64,000 nt of DNA from Bacteroidota bacterium (GCA_016124755.1 WGNA01000014.1:1-64000), one strand, 5' to 3'. Positions 1 through 64,000 are shown, counted from the first letter of the stretch. Translations and numbers: made by a program. Notes: a model not told the origin generated them from the letters alone.

Positions 1-98
1 CGATCATGCATCATCATCCCGAAAGGATGGCCGAAAATGAAGTTAAATTCATGGTTCAAACTGGTCATGGATTGATGAAGATCATGCACCTTTTGCAT
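1..98 (-). pseudogene. Rhs core fragment, runs off the left edge
   Basis: On the minus strand, translation from the ATG at 98 reaches the Rhs wording GHPFGMMMHDR and leaves the window open. The first 29 bases are identical to 1966-1994, the same point of the intact Rhs cassette to the right. An in-frame stop (102-104) lies just upstream, so only a short 5' piece of unrelated or degraded sequence precedes the core. I read it as a second, displaced Rhs 3' cassette. The rest lies outside the window, so its tip domain cannot be named. Confidence 0.6.
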
Positions 99-355
99 TG
101 ATCATGTCAAATGACCGATTTTTTATCGTCTTAACAAAACTTCCCCAAAACAAACTCTTATAGGTTGAGTGATTAATCATCCGCTAGGCAAGCCTGTAGC
201 TGCTTTTGACTTTAAAATATGGATGAAAAAATCCAGTTTTACCTTTAAAAATTATATTTATGTCGTAATTCATAAGATTCGGTGCGAACATTAAATCGCT
301 AACCTGAGATTTGACGCTTTGATTACTAATTATTCTGTGAGCTGTTAAGGATCGA
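99..355. other. Spacer between two Rhs cassettes, no gene seen
   Basis: About 250 bases of AT-rich sequence separate the left Rhs fragment from the stop of the membrane protein gene. The only open frame (62 residues, minus strand) overlaps that gene and has no recognisable content. I see no RNA gene or convincing terminator. Confidence 0.4.
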
Positions 356-1021
356 CTATTTAGATTTAACATAAGGCAAAATAAATTCTATACTGCTATC
401 ATGAGAAATATAACTTGGATCTAGGGAAATAAACCCATTAAATATTTCTTTTGGGCTTCGACATCTTATAAAATATCGTTCTACGTGATATATTGATACT
501 TTTCTAATTATATCATTATAATTTTCTTCAAATGTGTGCACAATAGAATCTCTAATCTCATTGTCAATTGCATACCTCTCTGTCGCCATACAATAAGAAA
601 CCTGGAATCTATGCCACCAGATGGGACGTACTCTTCTTACTGTAAAATTATCAATAACATAATATTTAGACTTGGAAATCAAATTTCTTATACTACAACT
701 GTATGGGGCTACTAGAGAATCTGAACTTATAAAATATAACTCATATAGCAGATGGGTTTTAGTATTTGTGATAGGATCTTTATGTTTCGCATGAACAGGC
801 AAGTTCATTTCTACAAGATAACCATCTAACCAAAGAGTATCAACAACCCTAAAAGAATCTACACCTCCTGATGAACTATTCTTTTTGGTTTTAAGTAATG
901 TAGAATATACCAACGTGTACGACATTAAGTGAAATGCCATTGATAGTATCAAAATAATTATGACGTTAGCAACCCTCTGTTTCCAATCTAACGATATCAA
1001 TTTGTGATCTAATGCTATCAT
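356..1021 (-). CDS. Membrane-anchored hypothetical protein, possible immunity partner of the Rhs tip
   Basis: A 221-residue protein. Residues ~17-40 form one hydrophobic segment (VANVIIILILSMAFHLM); the rest looks soluble with several Cys residues (for example CSIRN and CMATERY). The ATG at 1021 lies inside the end of the Rhs gene and the two overlap by 56 bp, so translation is probably coupled. In Rhs toxin loci the gene directly after the toxin tip is normally the immunity gene; that is the only basis for suggesting this role. I do not recognise the family. A one-pass topology would fit neutralising a toxin at the membrane. Confidence 0.6.
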   Translation of the reverse strand: MIALDHKLISLDWKQRVANVIIILILSMAFHLMSYTLVYSTLLKTKKNSSSGGVDSFRVVDTLWLDGYLVEMNLPVHAKHKDPITNTKTHLLYELYFISSDSLVAPYSCSIRNLISKSKYYVIDNFTVRRVRPIWWHRFQVSYCMATERYAIDNEIRDSIVHTFEENYNDIIRKVSIYHVERYFIRCRSPKEIFNGFISLDPSYISHDSSIEFILPYVKSK

Positions 1022-2066
1022 TCTTCTTTGATTTTTTAATTTTTTCGGTAAGTTTGACTTTTCCTTTCAAATTACCATCTCCTGAGTCTTCGGCTGTTCT
1101 TATTCTAGTTTTAGGTGGTTGAGCTTCGATAGGATGTCCTGGAGCATTCCAAAACGGGTATCCCTCCATCGTGTCGTCTAGCTTTGCTTTATTAACATCA
1201 ATGGAGCAATCACCACCGGATTGGGTAGATTTGATATTGGCATTGTTCAGTATTCCAATGATAACTCTTTTCGTTATTTCTGGGTCAGCGAGATTTCGCT
1301 TGAACGCCCTATGTCTTAAACCAAGTGAATGAAGCATTTCATGAATCATTGTTCCTTTGTCCGATCCACCATTCTCATTTAAATCAATTTCATCACCACC
1401 ATATAACGTGATCGCGACAGAAGTGGCTTCATCATAGGACTTTTTACTATTGTATACTCTGTTGTATGTTTTTTCGTCAAGAATTTCTACAAGATTTCCC
1501 GCATCATTTTCCCAAGATTCATTATTTCCTCGTCCAGATTCTTCCGCAACCTGCAAATCAAATAATATTTCGTATGTCTCACCTTCATCTGTCAGAAGAG
1601 AGTACTTTCCACTTTGTCCATTTATTTCATTCACAGCCTGTTGAACCAATTTTTTGGTTTTTTCATCTCCATGATTTACAAAAAATATTGCGTGAATTGT
1701 TATAGTTTTATTCGCCACATCAATAATTACCTCATAATCCCTTCCACCCTGATCAACATTTATAACTGGATTGTTTGCTACGAAATTGTATGGTGAATAT
1801 TTGGGATATTTTGACTGTAATGGATCTAAACTCAACCATCTCCCCAATCTTGTATCATACATCCTATCCCCAAAGTCCAAACTGTTGCCTTCACCTTTAA
1901 CCTCATCGTCTCGTTCCATACCGTTAAAACCGAATCGATAATCCTTATTGGCATTGGAGTAGCTACGATCATGCATCATCATCCCGAAAGGATGATGATG
2001 CGGTTTTCTAAGATTGCCAGTGCCAGAGGGTTTTGGTAGGAAGTGATATAACGAATTTGTGCACAT
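966..2066 (-). CDS. Truncated Rhs core with C-terminal metzincin-like metalloprotease tip
   Basis: The first ~90 residues are the end of an Rhs repeat core: HPFGMMMHDR, YRFGFNGMERDDEVKG, then the core boundary DTRLGRWLSLDPL. After it comes a ~270-residue tip with HEMLHSLGLRH, the HExxHxxGxxH zinc-binding motif of metzincin proteases, around residue 245. Position after the core is typical of polymorphic toxin tips. The large N-terminal Rhs barrel is missing: the frame begins at TTG 2075 / ATG 2066 right at the end of the recombinase gene. It is therefore an orphan cassette unless fused to a full Rhs gene by recombination. Protease activity is inferred from the motif only. Confidence 0.75.
   Translation of the reverse strand: MCTNSLYHFLPKPSGTGNLRKPHHHPFGMMMHDRSYSNANKDYRFGFNGMERDDEVKGEGNSLDFGDRMYDTRLGRWLSLDPLQSKYPKYSPYNFVANNPVINVDQGGRDYEVIIDVANKTITIHAIFFVNHGDEKTKKLVQQAVNEINGQSGKYSLLTDEGETYEILFDLQVAEESGRGNNESWENDAGNLVEILDEKTYNRVYNSKKSYDEATSVAITLYGGDEIDLNENGGSDKGTMIHEMLHSLGLRHRAFKRNLADPEITKRVIIGILNNANIKSTQSGGDCSIDVNKAKLDDTMEGYPFWNAPGHPIEAQPPKTRIRTAEDSGDGNLKGKVKLTEKIKKSKKNDSIRSQIDIVRLETEGC
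1966..1994. repeat. 29-bp direct repeat inside the Rhs core (second copy at 1-29)
   Basis: These 29 bases are identical to the first 29 bases of the window and encode the same HPFGMMMHDR segment. They mark where two Rhs cassettes share core sequence, the type of homology that lets C-terminal tips be exchanged by recombination. Confidence 0.85.
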
Positions 2067-2071
2067 TTTTA

Positions 2072-3124
2072 TCAAATTTCGCTATTTTGAACCAACTTTT
2101 CAAACATGATATCTGTATGCTGATCTATACGTTCTTGATGGTATTTGACGTACTTGTAAAACTCAACTGACCCAGGTGAATGCCCACTAATTTTTCGTAC
2201 AGTGCTTTCTTCCATCCCCAGTTCCAGCATTGTGGTAATTGCCGTTCGTCTCATGGTGTGAGTGCTCAAAAGATCACAAAAACGAAACGGTGATTTGGAG
2301 ATATTGTTCTTATATTGAGTAATTGGTTTGCCACGTTTTGTTCTGATCTTCGGGACAGGATTTGTCCAACCAGCCATTTCTCCGATTTTTTTAACATTTT
2401 GCCCGAACTGAGCGGAACTGGTTATTGGAAATAATCTTTTTCCTCTGTTTTTATTCCTTGCAATTATTTCTTTAGTAAAATCAGGAAGTTTAATAACACT
2501 TTGCTTTCTGGTTTTTTTAGCGGTTACTGATAAATATGTTTGAGATTGTATAATTTCAATATTTTCGTTTAACAGTGAAAGTAGATCACTGACTCTTAAA
2601 GCTGTTGCACATCCAAATACAAAGAGATCCTTGGCACGTTGTAAATGTAACGGTAAAGAATCATGGAAGGGTTTGTTGGTGATTAAGAAGCGTAATTGAC
2701 TGCTATCTAATACCACAATGGGAATATCTTCTTTCCAAACGTAGAAATCTTTATAAAATTCACCAAAATACAATCCTTTACTTCGAGAAACCCAGTTGAG
2801 AAATGTTTTGAGCATTTTAATATTGTGCCCAACATAGTTGTCGAAGTGACCTAAATCGTCATATAGAAAATCGGTAAATTGTCTATAGAATTGAGAATAA
2901 TATTGACGTTCCATTTTGATAACCCGTTTATCTTTTGTCAAAGATTTTAATCGAAGCGGGTAGTTAGTTCTGAGGTTAAAACTTGATAGTAATTTATAAA
3001 GCTGAAGATAGTTTCTTTTGGTTCCAGAAGTTAACGATTGACCACCTTTTTGAGTTCTTTTATTTCGTCTATTTTCACCAATAAAGCTTTTCAGCAGAGG
3101 GAGAATTTCATACTCCATAGGCAT
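2072..3124 (-). CDS. Tyrosine recombinase / integrase
   Basis: A 350-residue protein with an N-terminal SAM-like DNA-binding half and a C-terminal catalytic domain. Visible catalytic signature: CATALRVSDLL (first Arg), HTMRRTAIT (H-x-x-R), SGHSPGSVEFYKYV (final His and Tyr nucleophile). Such enzymes cut and rejoin DNA through a 3'-phosphotyrosine and catalyse integration, excision or inversion. Its stop overlaps the first bases of the Rhs cassette, so the Rhs fragment sits directly downstream in the same direction. A 15-bp inverted repeat and tandem 10-bp repeats lie in the upstream spacer. Length and motif order are normal for the XerD/phage-integrase family as used in Bacteroidota elements. 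Confidence 0.88.
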   Translation of the reverse strand: MPMEYEILPLLKSFIGENRRNKRTQKGGQSLTSGTKRNYLQLYKLLSSFNLRTNYPLRLKSLTKDKRVIKMERQYYSQFYRQFTDFLYDDLGHFDNYVGHNIKMLKTFLNWVSRSKGLYFGEFYKDFYVWKEDIPIVVLDSSQLRFLITNKPFHDSLPLHLQRAKDLFVFGCATALRVSDLLSLLNENIEIIQSQTYLSVTAKKTRKQSVIKLPDFTKEIIARNKNRGKRLFPITSSAQFGQNVKKIGEMAGWTNPVPKIRTKRGKPITQYKNNISKSPFRFCDLLSTHTMRRTAITTMLELGMEESTVRKISGHSPGSVEFYKYVKYHQERIDQHTDIMFEKLVQNSEI

Positions 3125-3481
3125 TGTACATTTTATATGGAGTAAAGATAATACTGAAAGAAGAACAATTTCATATTCGATGGATTTTGATCATTTAATA
3201 AGTTAACATTTAAATGGGTGTTTGTTTTCAGAGAAGGGTCGAGGGGAATTCTTTGAAACTTGTCCTATGGGTGAAATTAATTTCTTTGGAATAAACTACT
3301 TACTCTGTTATTAAGAAGATTTAAAACCTGTGCTAAAAACAGCTAAAAACAGACTCTTTTGCACTTTAATTATTATTTGGCTTCTACTACACATTTGAAC
3401 AATTAAAACGGGTAGTAGAAACCAAACAAAGAAATTAAAAGACCCTAAAATTATAGCATCAATTCATCTGGGCATTTTTAT
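3125..3481. other. Intergenic region with possible recombination-site repeats
   Basis: No gene is seen in this ~360-bp spacer between the recombinase and the T9SS gene. It contains a tandem direct repeat of gctaaaaaca (3332-3341 and 3342-3351) and an inverted repeat with arms 3376-3390 and 3412-3426 (14 of 15 positions pair, 21-base loop). Next to a recombinase gene such repeats could be a crossover or arm-binding site; this is inference. Confidence 0.4.
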
Positions 3482-3486
3482 GTGGG

Positions 3487-5283
3487 TTATTTAAGAATCA
3501 CAATTCTACCCAACGGTAGTACTTGATCCGCACCTTGAAACGTCATAAGATAGGTTCCGTTCAGCAGATTCGATACGTCCACGGTGTGGTTATTAACTGA
3601 GGAGTTTATATCATATTGTTTCAGAAGTACTCCTTGAAGGTTATATACCTGTATGGTTCCTTGAACAGGGTTACTAAACGTAATATTAACTGACCCGGAG
3701 GTTGGGTTGGGGAATATTCGGCTTGCCAGAACCGAAATAGTCGGAAGGCTCATTGGCATGGCCATAAGGGTATCTCCCATCATGGTATCCAGAACTGTTG
3801 TATCACAGACGCTGATTTCATAGATGTTGGGATCAACCGGTCCGAAGGTGCTCATCGTGTCGAGTTCTGCAATGTTTGGCATATCATCCGCATCATATGC
3901 ATAAACGGTGTCGATACCGATGGGATAAAAATACTGGCAGGTTGAGAATGTATTATGATCAGCCTTATGATGAACAATTGTTGTATCGTGGTTTCCGAAA
4001 AGATGGTAACCGTTGTAGGTGTTGCTGAAGGAGTCGGTATAGGGATACAGACAAAAGTTGGTATTGCTTTCTTCATAAAACATATGCATCACAGAAAGGT
4101 AATTCGTGCGATAAAGCGAGACCAAATCAAATGCATTCATGACCGAAGTACTGGGAACAGCTTTATACAAGAACATACTTTTTGAGTAGGGACGAACCTG
4201 TTCTAACAGCGTTCCGGAAATTACCAACGTATCGTTATCCACTAAAACATCCTGATCCAATAATTGAGAGAAGGAATGAGATATTTCGTTATAAGTTAAT
4301 AAATTCAACATCTGGTCAATATTCAGCATGAAGCTCGTGTAGGGCTGGTTTGCGCTATCGTAAGCATGACCCACTACAACGATGTTGTTTTGAAATAAAA
4401 TTAATTCCGTTGGGATGCGGTCAGTGGTGTCGGTTGTATGGTATTCCTTGAGCATATTGGCATTTCCGGTCATGTCCACATTTACTATGGCCGGAAAAGT
4501 AGGATTGGATTTATCGGCAAGCCTTCGCTTGAATAAAACACGATATCCGGCAGCGGCAGGGTCTTCAACAATGCTGACGCCCTGATCGTATTTTGCCCCG
4601 GACATTAATGGGAAAATAACCCGATTAAATTGCAGCATTCCCGAGGAAGAAAACTTAGTTACCATGATTCCGGCAACATCCTTGGAAGAGGAACTGGTGT
4701 ATAGCGAGTCGGAATTATTGCAACTATCACGAAAGGATGCCAGCTTTCCTTTGGCCGTGCCGACCACTACAAAATCACCCATTTGATCTTCGATCACTTC
4801 AAGGGCTTCGTCATGCAGGTTGGAATCTCCCCATACGTGATACCAATTGCTCCTGCCGGTCGAATCCGACGGATCAATTAGTGCAATAAAAGCATTGTAG
4901 TACGGTGTCATTAATTGACAGCTAGTGTCATAGGCACCCCTATAGAATTGATCTTTATCGGTTTTCCCAACCACCACATATTTGTTCCCGGAAACATGTT
5001 TTGTGGAGGCTCCATACCAATTGTACGAACTGTCACCTATATATGTCTGCCAGGTAATCGCACCGGATTGATTGGTTTCCAATAAATAGGCAAAATTTAA
5101 ATCAAAACTGTTGCTCACATGACCCGTTACGATATACCGGTCATCTGTTGAATTGTAATGCCCCTTGGCATCTTCAATGGTGTCGGTTGTGCCATATTGC
5201 CAACCCCATAGAGTTTGTGCGGAGGAAAGATTGCAAAAAAGGAAAGTTAAGCCAAAGCAAAGAATGTAGAATGTAGTTTTCAT
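3487..5283 (-). CDS. Secreted protein with T9SS type A sorting domain
   Basis: A ~598-residue protein beginning with a Sec signal peptide (MKTTFYILCFGLTFLFCNLSSAQ, cleavage after SAQ). The start is the ATG at 5283 rather than the TTG two codons earlier. The middle has repeated segments reminiscent of beta-propeller blades (DDRYIVTGHVS, GNKYVVVGKTD, DFVVVGTAKG, NNIVVVGHAYD). The last ~75 residues (SRIFPNPTSGSVNITF ... LLNGTYLMTF ... RIVILK) are a classical Por secretion-system sorting domain, cleaved or attached after passage through the outer membrane. Substrate or target is not evident. It lies alone on the minus strand, with no obvious operon partner. Confidence 0.85.
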   Translation of the reverse strand: MKTTFYILCFGLTFLFCNLSSAQTLWGWQYGTTDTIEDAKGHYNSTDDRYIVTGHVSNSFDLNFAYLLETNQSGAITWQTYIGDSSYNWYGASTKHVSGNKYVVVGKTDKDQFYRGAYDTSCQLMTPYYNAFIALIDPSDSTGRSNWYHVWGDSNLHDEALEVIEDQMGDFVVVGTAKGKLASFRDSCNNSDSLYTSSSSKDVAGIMVTKFSSSGMLQFNRVIFPLMSGAKYDQGVSIVEDPAAAGYRVLFKRRLADKSNPTFPAIVNVDMTGNANMLKEYHTTDTTDRIPTELILFQNNIVVVGHAYDSANQPYTSFMLNIDQMLNLLTYNEISHSFSQLLDQDVLVDNDTLVISGTLLEQVRPYSKSMFLYKAVPSTSVMNAFDLVSLYRTNYLSVMHMFYEESNTNFCLYPYTDSFSNTYNGYHLFGNHDTTIVHHKADHNTFSTCQYFYPIGIDTVYAYDADDMPNIAELDTMSTFGPVDPNIYEISVCDTTVLDTMMGDTLMAMPMSLPTISVLASRIFPNPTSGSVNITFSNPVQGTIQVYNLQGVLLKQYDINSSVNNHTVDVSNLLNGTYLMTFQGADQVLPLGRIVILK

Positions 5284-5389
5284 GATCAATTTGTTTAACT
5301 CAAAAATAAATTGATCTCAAACAATAAAACAAGAAGAAAGGTTAAAAAATTATTAAATGCTCAATTCGACATTTAGACAAAATTTGGAA

Positions 5390-5638
5390 TTATGAATCCA
5401 ATGAGGAAAAGAATTCCTGAAGGGAAATATGCATGGCGTCCAACACTTTTAACAATGACTCCAGAGAAAAATTCTGACCATTTTCCATGCGCCAGTATTG
5501 GACGCGATTGATGTTGTTTTCCCAGGCAAATTTTTCGGCACTGGTATATCCGAGTTGCTTTCGCAAGTGTTGGAGGTGCTTTCCGATTTGAACGATTTGT
5601 GGGTTTCTATCCCCGGTATTTTTGGATTCCTTAGCCAT
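5390..5638 (-). CDS. XRE-family HTH transcriptional regulator
   Basis: An 82-residue protein, taking the internal ATG at 5638 (MAKESKNTG) as start; five more codons are open upstream. The helix-turn-helix covers residues ~18-70 (IGKHLQHLRKQLGYTSAEKFAWENNIN...YWRMENGQNFSLESLLKVLDAM), a lambda-Cro/C1 type domain with no effector domain. A 10-bp inverted repeat at 5690-5715 lies between it and the divergent gene at 5758, so it may repress one or both. It sits at the edge of the accessory block. Confidence 0.8.
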   Translation of the reverse strand: MAKESKNTGDRNPQIVQIGKHLQHLRKQLGYTSAEKFAWENNINRVQYWRMENGQNFSLESLLKVLDAMHISLQEFFSSLDS

Positions 5639-5689
5639 AGTGTAAGGAAACAAGATTGGGGTATTCTCTTATAATTGTGAACTGCTTAA

Positions 5690-5715
5690 AATAAACCTAA
5701 TATAATAGGTTTATT
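5690..5715. promoter_or_regulatory. Candidate operator between divergent genes
   Basis: A perfect 10-bp inverted repeat (aataaaccta, six bases, taggtttatt) lies in the 119-bp gap between the divergent XRE regulator and the signal-peptide protein. The symmetry and position suit a dimeric HTH repressor. No experimental support. Confidence 0.45.
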
Positions 5716-5757
5716 CAAAACAATTGGTGTTATTTGGTGCATCAAACACGATGTATT

Positions 5758-6225
5758 ATGAAAACACTTAATTGGCTTGTGATGGCCACTTGTATCCTTT
5801 TTTCAACCCTGTCGGTTTCTGGGCAAACAGCGGTTGATTCGGTGAGTCCCTGCCCGGTAAATCAACAAAAATCCACGCTGACCGTTGAGCAGTTAACCCT
5901 GTTCAATCAGCTGGGGATAAACCTTAATAATTACAAATGGGACAATCCTGATATCAATTGCCACATTAATTCGGCGGTACAGGATTTTGAAATGTATAAA
6001 TTCAATATGCGGGTCGGAGGATATGGCGTTGGACTGGGTTTGGCAGGTGTTCCGATTGGATTGGTTTTTCAGTCCGCCTTGGGAACGGGTGTGGGTTTAA
6101 TTATTATTGGTTCTGCCTGTTTGGTCGGCGGTGGGTACTTAATTTTTCGGGGATTAAAACGTAAAAAATCCCAGGAGATGCACGTTGGTGTAGTGGCGGA
6201 TTATTACCGGGTGAACAAAATTTAA
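5758..6225 (+). CDS. Exported membrane-associated hypothetical protein
   Basis: About 155 residues from the ATG at 5758 (MKTLNWLVMATCILFSTLSVSGQ), which gives a clean signal peptide ending in SGQ; an upstream ATG at 5734 would put eight extra residues before it. Near the C-terminus a glycine-rich hydrophobic stretch (GYGVGLGLAGVPIGLVF...GVGLIIIGSACLVGGGYLIF) suggests two membrane passes, followed by a short basic tail. Four Cys lie in the mature N-terminal half or membrane part. I do not recognise the family. A strong terminator follows at 6245. Confidence 0.6.
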   Translation: MKTLNWLVMATCILFSTLSVSGQTAVDSVSPCPVNQQKSTLTVEQLTLFNQLGINLNNYKWDNPDINCHINSAVQDFEMYKFNMRVGGYGVGLGLAGVPIGLVFQSALGTGVGLIIIGSACLVGGGYLIFRGLKRKKSQEMHVGVVADYYRVNKI

Positions 6226-6244
6226 ATACAACAATTTCCAAAGG

Positions 6245-6274
6245 AAAAGGCGGTGCTCTGCACCGCCTTTTTTT
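6245..6274 (+). terminator. Rho-independent terminator
   Basis: The stem aggcggtgc / gcaccgcct closes on a tct loop and is followed by a run of seven or more T. It lies 20 bases after the stop at 6225 and faces the convergent minus-strand gene at 6297. Confidence 0.9.
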
Positions 6275-6296
6275 GTTGGGTTATTTACTTAAGGAA

Positions 6297-6800
6297 CTAT
6301 TTACACCAGATCTCTCTGGATTTTTCAAATCCGACCCAATCATTATTTTGGTCATACCCTCGAATGGCCAGTTCATACCGAATGAACTTTTCCAAAGGAA
6401 TGGATTGGGAAAGGATGAAACGAAGAACTTCTCCTTGGATTGTTGACAGATAACCCCAGATTTCTTCCCAGTGGGGAAGTGGAGATTCATCTGTGCGAAT
6501 AGATTCTAAATGATCATAGGAAAATGGCAAATATGCACTTCGTGTCTCGGTCGTATTGAGTATGTGAAGTTCATTTTCCAGTGCATCGGCTCTTGTCATA
6601 ACGACAAAATCATCCTCTGGGCCATCAACCACCACAAACTGTTCATTTCGCTTTCGGTACAGGAAGGTTAGCCAAATGGCCCGGTCAAAGGCTTTTTGTA
6701 AACTGGGGTAGTGCTCGTAATTCCCGAATGTTTCCATACTGCTGAATTGGAAGTCAAGTATGATCCATTCCGAAGGATGACGGGCAATTCGCCAGGTCAT
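6297..6800 (-). CDS. Hypothetical protein of the accessory block
   Basis: A 167-residue soluble protein rich in aromatic and acidic residues (WRIARHPSEWIILDF; DGPEDDFVVMTRADALE). No signal peptide or membrane segment. It starts 3 bp after the stop of the 128-residue gene upstream, so both probably belong to one transcript running from ~8.3 kb to 6.3 kb. I do not recognise the family. Confidence 0.6.
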   Translation of the reverse strand: MTWRIARHPSEWIILDFQFSSMETFGNYEHYPSLQKAFDRAIWLTFLYRKRNEQFVVVDGPEDDFVVMTRADALENELHILNTTETRSAYLPFSYDHLESIRTDESPLPHWEEIWGYLSTIQGEVLRFILSQSIPLEKFIRYELAIRGYDQNNDWVGFEKSREIWCK

Positions 6801-6803
6801 CTG

Positions 6804-7190
6804 TTAGCTAGGTTTTCCTTCACCCGATTTGCTGGAAGCGGGATGTTCTTTGGGTGCAGGATTCTTTGATACCGGATCTTTTTTTACAGGAATTACCGGT
6901 TCGATTTCCGGAATGGGAGCATCCGCCCAACGGGTTACAAAATGCGCAACAATTCGCAGTGGATTGTCCACCAATTCGATGAGCTGGTCATTTTCCATGG
7001 TCATTAAATGCGCCGGATCCGGAAGGTTTTCTTTCGGCATTTGATGAATTAAATCCATCAGATCCTTTCTGGCTAGATAATTTCCAAAATGTAATTCTTT
7101 GGCTGAAAGGTGAAGGTTTGGCTCTTTGGCCATCTTGCGAAACAGATTGGAAAACTGTTTGGCTAAGGCTTGTTTGTCATCTAGGTTCAT
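6804..7190 (-). CDS. Hypothetical protein with Pro/Lys-rich tail
   Basis: A 128-residue protein. Residues 1-90 look helical (MNLDDKQALAKQFSNLFRKMAKEPN), and the last ~35 residues are a low-complexity tail rich in Pro, Lys and Ser (IPVKKDPVSKNPAPKEH). Second-last gene of the small-gene cluster, 3 bp upstream of the 167-residue gene. No recognised domain. Confidence 0.55.
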   Translation of the reverse strand: MNLDDKQALAKQFSNLFRKMAKEPNLHLSAKELHFGNYLARKDLMDLIHQMPKENLPDPAHLMTMENDQLIELVDNPLRIVAHFVTRWADAPIPEIEPVIPVKKDPVSKNPAPKEHPASSKSGEGKPS

Positions 7191-7241
7191 AGAATAAATA
7201 TTTAATTGTGAAGGGTTGTATTCGCCTCTGAGCGAATGGAA

Positions 7242-7493
7242 TTAAAGTTGTTTGATCAGTTCCTTTAAAAAGGCAGATGAGTCGATCAAAATTGACTCCG
7301 TTGCGGAAACCGGGGCATACATCAATTTTATTTCAAGAGATGGATCTCCCAGGACATCACGAATCAATTGAGCTTCTATTTGTGTGCGGAAAGCAAAGTT
7401 TGATTCGAAGGTTAAAAGCTGTATTTCCGACTGAGACTTCTGAGGTTTATGCAGTACCCAAATAGGAAATATTTTCAATTCATGGTTACTCAT
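7242..7493 (-). CDS. Small hypothetical protein
   Basis: An 83-residue protein (MSNHELKIFPIWVLHKPQ). It overlaps the preceding 73-residue gene by 4 bp (ATGA), a sign of translational coupling. No recognised domain or membrane segment. Part of the accessory minus-strand cluster. Confidence 0.55.
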   Translation of the reverse strand: MSNHELKIFPIWVLHKPQKSQSEIQLLTFESNFAFRTQIEAQLIRDVLGDPSLEIKLMYAPVSATESILIDSSAFLKELIKQL

Positions 7494-7711
7494 AATAATT
7501 CATTTGAATCTGGGGAACAATACAGCTCTAAAACGGCAAGCAAATGGGTGTAATCACCTTCCTGAGCCTGTGAGATAACAATCTGGATCTCCTGTTGAGT
7601 CCATCCTTGAGATCGGGCAGTGTTTTGAAACAGCCCCAGCAGGTGAAATGCGTTTCCATCCTGACCAGCGAGATTCAGATGGACTTTTTTGGCAATGCGT
7701 GATTCGATCAT
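7490..7711 (-). CDS. Small hypothetical protein
   Basis: A 73-residue, probably helical protein (MIESRIAKKVHLNLAGQDGNAFHLLGLFQ). ATGA overlap with the 83-residue gene downstream and 12 bp from the gene upstream make an operon likely. The GNAFxLLG and VISQAQEGDYTHLL wording recalls small mobile-element proteins of Bacteroidota, but I cannot assign a named family. Confidence 0.55.
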   Translation of the reverse strand: MIESRIAKKVHLNLAGQDGNAFHLLGLFQNTARSQGWTQQEIQIVISQAQEGDYTHLLAVLELYCSPDSNELL

Positions 7712-7723
7712 ATCAATAGGGTT

Positions 7724-8299
7724 TTAATCGTGATAATCCACTACCACAATCCAATGGGTATCCCGATAGGTATCGGCATCTTCAAGGCAATCGGTTAGGC
7801 TGATGAGCTGATTAGTTGCGGTGTTAAAGCATCTTAACTGATAATCGAAACTGACTTCATAGACATCCTCCTGGGCTTTTAGCCTTAGCTTATCGATCCA
7901 ATAACTGGTGAGAATCACGGCATCATCCTCATAACCCAGACGGTTGTAGTGGTTTCGGTTATAGGGATTCACATCCTTGCCGCCATGCGTTTCCCAAATG
8001 TGCTGCAATACCTTTTGGTGAGTAGACAGATCCTTGTCAAAGAAACCGGAGGCTGTTAGCCGGACGCCGAGTTCAACCAGACGTCTTGCAGCTTCCTTTT
8101 CAAAGGGTTCGACAACAGGGTTAAAAATTCCACTCCAGCGTCCTCCAATCACAAACCAATCGGCTTTGGAGCTTAAGGGGTCATCATCAGTCGATAATCC
8201 GAGGCCAGCCTGGGTGAGTTTGTCATACATCACCCTGCGTGCCTCCATGGAAGTTTTGGCTTTGGTATGATCCAATAGCCCAAAGAGTAAAAAATGCAT
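7724..8299 (-). CDS. Hypothetical protein, first gene of the small-gene cluster
   Basis: A 191-residue soluble protein. Notable segments: SSKADWFVIGGRWSGIF (residues ~43-60), DAVILTSYWIDKLRLKAQEDV and a C-terminal HWIVVVDYHD. The WFVxGGRWSG segment looks conserved, but I cannot name the family. It starts the apparent transcript 8299 to 6297; about 150 bp of AT-rich sequence separates it from the methylase gene upstream. Confidence 0.6.
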   Translation of the reverse strand: MHFLLFGLLDHTKAKTSMEARRVMYDKLTQAGLGLSTDDDPLSSKADWFVIGGRWSGIFNPVVEPFEKEAARRLVELGVRLTASGFFDKDLSTHQKVLQHIWETHGGKDVNPYNRNHYNRLGYEDDAVILTSYWIDKLRLKAQEDVYEVSFDYQLRCFNTATNQLISLTDCLEDADTYRDTHWIVVVDYHD

Positions 8300-8447
8300 T
8301 TGATAAAGTGTTTTAGGTAAAAAAATCAGATAGTTACTTGGGAAAAATCCGTAAGAAATTTCCCGGAAAGAATCCGAACACTTTACCAGAAGTGTGAATT
8401 AGGTTGGTTTTAAAAAGATGAGATATTTAATCATATACAGAGTTTCG

Positions 8448-9245
8448 TTAAATGGGATAATTAGCGGTTAATACTTCGATTTTTGTCCTTTGTCTGGAAA
8501 CCCCGGATTCACCTTTGTAGGCGGTGAGTTTTTTGGTAACTTTTATCTGATACCAATTATTGGCTTTAACAAATTCACCTAAAATTTCACTTTCAAAACT
8601 GGACAAAAGAAATTTCCCCTTTACCTCTTGAAGTGTCCGCAGTAGGGATTCGAATTCCGGAGTGGTATAACCTTTATAGGATCCTTGATCGGTATTGATA
8701 TATGGCGGATCAATGTAATGGAAGCTGTCGGGTGTGTCAAAGGTTTTAATCACTTTGACCCCGTCATCGTTTTCGATGGTAGCCCTGGCTAGTCGATCGA
8801 CAACCAAAGGGTCAAATCGCAATTTTTTATGCATCCAGGTAGCCGTTCGTTTTCCATACTTATCAAACCCCCAGGAACCAATATTGGCCGCAAAACCTTG
8901 ATTGTAGCCCACATAGAAGGCCCAGGCTTGCGTGCTCTTACTAAACAGGTGGGGCAATTGCCAGACGGCCTTTGCAACGGTGTAGGTGGACCGGGAGAAC
9001 AGCGTTTCTTCAATTTTTTGTTTTAACCTAGGGTAGTGTTGTTTCACCTGTTGGTAGAAGTTCATCACCATAGCGTTACGATCGTTGATGACTTCGTGTT
9101 CAGATGGCACCTTTGCAAAGAAAACTGCACCTCCACCAAAGAATGACTCTGTATAAATCTTATGCTCCGGAATAAGGGGAAGGATAACCGATAGCATATT
9201 TTTTTTACCGCCATAATAGGAAACAGGTGCTTTCTTGCTGGACAT
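8448..9245 (-). CDS. DNA adenine N6-methyltransferase, D12 class (Dam-like)
   Basis: About 265 residues from the ATG at 9245 (MSSKKAPVSYYGGKKN); the frame is open further upstream, but this start puts the AdoMet motif at the usual place. Seen: SYYGGKKNML and TESFFGGGAVFFAK (AdoMet-binding motif I region), NDRNAMVMNFY, and the catalytic DPPY in FHYIDPPYINTDQ. This is the Dam/D12 arrangement. It transfers a methyl group to adenine N6 at a site that cannot be predicted here. No restriction enzyme gene is adjacent, so it is probably an orphan methylase protecting or regulating the mobile element. Confidence 0.85.
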   Translation of the reverse strand: MSSKKAPVSYYGGKKNMLSVILPLIPEHKIYTESFFGGGAVFFAKVPSEHEVINDRNAMVMNFYQQVKQHYPRLKQKIEETLFSRSTYTVAKAVWQLPHLFSKSTQAWAFYVGYNQGFAANIGSWGFDKYGKRTATWMHKKLRFDPLVVDRLARATIENDDGVKVIKTFDTPDSFHYIDPPYINTDQGSYKGYTTPEFESLLRTLQEVKGKFLLSSFESEILGEFVKANNWYQIKVTKKLTAYKGESGVSRQRTKIEVLTANYPI

Positions 9246-9375
9246 ACTACACATCAGATTAGGGAAATAAATTTGAGTCATTCGGAGAAAGTACTCCGAA
9301 GACTTCTGTAGTATGAACCGGATGCCATTCCGCCTCAAGAAGTAGTTTATTGTAGGATCGAAGTACTAAAGAAAA

Positions 9376-10554
9376 TTACTTGATGAGTTTGGCTGAAAAA
9401 GCAGGGTGCGGAACACCATCAATCATTAATCGCATGTAAAAATGATAATTCCATTGGTTAATAAAATCCTGAATTTCCAACGGCTTATACAGTTCCTTGG
9501 TCATTAACCGGGCATCGGCTTGAGACAGGCGAAACAAGGCCATAGAACCTACATTGGAAAGCAAAGCATCTCGGATGTTTACCTCCAATTGAGCTAGATA
9601 TTGGTTGGCCATAATAGCACCTACCCGGTATTTGCGCCATTCGCTGAGCATTTCAACAACGGAGTAATTTGAGTAATGGTGAAACTCATCCAGATAAATA
9701 AAGAAGGGTCGCCTCTTGTCATGAGGTAACGCGTCTCTGGAAAAGACGGCGGAAGATAGCCCGCTGAGCAACACAGAACCAAGTAGGTAGGACGCCTCTG
9801 CTCCTATTTGTCCTTTGGCAAGATTCACAATGATAATTTTACCCTCGTCCATCATTTTTCGAAGGGAATTGTGTGGGTTTTCACAGAGCACCTTACGAAC
9901 CTGGGGATAGGAAAGAACCGCACCCAGTTTATTGTAAATCGGAATCAGATCGCTTTTGGTGTATTTGCTGAATTCCTTGTTCCAAAAATCCACCACATAA
10001 GAACTTTTTACAAAACCAAGGCAGCGATCACGAAAGGATTCTTCGTGTAAAAGCCGCAATAAATCATGCATGTTACCGGAACCTGTTGCTAATACCGTTT
10101 GAATCAAATTACGAAGGATATGGGCCAGTTTAGGCCCCCAGGCTCCTGCACCCCAAAGGCGTTCGAATATTTCGAGGATACCGGCTGTAACGAGCCCCTG
10201 AAGAGGTTCAGGGCAGTTGTAAAATGGGTTGTATCCAAAGGTGCCGAATGGATCCGAAGCATTCAGGACAACAAGATCACTTTTACGTTCTATTGGTAGA
10301 GATGCCAATACTTCTGTTGCCAAATCCCCATGAACATCAATCAGTAACAGACCATTGCCCTGAATGGCGTCATTCAGGGCTAGTTTCTTCATCAGGGTGG
10401 ATTTGCCCACACCCGTTCGTCCTAAAATATAAAAGTGAGAAAAGCGATCTTCTAGTTTTATGCCAAACAAACGCTGATCCCGGCGGAAATCAACTTGAGC
10501 AAAGGGAAGGACTTTTTTTGTGATAAGTGGAGACACACTTGAGTATACTAACAT
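9376..10554 (-). CDS. Type IV coupling protein-like / HerA-superfamily ATPase
   Basis: A 392-residue P-loop ATPase: Walker A GRTGVGKSTLMKK (residues ~44-56), then LLLIDVHGDLATEV, NPF motif (FGYNPFYN), and Walker B RPFFIYLDEFHHYSN. The order matches VirD4/TraD-type DNA-pumping ATPases with a TraM-recognition-like C-terminal half, but there is no N-terminal membrane anchor. It could act with the relaxase genes at 30 kb, although a separate VirD4 homologue lies at 28.1 kb. It is divergent from the RloC-like gene, with a 95-bp promoter gap. Confidence 0.75.
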   Translation of the reverse strand: MLVYSSVSPLITKKVLPFAQVDFRRDQRLFGIKLEDRFSHFYILGRTGVGKSTLMKKLALNDAIQGNGLLLIDVHGDLATEVLASLPIERKSDLVVLNASDPFGTFGYNPFYNCPEPLQGLVTAGILEIFERLWGAGAWGPKLAHILRNLIQTVLATGSGNMHDLLRLLHEESFRDRCLGFVKSSYVVDFWNKEFSKYTKSDLIPIYNKLGAVLSYPQVRKVLCENPHNSLRKMMDEGKIIIVNLAKGQIGAEASYLLGSVLLSGLSSAVFSRDALPHDKRRPFFIYLDEFHHYSNYSVVEMLSEWRKYRVGAIMANQYLAQLEVNIRDALLSNVGSMALFRLSQADARLMTKELYKPLEIQDFINQWNYHFYMRLMIDGVPHPAFSAKLIK

Positions 10555-10649
10555 AAAAATCGTTGGGAAGAATTATCATGTTGGTATACTTAATTGTAGG
10601 TATGTAGATCGACTTAAACTGTGGTATTTTTGGTATATAATCATATTAC

Positions 10650-12890
10650 ATGATAACAAATATCACATTAAAAAATGTCGCAAGTTTTGGTGAGCATGAA
10701 TCAGGGTTGAAGGATCTTCAATTAATTAACTTCATTTATGGTGCAAATGGAGTAGGTAAAACCACCATTTCTAATTTATTAAAAAATCCGAATTCGGATG
10801 TATTTAGTGATTGTAGTTTTGAATGGAAGGATGGGCAATCTCAGGATATACTTGTATATAACAAATCTTTTAGGGAAAACAATTTTGGTGGAGACGAAAT
10901 TGATGGAGTTTTCACTCTGGGTCAGGCAACTAAAGAAAATTTGGCTAACATCGACGACTTAAGGGCTAAAATTACTACTTCAGAAGATGACTTATTGGGG
11001 TTTAAAAAATCGATACAAACAATCCGAGATAAACAAGAAACAAATAAAAACCAAACACGTGATTTATGCTGGCCGATGTATAAGAAGCATAGTAGGAATT
11101 TCGATCAAGCTTTTGTAGGTTTTAAAAGAAAAGATCCCTTTTTTGAGAAATTAATCTTAGAATCAAAAAACATAGTTGATAATACTATTGAATTCACAGA
11201 CCTTCTTGAAAGAGCACGACTTCTTTTTGAAAGAAAGCCTGAAAAAGAACCTTTAATTGAAATTCCGTATCTGGCAATTGAAGCTTTAGAGATAGAGTTA
11301 AATAGTCTTTGGCAAAAAATAATTGTAGGTAAAAAGGATATTGGAATAGGCGATCTAATAGGAAGATTGCAAATGAGTGACTGGGTTTTCCAAGGTGTAA
11401 GGTTTATTCAAACCGAAGACGCAACATGTCCTTTCTGTCAAAACGAGACAATAACACAAGACCTTCGTTCTCAGTTTGATGATTATTTTGATGAGACTTT
11501 TTTAAGGGATACTAAAGAATTATCTAGTCTTCAAGAAGATTATTCAACGTTTTTTGATAATATCGTTATTAGTTTTGAACAGGTTTTAAACGAGCAAAAA
11601 AGTTCTTCAAAATCTAAGCTCGATATAGATACTTATACATCTAAATTGGATGTATTAAAAGCGAATATTAATTCCAATAAGGAAAAGATTGCAGAGAAGT
11701 TAAAGGAACCCAGTAGAAAAATTGAACTAACAAGTAATAAGCAGGTAATTGACGAAATCACCAAATCGTTGTCTATAGCAAATGAAAATATTCAAAAAAA
11801 TAACGAATTAGTTGATAATTATCATTCCGAATATTCTAGATTAATTTCAGATGTGTGGAAGTATATAGGATCTGAAAATAAAGTGATACTTGATAATTAT
11901 TTATCAAGAGTTGATGGATTTAAAACAGGAATTAACAACTTGGAGTTAAAAATCACTAAGAAGCAAGAAGATATTAGAAACTTAAAGGATCTTCTGAGGG
12001 AGGACAGTGAAAATATAACTAGCGTACAGCCATCAATTGACGCTATAAATTCAACTCTTAAGGCTTTTGGTTTTACTAGTTTTAAGATTGTTACTTCGGG
12101 TCAAAATGAAAACAAGTATCAGATACAAAGAGAAAATGGAGATCTAGTACGGGAAACTCTGAGTGAAGGAGAAATCACATTTATAACATTCTTGTATTAT
12201 TATCAACTTGCCATAGGTGGTTCTACATTTGATACAGTGATTAACGATAGAATTCTGGTAATAGATGACCCGATATCCAGTCTTGATAGTAATATATTGT
12301 TTGTGATAAGTACTTTAATTAAGGAATTGCTGAGAGAAGCTAGAATTGGAGGTGCTATCAAACAAGTCATTGTCTTAACACATAATGTTTATTTCCATAA
12401 GGAGGTTTCATATATTGATGGTAATCCTCGAAGAGATGCACATTTTTGGATAATAAGAAAAAAAGAGGATACATCGTCAATCCAAAGTTTTGGAATGTCA
12501 AATCCAATATCAAACTCATATGAATTATTGTGGTCAGAACTACGAAATAGCGATAAACTATCTAGAATTTCTATCCAGAATACCATGCGCCGAATAATTG
12601 AAAATTACTTTAAGATATTAGGAAGATATGGGGACGATAAATTAATTGATAGTTTTCATGATTTTGAGAGTAAAGCGATTTGTCGATCATTGTTATCATG
12701 GGTGAATGAGGGTTCTCATACTGTACCTGATGATTTATTTATTGAAGACGCCGAAGATATTATCGAAAGATATAGGGGTGTATTTAAAGCAATTTTTGAA
12801 AAAACTAATCACATTGAACATTATCGAATGATGATGAGATCCGATGAGGAAGATTCACTGAATGAAAGAATAATTCAGACTACCGGTTAA
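10650..12890 (+). CDS. AAA_13-type ATPase, RloC/PrrC-like (putative anticodon nuclease)
   Basis: A 746-residue ABC-like ATPase. Walker A is GANGVGKTT near residue 31; long coiled-coil regions follow; a zinc-hook-like CPFC lies at ~260-263; the ABC signature LSEGE is near 505 and Walker B is VIDDPISSLD near 540. The C-terminal part has RRIIE (Arg and Glu four apart, ~644-648) and NEGSH (~689), spaced like the Arg-Glu-His triad of PrrC/RloC anticodon nucleases. Those enzymes cleave tRNA anticodon loops when phage or DNA damage triggers them. The ATPase class is clear; the nuclease assignment is tentative. Lower GC than its neighbours suggests separate acquisition as cargo. Confidence 0.75.
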   Translation: MITNITLKNVASFGEHESGLKDLQLINFIYGANGVGKTTISNLLKNPNSDVFSDCSFEWKDGQSQDILVYNKSFRENNFGGDEIDGVFTLGQATKENLANIDDLRAKITTSEDDLLGFKKSIQTIRDKQETNKNQTRDLCWPMYKKHSRNFDQAFVGFKRKDPFFEKLILESKNIVDNTIEFTDLLERARLLFERKPEKEPLIEIPYLAIEALEIELNSLWQKIIVGKKDIGIGDLIGRLQMSDWVFQGVRFIQTEDATCPFCQNETITQDLRSQFDDYFDETFLRDTKELSSLQEDYSTFFDNIVISFEQVLNEQKSSSKSKLDIDTYTSKLDVLKANINSNKEKIAEKLKEPSRKIELTSNKQVIDEITKSLSIANENIQKNNELVDNYHSEYSRLISDVWKYIGSENKVILDNYLSRVDGFKTGINNLELKITKKQEDIRNLKDLLREDSENITSVQPSIDAINSTLKAFGFTSFKIVTSGQNENKYQIQRENGDLVRETLSEGEITFITFLYYYQLAIGGSTFDTVINDRILVIDDPISSLDSNILFVISTLIKELLREARIGGAIKQVIVLTHNVYFHKEVSYIDGNPRRDAHFWIIRKKEDTSSIQSFGMSNPISNSYELLWSELRNSDKLSRISIQNTMRRIIENYFKILGRYGDDKLIDSFHDFESKAICRSLLSWVNEGSHTVPDDLFIEDAEDIIERYRGVFKAIFEKTNHIEHYRMMMRSDEEDSLNERIIQTTG

Positions 12891-13044
12891 TTTTGATTAG
12901 ATGTGTGGAGATATAAATGACTACTACAAATATTTCGGCTCAAAAAACTAGATTTTAAATCAAAACATTAGGAGGATACTAGTTGAGGCCTGTTTTTCTT
13001 TCACAAAAAACTTCTTCTTACTCAACTGCCAAAAGAGCAGTACA

Positions 13045-14820
13045 CTATGCAGCACGACTCTGGTAATACCTACTACTACAAGTTAAGAGTCGGGTCCTTT
13101 TTATTATTGTTTCAGTGCATCTGGTTCGAACAAGGTTGGCCCCTGTGCACAGGAGCAGAAATAGCTCGGAGTCAGGGCTCAATTGACCTGATTTTAACAG
13201 GGTTATTTCCGGTTCGAACCGTGCTTTTTCAGCCTCAATGGTCTTACAAAGATTAAATATTGCCTGAGCTACGTATGACGGGAAAAAATAAAGGTTTTTG
13301 CCCTGTAATATCTGGTTCGAACCTAAAATGTTGAATGCCTGATTTATGAGCTTTTTGTTACCCGAATTAATGATTTTTTTCATGTTGTTAACGTTTTCTA
13401 GGTGGCTTACAGCCATGCTTATCCAATCAAACTGGCTAGTATCGGTTACCTTGATTTGGGTCTCAAGAAGGCTTACTTCATCTCGAATCGAATCGGTGAA
13501 TCGAATAAAATCCTTGTTGGTTATTTCTCCATCTGCACGCATAAGAAAGAATTGTTCTTCGCGACGCTTCAATTTGGCCAACTTGCACTTTAACGTTTGA
13601 ATTTTGTTTTTCTCTGCTTCCTGGACAACTTCTTGTGTCATTTTCATAGTTTGAATCGCCAGTTCAATTACCGATTTATTTACGGAGTATTGAGTTAAAA
13701 TGGTGGTATACATTTTTTCGAGTTCCTCTTGACGAATGTATTTCTGATTGCATTTTCCTTTGCGTTTGGTACATCGATAATAGGTAATATCGATTCGAGT
13801 GGGATTTTTCATCCGGTTAATTCGGGTGGAACATTTTGGGCATTTATCTGTGTTTTTAGAAGAGAACTTATTTCGACAATGGGTGCATCGAATTTGCTGT
13901 TTTCGCTCGGCTGTCACCTGGCATCCGCAACAACCGCAGGTAATTAAACCGGTGAATGCAAACTCATACTGTTTTTCACGGGTACTGGGTTTGTCATTAG
14001 AAATAACCGCGTTAAAATGGTTGAAATCGTCTTCGCTTACTGCCGGTTTGTGTTTTCCTTTATACTTTATTTTTTGCCCATTTTCATCATTCCAAAAGAA
14101 ATAACCACAGTAAAACGGATGACTGAAAATTTGATAATAGGTGCATTTTTTATAAGGCCTGCCTAATGGATCTCTCAGACCTATTTTGTCACCAATCCGT
14201 TTTAATTCTGAAATATTATAGGTGCCACTTAATGCGGATTTCCAAAGCTTTTGAATGATGGCAAAACGTTCCGGATCACACAATATCTCATCTTCACCCA
14301 GACGAAATTTGGGATTATGCATGTATCCGACAGGTAATTGGGGTGTTGGATACCATCCCCGCTTAGCTTTGGCATTGGTTCCTCTTCTAATATCAATGCT
14401 TAAATCTTTAACATATTGATTCGCCATTCCGAATTCCACCTGCATCATTAACACATTGTCCGTTGGTTTATAATCCCTGCCATGGCATTGAATGGTTTTA
14501 ATGATATTGTTCTGAAGCATCCAGGAAATTTGCCCACCGTCTATGGGATTACGCGCTAAACGGTTGAGTTTCCAACACAAAACACCCTCTGCCCGTCCAT
14601 CGTGAAAAAAATCCAACAATTTGGAAAACCCGGGCCTTCCCGGGGCTTTGGCGGACTGACTTTCTGTGATGACTTCCACCACGTTAAGGTTAAAAGATTT
14701 GGCAAGATCGGTTAGCACTTGAATCTGGTCATCAATCGAGGCCAATTGTCGATCTTCAGATTCTGAGGACTTGCGGGCATAAATTACATAGCGAATGGAT
14801 TTTGGTTGTTGTGTTTTCAT
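13045..14820 (-). CDS. Large serine recombinase
   Basis: About 591 residues from the ATG at 14820 (MKTQQPKSIRYVIYARKSSESEDRQ), chosen because it abuts the resolvase fold. N-terminal catalytic domain with YARKSS (Ser nucleophile), CWKLNRLARNPIDGG and VEFGMANQYVKDLS; then a Recombinase domain (PVGYMHNPKF...RFAIIQKLWKSALSG) and zinc ribbons (CGCCGCQVT, CTHCRNKFSSKNTDKCPKC). A coiled coil and C-terminal region follow. This is the large-serine-integrase architecture, which integrates or excises DNA between attP and attB. Interleaved inverted repeats lie just upstream (14834-14925). Confidence 0.88.
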   Translation of the reverse strand: MKTQQPKSIRYVIYARKSSESEDRQLASIDDQIQVLTDLAKSFNLNVVEVITESQSAKAPGRPGFSKLLDFFHDGRAEGVLCWKLNRLARNPIDGGQISWMLQNNIIKTIQCHGRDYKPTDNVLMMQVEFGMANQYVKDLSIDIRRGTNAKAKRGWYPTPQLPVGYMHNPKFRLGEDEILCDPERFAIIQKLWKSALSGTYNISELKRIGDKIGLRDPLGRPYKKCTYYQIFSHPFYCGYFFWNDENGQKIKYKGKHKPAVSEDDFNHFNAVISNDKPSTREKQYEFAFTGLITCGCCGCQVTAERKQQIRCTHCRNKFSSKNTDKCPKCSTRINRMKNPTRIDITYYRCTKRKGKCNQKYIRQEELEKMYTTILTQYSVNKSVIELAIQTMKMTQEVVQEAEKNKIQTLKCKLAKLKRREEQFFLMRADGEITNKDFIRFTDSIRDEVSLLETQIKVTDTSQFDWISMAVSHLENVNNMKKIINSGNKKLINQAFNILGSNQILQGKNLYFFPSYVAQAIFNLCKTIEAEKARFEPEITLLKSGQLSPDSELFLLLCTGANLVRTRCTETIIKRTRLLTCSSRYYQSRAA

Positions 14821-14833
14821 ATCTGTTATTACA

Positions 14834-14925
14834 CACAAAAGGACAAGGAAAATGAATTAAGATGGTCGTCAAAATTGATTCCTTGCCCTTTTTTGTGCTT
14901 AATTCATAATCCTATTGACGACCAT
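14834..14925. repeat. Three interleaved inverted-repeat pairs upstream of the serine recombinase
   Basis: Three segments A (14834-14850), B (14851-14861) and C (14862-14872) are followed by their inverted complements in the same order: A' (14879-14897), B' (14898-14907) and C' (14914-14925). A/A' differ by a substitution and a 2-base length difference; B/B' and C/C' are perfect or nearly so. The recombinase start is 13 bp away. They could be an operator, an att core or a folded RNA leader. Confidence 0.6.
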
Positions 14926-14951
14926 TTGGGAGTATATCATACAAGCTGATT

Positions 14952-15125
14952 TTATTCAATGGATTTAGCCAGTTCAGACCAAATCTTTAGAAATAACAGA
15001 ATCAGGAACATTTGTTCATCGGCTTGATTAACCGATAATCGTTGACCGGTTTGTCGGAAAATCAATTCACGATACTGCTGATTGATCTCCGTTGGCATAT
15101 TCTTGGGAATCTGATGGAGTAACAT
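14952..15125 (-). CDS. Small hypothetical protein
   Basis: A 57-residue frame (MLLHQIPKNMPTEINQQYRELIF...SELAKSIE) that is amphipathic and probably helical. It is directly upstream of, and co-oriented with, the serine recombinase, separated by the interleaved repeats. No Shine-Dalgarno is obvious, as is common in this phylum. It could be a small recombination accessory protein; this is a guess from position only. Confidence 0.45.
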   Translation of the reverse strand: MLLHQIPKNMPTEINQQYRELIFRQTGQRLSVNQADEQMFLILLFLKIWSELAKSIE

Positions 15126-15230
15126 AATTCCAGATTAAGATGGAGGGAACCCCAAGGAAAGAACTAACATATTGTCAATCTACAACTTGTTGCTTCTTTA
15201 ACAGCAAATCTTGCGTGTTACAGTGAGATT

Positions 15231-15578
15231 ATGAATTATAAACGAACTACCCAAATTCCCAATGTGTTGATTGATGACTGGTTGAAATCGTTATCCGAAT
15301 CTGAATTAAAGATCTTATTGGTTATCATTAGAAGAACCATTGGTATGGTTGACAAAACGAGTGAGAATAGATCTAACAGAGTGCACCGTGCATGGATTTC
15401 ACATGGCTTATTCATCCTGTACACTGGATTATCGTATCGATCTGTTTCCAGAGCTATACAAGCCTTAGAGGGTAAGGCATTAATTTCCATTACCGATGCA
15501 GGAGGAAGCGTTTTACCGATTTCAGTGCGCAAATTGGGGCAGAATAAGTTGCATTATCGGTTGAATGACTGGCAATAG
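15231..15578 (+). CDS. RepO-like winged-helix replication protein
   Basis: A 115-residue protein that reads like the N-terminal domain of phage replication protein O: QIPNVLIDDWLKSLSESELK, LLVIIRRTIGM, then TGLSYRSVSRAIQAL, a winged-helix DNA-binding unit. The family binds origin DNA to start replication in phages and mobile elements. Here the protein stops after this domain, with no helicase-loader half. It lies 1.3 kb from a DnaA box at 16918, which fits a replication role for the block. Confidence 0.6.
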   Translation: MNYKRTTQIPNVLIDDWLKSLSESELKILLVIIRRTIGMVDKTSENRSNRVHRAWISHGLFILYTGLSYRSVSRAIQALEGKALISITDAGGSVLPISVRKLGQNKLHYRLNDWQ

Positions 15579-15995
15579 ATCAGGCTCCTTCTGCAAAGGG
15601 GCTTTTATTGAGTTGCAGATTATTCATATCAAGTGTGCTGGTATAATTGTCATGCGATACAACTAATTAGTATATAAACTAATAGGGTGAAAGATAAACG
15701 GGGTGTTCATGTTTCAAGCCGGGAGCAGTCAATAGTATTCAAGACACACTAAAGAGACACAACTAGTGCGTGTATGGGGTTAAGAACACCGGATGAATAG
15801 AACGAGAGGTGAACATAGAATCAAGCCAACGAGTAAATTTTTTTGTAAGGAGTGAATTGCTCTAAAAAGGTTGTATTACTACAATAAACTATTTCTCTCA
15901 ACTTCTAACAGAACATAGTACAATGCAGGTGGGGAAGGAGGATTGTTGTTATTCGAAACTTCCCCAACAGCTTACCAACTTAAAATCAAACCATC
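15579..15995. other. Non-coding stretch between RepO-like and XRE genes
   Basis: About 417 bp without a supported gene. It contains cggggtgttc (near 15699) and agaacaccgg (near 15783), which can pair over 7-8 bases around a ~75-base interior, so an RNA or regulatory structure is possible. No DnaA-type box or tRNA is seen. Confidence 0.35.
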
Positions 15996-16334
15996 GTGAA
16001 CCTACCACTTAGTAAAGTTCGCAGAGAACATTATCTGCAACTAAACGATGTGGCGTTTCTTCTGGAAATCGATTCGGGAAATCTATCCAAGTATGAATCC
16101 GGGAAAATGCCAGTCCCGTTGTTAGTCCAACTCGGTTATCATCTTTTGTTTGATATCGAATTCGCTCAACGGTCAATCTTAGATCGTGCGGAGTTTGCGC
16201 AGAGAATTTGTAACCGGGCTAAAGTGTTGGAAACTCGATTTCTCACCCAACAAATAACTCGGAAGCGACTTTATCGCGTAAAATCCATTCAGCGAATAAT
16301 TAATCGACTAAATACGGAACTTGAACATGAATAA
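15996..16334 (+). CDS. XRE-type HTH protein with extended C-terminus
   Basis: A 112-residue protein starting at GTG 15996. Residues ~5-55 (LSKVRREHYLQLNDVAFLLEIDSGNLSKYESG) form an XRE helix-turn-helix; the remaining half is basic (RKRLYRVKSIQRIINRL). It overlaps the RuvC-fold gene by 14 bp, indicating coupled expression. It probably regulates that pair or the element's replication genes. Confidence 0.7.
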   Translation: MNLPLSKVRREHYLQLNDVAFLLEIDSGNLSKYESGKMPVPLLVQLGYHLLFDIEFAQRSILDRAEFAQRICNRAKVLETRFLTQQITRKRLYRVKSIQRIINRLNTELEHE

Positions 16335-16809
16335 GCAAAAAACCATACTCGCTATCCATCCGAATCAGGCGGGCTTTGGGTATGCGGTATTTGACTCACC
16401 TTCGCAGCTGGAGGATTTCGGTATGGTATATATTCAGCCGATCAGCAATACCAAATCACTGGTCCGAATCAAGCAATATATCGACTACTTTAATCCCATT
16501 GAAATAGCCGTGAAAGAACCTTCAGATCGATGTTCACCCCGAATTCAAAAACTAATCGATTCTATTTCTCAACTGGCGCGAACCGCCGATCTTCCGGTTA
16601 ACACCTATTCTCGTGCAGATATTCAAAATGTCTTTGAGCAATTTGAGGCTTTCTCTAAGCATCAAATTTCAAAACGATTAATTGAGTGGTTCCCGATATT
16701 AAAACCTTATGGTTTTCCCAAACGGAGTGCACAAATGGCCGAACACCATTACACAGGTCTCTTCGATGCGCTCTCGCTGGGAATTACTCATTACTACCTT
16801 CTATCGTAA
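16321..16809 (+). CDS. RuvC/RNase H-fold protein, putative Holliday-junction resolvase-like nuclease
   Basis: A 162-residue protein. The N-terminal strand ILAIHPNQAGFGYAVFD resembles RuvC, although the usual first catalytic Asp of a DPG motif is replaced by HPN. The centre has EIAVKEPSDR and the end has MAEHHYTGLFDALSLGITHYY, resembling the last RuvC helix with its acidic residue. The fold suggests a structure-specific nuclease acting on branched DNA, but with one key residue altered it may be inactive or use a variant site. Overlapping the XRE gene, it is the last gene of this small operon and is followed by a terminator. Confidence 0.6.
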   Translation: MNMNKQKTILAIHPNQAGFGYAVFDSPSQLEDFGMVYIQPISNTKSLVRIKQYIDYFNPIEIAVKEPSDRCSPRIQKLIDSISQLARTADLPVNTYSRADIQNVFEQFEAFSKHQISKRLIEWFPILKPYGFPKRSAQMAEHHYTGLFDALSLGITHYYLLS

Positions 16810-16812
16810 CTA

Positions 16813-16836
16813 GAAAACCGCATTTGCGGTTTTTTG
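16813..16836 (+). terminator. Rho-independent terminator
   Basis: Stem aaaccgca / tgcggttt with a two-base loop and six T after it, immediately after the RuvC-fold gene. Confidence 0.85.
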
Positions 16837-16898
16837 TTACAATTGTGTGCCACCTACGACTTTCTGCAACCTGCATGGTGCACCCTTTAGTGTCTTAG

Positions 16899-17015
16899 AC
16901 TCAAACTATAGTTTGAGTTATCCACAGCTGTATTTGACAACTTGAACTGTTTAGTATAGAATTGATATAGAACAAATTAAAGCGGGAATTAATCTGATCT
17001 AAACAGTGTTTAGTA
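16899..17015. other. Candidate replication origin with DnaA box
   Basis: A perfect 20-bp palindrome (16899-16918) runs directly into TTATCCACA (16918-16926), a perfect match to the DnaA-box consensus. Downstream AT-rich DNA holds an inverted repeat actgtttag / ctaaacagt (16946-16954, 16999-17007) and a direct repeat gtttagta (16949-16956, 17008-17015). With a RepO-like gene 1.3 kb upstream this could be the origin of the mobile element. Confidence 0.45.
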
Positions 17016-17108
17016 GTATGACGTCGCTCGAAATATGCAGAATGACTTTCTTGTTCTTTAGTAACAGAAAGATCAGGCATTATAAGTCAGTGAGAATTGC
17101 CCCAGTTC

Positions 17109-17135
17109 ACCGCAGGTTCAACCTGCGGTTTTTTT
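17109..17135 (+). terminator. Plus-strand terminator inside the 3' end of the NYN gene
   Basis: Stem accgcaggtt / aacctgcggt followed by seven T. It faces the plus direction although no plus-strand gene precedes it after 16836, and it overlaps the last codons of the convergent NYN gene. Its T-run implies a short plus-strand transcript in 16840-17109, possibly a small RNA tied to the candidate origin. Confidence 0.75.
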
Positions 17136-18263
17136 CAGTTGATGAAGACATTTTGAGAGCATTTTCATGTATTTGGGATCTTGAGAAACGTTAATGAGGG
17201 TCTGTTGAATATGTGTGTGATATTTTGTGGTGAATTCCTTGAAAAAGGTGAATGTTTCGTAAATAACAAACTTATTTCTTGGTGAATTAAACATAATAAT
17301 CTTGGCTTTGGACAAAATCGAAAGAAAGCCCATTAGTACCTGATTTTTATTAAATATGGAATGATGTGCTCTTTTATATTCATGAATCGTGTATTCATCA
17401 CCTATTTTGGATTTCTTCAGAAACGAATAAAAAACATTAAGCAGATAATTTTGAATAGCCTTCGATGGTAGATGATAGCTTTTATCGATGCGTGAAAGAC
17501 TACAATTTATAAACCAAAATGCAACTTCATCCGACCAGGCTAATTTTCTGTTTTTTTGTTCTTTTTTTAATTCAAAACTGTCACCGAATTGATCAATGTT
17601 ACCTGAAATTACCTCTTGTTTGAGCATATCCATAGTATTGGGTGTTAAAGATTTCATCAAACAATAACTGAGACTCTCTTCAAACTTTATGGATTCAATT
17701 TTTCCAAATAACATTGAGTTACATTGCAAAATTGATAATATAAACTCAGAATTGGGTAAATAATGCTCCAAATGCCTGAGTTCAGGGAATTCAATTGTTT
17801 TTGTACAAATGGAATCGATATATTTCCCTTTGTTTGATGAATTAGAAAATACGGTTACATCGATTTCCAATTTTCTGAGCTTTTCATAAAGTGGGATAAA
17901 ATCAGAATCACCTGAAACTAGAATGAAATGGTTCAACATAGAAGTTCCAACATAGCGATGGGCTAGATCCATTGCATCCACAACCATTTGAATATCGGCG
18001 GCGTTCTTACCTCTTGCTGTCAAAGGTGCAATGGGTTTAACCTCAATTCTGTGACGTGTAAAATAGTCATACCATTCTGAAATTTCCAACCACTCAGAGG
18101 TCATATCAATATATACCTTTCGTATTATTGTTGATTTTAAAGAAATATTATTAAGAACATAATCAAGTTTAATCTTTCGATTGGGCCCAAGATTATCGAA
18201 ATCGACAAATAATGCTGCCCTCTCATGTCGTTTGAATAATACACTTAAGAACTTAGCCAACAT
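17118..18263 (-). CDS. NYN-domain (PIN-like) RNase protein
   Basis: A 381-residue protein. Residues ~17-165 are a NYN/LabA-type domain: AALFVDFDNLGP with the first acidic residues, KNAADIQMVVDAMDL, and FILVSGDSDFIPLYEKLRK, the three acidic clusters that bind metal in this RNase fold. The C-terminal ~200 residues have no clear domain. NYN proteins are ribonucleases acting on structured RNA or tRNA. It stands alone on the minus strand, and its stop lies within a plus-strand terminator. Confidence 0.8.
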   Translation of the reverse strand: MLAKFLSVLFKRHERAALFVDFDNLGPNRKIKLDYVLNNISLKSTIIRKVYIDMTSEWLEISEWYDYFTRHRIEVKPIAPLTARGKNAADIQMVVDAMDLAHRYVGTSMLNHFILVSGDSDFIPLYEKLRKLEIDVTVFSNSSNKGKYIDSICTKTIEFPELRHLEHYLPNSEFILSILQCNSMLFGKIESIKFEESLSYCLMKSLTPNTMDMLKQEVISGNIDQFGDSFELKKEQKNRKLAWSDEVAFWFINCSLSRIDKSYHLPSKAIQNYLLNVFYSFLKKSKIGDEYTIHEYKRAHHSIFNKNQVLMGFLSILSKAKIIMFNSPRNKFVIYETFTFFKEFTTKYHTHIQQTLINVSQDPKYMKMLSKCLHQLKKTAG

Positions 18264-18345
18264 AGTCTTTTTTTAGCCAAGGTATCGCCAATGAGACAAC
18301 TTACTGATCTTTTTTTGTAGAGTGCCAAAATTGTTTTGTAAGAAA

Positions 18346-19104
18346 TCAATTCATTTTGGTAAGACGGTTTATAAGAGATGTATAATATTTTGAACCAATT
18401 GGAATTTCAACATGAGATTCACCAATATAAACAATTCTTTTATTTCTATCTAAGCCATTTACATGTCGTAGATTAACCACAAAACTACGATGTGCTCTTA
18501 TGAAAATGTTGTCTGGAAGGAGGGAACTGAATTGTTTAAGATTAACACTAATATGTATAGGTTTCTTATTAGTATGTACAAAACAATAGGATCCATCTGC
18601 CTCCAAATGAACAATGTCATTTAAATCCAGTGCTCTTAGAGCATAACCTGATTTTGATTCAGGGATGAAAATTTTTCCTAAATGCAATATTGAAGCAGTG
18701 GAACCCGGCATCCATGTTATATACTTTTCCATGGCAGAGAGAAGAGTTGCTTTAAGCTGCACTTCGGTAAAAGGTTTCACCAAATAGTTTATCGGTAAGA
18801 ATTGCGTTGCCTCCTTAATCATTTTTAAGGAAGAGAATTGAGTTAGGAATAAGAATAGTGGAAGTGAGGCAATATTGTAGACGTGCTCTGCTATTTTTAT
18901 CCCGGCTTTAGCATCCGCTCCTAATTTAATATCAATGATAACGATGTCAGGTCTGTAAAGCTGGTAAAGGCTAATTGCATCATTCTTGTTCTGAGCAATT
19001 CCAACAACGCGAAAGCCAATATCTAGGCATATTCTTTTAATATCCTGAGCCTCAATGAATTCATCTTCTGCAATTAATACAGATGCATTGTAAATCGGTT
19101 TCAA
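18346..19104 (-). CDS. LytTR-family response regulator
   Basis: A 252-residue protein with an N-terminal receiver (VLIAEDEF, DIVIIDIKLG containing the phospho-acceptor Asp, LVKPF with the conserved Lys) and a C-terminal LytTR DNA-binding domain (DIVHLEADGSYCFVHTNKKP, IRAHRSFVVNLRHV). The start is TTG at 19104, overlapping the kinase stop by 4 bp. It is the output half of the kinase/regulator pair. LytTR proteins bind pairs of direct repeats about two helical turns apart; such a pair occurs at 25132-25166. Confidence 0.9.
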   Translation of the reverse strand: MKPIYNASVLIAEDEFIEAQDIKRICLDIGFRVVGIAQNKNDAISLYQLYRPDIVIIDIKLGADAKAGIKIAEHVYNIASLPLFLFLTQFSSLKMIKEATQFLPINYLVKPFTEVQLKATLLSAMEKYITWMPGSTASILHLGKIFIPESKSGYALRALDLNDIVHLEADGSYCFVHTNKKPIHISVNLKQFSSLLPDNIFIRAHRSFVVNLRHVNGLDRNKRIVYIGESHVEIPIGSKYYTSLINRLTKMN

Positions 19105-21011
19105 ATCTTTGGAAATTTAAACGTTATCAAATATCCGTTTTGTTGGGTTACCACAAATTCGCCATTGAGTTCCTTGACTAATCCTTCGATTATGGAAATC
19201 CCTAAACCAGTACCAACTTTCGGCTTCACTAATTTGTCACCATTATCATGAATACTTAAGTGATAATTACTGTCACTAAAATAAAATTGTATGCAGACCA
19301 AAGGATGCCTTACTGTGGGAAATGCATGTTTGAAGCAATTCGTTAAGGCTTCAATGATAATTCTTCCAATAATTGGGGCATTTTCACTGGCCAGTGCTGG
19401 ATAATCTATTTTATAATTAACGCATCGGGCTTCGTCAATACCATAAGCCAGGCACATGCGCTGACTAAGATTTCTAACCAAGAGATCCATGCTAATTTTT
19501 CTGGTTTCATAGTTATCCAAAATTACATGTAGTGCAGACATGCCAACAATTCTCTGCTGAACAGAATTTAGAATGCTTAAAGTGTTATCTGTGGCATTTT
19601 GTTTTTGAAGATTTATTAATGAATAGATGATTTGATAGTTATTCTCAGTTCTATGCGTGAGGTCATCCAACAAGATTTCAATTCTTCTTTTAGCATGTGA
19701 AAGTCTTCGTGTCAATATTATTGTATACCAAATAATTAGACCTAAAATCATTGCCATCAGCAATAGGCCAATAATGATATTCCTTCTTCTTTTGCTGGTG
19801 ATATCCAAATTATTTATCGTATCTATCGCACGATAAAGTTCAAAGGATGCTTCATTTTTCGCTAAATTCTCATTCCATTCATTTTTCGCAATGCTGTCAA
19901 TAATTGCACCATATTCAATAGCAAATTCACTCAGATTCAACTCTGGATGATTCATTAGATTCCCTACGTTCATCATCAATTCAAGAGCCTCTTTTCGCTC
20001 AGGCAATAAGTTATTTGCCCGGGATATTTGAATTGCAGAATCAACCAAGAAAAGAGCGGAATCATACTTATGGTTGTCCTGTTTCCATTTTGCCTTTTTA
20101 ATTAAATAATTACACTTCAATGCTGGAGTTGAATATGTCCTTAGGAGTTTTTGAGAGAATGTAAAATGATGTTCAGCGGCAGGATTGTTTTTAATAATCG
20201 AGAATAAATCAGCCAAATTTGTATGAGCTTTGATCATCATTGGTGTGTCATTACTCATTTCGGCGTGTCTTAGATATAACTCAAAATTGTACAAAGCCGA
20301 ATCATACATCATAATATTCCTATATACCAAAGCAATATTGTTAAAACTTTTTGCTGATGCGGACCAATCACGCAATGCCAACTGGGCGTTTAAAGACATT
20401 CGATGGTATTCCAATGATTTGGTGTTTAAACCTAATCCTTTATAGCTGTTGGCCATTACACTATAGATTCTTGCCATAATTTTTGTTTGGTTGGAGCGGG
20501 AATGAGTCAACCGGAGAGCTTGCTGTGAAATCAATATAGATTTGTGATAATCTCCAACTTCTTTATACATTAATGCCACATTACCTAAACTCTCAATTAA
20601 TCTGACAGTATCATTTCTTGATTTGTGACATTCAATCACATCCAATTGTAAGAGAATGGAACTATCGTATTTATTCTCCATGGCATAAATTATGGCCATG
20701 TTGTTTTTAATTATACACAATTCTTCTGGGTTTTGTTCAGCCAGACGAAGGGCTTGATTCAGAGAGTTTTTAGCCATTTCGTATCGTCTAAGTTCAACAT
20801 ACAACTTGGCCTCCTTTTCTCGGATCATTATTTCAAGCCTCGGTGTAATGGGGGTCGTTAAAATGCTATCAATTATGCGTAATTGACTTGTTACGGTTTG
20901 CATTTCCAGTAAATTCTCATATCTACCGATACTAAAAGCTTCCTCTGTATTCTGATTGGTACAAGTACACAGAACTAAGGATATAAGCAGGAAGACGAGG
21001 ATCAATTTCAT
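19101..21011 (-). CDS. TPR-containing sensor histidine kinase (HisKA_2 type)
   Basis: A 636-residue protein. Residues 1-16 are a lipoprotein-type signal (LVFLLISLVLCTCTN); several TPR repeats follow (for example NSYKGLGLNTKSLEYHRMSLNAQL). A transmembrane segment lies at ~412-432 (NIIIGLLLMAMILGLIIWYT). The cytoplasmic kinase has a HisKA_2-type His in LTHRTENNYQII, the N-box EALTNCFKHAF, G1 HDNGDKL and G2 GTGLGISII. A periplasmic TPR sensor with LytTR partner is common in Bacteroidota. The signal sensed is unknown. Confidence 0.88.
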   Translation of the reverse strand: MKLILVFLLISLVLCTCTNQNTEEAFSIGRYENLLEMQTVTSQLRIIDSILTTPITPRLEIMIREKEAKLYVELRRYEMAKNSLNQALRLAEQNPEELCIIKNNMAIIYAMENKYDSSILLQLDVIECHKSRNDTVRLIESLGNVALMYKEVGDYHKSILISQQALRLTHSRSNQTKIMARIYSVMANSYKGLGLNTKSLEYHRMSLNAQLALRDWSASAKSFNNIALVYRNIMMYDSALYNFELYLRHAEMSNDTPMMIKAHTNLADLFSIIKNNPAAEHHFTFSQKLLRTYSTPALKCNYLIKKAKWKQDNHKYDSALFLVDSAIQISRANNLLPERKEALELMMNVGNLMNHPELNLSEFAIEYGAIIDSIAKNEWNENLAKNEASFELYRAIDTINNLDITSKRRRNIIIGLLLMAMILGLIIWYTIILTRRLSHAKRRIEILLDDLTHRTENNYQIIYSLINLQKQNATDNTLSILNSVQQRIVGMSALHVILDNYETRKISMDLLVRNLSQRMCLAYGIDEARCVNYKIDYPALASENAPIIGRIIIEALTNCFKHAFPTVRHPLVCIQFYFSDSNYHLSIHDNGDKLVKPKVGTGLGISIIEGLVKELNGEFVVTQQNGYLITFKFPKI

Positions 21012-21088
21012 AGGGGAATATAGGCATTCAAATTATAAATATTAACAGATTGAATGCCGATAATTAATTCATTAAATTTCCAGGTAAA

Positions 21089-21110
21089 GAAAGAGGGGGT
21101 CCCCTCTTTC
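21089..21110 (-). terminator. Hairpin after the lipoprotein gene
   Basis: The inverted repeat gaaagaggggg / tcccctctttc lies just after the stop of the minus-strand lipoprotein gene. Only a short T-rich tract follows on the minus strand, so the terminator is weaker than the others listed. Confidence 0.6.
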
Positions 21111-21112
21111 CT

Positions 21113-21502
21113 TTATTCCGGTGTTAAAACTAGTTTTAAGGTCTGGAAACTGTCCAGAACATACACCAAACTATCAAATGGTAGATATCCTTCCTTGCGC
21201 ACAGTCAAAAGAAATTGACCCGGCCAGGGGAGGATTGTTGTTGCCTTTCCCATACCATCAGTAGTGTCCACAAAAGTTGTGTCACTGAAAGACAATGTTA
21301 CAACAGCATCAACCACTGGAATAGAATCTTGCCGGATACAGGTCGTTTGCCAAGTGTATTCGTTTTCATCCTCGCCGTGAGGAGGATCAGTTGATTCACT
21401 TTTGATTGGTTGATTTGGTTGATTTGGTTGAATTGAATCAACATCATTGTTTTGACAAGAGAACAACGCGCCAAAACATATAACGAATAATAATCTTTTC
21501 AT
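21113..21502 (-). CDS. Lipoprotein with carboxypeptidase-regulatory-like domain
   Basis: A 129-residue protein with the lipobox FGALFSC at residues ~10-16, then a low-complexity linker of repeated QPNQP, then a beta-sandwich-like domain (PVVDAVVTLSFSDTTFVDTTDGMGKATTILP... FLLTVRKEGYLPF) resembling CarboxypepD_reg/Ig-like folds. It is probably anchored in the outer membrane. It lies directly upstream of the sensor kinase in the same direction with a ~100-bp gap and a hairpin between, so co-regulation is uncertain. Confidence 0.65.
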   Translation of the reverse strand: MKRLLFVICFGALFSCQNNDVDSIQPNQPNQPIKSESTDPPHGEDENEYTWQTTCIRQDSIPVVDAVVTLSFSDTTFVDTTDGMGKATTILPWPGQFLLTVRKEGYLPFDSLVYVLDSFQTLKLVLTPE

Positions 21503-21790
21503 GTTTGATAAGTTTTTGTTAAAACTTATCGCACGTTGTCCAGGAAAAATTCAGTTTTCCCGATCGTTGTTACATTCTCGTTGAATGAAATATAATTACT
21601 GGTTTGGAAATTTCGAGATCTCCGGACAAACAAAATGCGATAAATGTTCAGCGAACTAATAGTCACATTTTGCGCACTCGGGTTCGTACTGTCAGTTTGG
21701 TTGTTTTGAAGTTGGATTAGGTCAGAAAATACCAACTTTTAAATTCTTATATCATTAATCTTGAAGATGACATAATTAATTATTCGGAAA

Positions 21791-23230
21791 TCAATTCGCT
21801 TCTGGGTTCTTTTTGATTTGCTTCATAAGCCCATTCATCCTCTTTATTTCATCCTCTATTTTGTTTCTGTGATAAACAATAATATTTTGATCTTCGGTAG
21901 TAATTTTCCGGGTCATCCGATCAATTAAGATATTAATACACTCTTGTAAAAATGTCTTCTCTTCAATTGCCATATGAGACAATTTGCATGATTTATAGAT
22001 ATACATCCTTTTGGAAAGGTATGCTAACGCATTATCTTGAGAGCTATCTTGTGATGAACGTGTCTCTCTAGTTTTGCAAAGGGACAAGGAGAAGATCATA
22101 TCGAAATTGAACACATAATGGGCCAATAGATACAATCTTCTTTTGCTCAAGAGCATCCCCAAATTCTCTGCACACTTTTGATTTATGATTCCTCTTTCCG
22201 GGAAAATTGATTCTTTGGCTCCAATTCTGAAGTCATCAAATAGATGAGATTCAAAGAATTCGTCAATGATTTTCTTATATGAATTAATCAATGGCGAGGA
22301 TGGTATTATGAATGAATCTTGATGCCATTTACTCAGCAAGTCAATAATTATAGGATGTTTGGAGGTTATGAGATGCTTTTTTACGGAGTTGGCTAAATGT
22401 TCTTGTCCGAATATCTCCTCGAACAATTCAATTAGGTTTAATCCATATTCTTTTCTTGTAAATGTTTGTGTCAGACGTGCGTTATTGGACAGGAATGGTA
22501 TGTGTTGATATCCAGCCCCTTTTTTTATATGGTCAGATAATATTCTTGAACCATACTCATCCATCCAGGCTTTATATATGCGAAGCAACAACAATTGAAT
22601 CTTGCTTTCATTCAATGGTGTTTTTCTTCCCAGTAAAATATAAACATTGCCAAGAGGGACACATTTATTTTTATTGCGGTAAAACGTAATGGGTCTTAAA
22701 GTAATATAAGCATAAGGTAGTGATGTAAACCACTTTTTCGATCGAAATGCAGTAACATATTTAGATAAAAAGCTCTTAAATTCATCCTCGCTCCAGAAAC
22801 CAGAAAAATCATACACATATTCATCCGCAATTGGTTTGTGCATCTGAAGAACGGAGAAATTTGAGAAAGTTCGATAGTAATCATCTTTTTCATCTACCTC
22901 ATGCTTGATATAAACTAGTGGGAAGACTCTGTTCAGGTACCAGTTATAATACTGTGATGGTCCTGAATCTTTAGATTGTTTTACTTCTTCAATTAAATTC
23001 TCATAATCAGGGTGCACCTCTTTGTCAATAGTTTGTTCTGATAATTTGCCATAGTAAAAGGCATTCCCAATACTTTCAACCTGAGTGCTTATGGAAACAA
23101 TTTCAAGAATGCATAGTAAATGGTCAAGATCCTCTTCAAATTGTTCACGCATAATTTTATGAATAACCTCACGGAAGGATGTTGTAGACGGCCCCGTATT
23201 CAATTCGTTGAACTCAAAATCAAACTGCAT
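21791..23230 (-). CDS. Unknown protein, last gene of the transporter-FolE operon
   Basis: About 479 residues from the ATG at 23230 (MQFDFEFNELNTGPSTTSF), which follows the FolE stop directly; the frame is open 16 codons further upstream. No signal peptide, membrane segment or P-loop. The sequence is rich in aromatic residues (YYNWYLNRVFPLVYIKHE; DFSGFWSEDEFKSFLSKY) and has a helical C-terminal tail. I do not recognise a family. Its fixed place in a four-gene overlapping operon makes a shared function with the transporter, methyltransferase and FolE likely. Confidence 0.65.
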   Translation of the reverse strand: MQFDFEFNELNTGPSTTSFREVIHKIMREQFEEDLDHLLCILEIVSISTQVESIGNAFYYGKLSEQTIDKEVHPDYENLIEEVKQSKDSGPSQYYNWYLNRVFPLVYIKHEVDEKDDYYRTFSNFSVLQMHKPIADEYVYDFSGFWSEDEFKSFLSKYVTAFRSKKWFTSLPYAYITLRPITFYRNKNKCVPLGNVYILLGRKTPLNESKIQLLLLRIYKAWMDEYGSRILSDHIKKGAGYQHIPFLSNNARLTQTFTRKEYGLNLIELFEEIFGQEHLANSVKKHLITSKHPIIIDLLSKWHQDSFIIPSSPLINSYKKIIDEFFESHLFDDFRIGAKESIFPERGIINQKCAENLGMLLSKRRLYLLAHYVFNFDMIFSLSLCKTRETRSSQDSSQDNALAYLSKRMYIYKSCKLSHMAIEEKTFLQECINILIDRMTRKITTEDQNIIVYHRNKIEDEIKRMNGLMKQIKKNPEAN

Positions 23231-23241
23231 GTCAACAAAAA

Positions 23242-23757
23242 TTATAAAGTTAATAATGAACCTGCGGAATAAACGCAAACAGTTTCCGATAGGTCATCTT
23301 GAGGGCCTCTGGAACAAACACATAAGTGAGTTGCACGTGTCACAACCCGGCATCCCTTTGCCTTCAGAATATTCATAATATCATCACAAATGTCTTTGGT
23401 CATTATTTCCTGAATTTGAAGCCGAGGACCATGAACATCTTTTACTAATCTAACAAGTTTTCCAAGTCCCGTTATGATTTCATTTGGCTGATATTCAATA
23501 CTACAGGTCCCTAAAAATGGTAGGAAATGGTGCTCGCACATACTGTAGAAATGTATTTTTTCCATCTTTATAGTACCTTGATAATTTTTAACATGTACAA
23601 CATCATTTAACACTTCTTGCGCATTTTTTTGATAGCCAGAAAAGAGTTCGGCATAGGCTCTGGTTATTCTTTCACTTGACTTCAACAAGCGTTCGGTAAC
23701 CATCGGGTGATCGCAAAGCTTGATGAGACTTTGGACATTATTAGCAGTTTTTTTCAT
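23242..23757 (-). CDS. folE: GTP cyclohydrolase I
   Basis: About 171 residues from ATG 23757 (MKKTANN). The zinc and active-site motif MCEHHFLPFLGTCSIEY, then ITGLGKLVRLV, RLQIQEIMT and ATHLCVCSRGPQ (second zinc Cys and RG) match FolE closely. The N-terminal extension of typical FolE is shortened, but the catalytic core is complete. It converts GTP to 7,8-dihydroneopterin triphosphate, the entry point to folate and to 7-deazaguanines (queuosine precursors). It overlaps the methyltransferase by 17 bp. The transporter partner points to 7-deazaguanine chemistry. Confidence 0.88.
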   Translation of the reverse strand: MKKTANNVQSLIKLCDHPMVTERLLKSSERITRAYAELFSGYQKNAQEVLNDVVHVKNYQGTIKMEKIHFYSMCEHHFLPFLGTCSIEYQPNEIITGLGKLVRLVKDVHGPRLQIQEIMTKDICDDIMNILKAKGCRVVTRATHLCVCSRGPQDDLSETVCVYSAGSLLTL

Positions 23758-24418
23758 AAATATCAATACTTTGTTTAAAGTTTATTGTTGGATCTGTAAG
23801 GTTTTGTTTCAACCAGTTAACTAATAAGTCTAGATCGTCTTCAACTGGAATCAACATCATGTATCGGATTTGTTCAGCGAGTTGTGAAAATTCTTTACAA
23901 ACCAATTGGGTGTCAAAAGAAAGCTGAGATATTAGAGCATAATTTGGAATGTCTTTTTTTAACGGTTCTTCTGGATGTGCATCTGGATACTTTTTCTTAA
24001 CCCATCTCACTAACTTACCCAAAAAATCTTGATTTTCATTTACGATAATGATTATATATCTCGGGTTTAAAAGCTGTAAACGGAGGGTTAATTTTGTAAG
24101 GTTATGATCAATAAACTGAAGAGTGTGTGAAACAAAAATGGTGCTAACATCTTCGGCATAGAATTTATAAAAATCACATTGAATATATTGATGCTTGTCA
24201 TGGTAAACCGAACCCTCTTTTTCGATTGGGTTGGTATCAATTAAATATGCCTTTTTGTTTTTCCAGCAAGCATAGGCAATGTCTCCCATTCCGCACCCAA
24301 CATCCAAGATGGACTCCAAAAAGTAGTTCTGTAAATTGGAATTGATAAGATGTATAATAATTTGATTCTCTTCGCAATACTCATTTTTGAAGAGTTTAAC
24401 CTGTTCGAGTGTTATCAT
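23741..24418 (-). CDS. Class I SAM-dependent methyltransferase
   Basis: A 225-residue protein with AdoMet motif I SILDVGCGMGDIAYACW (~37-52), acidic residue in AYLIDTNP, and the strand IFVSHTLQFIDH. Substrate unknown. Its start overlaps the transporter stop by one base (TAATG) and its end overlaps FolE, so the genes are co-translated. It may methylate a 7-deazaguanine-derived or nucleotide substrate; this is inference from context. Confidence 0.75.
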   Translation of the reverse strand: MITLEQVKLFKNEYCEENQIIIHLINSNLQNYFLESILDVGCGMGDIAYACWKNKKAYLIDTNPIEKEGSVYHDKHQYIQCDFYKFYAEDVSTIFVSHTLQFIDHNLTKLTLRLQLLNPRYIIIIVNENQDFLGKLVRWVKKKYPDAHPEEPLKKDIPNYALISQLSFDTQLVCKEFSQLAEQIRYMMLIPVEDDLDLLVNWLKQNLTDPTINFKQSIDIYEKNC

Positions 24419-25086
24419 TAGTCTACTTTGAATGGGTTGAAATTGGTTTCAATATCATAGTAATCCTCATTTTCTATTTTTTTGAGTTTGGTTACAACAA
24501 CCACGCTTACGGGTAATGCAAAAACTTCCCAGAGTACTTTAAAAGTCCAGGCTGCAATAAATACATGAATTAATGAAGACAGCTCTATGGTTCCGATAAA
24601 TGCAACGCATATGAACACAGCGGTGTCCACCATTTGACCAAACAGGGTGGATAGTACAAATCGAATAGGCATTGCTTTACCACTTTGTCGTATTTTTAAT
24701 TTTGCCATCGTATAAGAATTAACAAATTCACCACAGACAAAAGCTAATATTGATGCAGCAGCAATTCTGTACACCTTGCCTAAAATAATTTCGAATTCGG
24801 ATTGATGATTCCATATGGGGGCAGGTTTAAGAAATTTAGCTAACTCCAGAGAAACAACTAAAATGAGCAATGAAAAAAATCCAGCCCAAATCGCCTTTCT
24901 GCTGTAACGATATCCATACACCTCTGTAAATAGATCCCCAAAAACATATACGATAGGAAACAAAATAATTCCGGTAGGAAAGATGAATCCAAATAGGGAA
25001 AAGAGCTTGGTGTCCAGAATGTTTGAAATCACCAAACATGCACAAAAAAGCCCGGTGATAGTGGAGAAGTACTTGTATTGCTTCAT
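24418..25086 (-). CDS. Queuosine precursor transporter (YhhQ/QPTR family)
   Basis: A 222-residue integral membrane protein with about six hydrophobic helices. Family marks: LVISNILDTKLFSLFG, LFPIVYVFGDLFTEVYGYRYSRKAIW and the late LFGQMVDTAVFICVAF, all typical of VUT/YhhQ proteins, which import preQ0/preQ1. First gene of the operon; its upstream region has two 14-bp direct repeats spaced 21 bp apart. Finding it with FolE suggests the operon both makes and imports 7-deazaguanine intermediates. Confidence 0.85.
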   Translation of the reverse strand: MKQYKYFSTITGLFCACLVISNILDTKLFSLFGFIFPTGIILFPIVYVFGDLFTEVYGYRYSRKAIWAGFFSLLILVVSLELAKFLKPAPIWNHQSEFEIILGKVYRIAAASILAFVCGEFVNSYTMAKLKIRQSGKAMPIRFVLSTLFGQMVDTAVFICVAFIGTIELSSLIHVFIAAWTFKVLWEVFALPVSVVVVTKLKKIENEDYYDIETNFNPFKVD

Positions 25087-25131
25087 GTTTTTTTAAGCAA
25101 TTTATACGTACTCGTTGCGGATCATTCTAAC

Positions 25132-25166
25132 TGTTTTGCAAACTGTATAAATTGTTTTGTAAACCG
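25132..25166. promoter_or_regulatory. Paired direct repeats upstream of the transporter operon
   Basis: tgttttgcaaactg and tgttttgtaaaccg differ at two positions and are spaced exactly 21 bp apart, two helical turns, 46 bp upstream of the transporter start. This layout fits a regulator that binds tandem sites, such as the LytTR regulator encoded at 18346. Confidence 0.45.
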
Positions 25167-25337
25167 TTTCATCTGCTCACGTGAATCCAATTGATTCAAG
25201 TCTAAAAGTATAAAAATGATCTATTTCTCACAGGTTTAAATTAAACTGATTTAAACCTGGATAAGATGGGAATAACTGATCTAATGATTCCAGGAGAGGT
25301 TAATCGGACTCTACTCTTGCCCTGTGCAAATGAAAAA

Positions 25338-25355
25338 CCCCGCATCGCTGCGGGG
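25338..25355 (-). terminator. Hairpin with T-run on the minus strand
   Basis: ccccgca / tgcgggg with a four-base loop. T-rich sequence follows on the minus strand only, so it would end a leftward transcript. No leftward gene is recognised to its right, suggesting a short RNA from 25360-25600. Confidence 0.6.
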
Positions 25356-25709
25356 CGTATCATTTACTCAGAATAGGTGAGTAATGACACTGGGTAAAGT
25401 GATGTTAGCCGCAACACTAGACCTACCAGATATCATACATATCTGGCAGAAAATGTCAACTCACCTGTGTATAACTATAAAAACACAGGTCATGCAAAAA
25501 AGTCAAAAACATCTCCCGATTTCACACCTTACCTCTCAGGGGTTAAGAATTCTCAGATCTAAAGGTCGTCTTCATTTCTTTTACGATCCTTCAACCCGGC
25601 GCAATGGCCTCTGGGATCAAAGATTTGAAGATTTCAGCTGGTTTTCCAACCATTATCTCGCATTTGACGCCTTTCTGTCCGCATGACGGGTCGCTCGAGA
25701 AGTTACATA

Positions 25710-25767
25710 TTTTGAAGAAATCCAAACCACGGATTTACATCAATCCGAGGCTTGGATTTCTTCAAAA
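25710..25767. repeat. 58-bp imperfect hairpin (26-bp arms)
   Basis: The arms 25710-25735 and 25742-25767 pair at 24 of 26 positions around a 6-base loop, 35 bp upstream of the membrane-protein start. There is no T-run, so it is not a typical terminator. Candidate relaxase or recombinase recognition structure. Confidence 0.75.
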
Positions 25768-25801
25768 CCTCTATGCCTACGCACAAATTAAATCCCTCAA
25801 T

Positions 25802-26878
25802 ATGAAAACTAATATTCTATTTGAACAGGCCCTTGTACATCATTATGATAACCCCAAAGCTGACCGTTATTTACAGCAAAGCATCACCGAATGTACCGAG
25901 CAAACTACCCATTTGGCGATTCGGGATGGTGAGGAAAATCTTCCACCATTACAAGGTTCGGATCCCTCAATTTATTGGCAGCCGATCCGATCGGCTTTGG
26001 AACTTAAGGAAGATGAGCTTAAGCGCATCCACCTATCGGATGAGTCCACAATAGCCCAGCAGAATCTTCTAAAAAAAGAAGTTCATCAACTCCGAATTCA
26101 AAAAGATCAGGCTTCTGCCGATTACGAAAAGTCCAACGGACTTTTACTTAAGCTTTTTCCGCAATCCCCTTCAATGGGGGCTGTTTTGGTAAGTATAATC
26201 ATTATCGCTTTGGCCATAACTGAAAGTTTGATGATGCTGTCGGCTATTCGGTTATACATCCCCAACATCCTGGCAGCAGCCGGTGTTTGTCTGTTGTTTT
26301 CTGCCGGATGGGTCATCCTTGCGCATAAATTTCACATTTGGTTTAACAGCGGACAGGGTTGGAAACGACTGATTCGCCGTGCCATTCTCATCACCGGTTT
26401 TTCGATGGTGTTTCTGTGTATTGCCATACTCAGGAGTTATTATATCCATCTTTCCAATTTACCGTTGGAATTTGCCGGATCAATGGCGGTTTGGGATGTC
26501 GCCCAATGGGATGAATCGATTATCTATATGGGACTCTCTTGGCTGTTCTTTCTGCCAGCCACTCTGATCGCTCACTACTCGGTGCGGCTTTCCTCCTTGA
26601 CTGCCTTAACCCAAGTGATGAAACGACGAAAGGATTTGAAAAAGATTCAACAGCAGATTGAAGTCCTCAATCAATCGATTCAGCGCATCAACTCCGAAAT
26701 TGATCTTTTGACTCTTTTGGATCAATCCAAAGAAATGCGGCTAAAACGCGATGAACAGACTTTTGATAAACTTAGAAACCATCTCACCCATTTGTACATC
26801 TCAACGAATTTAAAAGTACGCCCGGATCGCCAAATCCCGGAGTGTTTTCTTCAGTACTTACATCAACCAGGCAAATAA
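25802..26878 (+). CDS. Membrane protein with coiled coils, first gene of the mobilisation operon
   Basis: About 358 residues from ATG 25802 (MKTNILFEQALVHHYD); the open frame extends left through a hairpin but has no protein-like content there. A coiled coil (~75-110), four hydrophobic segments (~125-150, 153-175, 195-220, 240-265), then a second coiled coil (LKKIQQQIEVLNQSIQRIN). Topology suggests an inner-membrane scaffold. It precedes lipoprotein, small membrane, coupling-protein and relaxase genes on the same strand, so a role in DNA transfer is plausible. Family not recognised. Confidence 0.65.
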   Translation: MKTNILFEQALVHHYDNPKADRYLQQSITECTEQTTHLAIRDGEENLPPLQGSDPSIYWQPIRSALELKEDELKRIHLSDESTIAQQNLLKKEVHQLRIQKDQASADYEKSNGLLLKLFPQSPSMGAVLVSIIIIALAITESLMMLSAIRLYIPNILAAAGVCLLFSAGWVILAHKFHIWFNSGQGWKRLIRRAILITGFSMVFLCIAILRSYYIHLSNLPLEFAGSMAVWDVAQWDESIIYMGLSWLFFLPATLIAHYSVRLSSLTALTQVMKRRKDLKKIQQQIEVLNQSIQRINSEIDLLTLLDQSKEMRLKRDEQTFDKLRNHLTHLYISTNLKVRPDRQIPECFLQYLHQPGK

Positions 26879-26900
26879 CCCAACATTAATTTCTTACACC

Positions 26901-27629
26901 ATGAAAACAACCTTCCATTTATTACTCGCAACTACGGTTCTATTCTGTACGAGCTGTTTTTCAAAATCCAGTAAGCCATTTCTTGAGTTAGACGTATTGG
27001 TGGATACAACCGATACGATGATGAATGTCTCATCGGATGAGGTCAAATCCATTTTTAACTGGGAAGAATTCCTGTGGCTGGATCATCAGGTCACCGTACG
27101 TGAATTGTGCGATGTCAATTCGGGTATTTCTAATACATTGAAATTGCCCTGCGGCAACCCCCGAAACCAAACCGAGCAGACGCGCAAACTACAGGTGCGT
27201 GCGTATTTGCAGTCGATTGATCAGCAATTTACCTCACCGGTATTCAGTAATAACCGGAAATCTGCGTCGCATCTGTATTATCCGATCTGTGAGCAGCTCA
27301 ACGACTTGAGCAAAAGCAAAGCGGTAAATCGGGTTTGCATTATCTCCAGCGATTTACATGAGAACTCACCGTTATTGAGTGTGTACAACACACAGGATAG
27401 CCTCCAATTACTGTATCATCCAGAGCTGGTTATTCAAAAGTTTGAAGCCGAATGTCCACTGGAAGATCTTACCGGTATTCAGGTACTTATCGTCCACCGG
27501 GCTTCTGCTCAAACCAATCTGGTGTTCAGTCACATGGCCAGACTGTACCAACACTTGCTAAGCGCACATGGGGCTAAAGTCGCTATACGAGGTAGTTTTA
27601 ATCCAACCGATCTGATCCTAATCCCATGA
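26901..27629 (+). CDS. Lipoprotein, von Willebrand A-like
   Basis: A 242-residue protein with the lipobox FCTSC at ~15-19. After it LELDVLVDTTDTMMNVS resembles the first strand and metal site of a vWA-like fold, and VNRVCIISSDLHENS resembles a later strand. The usual DxSxS is altered to DTTDT, so metal binding is uncertain. Located in the mobilisation operon, 22 bp after the membrane protein and overlapping the next gene by 4 bp. Probably an envelope component of the element. Confidence 0.6.
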   Translation: MKTTFHLLLATTVLFCTSCFSKSSKPFLELDVLVDTTDTMMNVSSDEVKSIFNWEEFLWLDHQVTVRELCDVNSGISNTLKLPCGNPRNQTEQTRKLQVRAYLQSIDQQFTSPVFSNNRKSASHLYYPICEQLNDLSKSKAVNRVCIISSDLHENSPLLSVYNTQDSLQLLYHPELVIQKFEAECPLEDLTGIQVLIVHRASAQTNLVFSHMARLYQHLLSAHGAKVAIRGSFNPTDLILIP

Positions 27630-27781
27630 ATTCACCATACAAAACCCTCTGGCAGGTAGTAAAATCCTTAGCCCAATTACTCTGGAGGTTGACGCTGATC
27701 GCAATTAACCTTGCAGCCCGGATTCTTATAGGGCTACTCCAGCTTATCGCCAAATCCACAGAAAAATATAGTCAACACTAA
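27626..27781 (+). CDS. Small membrane protein
   Basis: A 51-residue frame, MNSPYKTLWQVVKSLAQL... with one hydrophobic helix (LIAINLAARILIGLLQLIA). ATGA overlap with the lipoprotein gene supports it as a real gene. It may be a small membrane partner of the coupling protein. Family not recognised. Confidence 0.6.
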   Translation: MNSPYKTLWQVVKSLAQLLWRLTLIAINLAARILIGLLQLIAKSTEKYSQH

Positions 27782-27799
27782 CCCTAAATTCAAACAATA

Positions 27800-28090
27800 A
27801 TGCATCTGATTACACTATCACTTCTGAAAGCGTATCTGAAAAATCTTGGATATCAGGCTACTTATGTTCAACCCGACAAACGCGCCTTTTACAATCCCAG
27901 AACCCGAAAGGAGATTGTCATTCCAACCTCTACCTGTGAGTTATCCATAACAGATTTAGAACAAATCTTTCTGGCTCCGGCGTGTGATCTGCCGGTGGAT
28001 ATGGAGATAAACCGGTTGAAGTTGTATTGCTGCAACATGTTGCTGGGGATGGCATTTGATCCCGAACTCTTTGAGGAAGTAGCGGCATGA
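27800..28090 (+). CDS. Hypothetical protein of the mobilisation operon
   Basis: A 96-residue soluble protein (MHLITLSLLKAYLKNLGYQATYVQP) with a Cys-rich end (LYCCNMLLG). It overlaps the coupling-protein gene by 4 bp, so both are probably translated together. No recognised domain. Confidence 0.55.
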   Translation: MHLITLSLLKAYLKNLGYQATYVQPDKRAFYNPRTRKEIVIPTSTCELSITDLEQIFLAPACDLPVDMEINRLKLYCCNMLLGMAFDPELFEEVAA

Positions 28091-29622
28091 AAAAGCAATA
28101 TTTTCATCGAGCATTTTGGAAGAAATTGAAAACGATTGGTTTTTCGATTTTGATCCATACAACTGATATTCTTGAAAGCATCGGTGATGCTTTAGAACAG
28201 GCGGCTGATACCCTGAAAGAAAAGGATCACCGGTTTAAGGCCCGGTTTGACCAGCCCCAAAAACTGGCGGATCGATCTGGCAAATCGTTTTCTGTTTCGG
28301 GTGACCGCTTTTTATCGCTGGATCGAGCCCGAATGAATACCCTTGTCATTGCCCCATCTGGCTCGGGGAAAACGCAAGTCTGCGTATTCCCAAGTATTTA
28401 TCATCTGGCAATGCAGGGATCCTCAATGGTTGTCAACGATAATTCCGGGGAACTTTCCCGATTTATCCCGTTTCTAAAACGTAAAGGGTATCAGATTTTG
28501 TTGATTGATTTCACCTTTTCGGGAGCTCGGGATTCGGTATTCTTCAACCCACTGGCTCGAATTAAAACCAAAGCTGATGCGGCTAAATGTGCGGGAATAC
28601 TCGTGCGATCAACCATGGGAGGCGAAGGTAAAGATGCCAAGGGGTCTTTTTTTACGACCAAAAGTGAAGAGCTGCTGACCGTATTCATCTACTTTTTGAT
28701 AACCTGTTGCCATCCGATGTACCACAATCTGGCGAATCTTCTGCTGTTATTGGAAGAACTTCAGGCAAACCCGCAGAAGGTAGAGCACTTGCTGTCCAGA
28801 GCTCCGGAAGATCTTTGGCGAACCTACATGAGTTTGCTCGGCAGCAGTGAGAATACCCGAACCAGTATTGTTGCATCAGCCCAGGCGGCAATCAGCTGGA
28901 TTGGAAACGACCCCCAACTTCAATATTTAACGCACACAGACACGTTGAATTTTGATGCGTTGCGCAATGGCAAGACAGCTGTTTTTGTGCGTTTACCGAT
29001 AAAAGACGCCGAATACTATACAGTAGTGGCAGGCCTGTTTTTCAACAACTTGTTTGGTCATTTCTTTCAGGTTATTCCCGAGAAATCCCAACAAGACATC
29101 CACCTGATTCTGGAGGAGTTTTCAACGTTTGCTGCTGCCTTACCGGATTTTTCTAATACGTTAGCCAATAGTCGGAAGTACCGATTACCCATTATGGCAG
29201 TGATTCAATCGGGTCAGCAGTTGGTACAAGCTTACGGGCAGTTTGACGCCAAGACAATCCAGTCCAATTTTAACACCAAAGTGTATTTCTCCGGTCTGAC
29301 CGAAGAGGCTGAACATCTGGAGCGGATACTGGGAAAATACTCCTATAAGGCGGATCCGGATGACAAGCACTTTTCCACCCGGCAACTAATGACCTCAGAT
29401 GAGATTCGTAATATGCCTAAGGATACCGTACTGGTGCTTTCTTCCAGTTTTAATCCTATAAAAATGAAAACAAAACCAGCCTACCGACAGCCCTTGATTA
29501 TGCAGGCCTGGAATACGACAGACGAGGATGGAGAATGTCCAGAGCAGGGATACACACCCATCGATATCCCACTGCTTGATTTATCCGGAAAGGATATTCG
29601 AGGTACTTCCGAAGAACAATAA
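28087..29622 (+). CDS. VirD4/TraG-type coupling protein (T4CP)
   Basis: A 511-residue ATPase. Walker A APSGSGKTQVCVFPS (~90-100) preceded by RMNTLVI; SMVVNDNSGELSRF is the T4CP strand after it; DSVFFNPLARI is the NPL motif; Walker B IHLILEEFSTFAALPDF; then ANSRKYRLPIMAVIQSGQQL and ETEEAEHLERILGKYS-like TraM-recognition part. It lacks a long membrane N-terminus. It feeds relaxase-bound DNA to a secretion channel. With the relaxase at 30.4 kb it forms the mobilisation core. Confidence 0.88.
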   Translation: MKKQYFHRAFWKKLKTIGFSILIHTTDILESIGDALEQAADTLKEKDHRFKARFDQPQKLADRSGKSFSVSGDRFLSLDRARMNTLVIAPSGSGKTQVCVFPSIYHLAMQGSSMVVNDNSGELSRFIPFLKRKGYQILLIDFTFSGARDSVFFNPLARIKTKADAAKCAGILVRSTMGGEGKDAKGSFFTTKSEELLTVFIYFLITCCHPMYHNLANLLLLLEELQANPQKVEHLLSRAPEDLWRTYMSLLGSSENTRTSIVASAQAAISWIGNDPQLQYLTHTDTLNFDALRNGKTAVFVRLPIKDAEYYTVVAGLFFNNLFGHFFQVIPEKSQQDIHLILEEFSTFAAALPDFSNTLANSRKYRLPIMAVIQSGQQLVQAYGQFDAKTIQSNFNTKVYFSGLTEEAEHLERILGKYSYKADPDDKHFSTRQLMTSDEIRNMPKDTVLVLSSSFNPIKMKTKPAYRQPLIMQAWNTTDEDGECPEQGYTPIDIPLLDLSGKDIRGTSEEQ

Positions 29623-29639
29623 CCATGTAACCTATCTAT

Positions 29640-29930
29640 ATGAAACAGTATCAATTTATTAAGAAAAACATTCTGATTAAATCCAGTTCGGAACTGGAAT
29701 TCTACAACCGATTGCGTCAAATTGGACTTCACCCGCATTTTAATGGTTCAGGTCAATCCATTGGTGTCAATGACCATGGGAAGATTCTTAAGTGGAAGGA
29801 TCTGGGGATCACCCCTCGCGATTTTGTATTTCTACAAACCCGGGAACTGGTAACCCGCATCTCACGACTTGAACAAACCCAGGCTATTCGATCAAGAGTG
29901 CCACAAATTGAACAAACCCTCAAACGATAA
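29640..29930 (+). CDS. Hypothetical protein of the mobilisation operon
   Basis: A 96-residue basic protein (MKQYQFIKKNILIKSSSELEFYNRLRQIG). The middle has NDHGKILKWKDLGITPRDF; the tail is helical. It lies between the coupling protein and the RHH-type Mob accessory gene. It may bind DNA or the relaxosome, but no family is recognised. Confidence 0.5.
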   Translation: MKQYQFIKKNILIKSSSELEFYNRLRQIGLHPHFNGSGQSIGVNDHGKILKWKDLGITPRDFVFLQTRELVTRISRLEQTQAIRSRVPQIEQTLKR

Positions 29931-29940
29931 TTAACACAAA

Positions 29941-30381
29941 ATGAAACCAACCGACTTTCCATACAACAGTATTCACGACTATTTGGATCAGATTTTCATC
30001 GATGAGAATCCCGATGCACAAAAAGTAAAAGAAGCCAAACGGGAGTACTGGAAACTGTACAACCGATATTTAAAAAGAGACCAGCGTAGACAAGGGAAAA
30101 CCCTTCACATAAAACTTCCCATAGAGCAATATCAAAAGATTCAGCAAATGGCCCGGAATCAGGGAACAACTGCCAGTTCAATTATTAAGTCCTGGATTGA
30201 TCAACCCGGAACTTCCTATCACCGGATGTCCACTGCTTTGCCCATCGAGATTCAACGAATCTGCTTCGATGTCTTACATACCATGGAAATACGTCCGGTT
30301 GCCCATGTTGATGTACAGAAAAGCGCGTACAACGGACTGTTGGCTATATTAACACTTACCGAACAAATTCAGCAGTCATGA
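29941..30381 (+). CDS. Mob accessory protein, RHH-like
   Basis: A 146-residue protein. The centre, KTLHIKLPIEQYQKIQQMARNQGTTASSIIKSWI, has the beta-strand-helix-helix pattern of ribbon-helix-helix DNA-binding proteins. It overlaps the relaxase by 4 bp. This order (RHH gene then relaxase) is standard for mobilisation pairs, where the small protein binds oriT and helps the relaxase. Confidence 0.75.
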   Translation: MKPTDFPYNSIHDYLDQIFIDENPDAQKVKEAKREYWKLYNRYLKRDQRRQGKTLHIKLPIEQYQKIQQMARNQGTTASSIIKSWIDQPGTSYHRMSTALPIEIQRICFDVLHTMEIRPVAHVDVQKSAYNGLLAILTLTEQIQQS

Positions 30382-31274
30382 TCATTAAATCAAAAGGATA
30401 TCAGCGGTTATCATCCATTAGAAGGGTCATCAGTTATGTGCTTCAGGAAGTAAAAACCAATCAGGCGAATGAAATGCCTCTTTCTCAGAGCTTTCTGTAT
30501 TCCCGTAATCTAATACCGGTTGAAAATCTGGATGAACTGGTAGATCAATTTGAGAAAAATGAGGATAAAAGAATACACAAACGAAACAACAACAATGTTG
30601 TCTATCAGGACATTATATCTTTTCACGCATCGGATCGCTCCAGGCTCGGCGAACATGAACTACGGCTTTTGGCAGTCCGTTACGCGGAATTACGATGTAA
30701 CCAAGCCCTGAGTTTTGCTGTTTGGCACCACGACACCGACCATATTCACTTGCATTTGGTGTCTTCGGGTGTCAACCGGTTTGATGCAAAAGCGGTGCGC
30801 TTAACCAAATCTGGGTTTAATCAACTCAAATTGGAAATGGAGAACTATCAGGATCAAACACTTCGGCTGGTTCATTCTCGGGTTGATCATAGCTACTCGA
30901 CTCAACCTTATGACTTGCAGCAGCACAGAGCGTATGCATCCGGAACGGTGTCCACCAAAATTGAGCTCAGGCGCCAAATAGCAGAACTAGCCGAAAATTG
31001 TCCTTCTCTGGAGAGCTTTCTTCAACGTTGTCAAAAGGCAGATATGTCGGTTTACAATCGAAACCATCGGCCAACCGGGGTGATTCTTAACGGGAGAAAG
31101 TACCGGTTTTCCACTTTAAAAATTGCCTCTCTGGACTTACTGATGAGGCGATCGGTATCATTGGATACGGCACAAATCCGAATGCTTCAGCTCAAAAACC
31201 GCCAGATACAGCAGAGGCAGTATCAACGCCAACTAGAACGAGATACAAAGGGATTCTTAAGGGACTCCCCTTAA
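30378..31274 (+). CDS. Relaxase / mobilisation nuclease
   Basis: A 298-residue protein. The metal-binding triad is in FAVWHHDTDHIHLHLVSSG (HxxxDHxHxH), and the nucleophile Tyr is probably one of those in MIIKSKGYQRLSSIRRVISYV. This is the MobA/MobL-type fold that nicks oriT and stays linked to the 5' end. The C-terminal part is basic with helices (LRRQIAEL; QIQQRQYQRQL). Family members are often longer, with helicase or primase domains; here only the nuclease is present. Confidence 0.85.
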   Translation: MIIKSKGYQRLSSIRRVISYVLQEVKTNQANEMPLSQSFLYSRNLIPVENLDELVDQFEKNEDKRIHKRNNNNVVYQDIISFHASDRSRLGEHELRLLAVRYAELRCNQALSFAVWHHDTDHIHLHLVSSGVNRFDAKAVRLTKSGFNQLKLEMENYQDQTLRLVHSRVDHSYSTQPYDLQQHRAYASGTVSTKIELRRQIAELAENCPSLESFLQRCQKADMSVYNRNHRPTGVILNGRKYRFSTLKIASLDLLMRRSVSLDTAQIRMLQLKNRQIQQRQYQRQLERDTKGFLRDSP

Positions 31275-31324
31275 GCAAGATGGCATTGTGATCGGAGCTT
31301 ATGACGGTCACAATGCAATCTTGC
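31275..31324. repeat. Inverted repeat after the relaxase gene
   Basis: The arms 31275-31293 and 31306-31324 pair at 17 of 19 positions around a 12-base loop, starting one base after the relaxase stop. A smaller cctgc / gcagg stem follows at 31324-31342. Candidate oriT half, attenuator or terminator without a T-run. Confidence 0.6.
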
Positions 31325-31403
31325 CTGCGGCAAAAGGCAGGAGCCCTGCCAGGTAATGCACCATCTATTTTCACACCAGTCAAACCCATAAAAACCAAAC
31401 ATC

Positions 31404-31763
31404 ATGAAACTTATAACAGAGGAACTTAAAGAACAATTCAAACAATGGGGCGATCAATCCCAGATCAAAGATCCCATGATTTTAGCCAAATTTTTCGACC
31501 CTTGCGGGTCGGCCACCTGGTGGATCAGCCAGTATGATCCTCAAACAAATATTGCTTATGGCTATGTAACCGGGCTGGTATGCGATGAGTGGGGAAGTGT
31601 CAGTATCGAGGAACTGGAAGCCATAAAAAGACCCTTTGGCCTGAGGATCGAGCGAGATCTGTACTTTACACCTGGCAGCATATCAAAGGTTTGTCCGGGG
31701 TACCACAAGGAACAGAGCACAGAAGATCGAACCATTGAACGAGATACAGATCTCCAGCAATGA
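31404..31763 (+). CDS. DUF2958-family protein
   Basis: A 119-residue protein with ILAKFFDPCGSATWWISQYD, GYVTGLVCDEWGSVSIEELEAI and RPFGLRIERDLYFTP, the marks of DUF2958, a small family common on plasmids and conjugative elements and of unknown function. ATGA overlap with the following small gene. It supports the mobile origin of the block. Confidence 0.8.
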   Translation: MKLITEELKEQFKQWGDQSQIKDPMILAKFFDPCGSATWWISQYDPQTNIAYGYVTGLVCDEWGSVSIEELEAIKRPFGLRIERDLYFTPGSISKVCPGYHKEQSTEDRTIERDTDLQQ

Positions 31764-31930
31764 AATCCGAAAGGAGCTTTCAGGATCCGTTAACCAGCGA
31801 TGCGTATTCTGAAGAAACATCAGGCCAAATAGAACTCCAATTGTTGGAATTCTCCCGAATCTGCCTGTCGATGCATCAAAATGTCGACCGGGATAAATTG
31901 ACCGGTAAGAATAAACCCGTTAAAATATAA
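31760..31930 (+). CDS. Small hypothetical protein
   Basis: A 56-residue frame (MKSERSFQDPLTSDAYSEET...RDKLTGKNKPVKI) that overlaps the DUF2958 stop by 4 bp and ends 3 bp before the next gene. Coupling at both ends supports it. Function unknown. Confidence 0.5.
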   Translation: MKSERSFQDPLTSDAYSEETSGQIELQLLEFSRICLSMHQNVDRDKLTGKNKPVKI

Positions 31931-31933
31931 ACC

Positions 31934-32602
31934 ATGATAAGCCATAATTTTAATCCGATTCAAACAGATAACCAGGAGCATTTAGCATTTTGGACTTTGA
32001 TTCAGGATGCACAGTCTCACAATCTGAAAGGCAGGGATTTCATGCCTTATTTTGAGCGATCCGTGCACAGTAAACAACCCAATGAGCTTATTGAACTGAT
32101 GAAATCCTATCTGATGCTCCATAAGGAGCTACAACATCCAGCTCTTCCAGCAGCCGATTGGCTGATCAATGGTTATACCAGCGATGATGGACTAACCGAT
32201 TTTAAAAACTGGATTATTTCCAAAGGCAGGGAAGTGTATACCTCAGTTCAAAAGGATCCGGACAACCTTATTTCGTATGTTTCGGACTCTGATGCCAGAA
32301 TGGAAGTCCTTCCGTACATCATTTCTGAGCGTTACGAAGTTCTAACCGGAAAATCAATCTACCAGGCCATTCCTCAAGTACAATCACAATCACGTATAAA
32401 ACTCAAGTTTATTGATGAACTAACGGCCAAAGAACACTGTCCGAACCTGTTTGCCCATCGAGCTTCCGAGTTGCAAAAGCGCAGGGCTATGGCGCAAGAG
32501 GTAAGTCGAGCTTTCAGTCTTGAAGGATTGAGTCCGGAGGGCAGAAAGATCAATGGTTCAACTCGGAAAATAAGCCAATCTCAAGATGAAATGGACTGGT
32601 AG
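31934..32602 (+). CDS. DUF4240-like hypothetical protein
   Basis: A 222-residue soluble protein. The N-terminal third (FWTLIQDAQSHN...HSKQPNELIELMKSYL) and WLINGYTSDDGLTDFKNWIISKG follow the wording of DUF4240 proteins; the C-terminal part is basic. Function unknown. Last gene of the mobilisation-side operon before the palindrome at 32613. Confidence 0.55.
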   Translation: MISHNFNPIQTDNQEHLAFWTLIQDAQSHNLKGRDFMPYFERSVHSKQPNELIELMKSYLMLHKELQHPALPAADWLINGYTSDDGLTDFKNWIISKGREVYTSVQKDPDNLISYVSDSDARMEVLPYIISERYEVLTGKSIYQAIPQVQSQSRIKLKFIDELTAKEHCPNLFAHRASELQKRRAMAQEVSRAFSLEGLSPEGRKINGSTRKISQSQDEMDW

Positions 32603-32612
32603 CTTTTTGCTT

Positions 32613-32638
32613 AAATCGACCAGGTGACTGGTCGATTT
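32613..32638. repeat. 26-bp palindrome between operon end and serine recombinase
   Basis: Perfect arms aaatcgaccag / ctggtcgattt with loop gtga, 11 bp after the DUF4240-like stop and 81 bp before the recombinase start. No T-run follows, so an operator or recombination half-site is as likely as a terminator. Confidence 0.65.
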
Positions 32639-32718
32639 CAAGATGAAGATAATGTAGCTTTTATCCTTTCAACATCTGTCAAATCAGAGCTTAAATTCCA
32701 AATTTAAGCCACTTAATA

Positions 32719-34242
32719 ATGGAAATTCCACAGGATATCGATTTGGTTGAACTGGCTGCTTTTGCACGAGGGAAAAAGCAGGAAATCCGAAAGGACTCTG
32801 CAAAAATGGCTCTGGCATATACCCGTGTTTCTTCCAAAGAGCAGGAAATGAATTTGTCATTGGATGTCCAGATGCAGAGCATTTTGAACTATGCCGAACG
32901 CCGGAAAATCCATATTGCTGGATTCTTTGGCGGGGCAGAGTCAGCCAAGGATGATGAACGAGAAGAATTCAAACGCATGCTGGAATTTGCTCGGCGAAAC
33001 AAAAAGAAGATCGGGTATATACTGGTTCATTCACTTGATCGGTTCTCGCGCAGCGGTCCAGCTTCTATGACCTTGATTGAATCTCTTCAAAAGGATGGTA
33101 TTCAGGTTATTTCAGTCACTCAACCCACAGACCTTTCTCCTTCTGGAGAATTGATGCAGCAGATACTGCTTTCCTTTAGCAATTTTGATAATAAATTACG
33201 TAGAACCAAGACGATTGATGGGATGAAGGAACGTTTAAAGCGTGGTTTATTTGTTGGAATCGCGCCCATTGGTTATGACTACGACCGGTCACAAAGACAC
33301 AAACCCCTTGTCCAAACTCAAGCAGCTCCCTTGATCAAAAAAGCATTTGAATTAAAGGTACAGGGTATGAGTAATGCGGATATTGTCAAAAAGCTGCGTC
33401 CACAAGGGCTGGATCTCCACCAAAAGTCGATGTCGAAGCTTTTTGCCCAACCGTTGTATGCTGGATTCATCTCTAACAAACTTCTGGAAGGAGAGCTGGT
33501 AAAAGGGAGTCATCCACCGATAATATCCAAGGATTTATTTCTGGCAGCCAATGCCGACCGGCGCCAATTTGAATCCCGCATTTCTCAAAGCGAACTTTCC
33601 GACCTCGCTCCTCTCCGTGGCTTTATTTGGTGTTCTGCCTGTATGTCTCATCATTTGACAGCTTATGAAGTAAAATGCCGGGGGCTATATTACTACAAGT
33701 GCTCCATAAAAAACTGCAAACACAACATCCGCCTTGAACAGATGCACGAGCTTTTTTACAACATGCTTTCTTCTCTGGTAATTGATGTAAAACACATTCC
33801 AACACTCCAGAAAAAGCTTCGGGATACATACAACGATAAATACCGGGATCATGCTGCCACCCTTAGTCGATTGAAAGGAACCATTAGTAATCAACAGGGC
33901 AAACTTTATGAGCTGGAAGAGCGGTATGCCTTTGGAAAGATCACTCAGGAAATCTTTGATCGAGTCTCCGAAACCTATCGTCAGAAGCTCATTCAAGCTG
34001 AGTCAGAATTATTCAAACTCAAAACTCCGTTTGAAGGAAATTTTGAAGACTATCTGGATTTTAGTCTGGAACTTTCCACCAACTTGCACCAGATGTGGAG
34101 GCAGGGTGATACGTTTGAGAAAGTGAGGTTACAGAATTTGGTGTTTCCAAAGGGGATAATATATGATAAGGCCAAGAATACGTGTGCTCCGTTGACCACT
34201 AATATGATTTTGAGTGGAAAACAAGATAACCTATTGGTGTAA
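32719..34242 (+). CDS. Serine recombinase
   Basis: A 507-residue protein. Resolvase domain: LAYTRVSSKEQEMNLSLDVQ (Ser nucleophile), VHSLDRFSRSGPAS, LLSFSNFDNKLRRTKT. Then a Recombinase domain (RGLFVGIAPIGYDYD...IKKAFELKVQGMSNADIVKKL) and a zinc-ribbon (CSACMSHHL...YYKCSIKNCK). A coiled coil follows (LKGTISNQQGKLYELEERY). It probably integrates or excises the mobile element; it is distinct in sequence from the recombinase at 13.0 kb, so two elements may be nested here. Confidence 0.88.
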   Translation: MEIPQDIDLVELAAFARGKKQEIRKDSAKMALAYTRVSSKEQEMNLSLDVQMQSILNYAERRKIHIAGFFGGAESAKDDEREEFKRMLEFARRNKKKIGYILVHSLDRFSRSGPASMTLIESLQKDGIQVISVTQPTDLSPSGELMQQILLSFSNFDNKLRRTKTIDGMKERLKRGLFVGIAPIGYDYDRSQRHKPLVQTQAAPLIKKAFELKVQGMSNADIVKKLRPQGLDLHQKSMSKLFAQPLYAGFISNKLLEGELVKGSHPPIISKDLFLAANADRRQFESRISQSELSDLAPLRGFIWCSACMSHHLTAYEVKCRGLYYYKCSIKNCKHNIRLEQMHELFYNMLSSLVIDVKHIPTLQKKLRDTYNDKYRDHAATLSRLKGTISNQQGKLYELEERYAFGKITQEIFDRVSETYRQKLIQAESELFKLKTPFEGNFEDYLDFSLELSTNLHQMWRQGDTFEKVRLQNLVFPKGIIYDKAKNTCAPLTTNMILSGKQDNLLV

Positions 34243-34533
34243 AGGGTTTTAGTCGCATTACATAGAGATTGTCGGATGTGGTGATGGATTAAGAATCCAA
34301 ATACAAGCCTACCAGTTCCCTAAAACTTAGTAGTGAATCATTAAAATTAAAACTATTACCTAATTTTACCCAGTCCGATTTTTGGGGATACTTACAGTAG
34401 CTTTAAAATTGCTGCAACCTGTTCTTAAATTTCCTCAATTGAACCAACCTCCCAGTTTATGCAGAGCACTCAAAGTCGGATAGAAGAGATCATCATATTT
34501 GCAAGTTAAGAATTCTTTCATTGGTATTAAATT
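34243..34533. other. Spacer at the right edge of the mobile block
   Basis: About 290 bp between the serine recombinase and the convergent PtuB-like gene. No gene, RNA or clear terminator is recognised. It is a plausible place for an attachment site, but I found no matching direct repeat elsewhere by eye. Confidence 0.35.
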
Positions 34534-35445
34534 TTAGAGTGGCTCAATTGATTTAAACGCTTCGAGTATTATTTTTCTAACTTTCATATCTAAAAATGGT
34601 AGAACAATTTTTTCAAAATTAGCTGAGGAACGTACAATATATTTCCTCAAATAGGTGTGAGTTTTATCTTCACTTAAGCTATATTCTTTTAATAATTGTA
34701 AATGGTGAATAGTTTTTTCTACTAATTGATCTTCGCTCAGTGCACCACTTTCAAGTTGAATAAAAAGTGACTGAATAGCCACTTTAAAATCATCAATTAC
34801 TCTCTCAACTCGATCAAGCTTAATTTCTTTCCTATTCAACAAGCAGATTTGAATGGTTTGATTTCCTCTACCATTTACATCATTTCCCAATATTCTTATT
34901 CCTTCGCCTCTGGGATCAATTTTGAAGTCAAAGTAATCTTCCGGTCGATCTACTTCAGGATGCAGCAGAAACGGAATTTCATTTAACAGAGGGGCATTAT
35001 TTGCCCTACATTGAGTTACGTCTAAATTCCCGTCCGGAAGCATCGTTGGAGCATTAACCCTGACCCCAAGAATGGGAAATTGGTTATGTTTAGCTCCCTC
35101 TCGATTACAGGTAATGCATGACGGAATTAAATTGGTCCATTCATAACATAGCCAATAGTATCCTTCATGATCTTTGTCTTCTGCAACTCCTTTTTTTGGT
35201 CGATAATGCTCAATGTCTGCCTTACAAAGGCGTTCACAATACGCACATTTATTTTTATATGAAATGGCTAATTGATCCTCAACTCGTGATCTTTTACCAT
35301 CTGGAGTATCATAACCCTCTCGGTATATAGCATCTGTAATAAGATTTTTATTTACTGTTTGAATAATTGTAAGTAAAGCCCGATACGTTTCATCAGATGC
35401 TAATCGAGGAGTACGTTCATTATCAGCTTTTATAACAAACCTCAT
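34534..35445 (-). CDS. PtuB-like HNH endonuclease (Septu-type)
   Basis: A 303-residue protein. HNH-type centre: YKNKCAYCERLCKADIEHYRPK (~67-88) and YYWLCYEWTNLIPSCITCNREG (~97-120), containing the CxxC pairs and the His of EHYRPK. This matches the HNH family (TIGR02646-like) found beside AAA ATPases in Septu and some retron systems. The helical C-terminal half has no other domain. Its start overlaps the PtuA-like stop by 4 bp, as in Septu pairs, where the ATPase controls the nuclease that attacks phage DNA or host nucleic acid. Confidence 0.85.
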   Translation of the reverse strand: MRFVIKADNERTPRLASDETYRALLTIIQTVNKNLITDAIYREGYDTPDGKRSRVEDQLAISYKNKCAYCERLCKADIEHYRPKKGVAEDKDHEGYYWLCYEWTNLIPSCITCNREGAKHNQFPILGVRVNAPTMLPDGNLDVTQCRANNAPLLNEIPFLLHPEVDRPEDYFDFKIDPRGEGIRILGNDVNGRGNQTIQICLLNRKEIKLDRVERVIDDFKVAIQSLFIQLESGALSEDQLVEKTIHHLQLLKEYSLSEDKTHTYLRKYIVRSSANFEKIVLPFLDMKVRKIILEAFKSIEPL

Positions 35446-37187
35446 TTTCTACGCTCTTTAAATAATTTGATCAATGCCTGTTCTTTTGAATCTGTGATAA
35501 ATTCATTAATTTTCTTTTTTACGAGATCGTTGAATTCCATATCCTGATAATTAATTTCTGTTCTAACCAAACTACTTGTATTATGGCTGCTTGGAATGAT
35601 GTCATTCAAGCCGAAAATCGGGGAAGTCAAAATAGTATTAGGTAAAAGGTCTCCCAAAATCAATAACTCATCAAGTCGCTTTACTTTTACTCCCACTTTT
35701 GCAGCTCTCTCAACCTTAAATATTTGACTGTTTTTAGGAGCTCCGAGAAATGGAATTGGGCTATGAGTTGTTACGATAAACTGGATATTGGGAAAGGTCT
35801 TTGTTAGTTGTTCAACAAGGATTTTTTGTAACTTAGGATGAAGATGAATGTCAATTTCATCAATTAATACAATTCCAGTAAATTCGGCAGGGTCAAAGAT
35901 ATTTGGCTGTTGCTCATACAGGCGAATAAGAATATCGCCAATCATGGCAATCATACTCTTTAGACCAGATGCAAGTTTGTTAAATGTAACTTTTCTAAAT
36001 TCATTATCTTCAGAATCTTTTTCAATATAGGAGGTTACAGGTATATCTCCGATAGTATCGTTAAACAGAATATCATACAAATTAGGCAAGATATCAATTA
36101 GTATTTCTTTTATATAATCTTTCCTTTTGTTGAAGTCAAATAAACTTTCTTTATTGGTGCGCCACTTTTCAAACTGAGATTGTAGGTCAATCAAGTAAGC
36201 ATCGTCATTAAAAAGCGATTGAAACAATTCATGGTTCGAAACAGACTTAAAAATTTTTGAACTAAGCCCAGCATGATTTGTTTTTAACCTCGACTGTCCA
36301 TATGATGCAAAACCACTTAGTAGGATATTCTTTTCGTCACTAATGTTGTTCCCATTTCGACCATAAGAAATAGTTTCGCTTTCACTGGTATAAAGAGAAA
36401 TGCGCGTGGCAAATGTTCCTTCTGAAGAATGCTCTTCGGAAGTTATTTTCCTAGAACAAATAGAAGTAGCTAAACTTCTAAGAATTGAAGTTTTTCCAGT
36501 GCCGTTTTCACCTGTAAAAAAAATCCACTGTGACGAGAAGGGTATGTTTGTTATTTCTATATGTTTTATTGGACCATAATTATCAATTATAATCTCCTTA
36601 ATTTTTCGCGGCTTTTGTGTTTCATACTTGTTATATACTTGGGAAGTTTCCTGGCCAAGTTTTACTCTGTATTTATCGACTTTGAGTCTTTGTTCTTCAA
36701 AATCATCTTTATCAATGAATCCAATTTTTGAGTCTTCTTTTCCAAAAAAATCCCCAGCTTTGTCCTGAATAATTCGATCTATTTCTAATTTATCAGTGGC
36801 AAGAAAACCATTGAGAGACGATAAATAGTTTTCATTTTCATACGTTTTCCTATATCTCTGTCCGCTGGCTTCAAGTTTTAATGGTTCAACTAAATATTGA
36901 ACAGCAAATTTTCTTTTCTGATCAGAATCAGATGTGTTGATTTCAAGATATGTTTCTCCAGATTCAGAAAGAATAACAAAAATAATGTTAGGCGTCTTGT
37001 TTTTCCAGTCCATTCCAGTCCAAAAGGAAATAGCCAGATACCATTCGTTTCCATAAAACCAGTATCCTTGGTCCAATCTTTTATCTCTATTACTTTTACG
37101 AAGAGTAAAGTAAAGCTGAGGATCCAAAGCGCGCTTTTTCGTGAGCAAGTCGTAAACTTCAGAATGGAGATTGGTAATATTGCTCAT
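35442..37187 (-). CDS. PtuA-like AAA ATPase (Septu-type)
   Basis: A 581-residue ATPase. An N-terminal ~200-residue extension precedes the core IIIDNYGPIKHIEITN, Walker A FTGENGTGKTSILRSL (~232-245), signature-like region ASGLKSMIAMIGDIL, Walker B IVLIDEIDIHLHPKLQ, and FIVTTHSPIPFLGA (H-loop). This is the PtuA/AAA15-21 OLD-like class. Together with the HNH gene it forms a Septu-like unit. The N-terminal extension is longer than in compact PtuA proteins and could be a sensor. It begins 9 bp after the HerA-like gene. Confidence 0.85.
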   Translation of the reverse strand: MSNITNLHSEVYDLLTKKRALDPQLYFTLRKSNRDKRLDQGYWFYGNEWYLAISFWTGMDWKNKTPNIIFVILSESGETYLEINTSDSDQKRKFAVQYLVEPLKLEASGQRYRKTYENENYLSSLNGFLATDKLEIDRIIQDKAGDFFGKEDSKIGFIDKDDFEEQRLKVDKYRVKLGQETSQVYNKYETQKPRKIKEIIIDNYGPIKHIEITNIPFSSQWIFFTGENGTGKTSILRSLATSICSRKITSEEHSSEGTFATRISLYTSESETISYGRNGNNISDEKNILLSGFASYGQSRLKTNHAGLSSKIFKSVSNHELFQSLFNDDAYLIDLQSQFEKWRTNKESLFDFNKRKDYIKEILIDILPNLYDILFNDTIGDIPVTSYIEKDSEDNEFRKVTFNKLASGLKSMIAMIGDILIRLYEQQPNIFDPAEFTGIVLIDEIDIHLHPKLQKILVEQLTKTFPNIQFIVTTHSPIPFLGAPKNSQIFKVERAAKVGVKVKRLDELLILGDLLPNTILTSPIFGLNDIIPSSHNTSSLVRTEINYQDMEFNDLVKKKINEFITDSKEQALIKLFKERRK

Positions 37188-37196
37188 ACGCCCATG

Positions 37197-39329
37197 CTAT
37201 TTTTTAATTACTAAATATGCAGTTGTAGAACCAGGTTTAGTTTTACTTGGTCTTCTTTCTGTATTCCATTTTCCTATCCCGAAATTTTCATTCATAAATC
37301 GTGTTACATACTCTTGTGCTAATTTATCTCGGTCTTGCAAATCCACTGGTAGCCCTTCAAGAATAGCAGTTTTCAAAAGCATCCAATGAGCATTATTTCC
37401 CTTAATTTTCTCCATTAAAGTGTTATTAGTTAGAGCTGTTTTAAATGCACTTTTAACAAATATTTCAAGTACATCCTCTTGAGAATTATTAGGATTGTTG
37501 TTTTCCTCATCTTCAATATCTATCTCCACCGTTCCTACTTCTTCTTTCGCCTTGTGCAATTGTTGATTAAACTTTTCTTGCAGTTCAACGCTATAAGTTT
37601 TACCGGCTGAACCATTATAATCCGAATCTCTAATCTTAAACAATTTTTCAAAGCTTAGCACCCTAACGGATATTGGATAAGGTTTGCCGCCTGAGCTACT
37701 CCAAAATATTCCGTTACCTGGAATAGGTTCATTAAGCAAAGAACTTAACAGATCATTGCTAAAGTGTGCATTTGCTTTTCTCAGTGCACCCAAGTCCACC
37801 GCAGAGAGAAGGTGGAAAATAAACCAATTGTCACCTTGACTTAATATCTCATCCGAAATACTTCCGGGTTGCTGCGTAATTAGCACAGCTCCTAATCCAA
37901 ATTTTCTTCCTTCTTTAACCCATGCTATGTATGGGCTTTCTGCACCGCTACTATTACCCAAAACTGACTGAGCTTCCTCTAATACTGCAATTGTAGGAAT
38001 GCTGTTTGGTTCTGCTTTTGTAAATTCATTTTGATTATGCTCAAAAATTTGTTGCAGTATAATTCCTGACAGAATTAATCCATTTGCACCCCTCATTTGA
38101 GAAATGTCTACAACACAAAGTTTCCCATTTTTTAGGGAGTCAAATAATTTGTCCATCATCTGACTACTTGGGTCATGTATAAGACGAATGACTGTCGTAA
38201 TATTAGAGCGGATAGCCAATATTTCTGCATCCTGTCTATCATTTTCTCTATCACCTAAAATGATATCGCGCAAATCTTCCAAAGGAGTTGTATTTCCATG
38301 CCGATTTATTAAATCAATGAGTCTTACCCAATTGGCCATGTTCAGACCTTTTAGTTTTTGAACATTTTGTTGTGATTGTTTTTCTAATGGCAAGGCTATT
38401 GAAATCACATCAGCAGGTCGTAATCTTCGAATATCAAGACGAATCGTTCCCGCAACAAATGATTGATAAAATGGGCTTAGTGAAGAACGATTTGTAAAAA
38501 CGACAACTTTGTCCTCTAAAGTAGGTACATCACACAACCCAGGTCTTCCACTATCATCGGGCCAAAAGTATTCCCCATCAGGGTCGAATATGATTGTCCC
38601 AACTGGTGTTTTCTTTCCTCCGCGTTTCGTTATGGTTGGAGGATTTTGATATAAGTTACTAAATAATAATTTGACAAGATTAGATTTCCCAAATCCGGCC
38701 CTTGCGAAAACAAAAGATCGTCTGGAAACAAGTTGATCAATTCGAAATTTTGTCACCACTTCTGGAGACTTAGGGATCATCCAAGGATCAAGGGTAGCTT
38801 GGGCATCTGCATTTCCTCCGTTGTATACAAACTCCCCGTAGGCCAAATATCCGAAAGCAGAGGCTGCGTTGCCTTCGTCATCTTTAATATTGTGACCAGA
38901 CACTTCCTGTAAAATCTCATCAGATAAAAAAGCAACTTTACTTCCAACATGTGGCAATCTTCTATGAGAAGGTGCAAACTCCAGATTATTATTTGAAACT
39001 CTCACAACTCCTAACACTCTTATATCTACTTTGTATTTTAAGTAGTCTTCACGGAGGCTTTCGTCAACCAATCTTCCTTCTGAAACGGCACGAATAGCAT
39101 AATCTTCCCCCGCTGAGCTGGCCAGTTTGCCTAATGCTGCTACGGAGGTAATTCTTCCAAGAACAGCTTCATTATCACCCTCTAATGCCACCACCAAGAA
39201 CTGTCCATGCATTGGAATATTTTGAAATATATTAGCGTATTTCAGCACTATATCCGCATGGAATTCTAGACCACCTTCACTAAAGCCTCTAAAAATACCT
39301 ACTATCTTGTCTTCAGGAAAAAGTTTCAT
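37197..39329 (-). CDS. HerA-like ATPase (DUF87 helicase/translocase)
   Basis: A 710-residue protein. An N-terminal HAS-barrel-like region (IVGIFRGFSEGGLEFH...GQFLVVAL) precedes Walker A VFARAGFGKSNLVKLL (~207-222), then DPDGEYFW, Walker B TIAVLEEAQSVLG, and the HerA wording LITQQPGSISDEILSQGDNW. HerA hexamers pump or unwind dsDNA and work with NurA nuclease. Here the gene overlaps the NurA-like gene by 4 bp. In bacterial defence loci HerA drives cargo nucleases on DNA. Confidence 0.88.
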   Translation of the reverse strand: MKLFPEDKIVGIFRGFSEGGLEFHADIVLKYANIFQNIPMHGQFLVVALEGDNEAVLGRITSVAALGKLASSAGEDYAIRAVSEGRLVDESLREDYLKYKVDIRVLGVVRVSNNNLEFAPSHRRLPHVGSKVAFLSDEILQEVSGHNIKDDEGNAASAFGYLAYGEFVYNGGNADAQATLDPWMIPKSPEVVTKFRIDQLVSRRSFVFARAGFGKSNLVKLLFSNLYQNPPTITKRGGKKTPVGTIIFDPDGEYFWPDDSGRPGLCDVPTLEDKVVVFTNRSSLSPFYQSFVAGTIRLDIRRLRPADVISIALPLEKQSQQNVQKLKGLNMANWVRLIDLINRHGNTTPLEDLRDIILGDRENDRQDAEILAIRSNITTVIRLIHDPSSQMMDKLFDSLKNGKLCVVDISQMRGANGLILSGIILQQIFEHNQNEFTKAEPNSIPTIAVLEEAQSVLGNSSGAESPYIAWVKEGRKFGLGAVLITQQPGSISDEILSQGDNWFIFHLLSAVDLGALRKANAHFSNDLLSSLLNEPIPGNGIFWSSSGGKPYPISVRVLSFEKLFKIRDSDYNGSAGKTYSVELQEKFNQQLHKAKEEVGTVEIDIEDEENNNPNNSQEDVLEIFVKSAFKTALTNNTLMEKIKGNNAHWMLLKTAILEGLPVDLQDRDKLAQEYVTRFMNENFGIGKWNTERRPSKTKPGSTTAYLVIKK

Positions 39330-40513
39330 GATTGTCTATTTAATGTTTGATCTTTAAGTATCACTTGATGATCCATAATTTTTCTTTTATCGCTGGGAAG
39401 TATTTCCCTAATTGATTTTATTACTTCATCCTGAAGAATATCAAGGTCAAAATCAACTACTTCGGCATATGCCAGAGCTTTTTGTAAACAAGAGGGATAG
39501 TGTGGAATAGGGAATGAATCTATTGTGTCCATTAGTATATATCCAAGTATTTCTGCATCAGAAGCTGTTTGATAGTGAAGAAGATCAATTGGCCATATTG
39601 GATTACTTGCTTTTTTCCCAAACCTTGCTATGTATAAGCTGCCCAATACGTACTTATTTACTTCTACTTTCTTGTCAGATTCCTTCTCCTCTTCACCATT
39701 TTTACTTAGGTACTCATGATAAAGTAACGATTTCTTTTCCATATTCGCGGGTACCTTAGCGTATCTTGGTTCCCCTTCAGGAAAGATATCCTCGAGCTGC
39801 ATTACTAAGGAGTAGCGAGATAATACTTGACTATGTTTTGCGATGCCAACAAAGAATATTTTTATTTTCTTTGTTGTATATGCTTCATCAATCGCTTGTT
39901 TTATTTTGTCCATCATTATAGGGAACAGTGCCCGTTCTTCTTTCGCATAGTATTTGAAAATTTTACTTCTTAATAGCCCGTCACGCACAACGACAGTATG
40001 ATTCGCAAAGCCATCGTAACAAATTTTTTCGTACAAAACAGCCCATTCACACAAATCACGATACGTAAGTACCCAAGATTTTGAGATTTTTTCGGGGTTA
40101 TCTCTCATATATTTCCCTGTTGGAATCATGGGACTAAGATCGTTTAGAGTTTCGCAACCCAAGTCTTTCATTAGAACACCTAAGGCAGTTTTGCCATTGC
40201 CCTTTTCATCAAATTGTTTTTTGCTTAAGAAATCTGTATCTGTTGTTGGTGTAATTGTATCAAGACAAAGGTTTCGTCCGTTTGAGTCAACCACTCTGAT
40301 CAATTGAAAATAAAAAGGATCATAAACCAATTTGTTATTCGTGCCATCAGTTGCAACTAGGGAAAATGTTGTTATTGGCCTAGGCTTAATAACGCGAACG
40401 TTTGGTTTTATTTCTTGCACTTCTTTTCTAAGAGAATCTAGTAAATTGCGGTCAAGAAATGCGCAATCTTTTATTGCTTTTTTTACTTGTGGTATTTCCT
40501 CTGGATCAAACAT
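39326..40513 (-). CDS. NurA-like nuclease
   Basis: A 395-residue protein. NurA marks: SLVATDGTNNKL (Asp ~56), VVVRDGLLRSK (Asp ~178), FVGIAKHSQVLSRYS (~222-235), and a C-terminal IWPIDLLHYQTASD...HYPSCLQKALAYAEV. NurA is an Mn-dependent 5'-3' exo/endonuclease, RNase H-like in fold, that pairs with HerA. The paired acidic residues suggest activity. It lies one base after the methyltransferase stop. Confidence 0.8.
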   Translation of the reverse strand: MFDPEEIPQVKKAIKDCAFLDRNLLDSLRKEVQEIKPNVRVIKPRPITTFSLVATDGTNNKLVYDPFYFQLIRVVDSNGRNLCLDTITPTTDTDFLSKKQFDEKGNGKTALGVLMKDLGCETLNDLSPMIPTGKYMRDNPEKISKSWVLTYRDLCEWAVLYEKICYDGFANHTVVVRDGLLRSKIFKYYAKEERALFPIMMDKIKQAIDEAYTTKKIKIFFVGIAKHSQVLSRYSLVMQLEDIFPEGEPRYAKVPANMEKKSLLYHEYLSKNGEEEKESDKKVEVNKYVLGSLYIARFGKKASNPIWPIDLLHYQTASDAEILGYILMDTIDSFPIPHYPSCLQKALAYAEVVDFDLDILQDEVIKSIREILPSDKRKIMDHQVILKDQTLNRQS

Positions 40514-40514
40514 T

Positions 40515-41648
40515 TTAAGAATTTAATATTGCAAACGCATCGATTTCCTCTATATATTTTCCTGCGGAATTTTTAAACTGATTAGATTGCCGCTTTGAAT
40601 CAACGGGTTTGCCAGCTTTATGAATTGTACGCAGCTTCCATCCGCAATCAGCTAAAGAATCTTTTAAAAGTTCTGATGGTGTTTTATCGGATTTACTTGG
40701 AAGAGCTCCAAACCGAACTACCAACTTTGCACCCGGCTTGCAATTAGTTGCGGCATTTTTCCATACGAGAGACAAATCTTTTACAAATGCTTTTTCTGAC
40801 CAGTGCTTTAACTGAGCTTTATTCGAATAATCAACCTTCTCTGAGCCTCCCAAAAACCAATTTCTAAGCCACTGATCTTGTTCATAGGTTGACATTCCAT
40901 AATATGGTGGAGACGTAATGACCCAATCAAATTTCTCATTAAACACTCCGTTGACTTTTCTGCTGTCTCCTAAAATGATTTTTCCGGCAACTTTTTCCGG
41001 TAATTGTTCATTGAAAATATAATGAGTTTTTCGTTTGATTAATGATAGCATATCAACCTTGGGAGGAACTAAAGATCGCTCCTTCCAGTATTTTACAGAG
41101 TAGTCAGGCTTAGTAGAAAAAGTACGCGGCATCTGATTTGAAAGATAAGATGACTGTTCTTTCATAAGCGGACCATGAAGAACACCAAGCACTATTGCTC
41201 TTAAAACAACTTCTGCTTTTGTAAGTCTTTTTTTGGAATTAAGAAATGATCTAATTTTACATACCTCAATTAGCGTGTCTGAATTATAAGCCCACTTCCA
41301 GAATTCGCCAATTGGGATATCATTTGGGTCAATATTCTCTAAAATATCTTGACAAAGAGAAATGACCTCTTTCGGTTTAATACTAATTAATTTTGATTGG
41401 GCAATAGCGTACGCAACTGGGTTACTATCCACACCATAAGAACTAATTCCTAGTAAGCGGGCAGCATAATTGGTGGTGCCTCTGCCGCAAAATGGATCGT
41501 AGACAGTGTCGCCTTTTTTCGCATTACTTAATACTCGGTATGGAAAAGTCAACGGGAACATTGTGAAGTAAGGGCATATTGCATTTAGCCGTACTCTAGG
41601 ATGCATCTTGTTTTCTAATATTTTTAAGTCCGCTTCTTTCAATTGCAT
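40515..41648 (-). CDS. Site-specific DNA methyltransferase
   Basis: A 377-residue protein. AdoMet motif I is YDPFCGRGTTNYAARLLG near residue 49; motif IV is DWVITSPPYYGM near 240; the ~190 residues between may hold target recognition (alpha-type order). The TSPPY motif fits N4-cytosine or N6-adenine methylation. It probably marks host DNA so the nuclease modules of the operon act only on unmodified DNA. It overlaps the XRE stop by one base. Confidence 0.85.
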   Translation of the reverse strand: MQLKEADLKILENKMHPRVRLNAICPYFTMFPLTFPYRVLSNAKKGDTVYDPFCGRGTTNYAARLLGISSYGVDSNPVAYAIAQSKLISIKPKEVISLCQDILENIDPNDIPIGEFWKWAYNSDTLIEVCKIRSFLNSKKRLTKAEVVLRAIVLGVLHGPLMKEQSSYLSNQMPRTFSTKPDYSVKYWKERSLVPPKVDMLSLIKRKTHYIFNEQLPEKVAGKIILGDSRKVNGVFNEKFDWVITSPPYYGMSTYEQDQWLRNWFLGGSEKVDYSNKAQLKHWSEKAFVKDLSLVWKNAATNCKPGAKLVVRFGALPSKSDKTPSELLKDSLADCGWKLRTIHKAGKPVDSKRQSNQFKNSAGKYIEEIDAFAILNS

Positions 41649-41863
41649 TAATTTTTTGTTGACACTAGCAGTTCTCTTACATCCACATCTAATACTTCAG
41701 CTATTTCAAAAAGTGTTTCCATAGTCGGTTGCATTTGGTTAGTACACCACTTGGAAACAGTAGTTCTGTTTTTGTTCAATTCTTCTGCAAGCCAGTTATT
41801 GGTTTTTCCTTGTTCAGCTAAAACAGCCTTGATTCGATTACTTGCTTTCTTTTTCTGCGGCAT
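41648..41863 (-). CDS. XRE-family regulator of the defence operon
   Basis: A 71-residue protein, almost all helix-turn-helix (IKAVLAEQGKTNNWLAEELNKNRTTVSKWCTN). First gene of the six-gene operon, overlapping the methyltransferase by one base. Such a control gene next to a methyltransferase often delays restriction until DNA is methylated (C-protein role). Palindromic operators lie upstream at 41936-41995. Confidence 0.85.
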   Translation of the reverse strand: MPQKKKASNRIKAVLAEQGKTNNWLAEELNKNRTTVSKWCTNQMQPTMETLFEIAEVLDVDVRELLVSTKN

Positions 41864-41935
41864 AATAAAAAGCGTTTAACATTGATTATTCTGCAAAATA
41901 AGCATAATGGCAAAATCCAAATCTATGCGTTTACG

Positions 41936-41995
41936 GCGTATAAAGCTAAATATTAAGTACATGAGTATTTAAAATATGCGTATAAAGCATATTTT
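41936..41995. promoter_or_regulatory. Candidate operator region of the defence operon
   Basis: The 11-mer gcgtataaagc occurs twice in direct orientation (41936-41946 and 41978-41988), 42 bp apart. The second copy sits inside a perfect 9-bp inverted repeat (aaaatatgc, 7 bases, gcatatttt; 41971-41995). The site lies between the XRE gene and a small divergent frame and is the natural target for the XRE regulator. Confidence 0.55.
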
Positions 41996-42020
41996 GAATA
42001 CTTTTAAAAAATTACTTGAT

Positions 42021-42152
42021 ATGAGAAACTATACAAAAGCTGATTTGGAAGAACTCGTTTCCAGTCAACTCGAAAACCTCAATTCAATTCACAATCTGTT
42101 AAGCATTATGAAAGAACAGAACGAGCTCCTAAACAACGTAAACAAAAATTAA
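42021..42152 (+). CDS. Small divergent hypothetical protein
   Basis: A 43-residue frame (MRNYTKADLEELVSSQLENL...), helical and coiled-coil-like, starting 25 bp after the palindromic operator. It is transcribed away from the defence operon and may share its operator. Short, with no homologue I can name. Confidence 0.4.
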   Translation: MRNYTKADLEELVSSQLENLNSIHNLLSIMKEQNELLNNVNKN

Positions 42153-42256
42153 GAGATTAAATTTCTGAATTCAAGGAAAAGATCTTTGTATATCCAACAA
42201 GCAAACAAAACCGATGCTGTGCGTTCGTTATTTTTCTTTTAGTGCTTCAACTGAAT

Positions 42257-42297
42257 CCCAAATTAGGCTTTTGCCAAAAACCTGTTCGTGATGGGTA
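42257..42297 (-). mobile_element. IS630 end remnant
   Basis: The 32 bases 42257-42288 are identical to the reverse complement of 51093-51124, the left end of the IS630 element, and continue with tgatgggta, which resembles the terminal bases and TA target. The rest of the element is missing, so only a truncated end remains. Confidence 0.75.
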
Positions 42298-42398
42298 TAA
42301 TAAAGTATCACAAATAGTTTCCCAAGCCTGTCCAAAATTTGTGTCAGGTTGAATTATTTTTAAAAAATTTGCTGAAAAATTATATCTCATCTGTCGTT

Positions 42399-42541
42399 TT
42401 ATAATGACGCACAACTTTTCGGGGGTTTGCGATGGCGGGGTGTTTTAGCACCAAACTTTATTCGGAGAACTGAACTTCCACATTGCAAAAATGTGTCTGT
42501 GAAGCACGGAATCCCCACTATGGATAACTCCTTGTTAGCGG
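42399..42541. repeat. Palindromic cassette-boundary element a
   Basis: A ~143-bp element running from ttataatgac to ttgttagcgg. Its ends resemble elements b (44009-44142) and c (45688-45824). It ends 10 bp from the stop codon of the 222-residue gene. The weakest match of the three. Confidence 0.5.
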
Positions 42542-42550
42542 TAGTTTTTC

Positions 42551-43219
42551 TCACCATACGATGTCCGGAAAGTCAGCAAATTCAAGGTCGGTAATTTCGC
42601 AATTTTGTTGTTTAGCAGAAGCTTCAAACGATCTAATTAAGTCGTTATACTCCTGTCGCCAAATTGAAAAGTAGTCTGAAAGTAGTGTCGGAATATTTCT
42701 AAATCTCTTTTTGCCAGGTTTGTCTGTAACGAACCTGATATGCAATGCCTGATAAATGATGAAAACATATTGGTCGCTGATATGGATGCCTTGTGCAATG
42801 AAATTTTTGATGTCAGCCGCACCTTCTCCATCATAGTTAAACAACGCTCTCTCTACAACATACTCCAACATATACATATTGGCTTGCTGCAACTTGTCGG
42901 TTTGAGTGTATCCTGCGTTATATCTTAGTGCTGAAATGAAAATCAATATATCTGTCCAAATGCAATGGAAGCCGAAGTAGTGTAACTCGTGGGCGCTTCC
43001 GTCAAATTTTACTTTGTCTGTTAACCTGTCGCCTGAATACGCTTTTCTAATTTCGTAAGCGAAATTCATTAGAAGTTGATTTTGTCCTTTAGTCCGCACG
43101 TTGTTCTCATCAAGAGTTTTAGCGATTTCATGAACTGTGTCGTATAAACTTGCTAAATCTCCATAGTCCCCGAAGATTGATAGCCCAGTTCCGTTCTTAG
43201 TTGGATATGCTTGTAACAT
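42551..43219 (-). CDS. Hypothetical protein (DUF6904-like)
   Basis: A 222-residue soluble protein starting AYPTKNGTGLSIFGDYGDLASLYDTVHEI, wording I associate with DUF6904, and containing YFGFHCIWTDILIFISALRYN. Function unknown. Last gene of a four-gene minus-strand group bounded by palindromic elements. The family label is a low-confidence recollection. Confidence 0.6.
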   Translation of the reverse strand: MLQAYPTKNGTGLSIFGDYGDLASLYDTVHEIAKTLDENNVRTKGQNQLLMNFAYEIRKAYSGDRLTDKVKFDGSAHELHYFGFHCIWTDILIFISALRYNAGYTQTDKLQQANMYMLEYVVERALFNYDGEGAADIKNFIAQGIHISDQYVFIIYQALHIRFVTDKPGKKRFRNIPTLLSDYFSIWRQEYNDLIRSFEASAKQQNCEITDLEFADFPDIVW

Positions 43220-43222
43220 TCT

Positions 43223-43426
43223 TTATGTAGTATATTTTTTTTCGTAAGCGTCAATGCGTCTAAACACGCTGAATAGAGTTAAAGCTGTCGCACAAAGACC
43301 AATGCCAAGTCCGATGATTGTTCCAATACAAGGTCTGTCATAGATTTTGCGTACACCTAAGCCCATTAAACTTAGTCCAACTGCTGTAAATATTACAGCT
43401 ACATAAAATAGTAGTTCTTTTTTCAT
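43223..43426 (-). CDS. Small two-pass membrane protein
   Basis: A 67-residue protein with two hydrophobic helices (LFYVAVIFTAVGLSLMGLGV and IIGLGIGLCATALTLFSVF) and a charged tail. It overlaps the upstream 62-residue gene by 4 bp and lies 3 bp from the gene below, so the three are one operon. Small membrane proteins like this can be immunity or effector proteins; no family recognised. Confidence 0.6.
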   Translation of the reverse strand: MKKELLFYVAVIFTAVGLSLMGLGVRKIYDRPCIGTIIGLGIGLCATALTLFSVFRRIDAYEKKYTT

Positions 43427-43611
43427 GGTTTTGCTACTGGTTTTTTGTGTCGTGTAACATACTTGTTGTAAAGTTCTCTTTTTTCAACATCAGAAATTAT
43501 CCCGATTTCACTTTCTCGTTTTGCACCTTCCCACTCCAATTTTAATAAGTATTGACTCATCGTTATCAGTTCACTTATATGTTCAGTCGGGTCTTTGTCC
43601 GATTTGAGCAT
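43423..43611 (-). CDS. Small hypothetical protein
   Basis: A 62-residue helical, charged protein (MLKSDKDPTEHISELITMSQYLLKLEWEG) with a basic end (TRHKKPVAKP). ATGA overlap with the membrane-protein gene. Function unknown. Confidence 0.55.
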   Translation of the reverse strand: MLKSDKDPTEHISELITMSQYLLKLEWEGAKRESEIGIISDVEKRELYNKYVTRHKKPVAKP

Positions 43612-43659
43612 AATTTGGTCAATGAGAGTTATGATTTTATTGTACCAATACTCATCCTC

Positions 43660-43947
43660 TTAATTTAAGTAAAGTCGGATGAGAAATTTTAAAGTGTTTG
43701 CCTCATTATGCAATGCCCAAACCTCTTCTTTTTCTAATTTATAAATACCGTTGTTGTAGCTGTACACTAATGCACAAAACCTTGAAATACTTTCCCGTAA
43801 GTCCTGAATATATTTTATTCGTGAAGCTGTCACGGAATTGATAAAAGCTGTCTTGCGAACATTACGAAACGTGATGATTAGATTAAAAACACCCACAATG
43901 AATGTTAGTCCGATACCAACTAGTATTACTATTTCTGTCGTTGTCAT
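43660..43947 (-). CDS. Single-pass membrane protein
   Basis: A 95-residue protein with one N-terminal transmembrane helix (ETVILVGIGLTFIVGVFNL-like, residues ~5-27), then a soluble helical part (SVTASRIKYIQDLRESISRF). Similar small proteins with an N-terminal helix and a SRxxYIQxLR stretch occur in many genomes, function unknown. First gene of its group; element b lies 60 bp upstream. Confidence 0.6.
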   Translation of the reverse strand: MTTTEIVILVGIGLTFIVGVFNLIITFRNVRKTAFINSVTASRIKYIQDLRESISRFCALVYSYNNGIYKLEKEEVWALHNEANTLKFLIRLYLN

Positions 43948-44008
43948 TGTGTTTGTTGTTGCTGTCTATTGCACTAAAGTTTTTTGTTGCACGGTCGCCA
44001 TAAAATTA

Positions 44009-44142
44009 CCGCTAACGGTTCGGCTATGCGTAGTTGCGTGGGTTAGGGGTTAACTTTACAAGTACACACCAAACTGAAAATTCGCATGGATTTTCAGAGG
44101 TCGGCGAGAACAAGCAATTTCTTATCGCCATTGTTACTTATA
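44009..44142. repeat. Palindromic cassette-boundary element b
   Basis: A ~134-bp element starting ccgctaacgg and ending tgttacttata. Its two ends are partly complementary (taac...tggc against gcca...gtta). Element c reads the same at both ends when reverse-complemented, so they form one repeat family. It ends 6 bp from the stop of the response-regulator gene. Confidence 0.65.
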
Positions 44143-44147
44143 GTTTT

Positions 44148-44558
44148 TTAAAAATCTAGATAATCTCTATTTTTAGGAAATATTTTTTTTCCGTTCGCAA
44201 GGTCAACCAAAATTGGTGTAAAGTTATTAGATGATATTTCACTTTTTAATATATATCCATCAACTCCTAAATCAGAACATTTTTCAATAAATTTATTTTC
44301 ATTAAACATTGTTAGCATAATTATTTTTGTATTGGGACAAAGTCCTTTGATTAAAGGTATTGCATCAATCCCTGTCAATTCTGGCATCATTACATCAAGA
44401 AGAACTATGTCAGGAATTTCATTTTTTTTAAGCTTATTTAATAAATCAATTCCATTGAAAACGCCATATAGACAAGTGAAAATTGAAGAACTATTAATAA
44501 TGTTGGTCATACTTTCAACTAACATTGGGTGGTCATCAGCTATTACAATTTTAATCAT
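44148..44558 (-). CDS. Stand-alone response-regulator receiver
   Basis: A 136-residue NarL-type receiver: VIADDHPMLVES, DIVLLDVMMPELTG (phospho-acceptor Asp), ITKIIMLTMF-like strand and DGYILKSE with the conserved Lys. There is no DNA-binding output domain. It starts 13 bp after the AAA ATPase stop, so the two form a pair; the receiver may control the ATPase. No kinase gene is adjacent. Confidence 0.8.
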   Translation of the reverse strand: MIKIVIADDHPMLVESMTNIINSSSIFTCLYGVFNGIDLLNKLKKNEIPDIVLLDVMMPELTGIDAIPLIKGLCPNTKIIMLTMFNENKFIEKCSDLGVDGYILKSEISSNNFTPILVDLANGKKIFPKNRDYLDF

Positions 44559-44571
44559 CCCATAGTGGCTA

Positions 44572-45651
44572 TTATTTCAAGTCATATTTTCTAAATGGAA
44601 GGCCTAATTTGATTCTTTCATTATAAATGTCTATTTCTCTTTTAAAAACTTTACTTGAAGATTCAATTCTGTTAAGGTCAAATTGTATTATATCACTACT
44701 AGAATCGGACAAATATGCATTGTCACAAATTTTTTGTATCCACCAGGGATGCCCACTAGTAACTTCAAAAAGTAAATTAGAAACGCCTTCTTCAATGATT
44801 AATTTAGAGTCAGCTACATTTAATATATTATTCAAAAACTCATCTACATTTTCTTTATTCTGGAACTCCTTTATTTCCAGACTATAATTAAAAGAATCGA
44901 TTAATCTTTTTGCATCATCTTTATTTCTTTCATTCGGGTTAACTACGGTAATCAAGAATTGTATTTTTCTTGATGCAAAAACACCAAAATAGTTTCGAAT
45001 AATTTCAGTATTAGTTTTTTCAGGCAAATGATTTAGCTCATCACAAAAAATCATAATCGAAGAGTAATTATATGATTTGATAATATCATTCAATTCGTCG
45101 AGAAGATGTAAAAATTCGAATGATTGCAAAGGTTTTCTATTACTACTTATTTCATTTGAACGTGAATACTTACCCTCTAAGTAAAACTTACCTCCTAATT
45201 CTTTGCTAACGGATCCTATCCCAGAAATGTTTTCATTCGTCACAATTCTAAATATTCTTTTCAAAGTTCTCTCTTCAGAATTTTTTCGAATATCGTTGGA
45301 AGTGCTTATGAAAGATTCTTCTAATAATTCAGAGTACCTGTGATTCATCACATTTGTCCAAATAGCTGCGCAAATTTGATGAGTTGTTATGGCTAAAAAA
45401 TCCTTTTCAACTGCTTGAATAAAATCAAAAGCATTTATTCTTACGGGTAAAATTCTAAGGTCTAATTTATCTTTTATTTTTGTATAAATAGTACTTATCA
45501 GACTACTCTTACCAATGGCATCATTACCATATAAAACGATACTTTCTTTGTTTTTGAACAAAGCATCATTTAAAAATAATAATTCAGTAGTTCGACCAGC
45601 AAAAACAGGTGGAATTACAGGTTCAGTATATATAAATGGACTTTCAGACAT
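44572..45651 (-). CDS. AAA ATPase (STAND/ORC-like)
   Basis: A 359-residue protein. FAGRTTELLFLNDAL precedes Walker A YGNDAIGKSSLISTI (~42-55); Walker B is IMIFCDELNHLPE; SGHPWWIQKICD is a sensor-2/winged-helix-like part. The architecture resembles ORC/STAND ATPases. Paired with a receiver domain and set between two palindromic elements. STAND-like ATPases are common in defence and signalling cassettes, but no effector domain is seen here. Confidence 0.75.
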   Translation of the reverse strand: MSESPFIYTEPVIPPVFAGRTTELLFLNDALFKNKESIVLYGNDAIGKSSLISTIYTKIKDKLDLRILPVRINAFDFIQAVEKDFLAITTHQICAAIWTNVMNHRYSELLEESFISTSNDIRKNSEERTLKRIFRIVTNENISGIGSVSKELGGKFYLEGKYSRSNEISSNRKPLQSFEFLHLLDELNDIIKSYNYSSIMIFCDELNHLPEKTNTEIIRNYFGVFASRKIQFLITVVNPNERNKDDAKRLIDSFNYSLEIKEFQNKENVDEFLNNILNVADSKLIIEEGVSNLLFEVTSGHPWWIQKICDNAYLSDSSSDIIQFDLNRIESSSKVFKREIDIYNERIKLGLPFRKYDLK

Positions 45652-45687
45652 TTAATTTCATTTTTTTATGCAAGTTTTCTTTTAAAA

Positions 45688-45824
45688 TTATAAGTAACGG
45701 ATGGCGGCCAAACCCAGTACGGGATTTTTACCGCAAACCATTTGAGCGAAGATAAAAAAATCAACGAACCGATCGCGCAGTTCATAACCTTAAAACCCGT
45801 ATTGGGTTGACCGCGTGTTAGCGG
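45688..45824. repeat. Palindromic cassette-boundary element c
   Basis: A ~137-bp element from ttataagtaacgg to gttagcgg. Internal arms aacccagtacggg and cccgtattgggtt pair at 11 of 13 positions, and the outer arms (taac...gcggcc and ggttgaccgcg...gtta) also pair. It ends 41 bp from the stop of the MBL gene. Confidence 0.7.
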
Positions 45825-45865
45825 CTGCCCTGCTGTTTATCCGGAGTGATTGACAATAATTTCTA

Positions 45866-47089
45866 TCATAATGAAATTATTATGTCTGCGTGAGTTGTGT
45901 TTGTTTGTTGTGTCTTAAATCCACTTGCTCTTAAAGAAGTGATATAATTTGCAATTGGATGTCCGTAGCGATTAACACCAACTGAAATTACTGCTTGGTC
46001 TGCCGATGCTAATTGCGGAACTAAATAATTGAATGTACCTGCTTTTCCTCCGTGGTGTGGAACAACTAAATTGTGGTTGTGTTTGTAATTAAGATGAGGC
46101 AAAATATCCCTTGAAATTTGGTCATAATGTGCGTCGCCAGGCAAAACTATACTTCCGCTTTGTGTTTTTACAGTTAATGCTAACCCAGAAATATTTCTAT
46201 TCTTATGATGTTGTGAATTGTAAAGAACAATTTGATTAAGTAATGGCGTCAACGGTCTAAAAGAGGTTGGCCCTCCTCTGGCTAATCTTGTGTCCGCTGG
46301 AATAGTGTAGGTGTTAGCTGAACCTACAGCAGTTTGTAATCTTCCAAAAAGTTTTCTACTTGTGAGGTTCGGAACTCGATCACGACAAACAAACGCTGAA
46401 AAATTGTTTTGCAATTCTGTGTTGGTCATTCCTATCAATGAGTGATAATGGTCTTTATCCCAATGTGATAAAATAAGAATTGGTTTTGAACTTGGATACA
46501 AAGTATTTCTACTTCTAATTAAAGTGGCTATGTCTGATTTTGAAGCTTTCATCGGTGCCCCCGCATCATATACAATTTTCACTTTGTCATTAAAGCTGAT
46601 TTCATTCCAATTGCCTTGTCCGACATTTCTAACAGTTACACTTACTTTCCCTTTCTTTTGAAATGGGATTTTTGATTCATTTCCACTTCCTTTCATATAG
46701 TAATTGAGATTAAACGCGTCAAGTAGGTCGCTCAAGGAAACTGATTCATTAAAAATTGGTTGTTCTGTATTTGTAACATTAATGTTATAGCCTATCAAAA
46801 ACGAATTTAGGTTGTCAAAGTTGATTATGTTTTGTTCACGCCATGACTGAATTGTACTCGGTCTGATTGCATAGATCGTATCATCCTGAATTGTTCTTCC
46901 CTTATAATTTGTCAGCAAAACCATCGATGGTTTATTTAAATCGTAATTCGCGTTTAACGACTGAGTGAATAAATTATATTCATTAGAGTCAATAAAGTCA
47001 AACAAAACTGTCCCGTCCTCTTTGTTAAATTCCTCAATGTATACAAGCACTCTGTCCGGATATAATCTTTTATGGTAGTAATAATACAT
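45866..47089 (-). CDS. Metallo-beta-lactamase-fold hydrolase (ComEC-like)
   Basis: A 407-residue protein. An N-terminal ~150-residue region of unknown type is followed by the MBL fold: NVGQGNWNEI, YDAGAP, LSHWDKDHYHSLIG (HxxxDH metal motif), VLPGDAHYDQI and VPHHGGKAGTFN. This is the ComEC/Rec2-type hydrolase wording. No signal peptide or membrane helix, so it is not a DNA-uptake channel. Free-standing MBL proteins with such N-terminal parts occur in defence loci; the substrate is unknown. Confidence 0.8.
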   Translation of the reverse strand: MYYYYHKRLYPDRVLVYIEEFNKEDGTVLFDFIDSNEYNLFTQSLNANYDLNKPSMVLLTNYKGRTIQDDTIYAIRPSTIQSWREQNIINFDNLNSFLIGYNINVTNTEQPIFNESVSLSDLLDAFNLNYYMKGSGNESKIPFQKKGKVSVTVRNVGQGNWNEISFNDKVKIVYDAGAPMKASKSDIATLIRSRNTLYPSSKPILILSHWDKDHYHSLIGMTNTELQNNFSAFVCRDRVPNLTSRKLFGRLQTAVGSANTYTIPADTRLARGGPTSFRPLTPLLNQIVLYNSQHHKNRNISGLALTVKTQSGSIVLPGDAHYDQISRDILPHLNYKHNHNLVVPHHGGKAGTFNYLVPQLASADQAVISVGVNRYGHPIANYITSLRASGFKTQQTNTTHADIIISL

Positions 47090-47510
47090 TTTTTTAATTG
47101 TTCAATTCACTTCTGTTTGGATTTGCCACCATCCTTTAGGGTTGCCGCAAACTTTCTTATAGCACAATTTTCTATGCCATAAAGATACAAATACGGGAGA
47201 TAAACCAGATTGGTCATTGATTTAAAATAGTGAAGATGATCATTATAATGCGATATAAACAGAATGGAACACAACTTTATCACCTCTACAACTCTTCAAA
47301 TGTAAATATGGTGATAAATTGATCTAAACCAAGCTTATTAGATGTAATCATAAAATGTTCGACATCCCTCTCTAAAACTGTCCAACCAACAAATAGCTAA
47401 TGTCGAACATTTATGTCGCTAAAAAGATTATTGTAACTATTTGATTGATTGTGAGTTGTGTGGATATAGCAAAAAAAGTGTCGCCAAAATTGACGACACT
47501 TCTTCTACAG
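47090..47510. other. Intergenic region between cassette array and tRNA-Glu
   Basis: About 420 bp without a supported gene. It holds a 9-bp inverted repeat (47276-47284 / 47310-47318, tttatcacc / ggtgataaa) and a perfect 13-bp inverted repeat (47353-47365 / 47400-47412). Its place beside a tRNA makes attachment-site debris possible. Confidence 0.4.
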
Positions 47511-47582
47511 TAGCCCCTAGGGGAATCGAACCCCTCTTTCCAGGATGAAAACCTGGCGTCCTAACCGATAGACGAAGGGGCC
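47511..47582 (-). tRNA. tRNA-Glu (anticodon TTC)
   Basis: On the minus strand a 72-nt cloverleaf reads GGCCCCTTCG at the 5' end and AGGGGCTA at the 3' end. The D-arm is ATCGGTTAGGA, the anticodon loop is GTTTTCATC with TTC, and the T-arm has GGTTCGATTCC. All stems pair, with a G-U at the first acceptor pair. CCA is not encoded. Confidence 0.93.
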
Positions 47583-47626
47583 ATTTCCTTCGCTAAAGTT
47601 TCCGGTTAATCTGCACCTTCAACTCA

Positions 47627-47893
47627 TCAGTTTATTTCTTTGTTCTCCGAATTGAATATTCTTTCGAACAATTTTTCTTTTTCATAACCGCTTTTCTTCA
47701 ACTTTATCTCTCTCCTCCGCGCGGTTGATTTATCCGAATAAGCCTCATAATAATAAAGCTCATAAGGTATCTTATGTTTGATGGATTTAGTTCGACCCTC
47801 ATTGTGTTCAATTAACCTTCTTTCGAGATCGCTTGTAAACCCAATATAGGTCGATCCATCTTTCAAACTTCTAAGAACATATACAAAGTACAT
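47627..47893 (-). CDS. GIY-YIG nuclease domain protein
   Basis: About 88 residues from ATG 47893 (MYFVYVLRSLKDGSTYIGFTSDLERRL), the standard start for this family; the frame is open 12 codons upstream. YVYVL...YIG pair, the catalytic Arg in DLERRLIEHN and the Glu/KxYE motif (YELYYYEAY) are visible. Small UvrC-like GIY-YIG proteins are common in Bacteroidota. It lies between the intact tRNA-Glu and a broken tRNA-Glu copy. Confidence 0.85.
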   Translation of the reverse strand: MYFVYVLRSLKDGSTYIGFTSDLERRLIEHNEGRTKSIKHKIPYELYYYEAYSDKSTARRREIKLKKSGYEKEKLFERIFNSENKEIN

Positions 47894-47920
47894 TTCACGT
47901 CTGGTTTGGTTTATTAATAA

Positions 47921-48025
47921 ATCGAACACCTCTTTCCGCCAGCCTCCCGGCTGGTCACCCGCTAGGGTGAAAAACCTGGCGTCCCTGCCTGCTGTCAGGC
48001 AGGCTAACCGATAGACGAAGGGGCC
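47921..48025 (-). pseudogene. tRNA-Glu pseudogene split by two palindromic insertions
   Basis: Read on the minus strand the sequence follows the intact tRNA-Glu from its first base (ggccccttcgtctatcgg) up to the T-loop, then loses the 3' acceptor. An extra palindrome (cctgcctgctgtcaggcagg on the plus strand) sits after the D-arm, and a second one containing ccagcc tccc ggctgg sits after the anticodon arm. One base of the anticodon arm also differs. It cannot make a functional tRNA. Confidence 0.8.
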
Positions 48026-48255
48026 ATCCTTCGTTTTACTTTGGATGGCAAGGCCATCTTTTGCTAACTCGGTTATTTTTTATGTTGTCCGATTTTGCGT
48101 TGGCATCGTCGAACCCTGCAATCAGCAAGGCTTTTCGCAGTCTCAAAGTCGGCATCCCGATTTTTGAGGCTGCAAAGAAATAATTTTTCCAAACTTCCAA
48201 CAAAGAATTTTTTAAAAAATTTACCTTTGCCGCCGTTAAAAACTTCGTCACTTAA

Positions 48256-49251
<996 letters not shown>

Positions 49252-49269
49252 TACTTAATAAATTACCGG

Positions 49270-49303
49270 AAAAGGCCGTGAGATTTTCTCATGGCCTTTT
49301 TTG
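49270..49303 (+). terminator. Rho-independent terminator after gap
   Basis: aaaaggcc-g-tgaga and tctca-tggcctttt form a 13-bp stem with a G-T pair and a three-base loop, followed by more T. It lies 18 bp after the gap stop. Confidence 0.9.
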
Positions 49304-49388
49304 TTTTATAGAGTACGGTAAGAAAATATTACAATTCAATCATCGCGATTAAAAGAGAATGCGAAAATGTTTCGTATAATTTTGAAAG

Positions 49389-50831
49389 ATGCGACTGTCT
49401 TTTCTCTGTTTGTTGATCTTTCATTTTTCTAATGCATTTGCACAAAACTGGAACTGGTTCCCTCCCGACAGTATTCGTTGTTTTGTAAATCCGTTGCAGG
49501 ATAGCCTGAGAGTCACGGGTATTGACTTTAGAAAATATGAGAAAGTGGCAGATACCACAATAATTGATCTTCACACTTTTCCAAGAGTACTGGATACTAT
49601 CTGGGATTTTGATCCGGGGCCAAAAGTAGCACGACCAACACGTATTTATTTGTTATCAAAAAATTCAAATTTCGGAAATCACATAATAGAGACTCCGGAT
49701 GTGGTTGTTTTTGTTTTTAGCTTTAAAGATCGCGATAACGACAGTTTGATTTTATATAAAAATAAACCTTTCGGACTGAATTGGAAGATGTTTGAGAACG
49801 ATTCCCTTAAAATAACATGAAAAATTAAAAGTTGTATTGAATCAGGGAATGACTCGTTATTATTGATTGGCCTTACGTGTGAAAGTAAAATTTCCAATGT
49901 TACCACAACATATACCATCAAAATATCCAAACAGAATGGCTTAATTCAATGCCCTGTATTTTTCGATCTTCTCCAATTTGTTTCTCATCTTAGTCAATTT
50001 GCAGAGGTCGAAATGATTCAGTATAAAGAAATGACAGAATTAGAATTTTTTAATGGCACACCGGGTACAGTTACACAACGCAACATTAATATACTAAACG
50101 GTAATGTGGCCTGGTTTACGTTTCGGTATGATTCACTTATTGGAAAAGAAGGGAGTTCAATTGTTTACAGTCGCGGTGAAAAAACTACGTTCTTTCAATC
50201 TGGTAAAGACCCTGTTGTTACAACACTACATAATGAATTAACAAAGGTTGAGTACGATTCTGTTAATATCTATAATCCAGTACCCGGAAATTTCCCCACA
50301 GATCCTCACGATCCTTTGTTGAATTATGATATGTACGATTTAGGTGGATATTTTCTGTGTGACCGATACGTAAAATACTCTGATCCTACATACGCAAGAG
50401 CTCATCGGGTATTTAGCAACTATACAATTTTTGAATATCCTTTTGTTGGGGTTCCGGGTTTGGAGAACTATAGAATTAATACAATGCAGGGTGTTGGGAT
50501 ATTGCATAAAACAACCAACAACTGTAACTTTTTCAAAATTCCGGGTGGTTGTGAAAAGGGGAGTCGCCAGCGGTATTTAAGCACAAAACAGAATTGGCGG
50601 AATTTGGAGGTAGTTGTTTACCCAAACCCCGCAACCAACATTATTTATTTTAATGGAATTTCTTTTAATGAGATTCTTTCTGTAACACTCGTAAACTTAT
50701 CAGGATAAGAAATAAATTGCATTTTTAATCCTGATAAGTTTACGATTCCGGATGTTGTCAACGGTGTGTATATGCTAAAAATTAAAACACAAGAAGGCTT
50801 CGTCGTAAATAAGATCTGGATTGAAAGATGA
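49389..50831 (+). pseudogene. T9SS cargo protein broken by two in-frame stops
   Basis: One frame stays protein-like from ATG 49389 (MRLSFLCLLIFHFSNAFAQ, a signal peptide) to 50831, interrupted by TGA at 49818 and TAA at 50706. After the TGA it continues KIKSCIESGNDSLLLIGLTCESK. The end is a T9SS type A sorting domain split by the TAA: EVVVYPNPATNIIYF...VTLVNLSG, stop, EINCIFNPDKFTIPDVVNGVYMLK...NKIWIER. Both stops are one transition from a sense codon (CGA and CAA). Recent inactivation without frameshift is the simplest reading. Confidence 0.75.
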
Positions 50832-50943
50832 TTAACAGAAATTAATCTGCAATTCCCCAACTTCCTTAGGCTGATGATTTAAATTGGGGACATGTACGTT
50901 CTGTGGCTTAAGTTGTAGTTTGTTAACCAATTAATTCTTAATT

Positions 50944-51085
50944 TCAAATCTTCTCCAACCGAATAACCGTATTATTGTCGATCATCAGATAATAAACACC
51001 TGTTTTCAAATCTTCAACGGATATGTCCCAACTATTTTCATTCTCCTCAATTTGAATAATTGTTTGTCCGAAGGCATTAAATATA
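50944..51085 (-). pseudogene. T9SS sorting-domain fragment cut by the IS630 insertion
   Basis: On the minus strand this encodes IGIFNAFGQTIIQIEE...LKTGVYYLMIDNNTVIRLEKI then a stop, the C-terminal half of a T9SS type A sorting domain. It begins exactly at the left end of the IS. The rest of the gene is not seen beyond the right end of the IS, so a deletion probably accompanied or followed insertion. Confidence 0.7.
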
Positions 51086-52237
51086 CCAATCACGAACAGG
51101 TTTTTGGCAAAAGCCTAATTTGGGATAATCTGAAAATTATCCGTAAACAGACTTTTCATTTCCAGATGGAATGCATTAATATTTTGGAAGAATAATTTCG
51201 TGCAATCCCGGAATACATTGAATTTTTCGTAATAGCGATTGTGTAATATTTTGGATCGATAAAATCGCCAAAGCCTCTCGATCAGGTTTAAATTCGGACT
51301 GTACGGCGGTAAATAAAGAAATTGGAATCGCTCGTGCTTTTTTTGAAAGGATTTTATTTGTTTGGACTTGTTGTATCGGGCATTGTCAAGTACCAGATAA
51401 ATTAAACCTTCGGGTTGTTTTTTCTCTATTTGTTTAAACAAGGCAATCATAGCCTGACTGTTTATCACCTCTGCTTCCTGAACTATTACCTGATTGTCGC
51501 CCAGCCGTAAAGCCCCATTCAAGTTTAGTCGTTGTCTACCGCTGTTGGCTTTCAAGGTTTTTTGCTTGCCTTTTCTGATCCAACCACATGCTGGCTGTGA
51601 GTTGTGCATAGGATGAGCACTGTCTACAAAGTAGATCTGATCATCTGTTTGCTTTGCAGCTTTTATCTCGCTGTATTGTTCTAAAAAGGTCTCTTGTCTT
51701 TTGGCATCCGCTTTCCCAGGAACATGCTTGGGTTTCTTCCAGGTGAAACCTAAACGATGTAAAAGATCTTTTACTCCGCTGGTGGAGTAACGTACATTGT
51801 ATTTTTTTTCAATGTGTTGGATAATGTCAGATGAATGAACATATAAATGCTCCTCCAAATGGCCGGTTAACTCTTGTTCCATCGCCACACTTAAAAGAGA
51901 TGTCCCGCCCTTGTAATTATCCGAGAGCAGTGCGTCTATTCCATCAACTTGATACAACTTTTTCCAGTTATTGATCGATTCATCACTTATTAACAAACAC
52001 TCGGAAATTTCTCGAATGGAGTAGCCCCGATCCAGCATTAATATGCATTTAATCCGATCTTTTTTCTTCGAATCGTGAAGGCTTTTATGACGCAATCTCA
52101 ATTCAACTCGCTCTTTTTCTGTCAGCATCTTTTCTGTCTTCTGTAGACAGAGCTAAATTCAATTATTTATGTGTAAGTTGAACTTCAATAAAACTAACAT
52201 TTAAACACTCGGTGACCAAAAACCTGTTCGGCTGCGG
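51086..52237 (-). mobile_element. IS630-family insertion sequence
   Basis: A ~1152-bp element with one transposase gene. The ends carry inverted repeats with the shared core cgaacaggtttttgg (51093-51107 and complement at 52216-52230), flanked outward by less conserved bases and by TA dinucleotides at 51084-51085 and 52238-52239. TA duplication is the rule for IS630/Tc1 elements. Derivatives of its ends occur at 42257 and 57645. Confidence 0.85.
51115..52128 (-). CDS. IS630-family transposase
   Basis: A 337-residue protein. N-terminal HTH (CILMLDRGYSIREISECLLISDESINNWKK), then a DDE core: IYFVDSAHPMHN (first Asp), LIYLVLDNARYNKS (second Asp) and LPPYSPNLNLIERLWRF (Glu). Intact from ATG 52128 to TAA. 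Unlike many IS630 copies there is no programmed frameshift. Confidence 0.92.
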   Translation of the reverse strand: MLTEKERVELRLRHKSLHDSKKKDRIKCILMLDRGYSIREISECLLISDESINNWKKLYQVDGIDALLSDNYKGGTSLLSVAMEQELTGHLEEHLYVHSSDIIQHIEKKYNVRYSTSGVKDLLHRLGFTWKKPKHVPGKADAKRQETFLEQYSEIKAAKQTDDQIYFVDSAHPMHNSQPACGWIRKGKQKTLKANSGRQRLNLNGALRLGDNQVIVQEAEVINSQAMIALFKQIEKKQPEGLIYLVLDNARYNKSKQIKSFQKKHERFQFLYLPPYSPNLNLIERLWRFYRSKILHNRYYEKFNVFRDCTKLFFQNINAFHLEMKSLFTDNFQIIPN

Positions 52238-52261
52238 TATAAAAAAAGAATTATGAGATAT

Positions 52262-52751
52262 TTAGTCATGGTTACTGTTATTAATTTGCGATTGTAATTT
52301 TTGATGTCGGGGCCTTAAACTTTCCACTGTATATTTAAGATACGCGTTATCATTCGAATAATCTCTTTCAAATTGCTCAATGGTCTTTGCAAATTTATCT
52401 ATCCTTACCTTATCAATATCATATTTAGAGCATGGTACATATTCCGTCGCTAATGTATAACTCCTCGTTCCATTCACCTTATCCACATGTTTAATAATTG
52501 TTATAACCATTTCTATTCTCACGTCACTTTTATGGCCTCCGTTCCATACCTGACCAACTGTGAGAATTACGCATTTTGCTTTCAACCTTTCCGGGGTTGT
52601 AACAACTGCTTCAACAGTTTTACAACTTCCCTGTCGCGCCATAGACGCCCTCGCCCCTCAATAATGATGAGTTCGCCGCACTCACAATTACATCAACCAA
52701 CATATCTGTGATGTTACCTTTAATGACTTCTATTTTATTCCGGATATGCAT
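52262..52751 (-). pseudogene. Degraded macro-domain protein
   Basis: From ATG 52751 the minus strand reads [23 protein letters not shown], the start of a macro (ADP-ribose-binding) domain, then [14 protein letters not shown] and a stop. A second frame beginning in this region continues [31 protein letters not shown], the next conserved part. About 15 residues between these parts are missing and the frame shifts, so the domain is broken. The remaining ~80 residues of the second frame do not look like a macro domain. Macro domains remove or read ADP-ribosylation. Confidence 0.65.
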
Positions 52752-52793
52752 GTGGTGAAATTACAATATCTTTGGTTCAACATTTTACAAGCA

Positions 52794-53006
52794 ATGAAAG
52801 TATTAGTAGAAATAGACGAGGATCAAAAGGAGTTTCTTCTGGATTTTCTAAGAAATAATAATTTCCACTTTGAGTTGGGTGAAGAATTTGAAATTCCGGA
52901 ATGGCAAAAGGAAATGGTGCTAAAACGAAGAGACCAATTGAATGATAATCCTGAAATTATTTCTACCTGGGAATCGACAATTCATCGGTTAAAAAAGCAA
53001 GTTTAG
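52794..53006 (+). CDS. Antitoxin-like protein of a RelE/ParE pair
   Basis: 70 residues from ATG 52794 (MKVLVEIDEDQKEFLLDFLRNNNF), chosen because the upstream frame overlaps the macro-domain pseudogene. It ends with a helical IPEWQKEMVLKRRDQLNDNPE...WESTIHRLKKQV typical of antitoxins paired with ParE toxins. It lies 9 bp before the toxin gene. With the toxin broken it may be a leftover. Confidence 0.7.
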   Translation: MKVLVEIDEDQKEFLLDFLRNNNFHFELGEEFEIPEWQKEMVLKRRDQLNDNPEIISTWESTIHRLKKQV

Positions 53007-53015
53007 GCTTAAACT

Positions 53016-53326
53016 ATGTTTGCTGTCTATGTTCATCCACTTGCTGAAAGGGATATCGAAGATATTGTTGATTGGTATAACAATCAAAGAATGGGACTGG
53101 GAATGGAATTTTTGAGTGAACTTGAAAATACAATAGAATCAATGCGTTCCAATCCATTTACCTACCGAACAAGATACAGTAAAATCCGAATCTGTAAATC
53201 CGTCACAAATTCCCATATTTCATTCATTTCGAAATTAATGGGAATTCAAAAAAAATAATTCTTTTCGGTATTTTTCACGGACATCGCAATCCGGGAATAT
53301 GGCGAGAACGATTAGAAGAATTATAG
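53016..53326 (+). pseudogene. Frameshifted RelE/ParE toxin
   Basis: The frame from 53016 reads a ParE start (MFAVYVHPLAERDIEDIVDWYNNQ, then FLSELENTIESMRSNPF, YSKIRIC), then leaves the family at ~53200. The expected end (KFPYFIHFEINGNSKKIILFGIFHG...NPGIWRERL) continues in another frame to 53326. A single lost base near 53200 explains it. The C-terminal residues needed for toxicity are not made, which fits loss of toxin with antitoxin kept. Confidence 0.75.
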
Positions 53327-53351
53327 CAAGTGTATAAATCGTTTTGATAGG

Positions 53352-53409
53352 GGTTTTGCAGGTTTTGTAGGGGTAAGGCATGCCTTACCCCTACAAAACC
53401 TGCAAAACC
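53352..53409. repeat. 58-bp perfect palindrome
   Basis: 29-bp arms without a loop: ggttttgcaggttttgtag in the left half is mirrored exactly in the right half around the centre 53380/53381. It lies between the ParE pseudogene and the BNR-repeat gene, 67 bp before the latter. It could act as a two-way terminator by cruciform or be an insertion remnant. Confidence 0.85.
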
Positions 53410-53475
53410 GACAAACCCCAACCCCCACCATCATATCCTGCTTCCCATTATATTCGAATACCAATTACTTCTTTT

Positions 53476-54894
53476 ATGAAACGGTTTTTCTCTCTGGTGC
53501 TTTTTTGTTCGTTGCTTATAATGGCACATGCCCAAACCTGGACTCTTTGGGCCGACGGGCTTCCGCAGGGTGTATATCCCCGAATGACAATTTCACCGAA
53601 TCACGATATTTTTTTCGCTTATCTAGGTGCCGGAAATCATCTTGGAGAAGTATATAAAGCTAATACACAATCCGCTTCCGGGAGCTTTTCGGTGCTTCCC
53701 GTTATTCCAAGACCTTCTTCTATCCAGAATAATATTGTCGCTTTGGGCCATAACAACGACAACGAACCGATCGTCGGAATTTACCGAACCGACGTTTCCC
53801 AACCCTGGTTATTTAAATACAGTTTCAGCAAACAAAAATGGGATACCATTACATCGGATGTCACACCCAATCTCGGCGGACATTGCATTACAACCGCTCC
53901 CGATGGAACTATTTATATGGGCGTTCGATGGGCTTTTGTGCACATTAGCACAGATGGCGGAAATAGTTTTAAAGCCGTTGATGAGTCGGCCAACATTGCT
54001 AAAAATTATCCGTGTTATTATCCCACACTTCTTAATAATTCCATAAACAACGGCGCTATTTTTACGGTTGAAGTTGATGGAAACGGTCGCGTATATGCCG
54101 GTAGCGAAACAGGAGGAATTGTGTATTCAGATGACAAAGGAAAAAACTGGCATCCCGCTGATTTTTTTGCCTGCAAAGGAGATTCTCTTCAATTCAAAGA
54201 TTCGTTCAGTGCAATGATGCCGATGGCGGTTTCGGGCAATGCCGCCGGAATCGGATTTACAAAAGACAACAATGTAGTTTGGACCGGTACCGATATGTGG
54301 CGAATCGGCTGGAAGAATAAAATGGGATTTGCCGATATGACGAATCACACAACGCAGGAAGTTAAGGGTCTCCCCGATTATCTTATTCAAACCGGTCAAC
54401 AGGTTTCTAAAATTGTAACCACAACAAACGGCACGATGTATTTTCATTCCGGACCTTCGAACGGTTCAACACAATTGGGAATCTATCGTTCAACCGACGG
54501 AATAAACTGGGAATTGTTCAACGACGGAATTACCGGAGCCAACGACGGTCAGTCTCAGGGTTCTTTGGTAACAGATGGGAACAAAGTATTTATGGCCACC
54601 CACGACGGCAAAGTTTTCATGGTGGACGTAGGCGATCACTCCGGTGTTTCGTCTTTTGTTTATTCTAAAAAAACACCTTTTACAATTACCGATCAGTTTC
54701 TTGTTTTTTCAAAAGAATTTAATCCCAACGATCAAACCTTAATTTCCATTCTCAATTCATCCGCACAAACACTTATTAAAACTTCCGGTTGCGGGAAATT
54801 ATCAATTTCCACTTTACCTCCCGGAATTTATACGTGTGTGATTAATGACCAACATTGGGGTTACGGAGTCTATCGGTTTGTGAAGACAGAATAA
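53476..54894 (+). CDS. Secreted BNR/sialidase-like repeat protein
   Basis: 472 residues from ATG 53476 (MKRFFSLVLFCSLLIMAHAQ), giving a signal peptide; the frame continues upstream through the palindrome, but that part is low complexity. Repeated BNR-type blades: ISTDGGNSFKAVDES, VYSDDKGKNWHPAD and IYRSTDGINWELFND (Ser-x-Asp-x-Gly-x-x-W). A beta-propeller is likely. The C-terminus (LPPGIYTCVI...YRFVKTE) resembles a short T9SS-type sorting tail. Substrate unknown; glycan binding is only a guess. Confidence 0.75.
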   Translation: MKRFFSLVLFCSLLIMAHAQTWTLWADGLPQGVYPRMTISPNHDIFFAYLGAGNHLGEVYKANTQSASGSFSVLPVIPRPSSIQNNIVALGHNNDNEPIVGIYRTDVSQPWLFKYSFSKQKWDTITSDVTPNLGGHCITTAPDGTIYMGVRWAFVHISTDGGNSFKAVDESANIAKNYPCYYPTLLNNSINNGAIFTVEVDGNGRVYAGSETGGIVYSDDKGKNWHPADFFACKGDSLQFKDSFSAMMPMAVSGNAAGIGFTKDNNVVWTGTDMWRIGWKNKMGFADMTNHTTQEVKGLPDYLIQTGQQVSKIVTTTNGTMYFHSGPSNGSTQLGIYRSTDGINWELFNDGITGANDGQSQGSLVTDGNKVFMATHDGKVFMVDVGDHSGVSSFVYSKKTPFTITDQFLVFSKEFNPNDQTLISILNSSAQTLIKTSGCGKLSISTLPPGIYTCVINDQHWGYGVYRFVKTE

Positions 54895-55137
54895 GGAAGG
54901 TTCACTAATTTTTAATGGCGACATTCAGGAGATAATCGATGCCGGGTGTGGTTGCGGGATAGCGGTAAAGTTAAATCTAACTATGCCAAAGCTGATAAGG
55001 ATGGTAGTCCTAATACGGACAGGCAAAGAACAAAAATTATCTACTTTTGGCAAAAGGCTTCTCTCAATCACCGATCGTAATAATTCAAAAACCTGAAAAA
55101 TGAAGAAACATTATCGAACCAATCAGTCATTAAATCC

Positions 55138-55755
55138 ATGACTCACACTCTTATGGTTAGAAAGGTAATAAAATATTTCACACACGATAAACTTTTAAGA
55201 GAGTTTAAATATTTAATCCTTTTGCTCTCCTTTTACACTCCATGTTTGGCACAACAGGCTGAGGATTCAACATGGGCTGTTGGAATCGGAATAGGAAGAA
55301 GAATGTACTATGGATCAATGGGCTTTGGTGGTGAATACCCATTGAATATCATTCAAAAAAGAGTAAAAGTTGGTGCAGGATTCGGCCTAAGTTGGGGAGC
55401 TGTGGTAGGGGCTAATGCGAAATTCAAACTGGCGGATTGTGGGACAAAGTATGCCTTACTTTTATCTGCAGCTTATTCCTATCAATTTAAATCACATGCT
55501 CAATACGATATAAGTACCTTGGTTACAGATTATTACTCCGTTGGCCAGAGCCAATTCATGCATTACTCCGTAACTAACCGTTTTTATGTTAAGAGATATG
55601 TCGCATTACAATTAGATATAGGCTATGCGCCAAAAATTTCAGGAGGGAAAGTTAATTTAATTTACGGTCCCAATTTACACATGAAGGAAGTAACGTCTCC
55701 GGTCAATACCGGTTTCATTTTGGGCTTTGATTTGATCGTATTTATGATAAAGTAA
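55138..55755 (+). CDS. Outer-membrane-like hypothetical protein
   Basis: 205 residues (or 200 from the ATG at 55153). A hydrophobic N-terminal segment ends in LSFYTPCLAQQ, a probable signal peptide or lipid site. The mature part alternates short polar and aromatic strands with GIGIGRRMYYG, GAGFGLSWG and a C-terminal hydrophobic strand (TGFILGFDLIVFMIK), suggesting a small beta-barrel. Family unknown. Confidence 0.6.
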   Translation: MTHTLMVRKVIKYFTHDKLLREFKYLILLLSFYTPCLAQQAEDSTWAVGIGIGRRMYYGSMGFGGEYPLNIIQKRVKVGAGFGLSWGAVVGANAKFKLADCGTKYALLLSAAYSYQFKSHAQYDISTLVTDYYSVGQSQFMHYSVTNRFYVKRYVALQLDIGYAPKISGGKVNLIYGPNLHMKEVTSPVNTGFILGFDLIVFMIK

Positions 55756-55766
55756 TTTGTACATCT

Positions 55767-55988
55767 TCAATTTAATTTAAATCCTATTCTATATCCCGCT
55801 GAATATCGCAGTCCACATAGAAAATGAGATTTCGAAACAATAGATTCCAAATTTGTGAATTCTTCATTTTTAGTAATTTCCATTTTTAATCTTTTAAGAT
55901 CAGTTTCTGTACAACAGTCGCCAATGATCTCAATTCCACTACAAGCCAACAATTGCTTGATAACAAATGGGGATGTTCCTTCATTCAA
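55767..55988 (-). CDS. Doubtful small hypothetical protein
   Basis: A 73-residue frame (MNEGTSPFVIKQLLACSGIEIIGDCC) 41 bp after the NTF2-like immunity gene. Amino-acid content is plausible but there is no recognised domain and a competing frame exists on the other strand. Could be a remnant. Confidence 0.3.
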   Translation of the reverse strand: MNEGTSPFVIKQLLACSGIEIIGDCCTETDLKRLKMEITKNEEFTNLESIVSKSHFLCGLRYSAGYRIGFKLN

Positions 55989-56029
55989 TAGGAGCGTAGG
56001 ATTCGCACGGAAAGTGGGTCTAAGTGAAT

Positions 56030-56374
56030 TTACTTTGTATGATACACATCGATAATTTTTCCATTTGACTTGTTCAAAAAAATATGCGGCACCCCTCCAA
56101 CTGTAATGGTGAACGTGGTGTCTCCATTTTCGTTGATTTTGATGTAGCTTTTAGCAATTGTGCCAAACACATGCCACGTAGTATCACCAATTAGAACAGC
56201 CTTGAATGGTTTATAATCATATATGCCTTTGCCATAAATCGGGAGCCAAACAGCTTCTGCAATCTGTACCGCAGTTTGCTCATTCGGAACATAATCGACA
56301 TCCATATTCAAAAAGGAACTTAATAATATGGATAAACTGATCAGATATAATGTAAGTCTGCGTTTACTTCTCAT
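56030..56374 (-). CDS. NTF2-fold immunity protein
   Basis: A 114-residue protein. An N-terminal hydrophobic segment (LYLISLSILLSSFL) and then the family pattern YVPNEQTAVQIAEAVWLPIYGKGIYDYKPF...GGVPHIFLNKSNGKIIDVYHTK, which I recognise as the NTF2-like immunity family found beside polymorphic toxins. The matching toxin is not in the window, so it may be an orphan immunity gene from a lost or distant Rhs cassette. Exported or membrane-anchored. Confidence 0.75.
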   Translation of the reverse strand: MRSKRRLTLYLISLSILLSSFLNMDVDYVPNEQTAVQIAEAVWLPIYGKGIYDYKPFKAVLIGDTTWHVFGTIAKSYIKINENGDTTFTITVGGVPHIFLNKSNGKIIDVYHTK

Positions 56375-56569
56375 AATTATGGTTCAAAAATAGTCACAAC
56401 TGCTGTTTCTGCAACCTGCTTATTATACAGAAGCCGAAGAACATGCATATCTTATTTTTTAAGTTCTGATGTAGAAATCGCCCATTTTAAAGTATTCCTA
56501 TATGATGAAGGAAGATTAGTAGGTTGAATTTCCTTTTCATTAGGACGTGGTTCTGTCCCTAACAACTGC

Positions 56570-57076
56570 CTATTTAAAATCATCAAAATCAGCGATTCGA
56601 TATATTTCCTTCAAGTATTGAATTGTTATATCCTGATGTAGTCTCTCGTTTAACAATATAGAATAATGAAGTAACGCTATCTTTTCGCACGCACATTCAT
56701 CAGAGTTTGTTTTTGAATATCCTAAGAATAAGGTATCATTCTCCATGTGAACCCTTCCTTCTAGATTCGAACAACAATTCGCCAACATAACCGAAACTAT
56801 ATTCAAAGTATCCCCAACGATATCTTTTGAATTGTAGATACTTCTAAAAGAATCGGAATTCGACTGATATGCGTCAAGAATCTCACCATCCTCACCCAAT
56901 GTTGTGTAGGTAAATTTGATTAATTCTAGATTACTAACCTTATCGGTGGACTCAACTTTCGATGATTCATACGCTTTTTTATCACGTGATTTGGAGCAAC
57001 AAATAACTTGTGCATAAATCGAGATAAACAAGCACCACTGCAGAGTTTTAATTGTAAATGGTACGGTTGTTTTCAT
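56570..57076 (-). CDS. Putative lipoprotein
   Basis: A 168-residue protein; residues ~14-27 (CLFISIYAQVICCSKS) form a lipobox-like signal. The mature part has Cys pairs (NCCSNLE; DECACEK) and helical segments at the end (YLKEIYRIADFDDF). Family unknown. A 129-residue exported protein gene lies just upstream in the same direction, so they may be one unit. Confidence 0.5.
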   Translation of the reverse strand: MKTTVPFTIKTLQWCLFISIYAQVICCSKSRDKKAYESSKVESTDKVSNLELIKFTYTTLGEDGEILDAYQSNSDSFRSIYNSKDIVGDTLNIVSVMLANCCSNLEGRVHMENDTLFLGYSKTNSDECACEKIALLHYSILLNERLHQDITIQYLKEIYRIADFDDFK

Positions 57077-57097
57077 ATCGGTGCTAAAATACTTTTG

Positions 57098-57487
57098 CTA
57101 TGGTTGTTGTCTTATATTTATTCTGCAATCCTGATTCAGGATACAATTTAATTGAATGGCAAGAATTAAGTCTTTCTGATTATTTGGAAAGGAATCTGAA
57201 AGAGCAGAATACTTCCTTAAAGTAACTTCAACATTATTCTCCATAACAGAGATTGAATCGAGTATAAAAAAGTCAACAATCCCGTAGCGAAATGGGTGAT
57301 AAATATCTACAAGGTATATAATTTTACCATGATTTGAATCTTCAAGTATTTTCCCTACTAATGTATCATTTGTGACGGTTACGATAATCGGTTTATGCAG
57401 GGAGTCCAAGGAAGCTATTCGTTCAATAGAATTTGACAAACATTTCAAAATCTTATCAGATGGGGAAGATTGAGCCGAGACAAACAT
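57098..57487 (-). CDS. Exported hypothetical protein with a damaged start
   Basis: The listed frame (129 residues, MFVSAQSSPSDKILKC) starts inside what looks like a signal peptide. Upstream, KNTFIRLQQLG precedes it in frame but lacks a start; an ATG at 57524 would supply it only if the run of six A (plus-strand T 57516-57521) were one base shorter. So either the short form is used or the gene is frameshifted. The mature part (IVTVTNDTLVGKILED) is unknown. Confidence 0.45.
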   Translation of the reverse strand: MFVSAQSSPSDKILKCLSNSIERIASLDSLHKPIIVTVTNDTLVGKILEDSNHGKIIYLVDIYHPFRYGIVDFFILDSISVMENNVEVTLRKYSALSDSFPNNQKDLILAIQLNCILNQDCRINIRQQP

Positions 57488-57644
57488 TCCTAATTGTTGT
57501 AAACGTATAAATGTGTTTTTTCATGTTCTATAAATTAGGTTTTATAATTAATTCAAATTGATAAACCAAAAATCTACCTTCAACAACTTTAACTTTGGTT
57601 TTATTTTCACCTTCTCCTTGTTCTTCACCTTCTGGCTCAACCAA

Positions 57645-57695
57645 GGTATATCCATCACATACAGGTTTTTAGTTAAAGCCTGTTCGTGATGGGTA
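57645..57695. mobile_element. MITE-like palindrome built from IS630 ends
   Basis: tatccatcacatacagg and cctgttcgtgatgggta form an imperfect inverted repeat around a short T-rich core, flanked by TA. The right half matches 42281-42299 (cctgttcgtgatgggtata), and the TIR core resembles cgaacaggttttt of the IS630 at 51086. It is a deletion derivative consisting of little more than the two ends. Confidence 0.65.
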
Positions 57696-57780
57696 TAACA
57701 AACCACTTGTTTTGTGAATTATAGCATTCACGGTATTTTTATTTCAAGGGACACACGTATGAATCACCAAAATACCAAAC

Positions 57781-58332
57781 TCACCAAAGATATGCGATAT
57801 AGCTAAGCATTAAACCACCTCTAGTAAAGTATTTAATTTTTGGGTACAATCGGTTAGAGGTATTTTGGGGACCAGGTGTGATCCTATATTCATTAAGATT
57901 TTGAGTATAACCCATTACAACTTGGTGAATTAATTCATTCCTTTTAGAACTTATTGAAACCCCAATTCCCCCATTAATATATTGGTTGTCACTTGTGAAA
58001 TAATATTCACTATCCGGATCATTGGTTTCTCCAATGTTTTCATGAATTGTTCTAGTATAATTAATTGAAAAAACAGATTGTACATTTTCGTACTTACCGC
58101 CAGAATATTTAAGCCCCAAGGATGTTTTAAACCCATTAAAAGCGGTCACTCCTACGCCTAAACTGCTTTCTAACCCGTTTTTTTTCAGCGCTATAAATGA
58201 ACCTAATCCGATCGAATTTCGCAATCCCAAACTTATACCCGCTCTCAGATGTAACATCGAATCTGTTTCACAGTATGAATTTTGAAAGATTAATCCTGCA
58301 CAAAAAATTAATATAATTCTAATTAACATCAT
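57781..58332 (-). CDS. Small outer-membrane beta-barrel-like protein
   Basis: 183 residues with a signal (RIILIFCAGLIFQNSYCE) and alternating strands (GAISLGLRNSIGLGS-like; TAFNGFKTSLGLKYSG; FSINYTRTIHENIG) ending in MLSYIAYLW, a hydrophobic terminal strand with an aromatic end typical of beta-barrels. A closely similar but broken copy lies at 62038. Function unknown. Confidence 0.6.
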   Translation of the reverse strand: MMLIRIILIFCAGLIFQNSYCETDSMLHLRAGISLGLRNSIGLGSFIALKKNGLESSLGVGVTAFNGFKTSLGLKYSGGKYENVQSVFSINYTRTIHENIGETNDPDSEYYFTSDNQYINGGIGVSISSKRNELIHQVVMGYTQNLNEYRITPGPQNTSNRLYPKIKYFTRGGLMLSYIAYLW

Positions 58333-58990
58333 ATCAATAAAGTTGTATTATCAATTGAAATGACAAAGTTGAAGTTAAACCATAGCCTTGAATATTCCTC
58401 TGAGCGGTGTTCGCATCCTGATATATAAATGTGCCATCCTTCCAACTGAAGGAAAAAGCAACTCATTCATTACTTTCAGATCATCCGTTGGACACAGGAT
58501 TAAGTCTATCAAAATGCCCTTCTTAGTCATAATAGTTGATTTGTTAAATTCAATCCCAATTGCACTACCTTTCCAACCTATGCAACATTACCGAAAAATA
58601 TTAAACCCCGACAGCGTTCAACTAAAATGCGTTTCTTTCTAAGAAGGAATCCGGATGTTTACCCTATTTTACACACCAAAATAATCACAGAATATGCATT
58701 AGAATTTCTCGGAGAGTATTAATGGCCTGTGGAGTCCGCGCAATGTGTGATACCATATTATACTTCACGACTGATGGATAGTGTCGTTATCGTAAAGAAG
58801 AGAAACCGAGTTCTTTCACATAGTGAGAGGAATTGTGCTCGTAATAGCAATTCCAAAACATATTTCAGGTTGATAAAAGGAACTTCATGATTTCAATCCG
58901 GTTTCGGAATATCTTTGGTAATAATTTCTTACACATCACCTGACAATTAGGTTGGAACCTTTGTAAAATTAAGCCGAAGACTACAACATC
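58333..58990. other. Gene-poor stretch with degraded coding sequence
   Basis: About 660 bp. One plus-strand frame (58388) lacks protein character. A short frame near 58633 reads RFFLRRNPDVYPILHTK...EYALEFLGEY and may be the end of a decayed gene. No RNA or repeat recognised. Confidence 0.35.
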
Positions 58991-59677
58991 ATGCGATACA
59001 TCATCCTGCTATTCTTCATTAATGCCTGTAATGTCAAACATAAAAATAATGACATTCGTTCTGATCATGTAATTTCACCCGTTCAATCGCCAAATATTTT
59101 GCTGAATGTTATTTTAGATGAGTTAAAGATTGACCGAAACAACCTTACCGAATATTTGGATTCCAATCGAGATCTACGAATTCATATTGAAGATGATACG
59201 GCTAACAACAAAGCGGTTGGCAATTATTACACGATAAAAATTGAACAACTGCATAATGAGGTACCGCCGACAAGCTCTAACTTCCCGTTTTTTGAATGCT
59301 GCCTTTACAAAACGGATTCATTTTATGTTAACGGCGTGAATGCAGACTATTACGTGTTCCAAAACGAACTACTGCTCAACGTAAATCACGAATATTTCCC
59401 TCTCGGCTTTCACGTATTAATCTGCAATCAACAACCAAACAAGGAAGCTCTTATTCATTATTTCGAACATGTTTTGTTGATGTTAACAAACCGTGTTTTC
59501 GAGTTGAGAAACGATTACTCCATTACTAAATATCACACAGAATTTGAGAGCCTGACCCAAAATAAAAGAAGCGAAGTAATACGCAGATATCCCACAAACA
59601 TGTATATTGAATTTGATGTTTGTTTTTGTTCAACACCTTTTTTTTATTTGATGAATGATGTACAAAATGAAGATTAA
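58991..59677 (+). CDS. Putative lipoprotein
   Basis: 228 residues with lipobox-like IILLFFINACN (Cys at 13). The mature part is mixed alpha/beta with FPFFECCLYKTDSFYVNG and a C-terminal DVCFCSTPFFYL. It overlaps the next gene by 23 bp, so the two are an operon. Function unknown. Confidence 0.55.
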   Translation: MRYIILLFFINACNVKHKNNDIRSDHVISPVQSPNILLNVILDELKIDRNNLTEYLDSNRDLRIHIEDDTANNKAVGNYYTIKIEQLHNEVPPTSSNFPFFECCLYKTDSFYVNGVNADYYVFQNELLLNVNHEYFPLGFHVLICNQQPNKEALIHYFEHVLLMLTNRVFELRNDYSITKYHTEFESLTQNKRSEVIRRYPTNMYIEFDVCFCSTPFFYLMNDVQNED

Positions 59678-60347
59678 ACGTTGGCTACATCTTTCAATTA
59701 TAAATTTCGTAATTGGTATTGGGCCTTCTACTGCACAAGTATCAGTAGATACATGCATTCAAATAAACTGTTTAAAATTATCGGAGCGCATTGAACATTA
59801 CACAACATTCAAGCATCCCAAGGACTGTATTGAAGGCGAGTATAACAGAACTCCTAACTCCAGATCTATACTAACCTTTTCGTCCGGCAACCGAATTTAT
59901 TGTCGCGACACACTTGTTCTCAAAAAAGAGTTTCAATACGTTGAATCTCCACCAAATCATGAATCTGAATCATATCGTTTTAGCTTCTCACGTTCTTCTG
60001 ATACTTTACTAACAAATCACCAGATAAAGTTAATTTTAATGAGATGTCATCGAATGACATTAGGGGAATTACATAAGTTACTCGTTCAAAACAATATAAA
60101 TTATCAATTTGTTACGGCCTGGGGTGCACCGTATACCTCATTCAGTATATTGGTCGGAAACGATAGTTTTTCTCTCTACATTGAACTTGATAGTTTTTTT
60201 GATTATAAGGACTTCGTTTACCTTCAAAATAGGAATGTATTAGACAATGTTCTATTTCGTAATATAGAAATAGATAAGATCGTAATTTATCATAATAGCT
60301 ATGAATACAGAAAGCGTTTTTTCTTTATAATAAGACTTGATATATAA
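59655..60347 (+). CDS. Exported hypothetical protein
   Basis: 230 residues, or 226 from the ATG at 59667 (MKIKRWLHLSIINFVIGIGPSTAQ), which gives a good signal peptide. Contains CIQINCLKLSERIEHY and HQIKLILMRCHRMTLGELHKLL. Ends in a basic hydrophobic segment (KRFFFIIRLDI). Function unknown; probably co-expressed with the upstream lipoprotein. Confidence 0.55.
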   Translation: MMYKMKIKRWLHLSIINFVIGIGPSTAQVSVDTCIQINCLKLSERIEHYTTFKHPKDCIEGEYNRTPNSRSILTFSSGNRIYCRDTLVLKKEFQYVESPPNHESESYRFSFSRSSDTLLTNHQIKLILMRCHRMTLGELHKLLVQNNINYQFVTAWGAPYTSFSILVGNDSFSLYIELDSFFDYKDFVYLQNRNVLDNVLFRNIEIDKIVIYHNSYEYRKRFFFIIRLDI

Positions 60348-60502
60348 TATTATTTAAATGTAAATCACTAGCTCATTGGGTTCCGAGGAAATATAAATTT
60401 AAACCTTTTCCTTGCTGTTGTATTTTATGCAACCCGAAATAAGGCATACTGTACTAAAAACTGGCATTCGGATTGGAGACAAACTAAATATATCTCAAGT
60501 AA

Positions 60503-61168
60503 ATGAAATTCTATAAATTGGTATTCTTGTTTTGTGCTTATTCATGCAACCGAATTGACAAAGGACTAACTTCTGAAGATAGTGAGCAAAAGGAATCAGT
60601 ACCGTTGAAAGTATTTAATACTTGTACCTGCACCGAAATGAATTCATGCTTTAATCTTGATTCGATAAAGCAACTTTACCAGCATTATGTTTCGTCAACA
60701 TTCGGTTCAACTGAATTAAGTTCAATGCTCAAAATTGCCGACAGTAATGTTTTAGGCTGTTATGTAGTTAGTTCACTAGACTCCAATTTTATTTCCAATT
60801 GCGAAAAATATCGAGTCAGTGAAATAGCCGCTTGGGCTTATGTAACAATACCCAAGAAAATTCAAAAATGGAACTATATTAATGATTATGAAAGGTTGAT
60901 ACTTATGATTATTAGATCTCCAGAATTTAACATTTGTGGATTTTCAGTCGGAGAGCAATTGGATAGCACCATTCTTAAATCTCACAGCCCTATCAACTCT
61001 GGTAAGTTAAATCGAGCATTGTATATCGAGATTGATACATGTTTGTATATTGGTCTTGAATTACGAGATCTGGAAATTCAAAAAATATTACTTTTTAATT
61101 CGAGTCATAAAAACTTTAAAGATGTGGCTGAGGAATTGGATAAATTAATCCAGTTTCATAATTTTTAA
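60503..61168 (+). CDS. Putative lipoprotein
   Basis: 221 residues with a lipobox-like LFCAYSCN (Cys ~15). Cys-rich stretch NTCTCTEMNSCFNLD at ~43-57. Some layout similarity to the 59.7 kb protein (helix then short strands; IEIDTCLYIGLELRDLEIQKILLF against IELDSFF...FRNIEIDKIVIY), so they may be distant paralogues. Function unknown. Confidence 0.55.
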   Translation: MKFYKLVFLFCAYSCNRIDKGLTSEDSEQKESVPLKVFNTCTCTEMNSCFNLDSIKQLYQHYVSSTFGSTELSSMLKIADSNVLGCYVVSSLDSNFISNCEKYRVSEIAAWAYVTIPKKIQKWNYINDYERLILMIIRSPEFNICGFSVGEQLDSTILKSHSPINSGKLNRALYIEIDTCLYIGLELRDLEIQKILLFNSSHKNFKDVAEELDKLIQFHNF

Positions 61169-61325
61169 TTTATGGCAAATCAATAAGGTAATATTTTTGA
61201 TTTATTTGCTATAACTTCAGAAGTTAGGAATAAATTTCCACGAAGACAAACTAACCAGCTTTGCCTTATTGAGCAAAACAAAGGAAGCTCCTAAAACATG
61301 TCAAAACATTTTTACCGGTTCTTCG

Positions 61326-61870
61326 CTAATCCCATCTCTCTTCTTGTTTCAGTATTGAAATAGAAAGACCACCATAATTTGAGATTTTCAATACTTTACT
61401 TTCTTCTGCTTTAGAACTAATTTTAAATTTAGCAGTCTGAGGGGGTGATAAAAAAGATGTACTCTTTATATCCTTCGAACTCCAAAGTGGCGAATATTGT
61501 CCATCAAACTTGGCCTCACGAGTGTAAAGAACCGCAAAAATATTGATACTGTCCGGAGATAAAGTTTGGTCATAAATTATTGATACCGAAGTATGCGGAT
61601 TTGCCGTACTTTCACTTGAAAACAAAAGCCCTTCATGATATAAGAGACCATTAATATATAATTGATAATAATCGTAATTGTAGTCCCCATGAAACAAGAT
61701 TCTTGCGGTGTCCATTTTCGAATCATCGATACCAATTCTTATTTCGGACATACTCTCTTTTACTTTTTCATCCTTATTCTTACCATAAATCCTAAACAAC
61801 TCAACAATGTTAAAACAACTACAACAACTTTAAATACCGGTTGAGCCGTAACCAACTTCATTATTCTCAT
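61326..61870 (-). pseudogene. Membrane-anchored hypothetical protein with frameshift
   Basis: The longest frame (61799 to 61326) starts at a TTG without signal (FRIYGKNKDEKVKES). Upstream, ATG 61870 opens another frame encoding MRIMKLVTAQPVFKVVVVVLTLLSCLGFM, an apparent membrane anchor, which stops after 36 codons. One base change near 61790 would join anchor and body. I therefore list it as frameshifted, though a sequencing error would look the same. Confidence 0.5.
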
Positions 61871-62037
61871 CTTAAAATTTATTTTAAATATACCTAATTT
61901 GTTTCTGATTCACTTTGATTGATTGTACTGACTGAAACATTTTGATTTAAACCTTTTCCCTGTTATTGCATTTTATCCATTACTAAATGAGGGATCCCAA
62001 TATTGTGTTCTTACAATCCATACGTGCAGCGTAATCA

Positions 62038-62583
62038 TCAATTATCTCGTAGGTAAATAGTATAACAAAGCATGAAGCCACTTCTCATAGAACTGTATGC
62101 CGGGCCATACGTTTTGTTAGTTGTATTCGTGGGTAGCGCTTCGAGAATGAATTGATTTAGAATAAAAGTATAACCGATGGCCAGATGATGTTCATACCTT
62201 TCTTTTTTGGTATTCAACCTGATTCCTACAGCCGTGATCAAATATTTATTATTGCTGGTTCTATAATATTCTTTAGGTGGGTCGTGATCATCGGAAATAT
62301 CTTCATGCAAGGTGTAAGTATAATTTAGCATCAGAAAAATATTTTGCTTCTTAGTTTCCTTAAAATATCTTTTAACACCCGCTGTTAATTTTGACCCGTT
62401 GTAAAACGTTCCTCCGATACCTACATTCAATTAGGAACAATTTCTTCGGACAAAACCCATTACTCCTAATCCCGTCGGATTTCTTTTTCCCATTTCCGGC
62501 CCCATCCCCCATATATATCTGGCTTCCTGCGAATACGCCGGATGCATCAGTAGGAAGGAAATTATCACTAACTGTATCTTCAC
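62038..62583 (-). pseudogene. Beta-barrel paralogue broken by an in-frame stop
   Basis: From GTG 62583 the frame reads KIQLVIISFLLMHPAYSQEA (signal), RNPTGLGVMGFVRRNCS, then TAA at 62431-62433, and continues LNVGIGGTFYNGSKLTAGVKRY to a final strand MLCYTIYLRDN. Total length 182 codons, against 183 residues for the intact relative at 57781. Shared wording: FSINYTRTIHENI / LMLNYTYTLHEDI. The single stop inactivates it. Confidence 0.7.
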
Positions 62584-62704
62584 TCGTTTTATTCGTATTG
62601 AAAATTGATACCAAATTCAACACTGCAATATATTTATTAACCAGAAAATAACTGCTAAAACCGATTCCCGATTATTCCCATAAAATCCCGAAAAGCTCAA
62701 TGAT

Positions 62705-64000
62705 CTACCGCAACAAAACCGCAAACACACTACCTTGCTCCGAGCTTTTTTGAAGGTAAATCCGCCCGCCGTGATTATGCACAATCTTTCGGCACAGTGC
62801 CAGCCCGATCCCGGTTCCGTCATGGGTAAAAGATACAAACGGACTAAAGATTTTACTGTGTTGCTTCTCCGGAATTCCCTTTCCATTATCCGTAAAAAGT
62901 ATTTCCAGAAAACCGTTTGCATCCCGAAGTTCAATTTCCAGAAGTGAATGTTCTTTTGTTTCTGCAGCCCGGATGGCATTCAACACCAGATTCTCAAAAA
63001 CCGTTTTCATCTGAACTAAATCAACAGAAACTCCGGATCGATTTGTTTTTACCCGAATCGTAATTTGTATGGATGGGAACAAAGCTTGTAATTGTTCGAG
63101 CGATTCCACAAGTTCAGATAAACTCCGGAATTCCATCGCCGGTTGATCCAGTTGCAGAAAGCGCCGGTTGCGTTCTGAAAATTGCAGTATGTGATTCGTT
63201 TGGTGTATTAATGAATCGAGTCCTGTCCCGAACCGGTCTTTCTCCTTTTGATTTTGCAGATTTCGGGTTTCTTCCTGCAATGTTTCAATCACGGCAACCA
63301 ACGGCGTGATTGCATTCACCAACTCATGTCCCGAAACACGGATATAATTCTCTAACGATTCCCAACTTTCGGATTCTTCATCGGTTACCGAACGAATACT
63401 GATTATGGTAAATCTTTGTCCCTGCACTTCAAACCGACGGCCACTCAAATGCAGATCAACACCCTGATTCCGCAATCGCGTGGTAAACTCTGTTTGATTT
63501 TTCCTAAAATTAATCTGCTCCGAAATCACGTTATTTTCAGTAAATACCTGTTTTGTGTTTTTACCTTTTAACAAACCCGTGAATTCAAAAAACGGATCAT
63601 TGGAAAAATAAATTTCACCGGAATCATTGTACAATAAAATCCCTTCATTCAGATGGTGCAGCAGATGCTCGCTCAGTGTCTCCTGAAATTCTTTCTGTCT
63701 TTTAAAATTCTGCAAATCATTTCTCAGAAATTCCAATTCCTCCGTAAGTTCTCGTGTAATTTTACTCCCTTCTTTTTTAATGAAGGCTGAATCTGTTTGT
63801 CGCAAACGAAAACTTTTAAAATAAAAAAGCAATTCACTGTTAAACTGATAAACAAACCGACTCAAATAAAACACCGATAAAATCACCAGCGAAAGCGCAA
63901 TGAAGGTTGTGTAATACATACCGTCCATTGCACATAAAAAAGCAAATACAAACGCGGAAAGGATTAATAAAGAGAGCCGAAATGGTAGTTGAAAGCCGAA
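62705..64000 (-). CDS. Sensor histidine kinase (N-terminus beyond the right edge)
   Basis: The frame is open to the end of the window, so the true start lies outside; an internal ATG at 63928 would give 407 residues. Two hydrophobic segments (LLILSAFVFAFLCAM; IALSLVILSVFYLS) are followed by a coiled linker, a PAS-like region (EGILLYNDSGEIYFSNDPFFEF), the dimerisation His in VSGHELVNAITPL, and an ATPase domain: ENLVLNAIRAAE (N), FTDNGKGIP (G1) and GTGIGLALC (G2). The domain order resembles NtrY-type kinases. Its response regulator is not in the window. Confidence 0.85.
   Translation of the reverse strand, partial: FGFQLPFRLSLLILSAFVFAFLCAMDGMYYTTFIALSLVILSVFYLSRFVYQFNSELLFYFKSFRLRQTDSAFIKKEGSKITRELTEELEFLRNDLQNFKRQKEFQETLSEHLLHHLNEGILLYNDSGEIYFSNDPFFEFTGLLKGKNTKQVFTENNVISEQINFRKNQTEFTTRLRNQGVDLHLSGRRFEVQGQRFTIISIRSVTDEESESWESLENYIRVSGHELVNAITPLVAVIETLQEETRNLQNQKEKDRFGTGLDSLIHQTNHILQFSERNRRFLQLDQPAMEFRSLSELVESLEQLQALFPSIQITIRVKTNRSGVSVDLVQMKTVFENLVLNAIRAAETKEHSLLEIELRDANGFLEILFTDNGKGIPEKQHSKIFSPFVSFTHDGTGIGLALCRKIVHNHGGRIYLQKSSEQGSVFAVLLR

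What the first reader, a model, noticed from the sequence alone, without database searches (positions are those of the whole stretch)
21791..25086. Operon of queuosine-precursor transporter, methyltransferase, FolE and an unknown 479-residue protein
The four genes overlap or abut (TAATG, 17 bp, 11-bp gap). FolE and the YhhQ-type transporter both lead to 7-deazaguanines, yet QueD, QueE, QueC, QueF and TGT are all missing. The fixed pairing with a methyltransferase and an unrecognised protein on a mobile block suggests a specialised use of a deazaguanine or pterin compound, perhaps in nucleic-acid modification, signalling or defence (queuosine-type enzymes also occur in QatABCD and some CBASS loci).
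Basis: partly seen in the sequence, partly recalled or inferred. Interest (0 to 1): 0.65.

Follow-up and report, generated by a model that had tools for sequence, protein, structure and literature searches.

The report
Mobile pterin/deazaguanine operon with orphan protein
A mobile defence island of an unnamed Bacteroidota-type bacterium carries a tight four-gene operon (a queuosine-precursor-type transporter, a methyltransferase, a fast-evolving extra GTP cyclohydrolase and a protein with no known relatives) that probably makes, methylates and moves a small pterin-like molecule, although nothing yet shows what that molecule is for.

Summary
In detail: four overlapping or abutting genes on the minus strand encode a queuosine-precursor transporter (QPTR), a weak class-I methyltransferase, FolE, and a 479-residue protein without detectable relatives. 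The window holds no recognisable QueC, QueD, QueE, QueF or TGT.

The host genome has TGT, QueA, a second FolE beside a PTPS, and a second divergent transporter, but no QueC. It therefore cannot make preQ0 and is presumably a precursor salvager, so FolE here cannot feed a deazaguanine pathway.

The transporter falls in a family often linked to QueF/QueC (26 of 100 loci). Its small supported clade also holds the only other FolE-linked copy found: a Methylobacterium nodulans plasmid cluster folE-folM-QPTR-O-methyltransferase, a pterin-type gene set. That favours a methylated pterin over a deazaguanine.

The operon lies between two serine recombinases, in an island with a Septu pair, a HerA/methyltransferase cluster and a PDC-S06 defence candidate. 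A second Bacteroidota genome has an [unknown-QPTR-methyltransferase] operon beside Pbe defence genes.

The "fixed pairing" is not supported: no second copy of the operon was found, so co-occurrence cannot be tested. Verdict: a real and unusual operon; pterin reading most likely (about 0.35); a defence role is possible but unproven.

The parts
24418..25086 (-). QPTR/VUT family transporter (222 aa), first gene of the operon
   Evidence: Pfam Vut_1 1.7e-41; TIGR00697 111 bits over cut-off 51; 44-45% identical to the M. nodulans plasmid copy; falls in a supported 5-member clade with it
23741..24418 (-). class I SAM-dependent methyltransferase (225 aa), divergent
   Evidence: sub-threshold Methyltransf_31/25/11/23 hits, motif I ILDVGCGMG read directly; relatives found only at E ~5e-4, all generic methyltransferases
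23242..23757 (-). FolE (GTP cyclohydrolase I), 171 aa, second FolE of this genome, fast-evolving, lacking the C-terminal helix region
   Evidence: GTP_cyclohydroI 3.7e-45; CEHH and HxC zinc/catalytic residues kept, S135G and R153I in E. coli numbering, short C-terminus; end branch 8.1 in the FolE tree; housekeeping FolE at G000:C23:70166
21791..23230 (-). orphan protein of 479 aa, last gene of the operon, function unknown
   Evidence: no family, no homolog; coding by codon usage; single-sequence fold not usable, pLDDT 35
25337..25356 (-). terminator-like hairpin upstream of the operon
   Evidence: 8-bp stem with 6 GC pairs and a T-rich tail
25132..25164 (-). two direct repeats GTTTRCAAAACA 21 bp apart, about 45 bp upstream of the transporter start: candidate operator
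   Evidence: inference only
25231..25259 (.). perfect inverted repeat, arms CAGGTTTAAAT / ATTTAAACCTG with 7 nt between
   Evidence: role unknown
34534..41648 (-). context: Septu-type PtuB (34534-35445) and PtuA (35442-37187), HerA-type ATPase (37197-39329), unknown (39326-40513), DNA methyltransferase (40515-41648)
   Evidence: PADLOC PtuB 1.2e-114, PtuA 6.7e-249, HerA 2.1e-20, MTase_II 4.6e-22
10650..12890 (+). context: PDC-S06 candidate phage-defence protein
   Evidence: PADLOC PDC-S06 1.8e-251
13045..14838 (-). context: serine recombinase bounding the region on one side
   Evidence: Pfam Resolvase/Recombinase
28087..34242 (+). context: coupling protein (28087-29622), relaxase (30378-31274), serine recombinase (32719-34242)
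   Evidence: Pfam T4SS-DNA_transf, Relaxase, Resolvase

Best explanation
The operon is an accessory small-molecule module carried by a mobile defence island. [quoted passage not shown] Host enzymes dephosphorylate or reduce it. The linked SAM-methyltransferase methylates the resulting pterin, and the QPTR-family transporter carries it, or a look-alike bicyclic guanine analogue, across the inner membrane. The 479-aa protein uses or senses the product. In logic it would resemble a pterin signal or cofactor pathway such as Agrobacterium PruA/PruR, where a 2'-O-methylated monapterin is proposed. Shown: operon structure, FolE and QPTR family membership, host gene content, context. Inferred: every catalytic step, the identity of the molecule and the role of the orphan.
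For: The host has no QueC; the only hit is TilS, so FolE output can become a pterin but not preQ0. The host already has a housekeeping FolE next to a PTPS-type gene, so a second FolE implies a dedicated use. FolE keeps its zinc and catalytic residues. The only other FolE-linked transporter found is on M. nodulans pMNOD02, in a cluster folE - folM - QPTR - O-methyltransferase; its SDR is FolM by sequence (PDB 5tgd, 2.9e-76, with pteridine reductases following) and its methyltransferase is Methyltransf_3. The window and M. nodulans transporters lie in one supported clade of five among 100 (95/81). Literature: Agrobacterium makes a pterin proposed to be 2'-O-methylmonapterin, dependent on PruA, and no pterin efflux system is known (PMC13259868).
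Against: The transporter belongs to a family linked to QueF/QueC (26 of 100 loci), and its characterised member carries preQ0 (PMC5372724); no member is known to move pterins. No pteridine reductase was found among the window genes scanned. The methyltransferases of the window and M. nodulans are not specifically related (Z=0.56). The three other members of the five-member transporter clade have no FolE nearby. Only one copy of this operon is known.
Confidence: 0.35

Rival explanations
1. Ordinary cargo: a spare queuosine-precursor importer and a spare FolE that back up Q salvage and folate/pterin supply, co-transcribed on a mobile element with an unrelated methyltransferase and an orphan gene. 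There is no joint pathway.
For: The host has TGT and QueA but no QueC, so it is presumably a Q-precursor salvager for which an extra importer is useful. The transporter family is QueF/QueC-linked. The unknown protein has no relatives, and no second example of the operon was found.
Against: The four genes overlap or nearly so. FolE is strongly diverged, with a long branch and changed residues near the GTP triphosphate site, which is unlike a simple backup copy. FolE and a transporter of the same clade recur with a methyltransferase and FolM in M. nodulans.
Confidence: 0.3
2. Deazaguanine module for defence or nucleic-acid/protein modification: the transporter imports preQ0 or preQ1, the methyltransferase modifies it or its product, and the 479-aa protein attaches or senses it, with the diverged FolE altered to act on a related substrate.
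For: The island holds Septu, HerA/methyltransferase and PDC-S06 genes. A second Bacteroidota genome (L105) has an overlapping [unknown 370 aa - QPTR - methyltransferase] operon beside PbeA/PbeC-like defence genes. Deazaguanine chemistry is used in type IV CBASS and a QueC-family protein acts in qatABCD (PMC13279940, abstract), and YhhQ occurs in about 9% of dpd islands (PMC11888242).
Against: No QueC-like or TGT-like gene recognised in the operon. FolE keeps canonical cyclohydrolase residues. The unknown proteins of the two loci are unrelated (Z=-0.5), and the two methyltransferases are related only at superfamily level (Z=4.7).
Confidence: 0.22

Closest known systems
Methylobacterium nodulans pMNOD02 cluster folE-folM-QPTR-O-methyltransferase (NC_011887.1, about 146689-149586)
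   Same: FolE, a transporter of the same supported clade (45% identical) and a SAM-methyltransferase side by side on a plasmid
   Different: Has a FolM pteridine reductase; its methyltransferase is a COMT-like family unrelated to the window's; no counterpart of the 479-aa protein; no annotated function for the cluster
Pterin signalling PruA/PruR/DcpA (Agrobacterium; PMC13259868)
   Same: FolE-derived pterin, apparently methylated, acting as a signal across the inner membrane
   Different: No PruA/FolM-type reductase found among the window genes scanned; PruR and DcpA not specifically searched; mechanism here only inferred
YhhQ/COG1738 queuosine-precursor transporters (PMC5372724)
   Same: The transporter passes TIGR00697 and its relatives often sit beside QueF/QueC
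   Different: Here it is linked to FolE and a methyltransferase, not to any dedicated Q gene
dpd islands, qatABCD and type IV CBASS
   Same: Mobile/defence setting; a deazaguanine-type transporter can occur in dpd islands
   Different: No QueC-like gene and no recognisable TGT-like gene in the operon or window; DpdA not searched for separately
[unknown 370 aa - QPTR - methyltransferase] operon of another Bacteroidota genome (L105:4975-7550)
   Same: Overlapping QPTR and methyltransferase genes with an orphan protein beside defence genes
   Different: No FolE; orphan protein unrelated; transporter in another branch of the tree

Membership tests
Queuosine precursor transporter (TIGR00697/COG1738) | passes the curated model score | tested here: met
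   111.1 bits against cut-off 50.95
Queuosine precursor transporter (TIGR00697/COG1738) | genomic link to Q genes at this locus | tested here: not met
   no dedicated Q gene in the window, although 26 of 100 relatives have QueF or QueC within 4 kb
Queuosine precursor transporter (TIGR00697/COG1738) | carries preQ0/preQ1/queuine | not testable with these tools
   needs an uptake assay
GTP cyclohydrolase I (FolE) | zinc ligands and catalytic histidines (C110, H112, H113, H179, C181 in E. coli numbering) | tested here: met
   CEHH and HLC aligned with solved FolE and relatives
GTP cyclohydrolase I (FolE) | curated NCBIfam equivalog score (TIGR00063, 181.6 bits) | tested here: not met
   129.3 bits: a divergent FolE; the Pfam cut-off is passed
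De novo queuosine/preQ0 pathway in this genome | QueC present | tested here: not met
   only hit is TilS; genome scored 100% complete
De novo queuosine/preQ0 pathway in this genome | TGT and QueA present (salvage end of the pathway) | tested here: met
Dpd DNA-deazaguanine system | TGT-like DpdA | tested here: inconclusive
   no window ORF matches the host TGT and PHROGs/PADLOC give none for the operon proteins; DpdA itself was not used as a query
qatABCD / type IV CBASS | QueC-family protein | tested here: not met
   no QueC-like ORF in the window
PruA-type pterin signalling | FolM/PTR1-type pteridine reductase in the locus | tested here: not met
   none among the window genes scanned; present in the M. 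nodulans relative
PruA-type pterin signalling | PruR/DcpA homologs | not tested

The most novel reading that the evidence does not exclude
A new kind of mobile defence module in which a dedicated guanine-derived small molecule (a methylated pterin, or an imported deazaguanine) is made or imported, methylated, and used by a locus-specific orphan effector. The window operon and the unknown-QPTR-methyltransferase operon beside Pbe genes in a second Bacteroidota genome would be two versions with different orphan effectors.
Probability: 0.13. Interest if true: 0.85.

Novelty: new variant of a known kind. Interest (0 to 1): 0.45.

Why it matters
Bacterial pterin signals and their transporters are poorly known; a 2026 review states that no pterin efflux system has been identified (PMC13259868). 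A compact operon joining FolE, a methyltransferase and a QPTR-family transporter in a host that cannot make preQ0 is a clean place to test whether some QPTR transporters move pterins. If the defence setting is functional, it would add a second guanine-derived metabolite route, next to deazaguanylation, to bacterial immunity.

Tried and rejected
- Unknown protein as DpdA/TGT or another known family: no hit in Pfam, NCBIfam, PADLOC, PHROGs or PDB; segments tried separately.
- Its weak phylum hits and one class hit (E=6.7e-5, five in-frame stops) were rejected as chance.
- Structure predictions of the orphan and the methyltransferase from single sequences were unusable (pLDDT 35 and 42), so no fold search was run.
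- preQ1 or folate riboswitch upstream: none.
- Homology between the unknown proteins of the window, M. nodulans and L105: none.
- QueC in the host: the hit is TilS.
- Methyltransferase beside the 80 closest transporters: none found by motif or by similarity.
- A FolE-dedicated transporter subfamily: rejected; three of the five clade members have no FolE nearby.

Full report
The observation. On the minus strand the order is transporter (24418-25086), methyltransferase (23741-24418), FolE (23242-23757) and a 479-aa protein (21791-23230), with a TAATG overlap, a 17-bp overlap and an 11-bp gap. Codon usage supports all four as coding. FolE and transporter are secure family members. The methyltransferase is recognised only weakly (E about 0.006), but its SAM motif ILDVGCGMG is plain. 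The last protein matches no library used. Reference TGT, QueA, QueC, QueD, QueE and QueF hit nothing in the window.

The host. The window is one 64-kb part of a 75-kb contig in a 4.05-Mb genome. The genome also has a housekeeping FolE (C23:70166) next to a PTPS-type gene, a second, very divergent transporter (C25:160475), TGT and QueA with a paralog. It has no QueC: the single hit above the cut-off is tRNA(Ile)-lysidine synthase (identified from its sequence). Such a cell cannot make preQ0 and presumably salvages Q precursors (inference; QueF was not searched). The extra FolE cannot be a step toward preQ0 there. This is the strongest single argument against the plain deazaguanine reading.

FolE. 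The window FolE keeps the CEHH and HxC zinc and catalytic residues. It has Ser135 changed to Gly and Arg153 to Ile (E. coli numbering), and it lacks the C-terminal helix region. That Ser135 lies near the GTP triphosphate is from general knowledge of the enzyme. In a tree of FolE proteins it has by far the longest branch (8.1). It is therefore a fast-evolving paralog, probably still a cyclohydrolase; its place in the tree is not reliable.

The transporter. Only 12 of 394 other Bacteroidota genomes sampled carry a close relative. Around those, and around the 80 closest relatives in GTDB genomes, QueF or QueC is a frequent neighbour: 26 of 100 rows of the tree. FolE is a neighbour in one case apart from the window: the M. 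nodulans plasmid cluster folE - folM - QPTR - O-methyltransferase, where the SDR is FolM by sequence and the methyltransferase is Methyltransf_3. The window and M. nodulans transporters fall together in a supported clade of five (95/81). The other three members have ordinary neighbours and no FolE, so this is not a dedicated FolE-linked subfamily. FolE followed by FolM is pterin chemistry, which tips the balance toward a pterin for this pair.

The orphan. A tblastn-type search found no relative in the whole order (108 genomes), 395 genomes across the phylum, 197 of the class, all plasmids and all phages, and pattern scans of IMG/VR and GTDB contigs found none. Weak hits have in-frame stops or cover short segments and were treated as chance. 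A single-sequence structure prediction failed.

Setting. The operon lies between two serine recombinases (13045-14838 and 32719-34242) beside a mobilisation block. Nearby are a Septu PtuA/PtuB pair, a HerA-type ATPase with a DNA methyltransferase, and a PDC-S06 defence candidate, so this is a defence island by content. One of the 12 Bacteroidota relatives, in a different family (L105), has an overlapping [370-aa unknown - QPTR - methyltransferase] operon converging on PbeA and PbeC-like genes. The unknown proteins of the two loci are unrelated, and the methyltransferases only distantly so. This is a lead for a defence role, not evidence of one.

Regulation. There is no riboswitch. A terminator-like hairpin separates the operon from upstream DNA. 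Two GTTTRCAAAACA repeats 21 bp apart and a perfect 11-bp inverted repeat lie in the 250 bp before the first start codon, which suggests its own promoter and a regulator (inference).

Judgement. Most likely the operon makes, methylates and moves a pterin-type molecule that the orphan uses (0.35). An unrelated assortment of salvage and pterin genes (0.30) and a deazaguanine-based defence or modification module (0.22) remain open. The literature search found YhhQ in about 9% of dpd islands (PMC11888242), QueC-family proteins in qatABCD and type IV CBASS (PMC13279940, PMC13329287), and pterin signalling with a proposed 2'-O-methyl pterin and no known pterin exporter (PMC13259868). It returned no description of an operon like this one.

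Noticed in passing
window 34534-41648: Septu-type PtuA/PtuB pair with a HerA-type ATPase, a 395-aa unknown and a DNA methyltransferase in one co-directional run; possibly an extended Septu or a composite restriction system.
   Followed up: partly
L105:1836-12904 (Bacteroidota genome G403): PbeA and PbeC-like defence genes next to an overlapping unknown-QPTR-methyltransferase operon; a PPDK_N domain protein and an isochorismatase lie further upstream.
   Followed up: partly
L086 (Piscirickettsia salmonis plasmid), 4057-7099: Two VUT-family transporters, a class II aldolase and a 'GTP cyclohydrolase I family' protein; a QueF/QueC-type match lies within 4 kb of the transporter: plasmid-borne precursor salvage genes.
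   Followed up: no
window 25710-25767: Near-perfect 26-bp inverted repeat (92%) with a 6-nt loop, inside an ORF of the mobilisation block.
   Followed up: no
window 18346-21011: TPR histidine kinase (HisKA_2 type) with a LytTR response regulator, downstream of the operon and on the same strand.
   Followed up: no
G000:C7:25240-26406 (L212): A second QueA-family gene (334 bits, 418-aa open frame) besides the ordinary QueA in a genome without QueC.
   Followed up: no
window 17118-18263: NYN-domain (LabA-like) putative nuclease in the same island.
   Followed up: no
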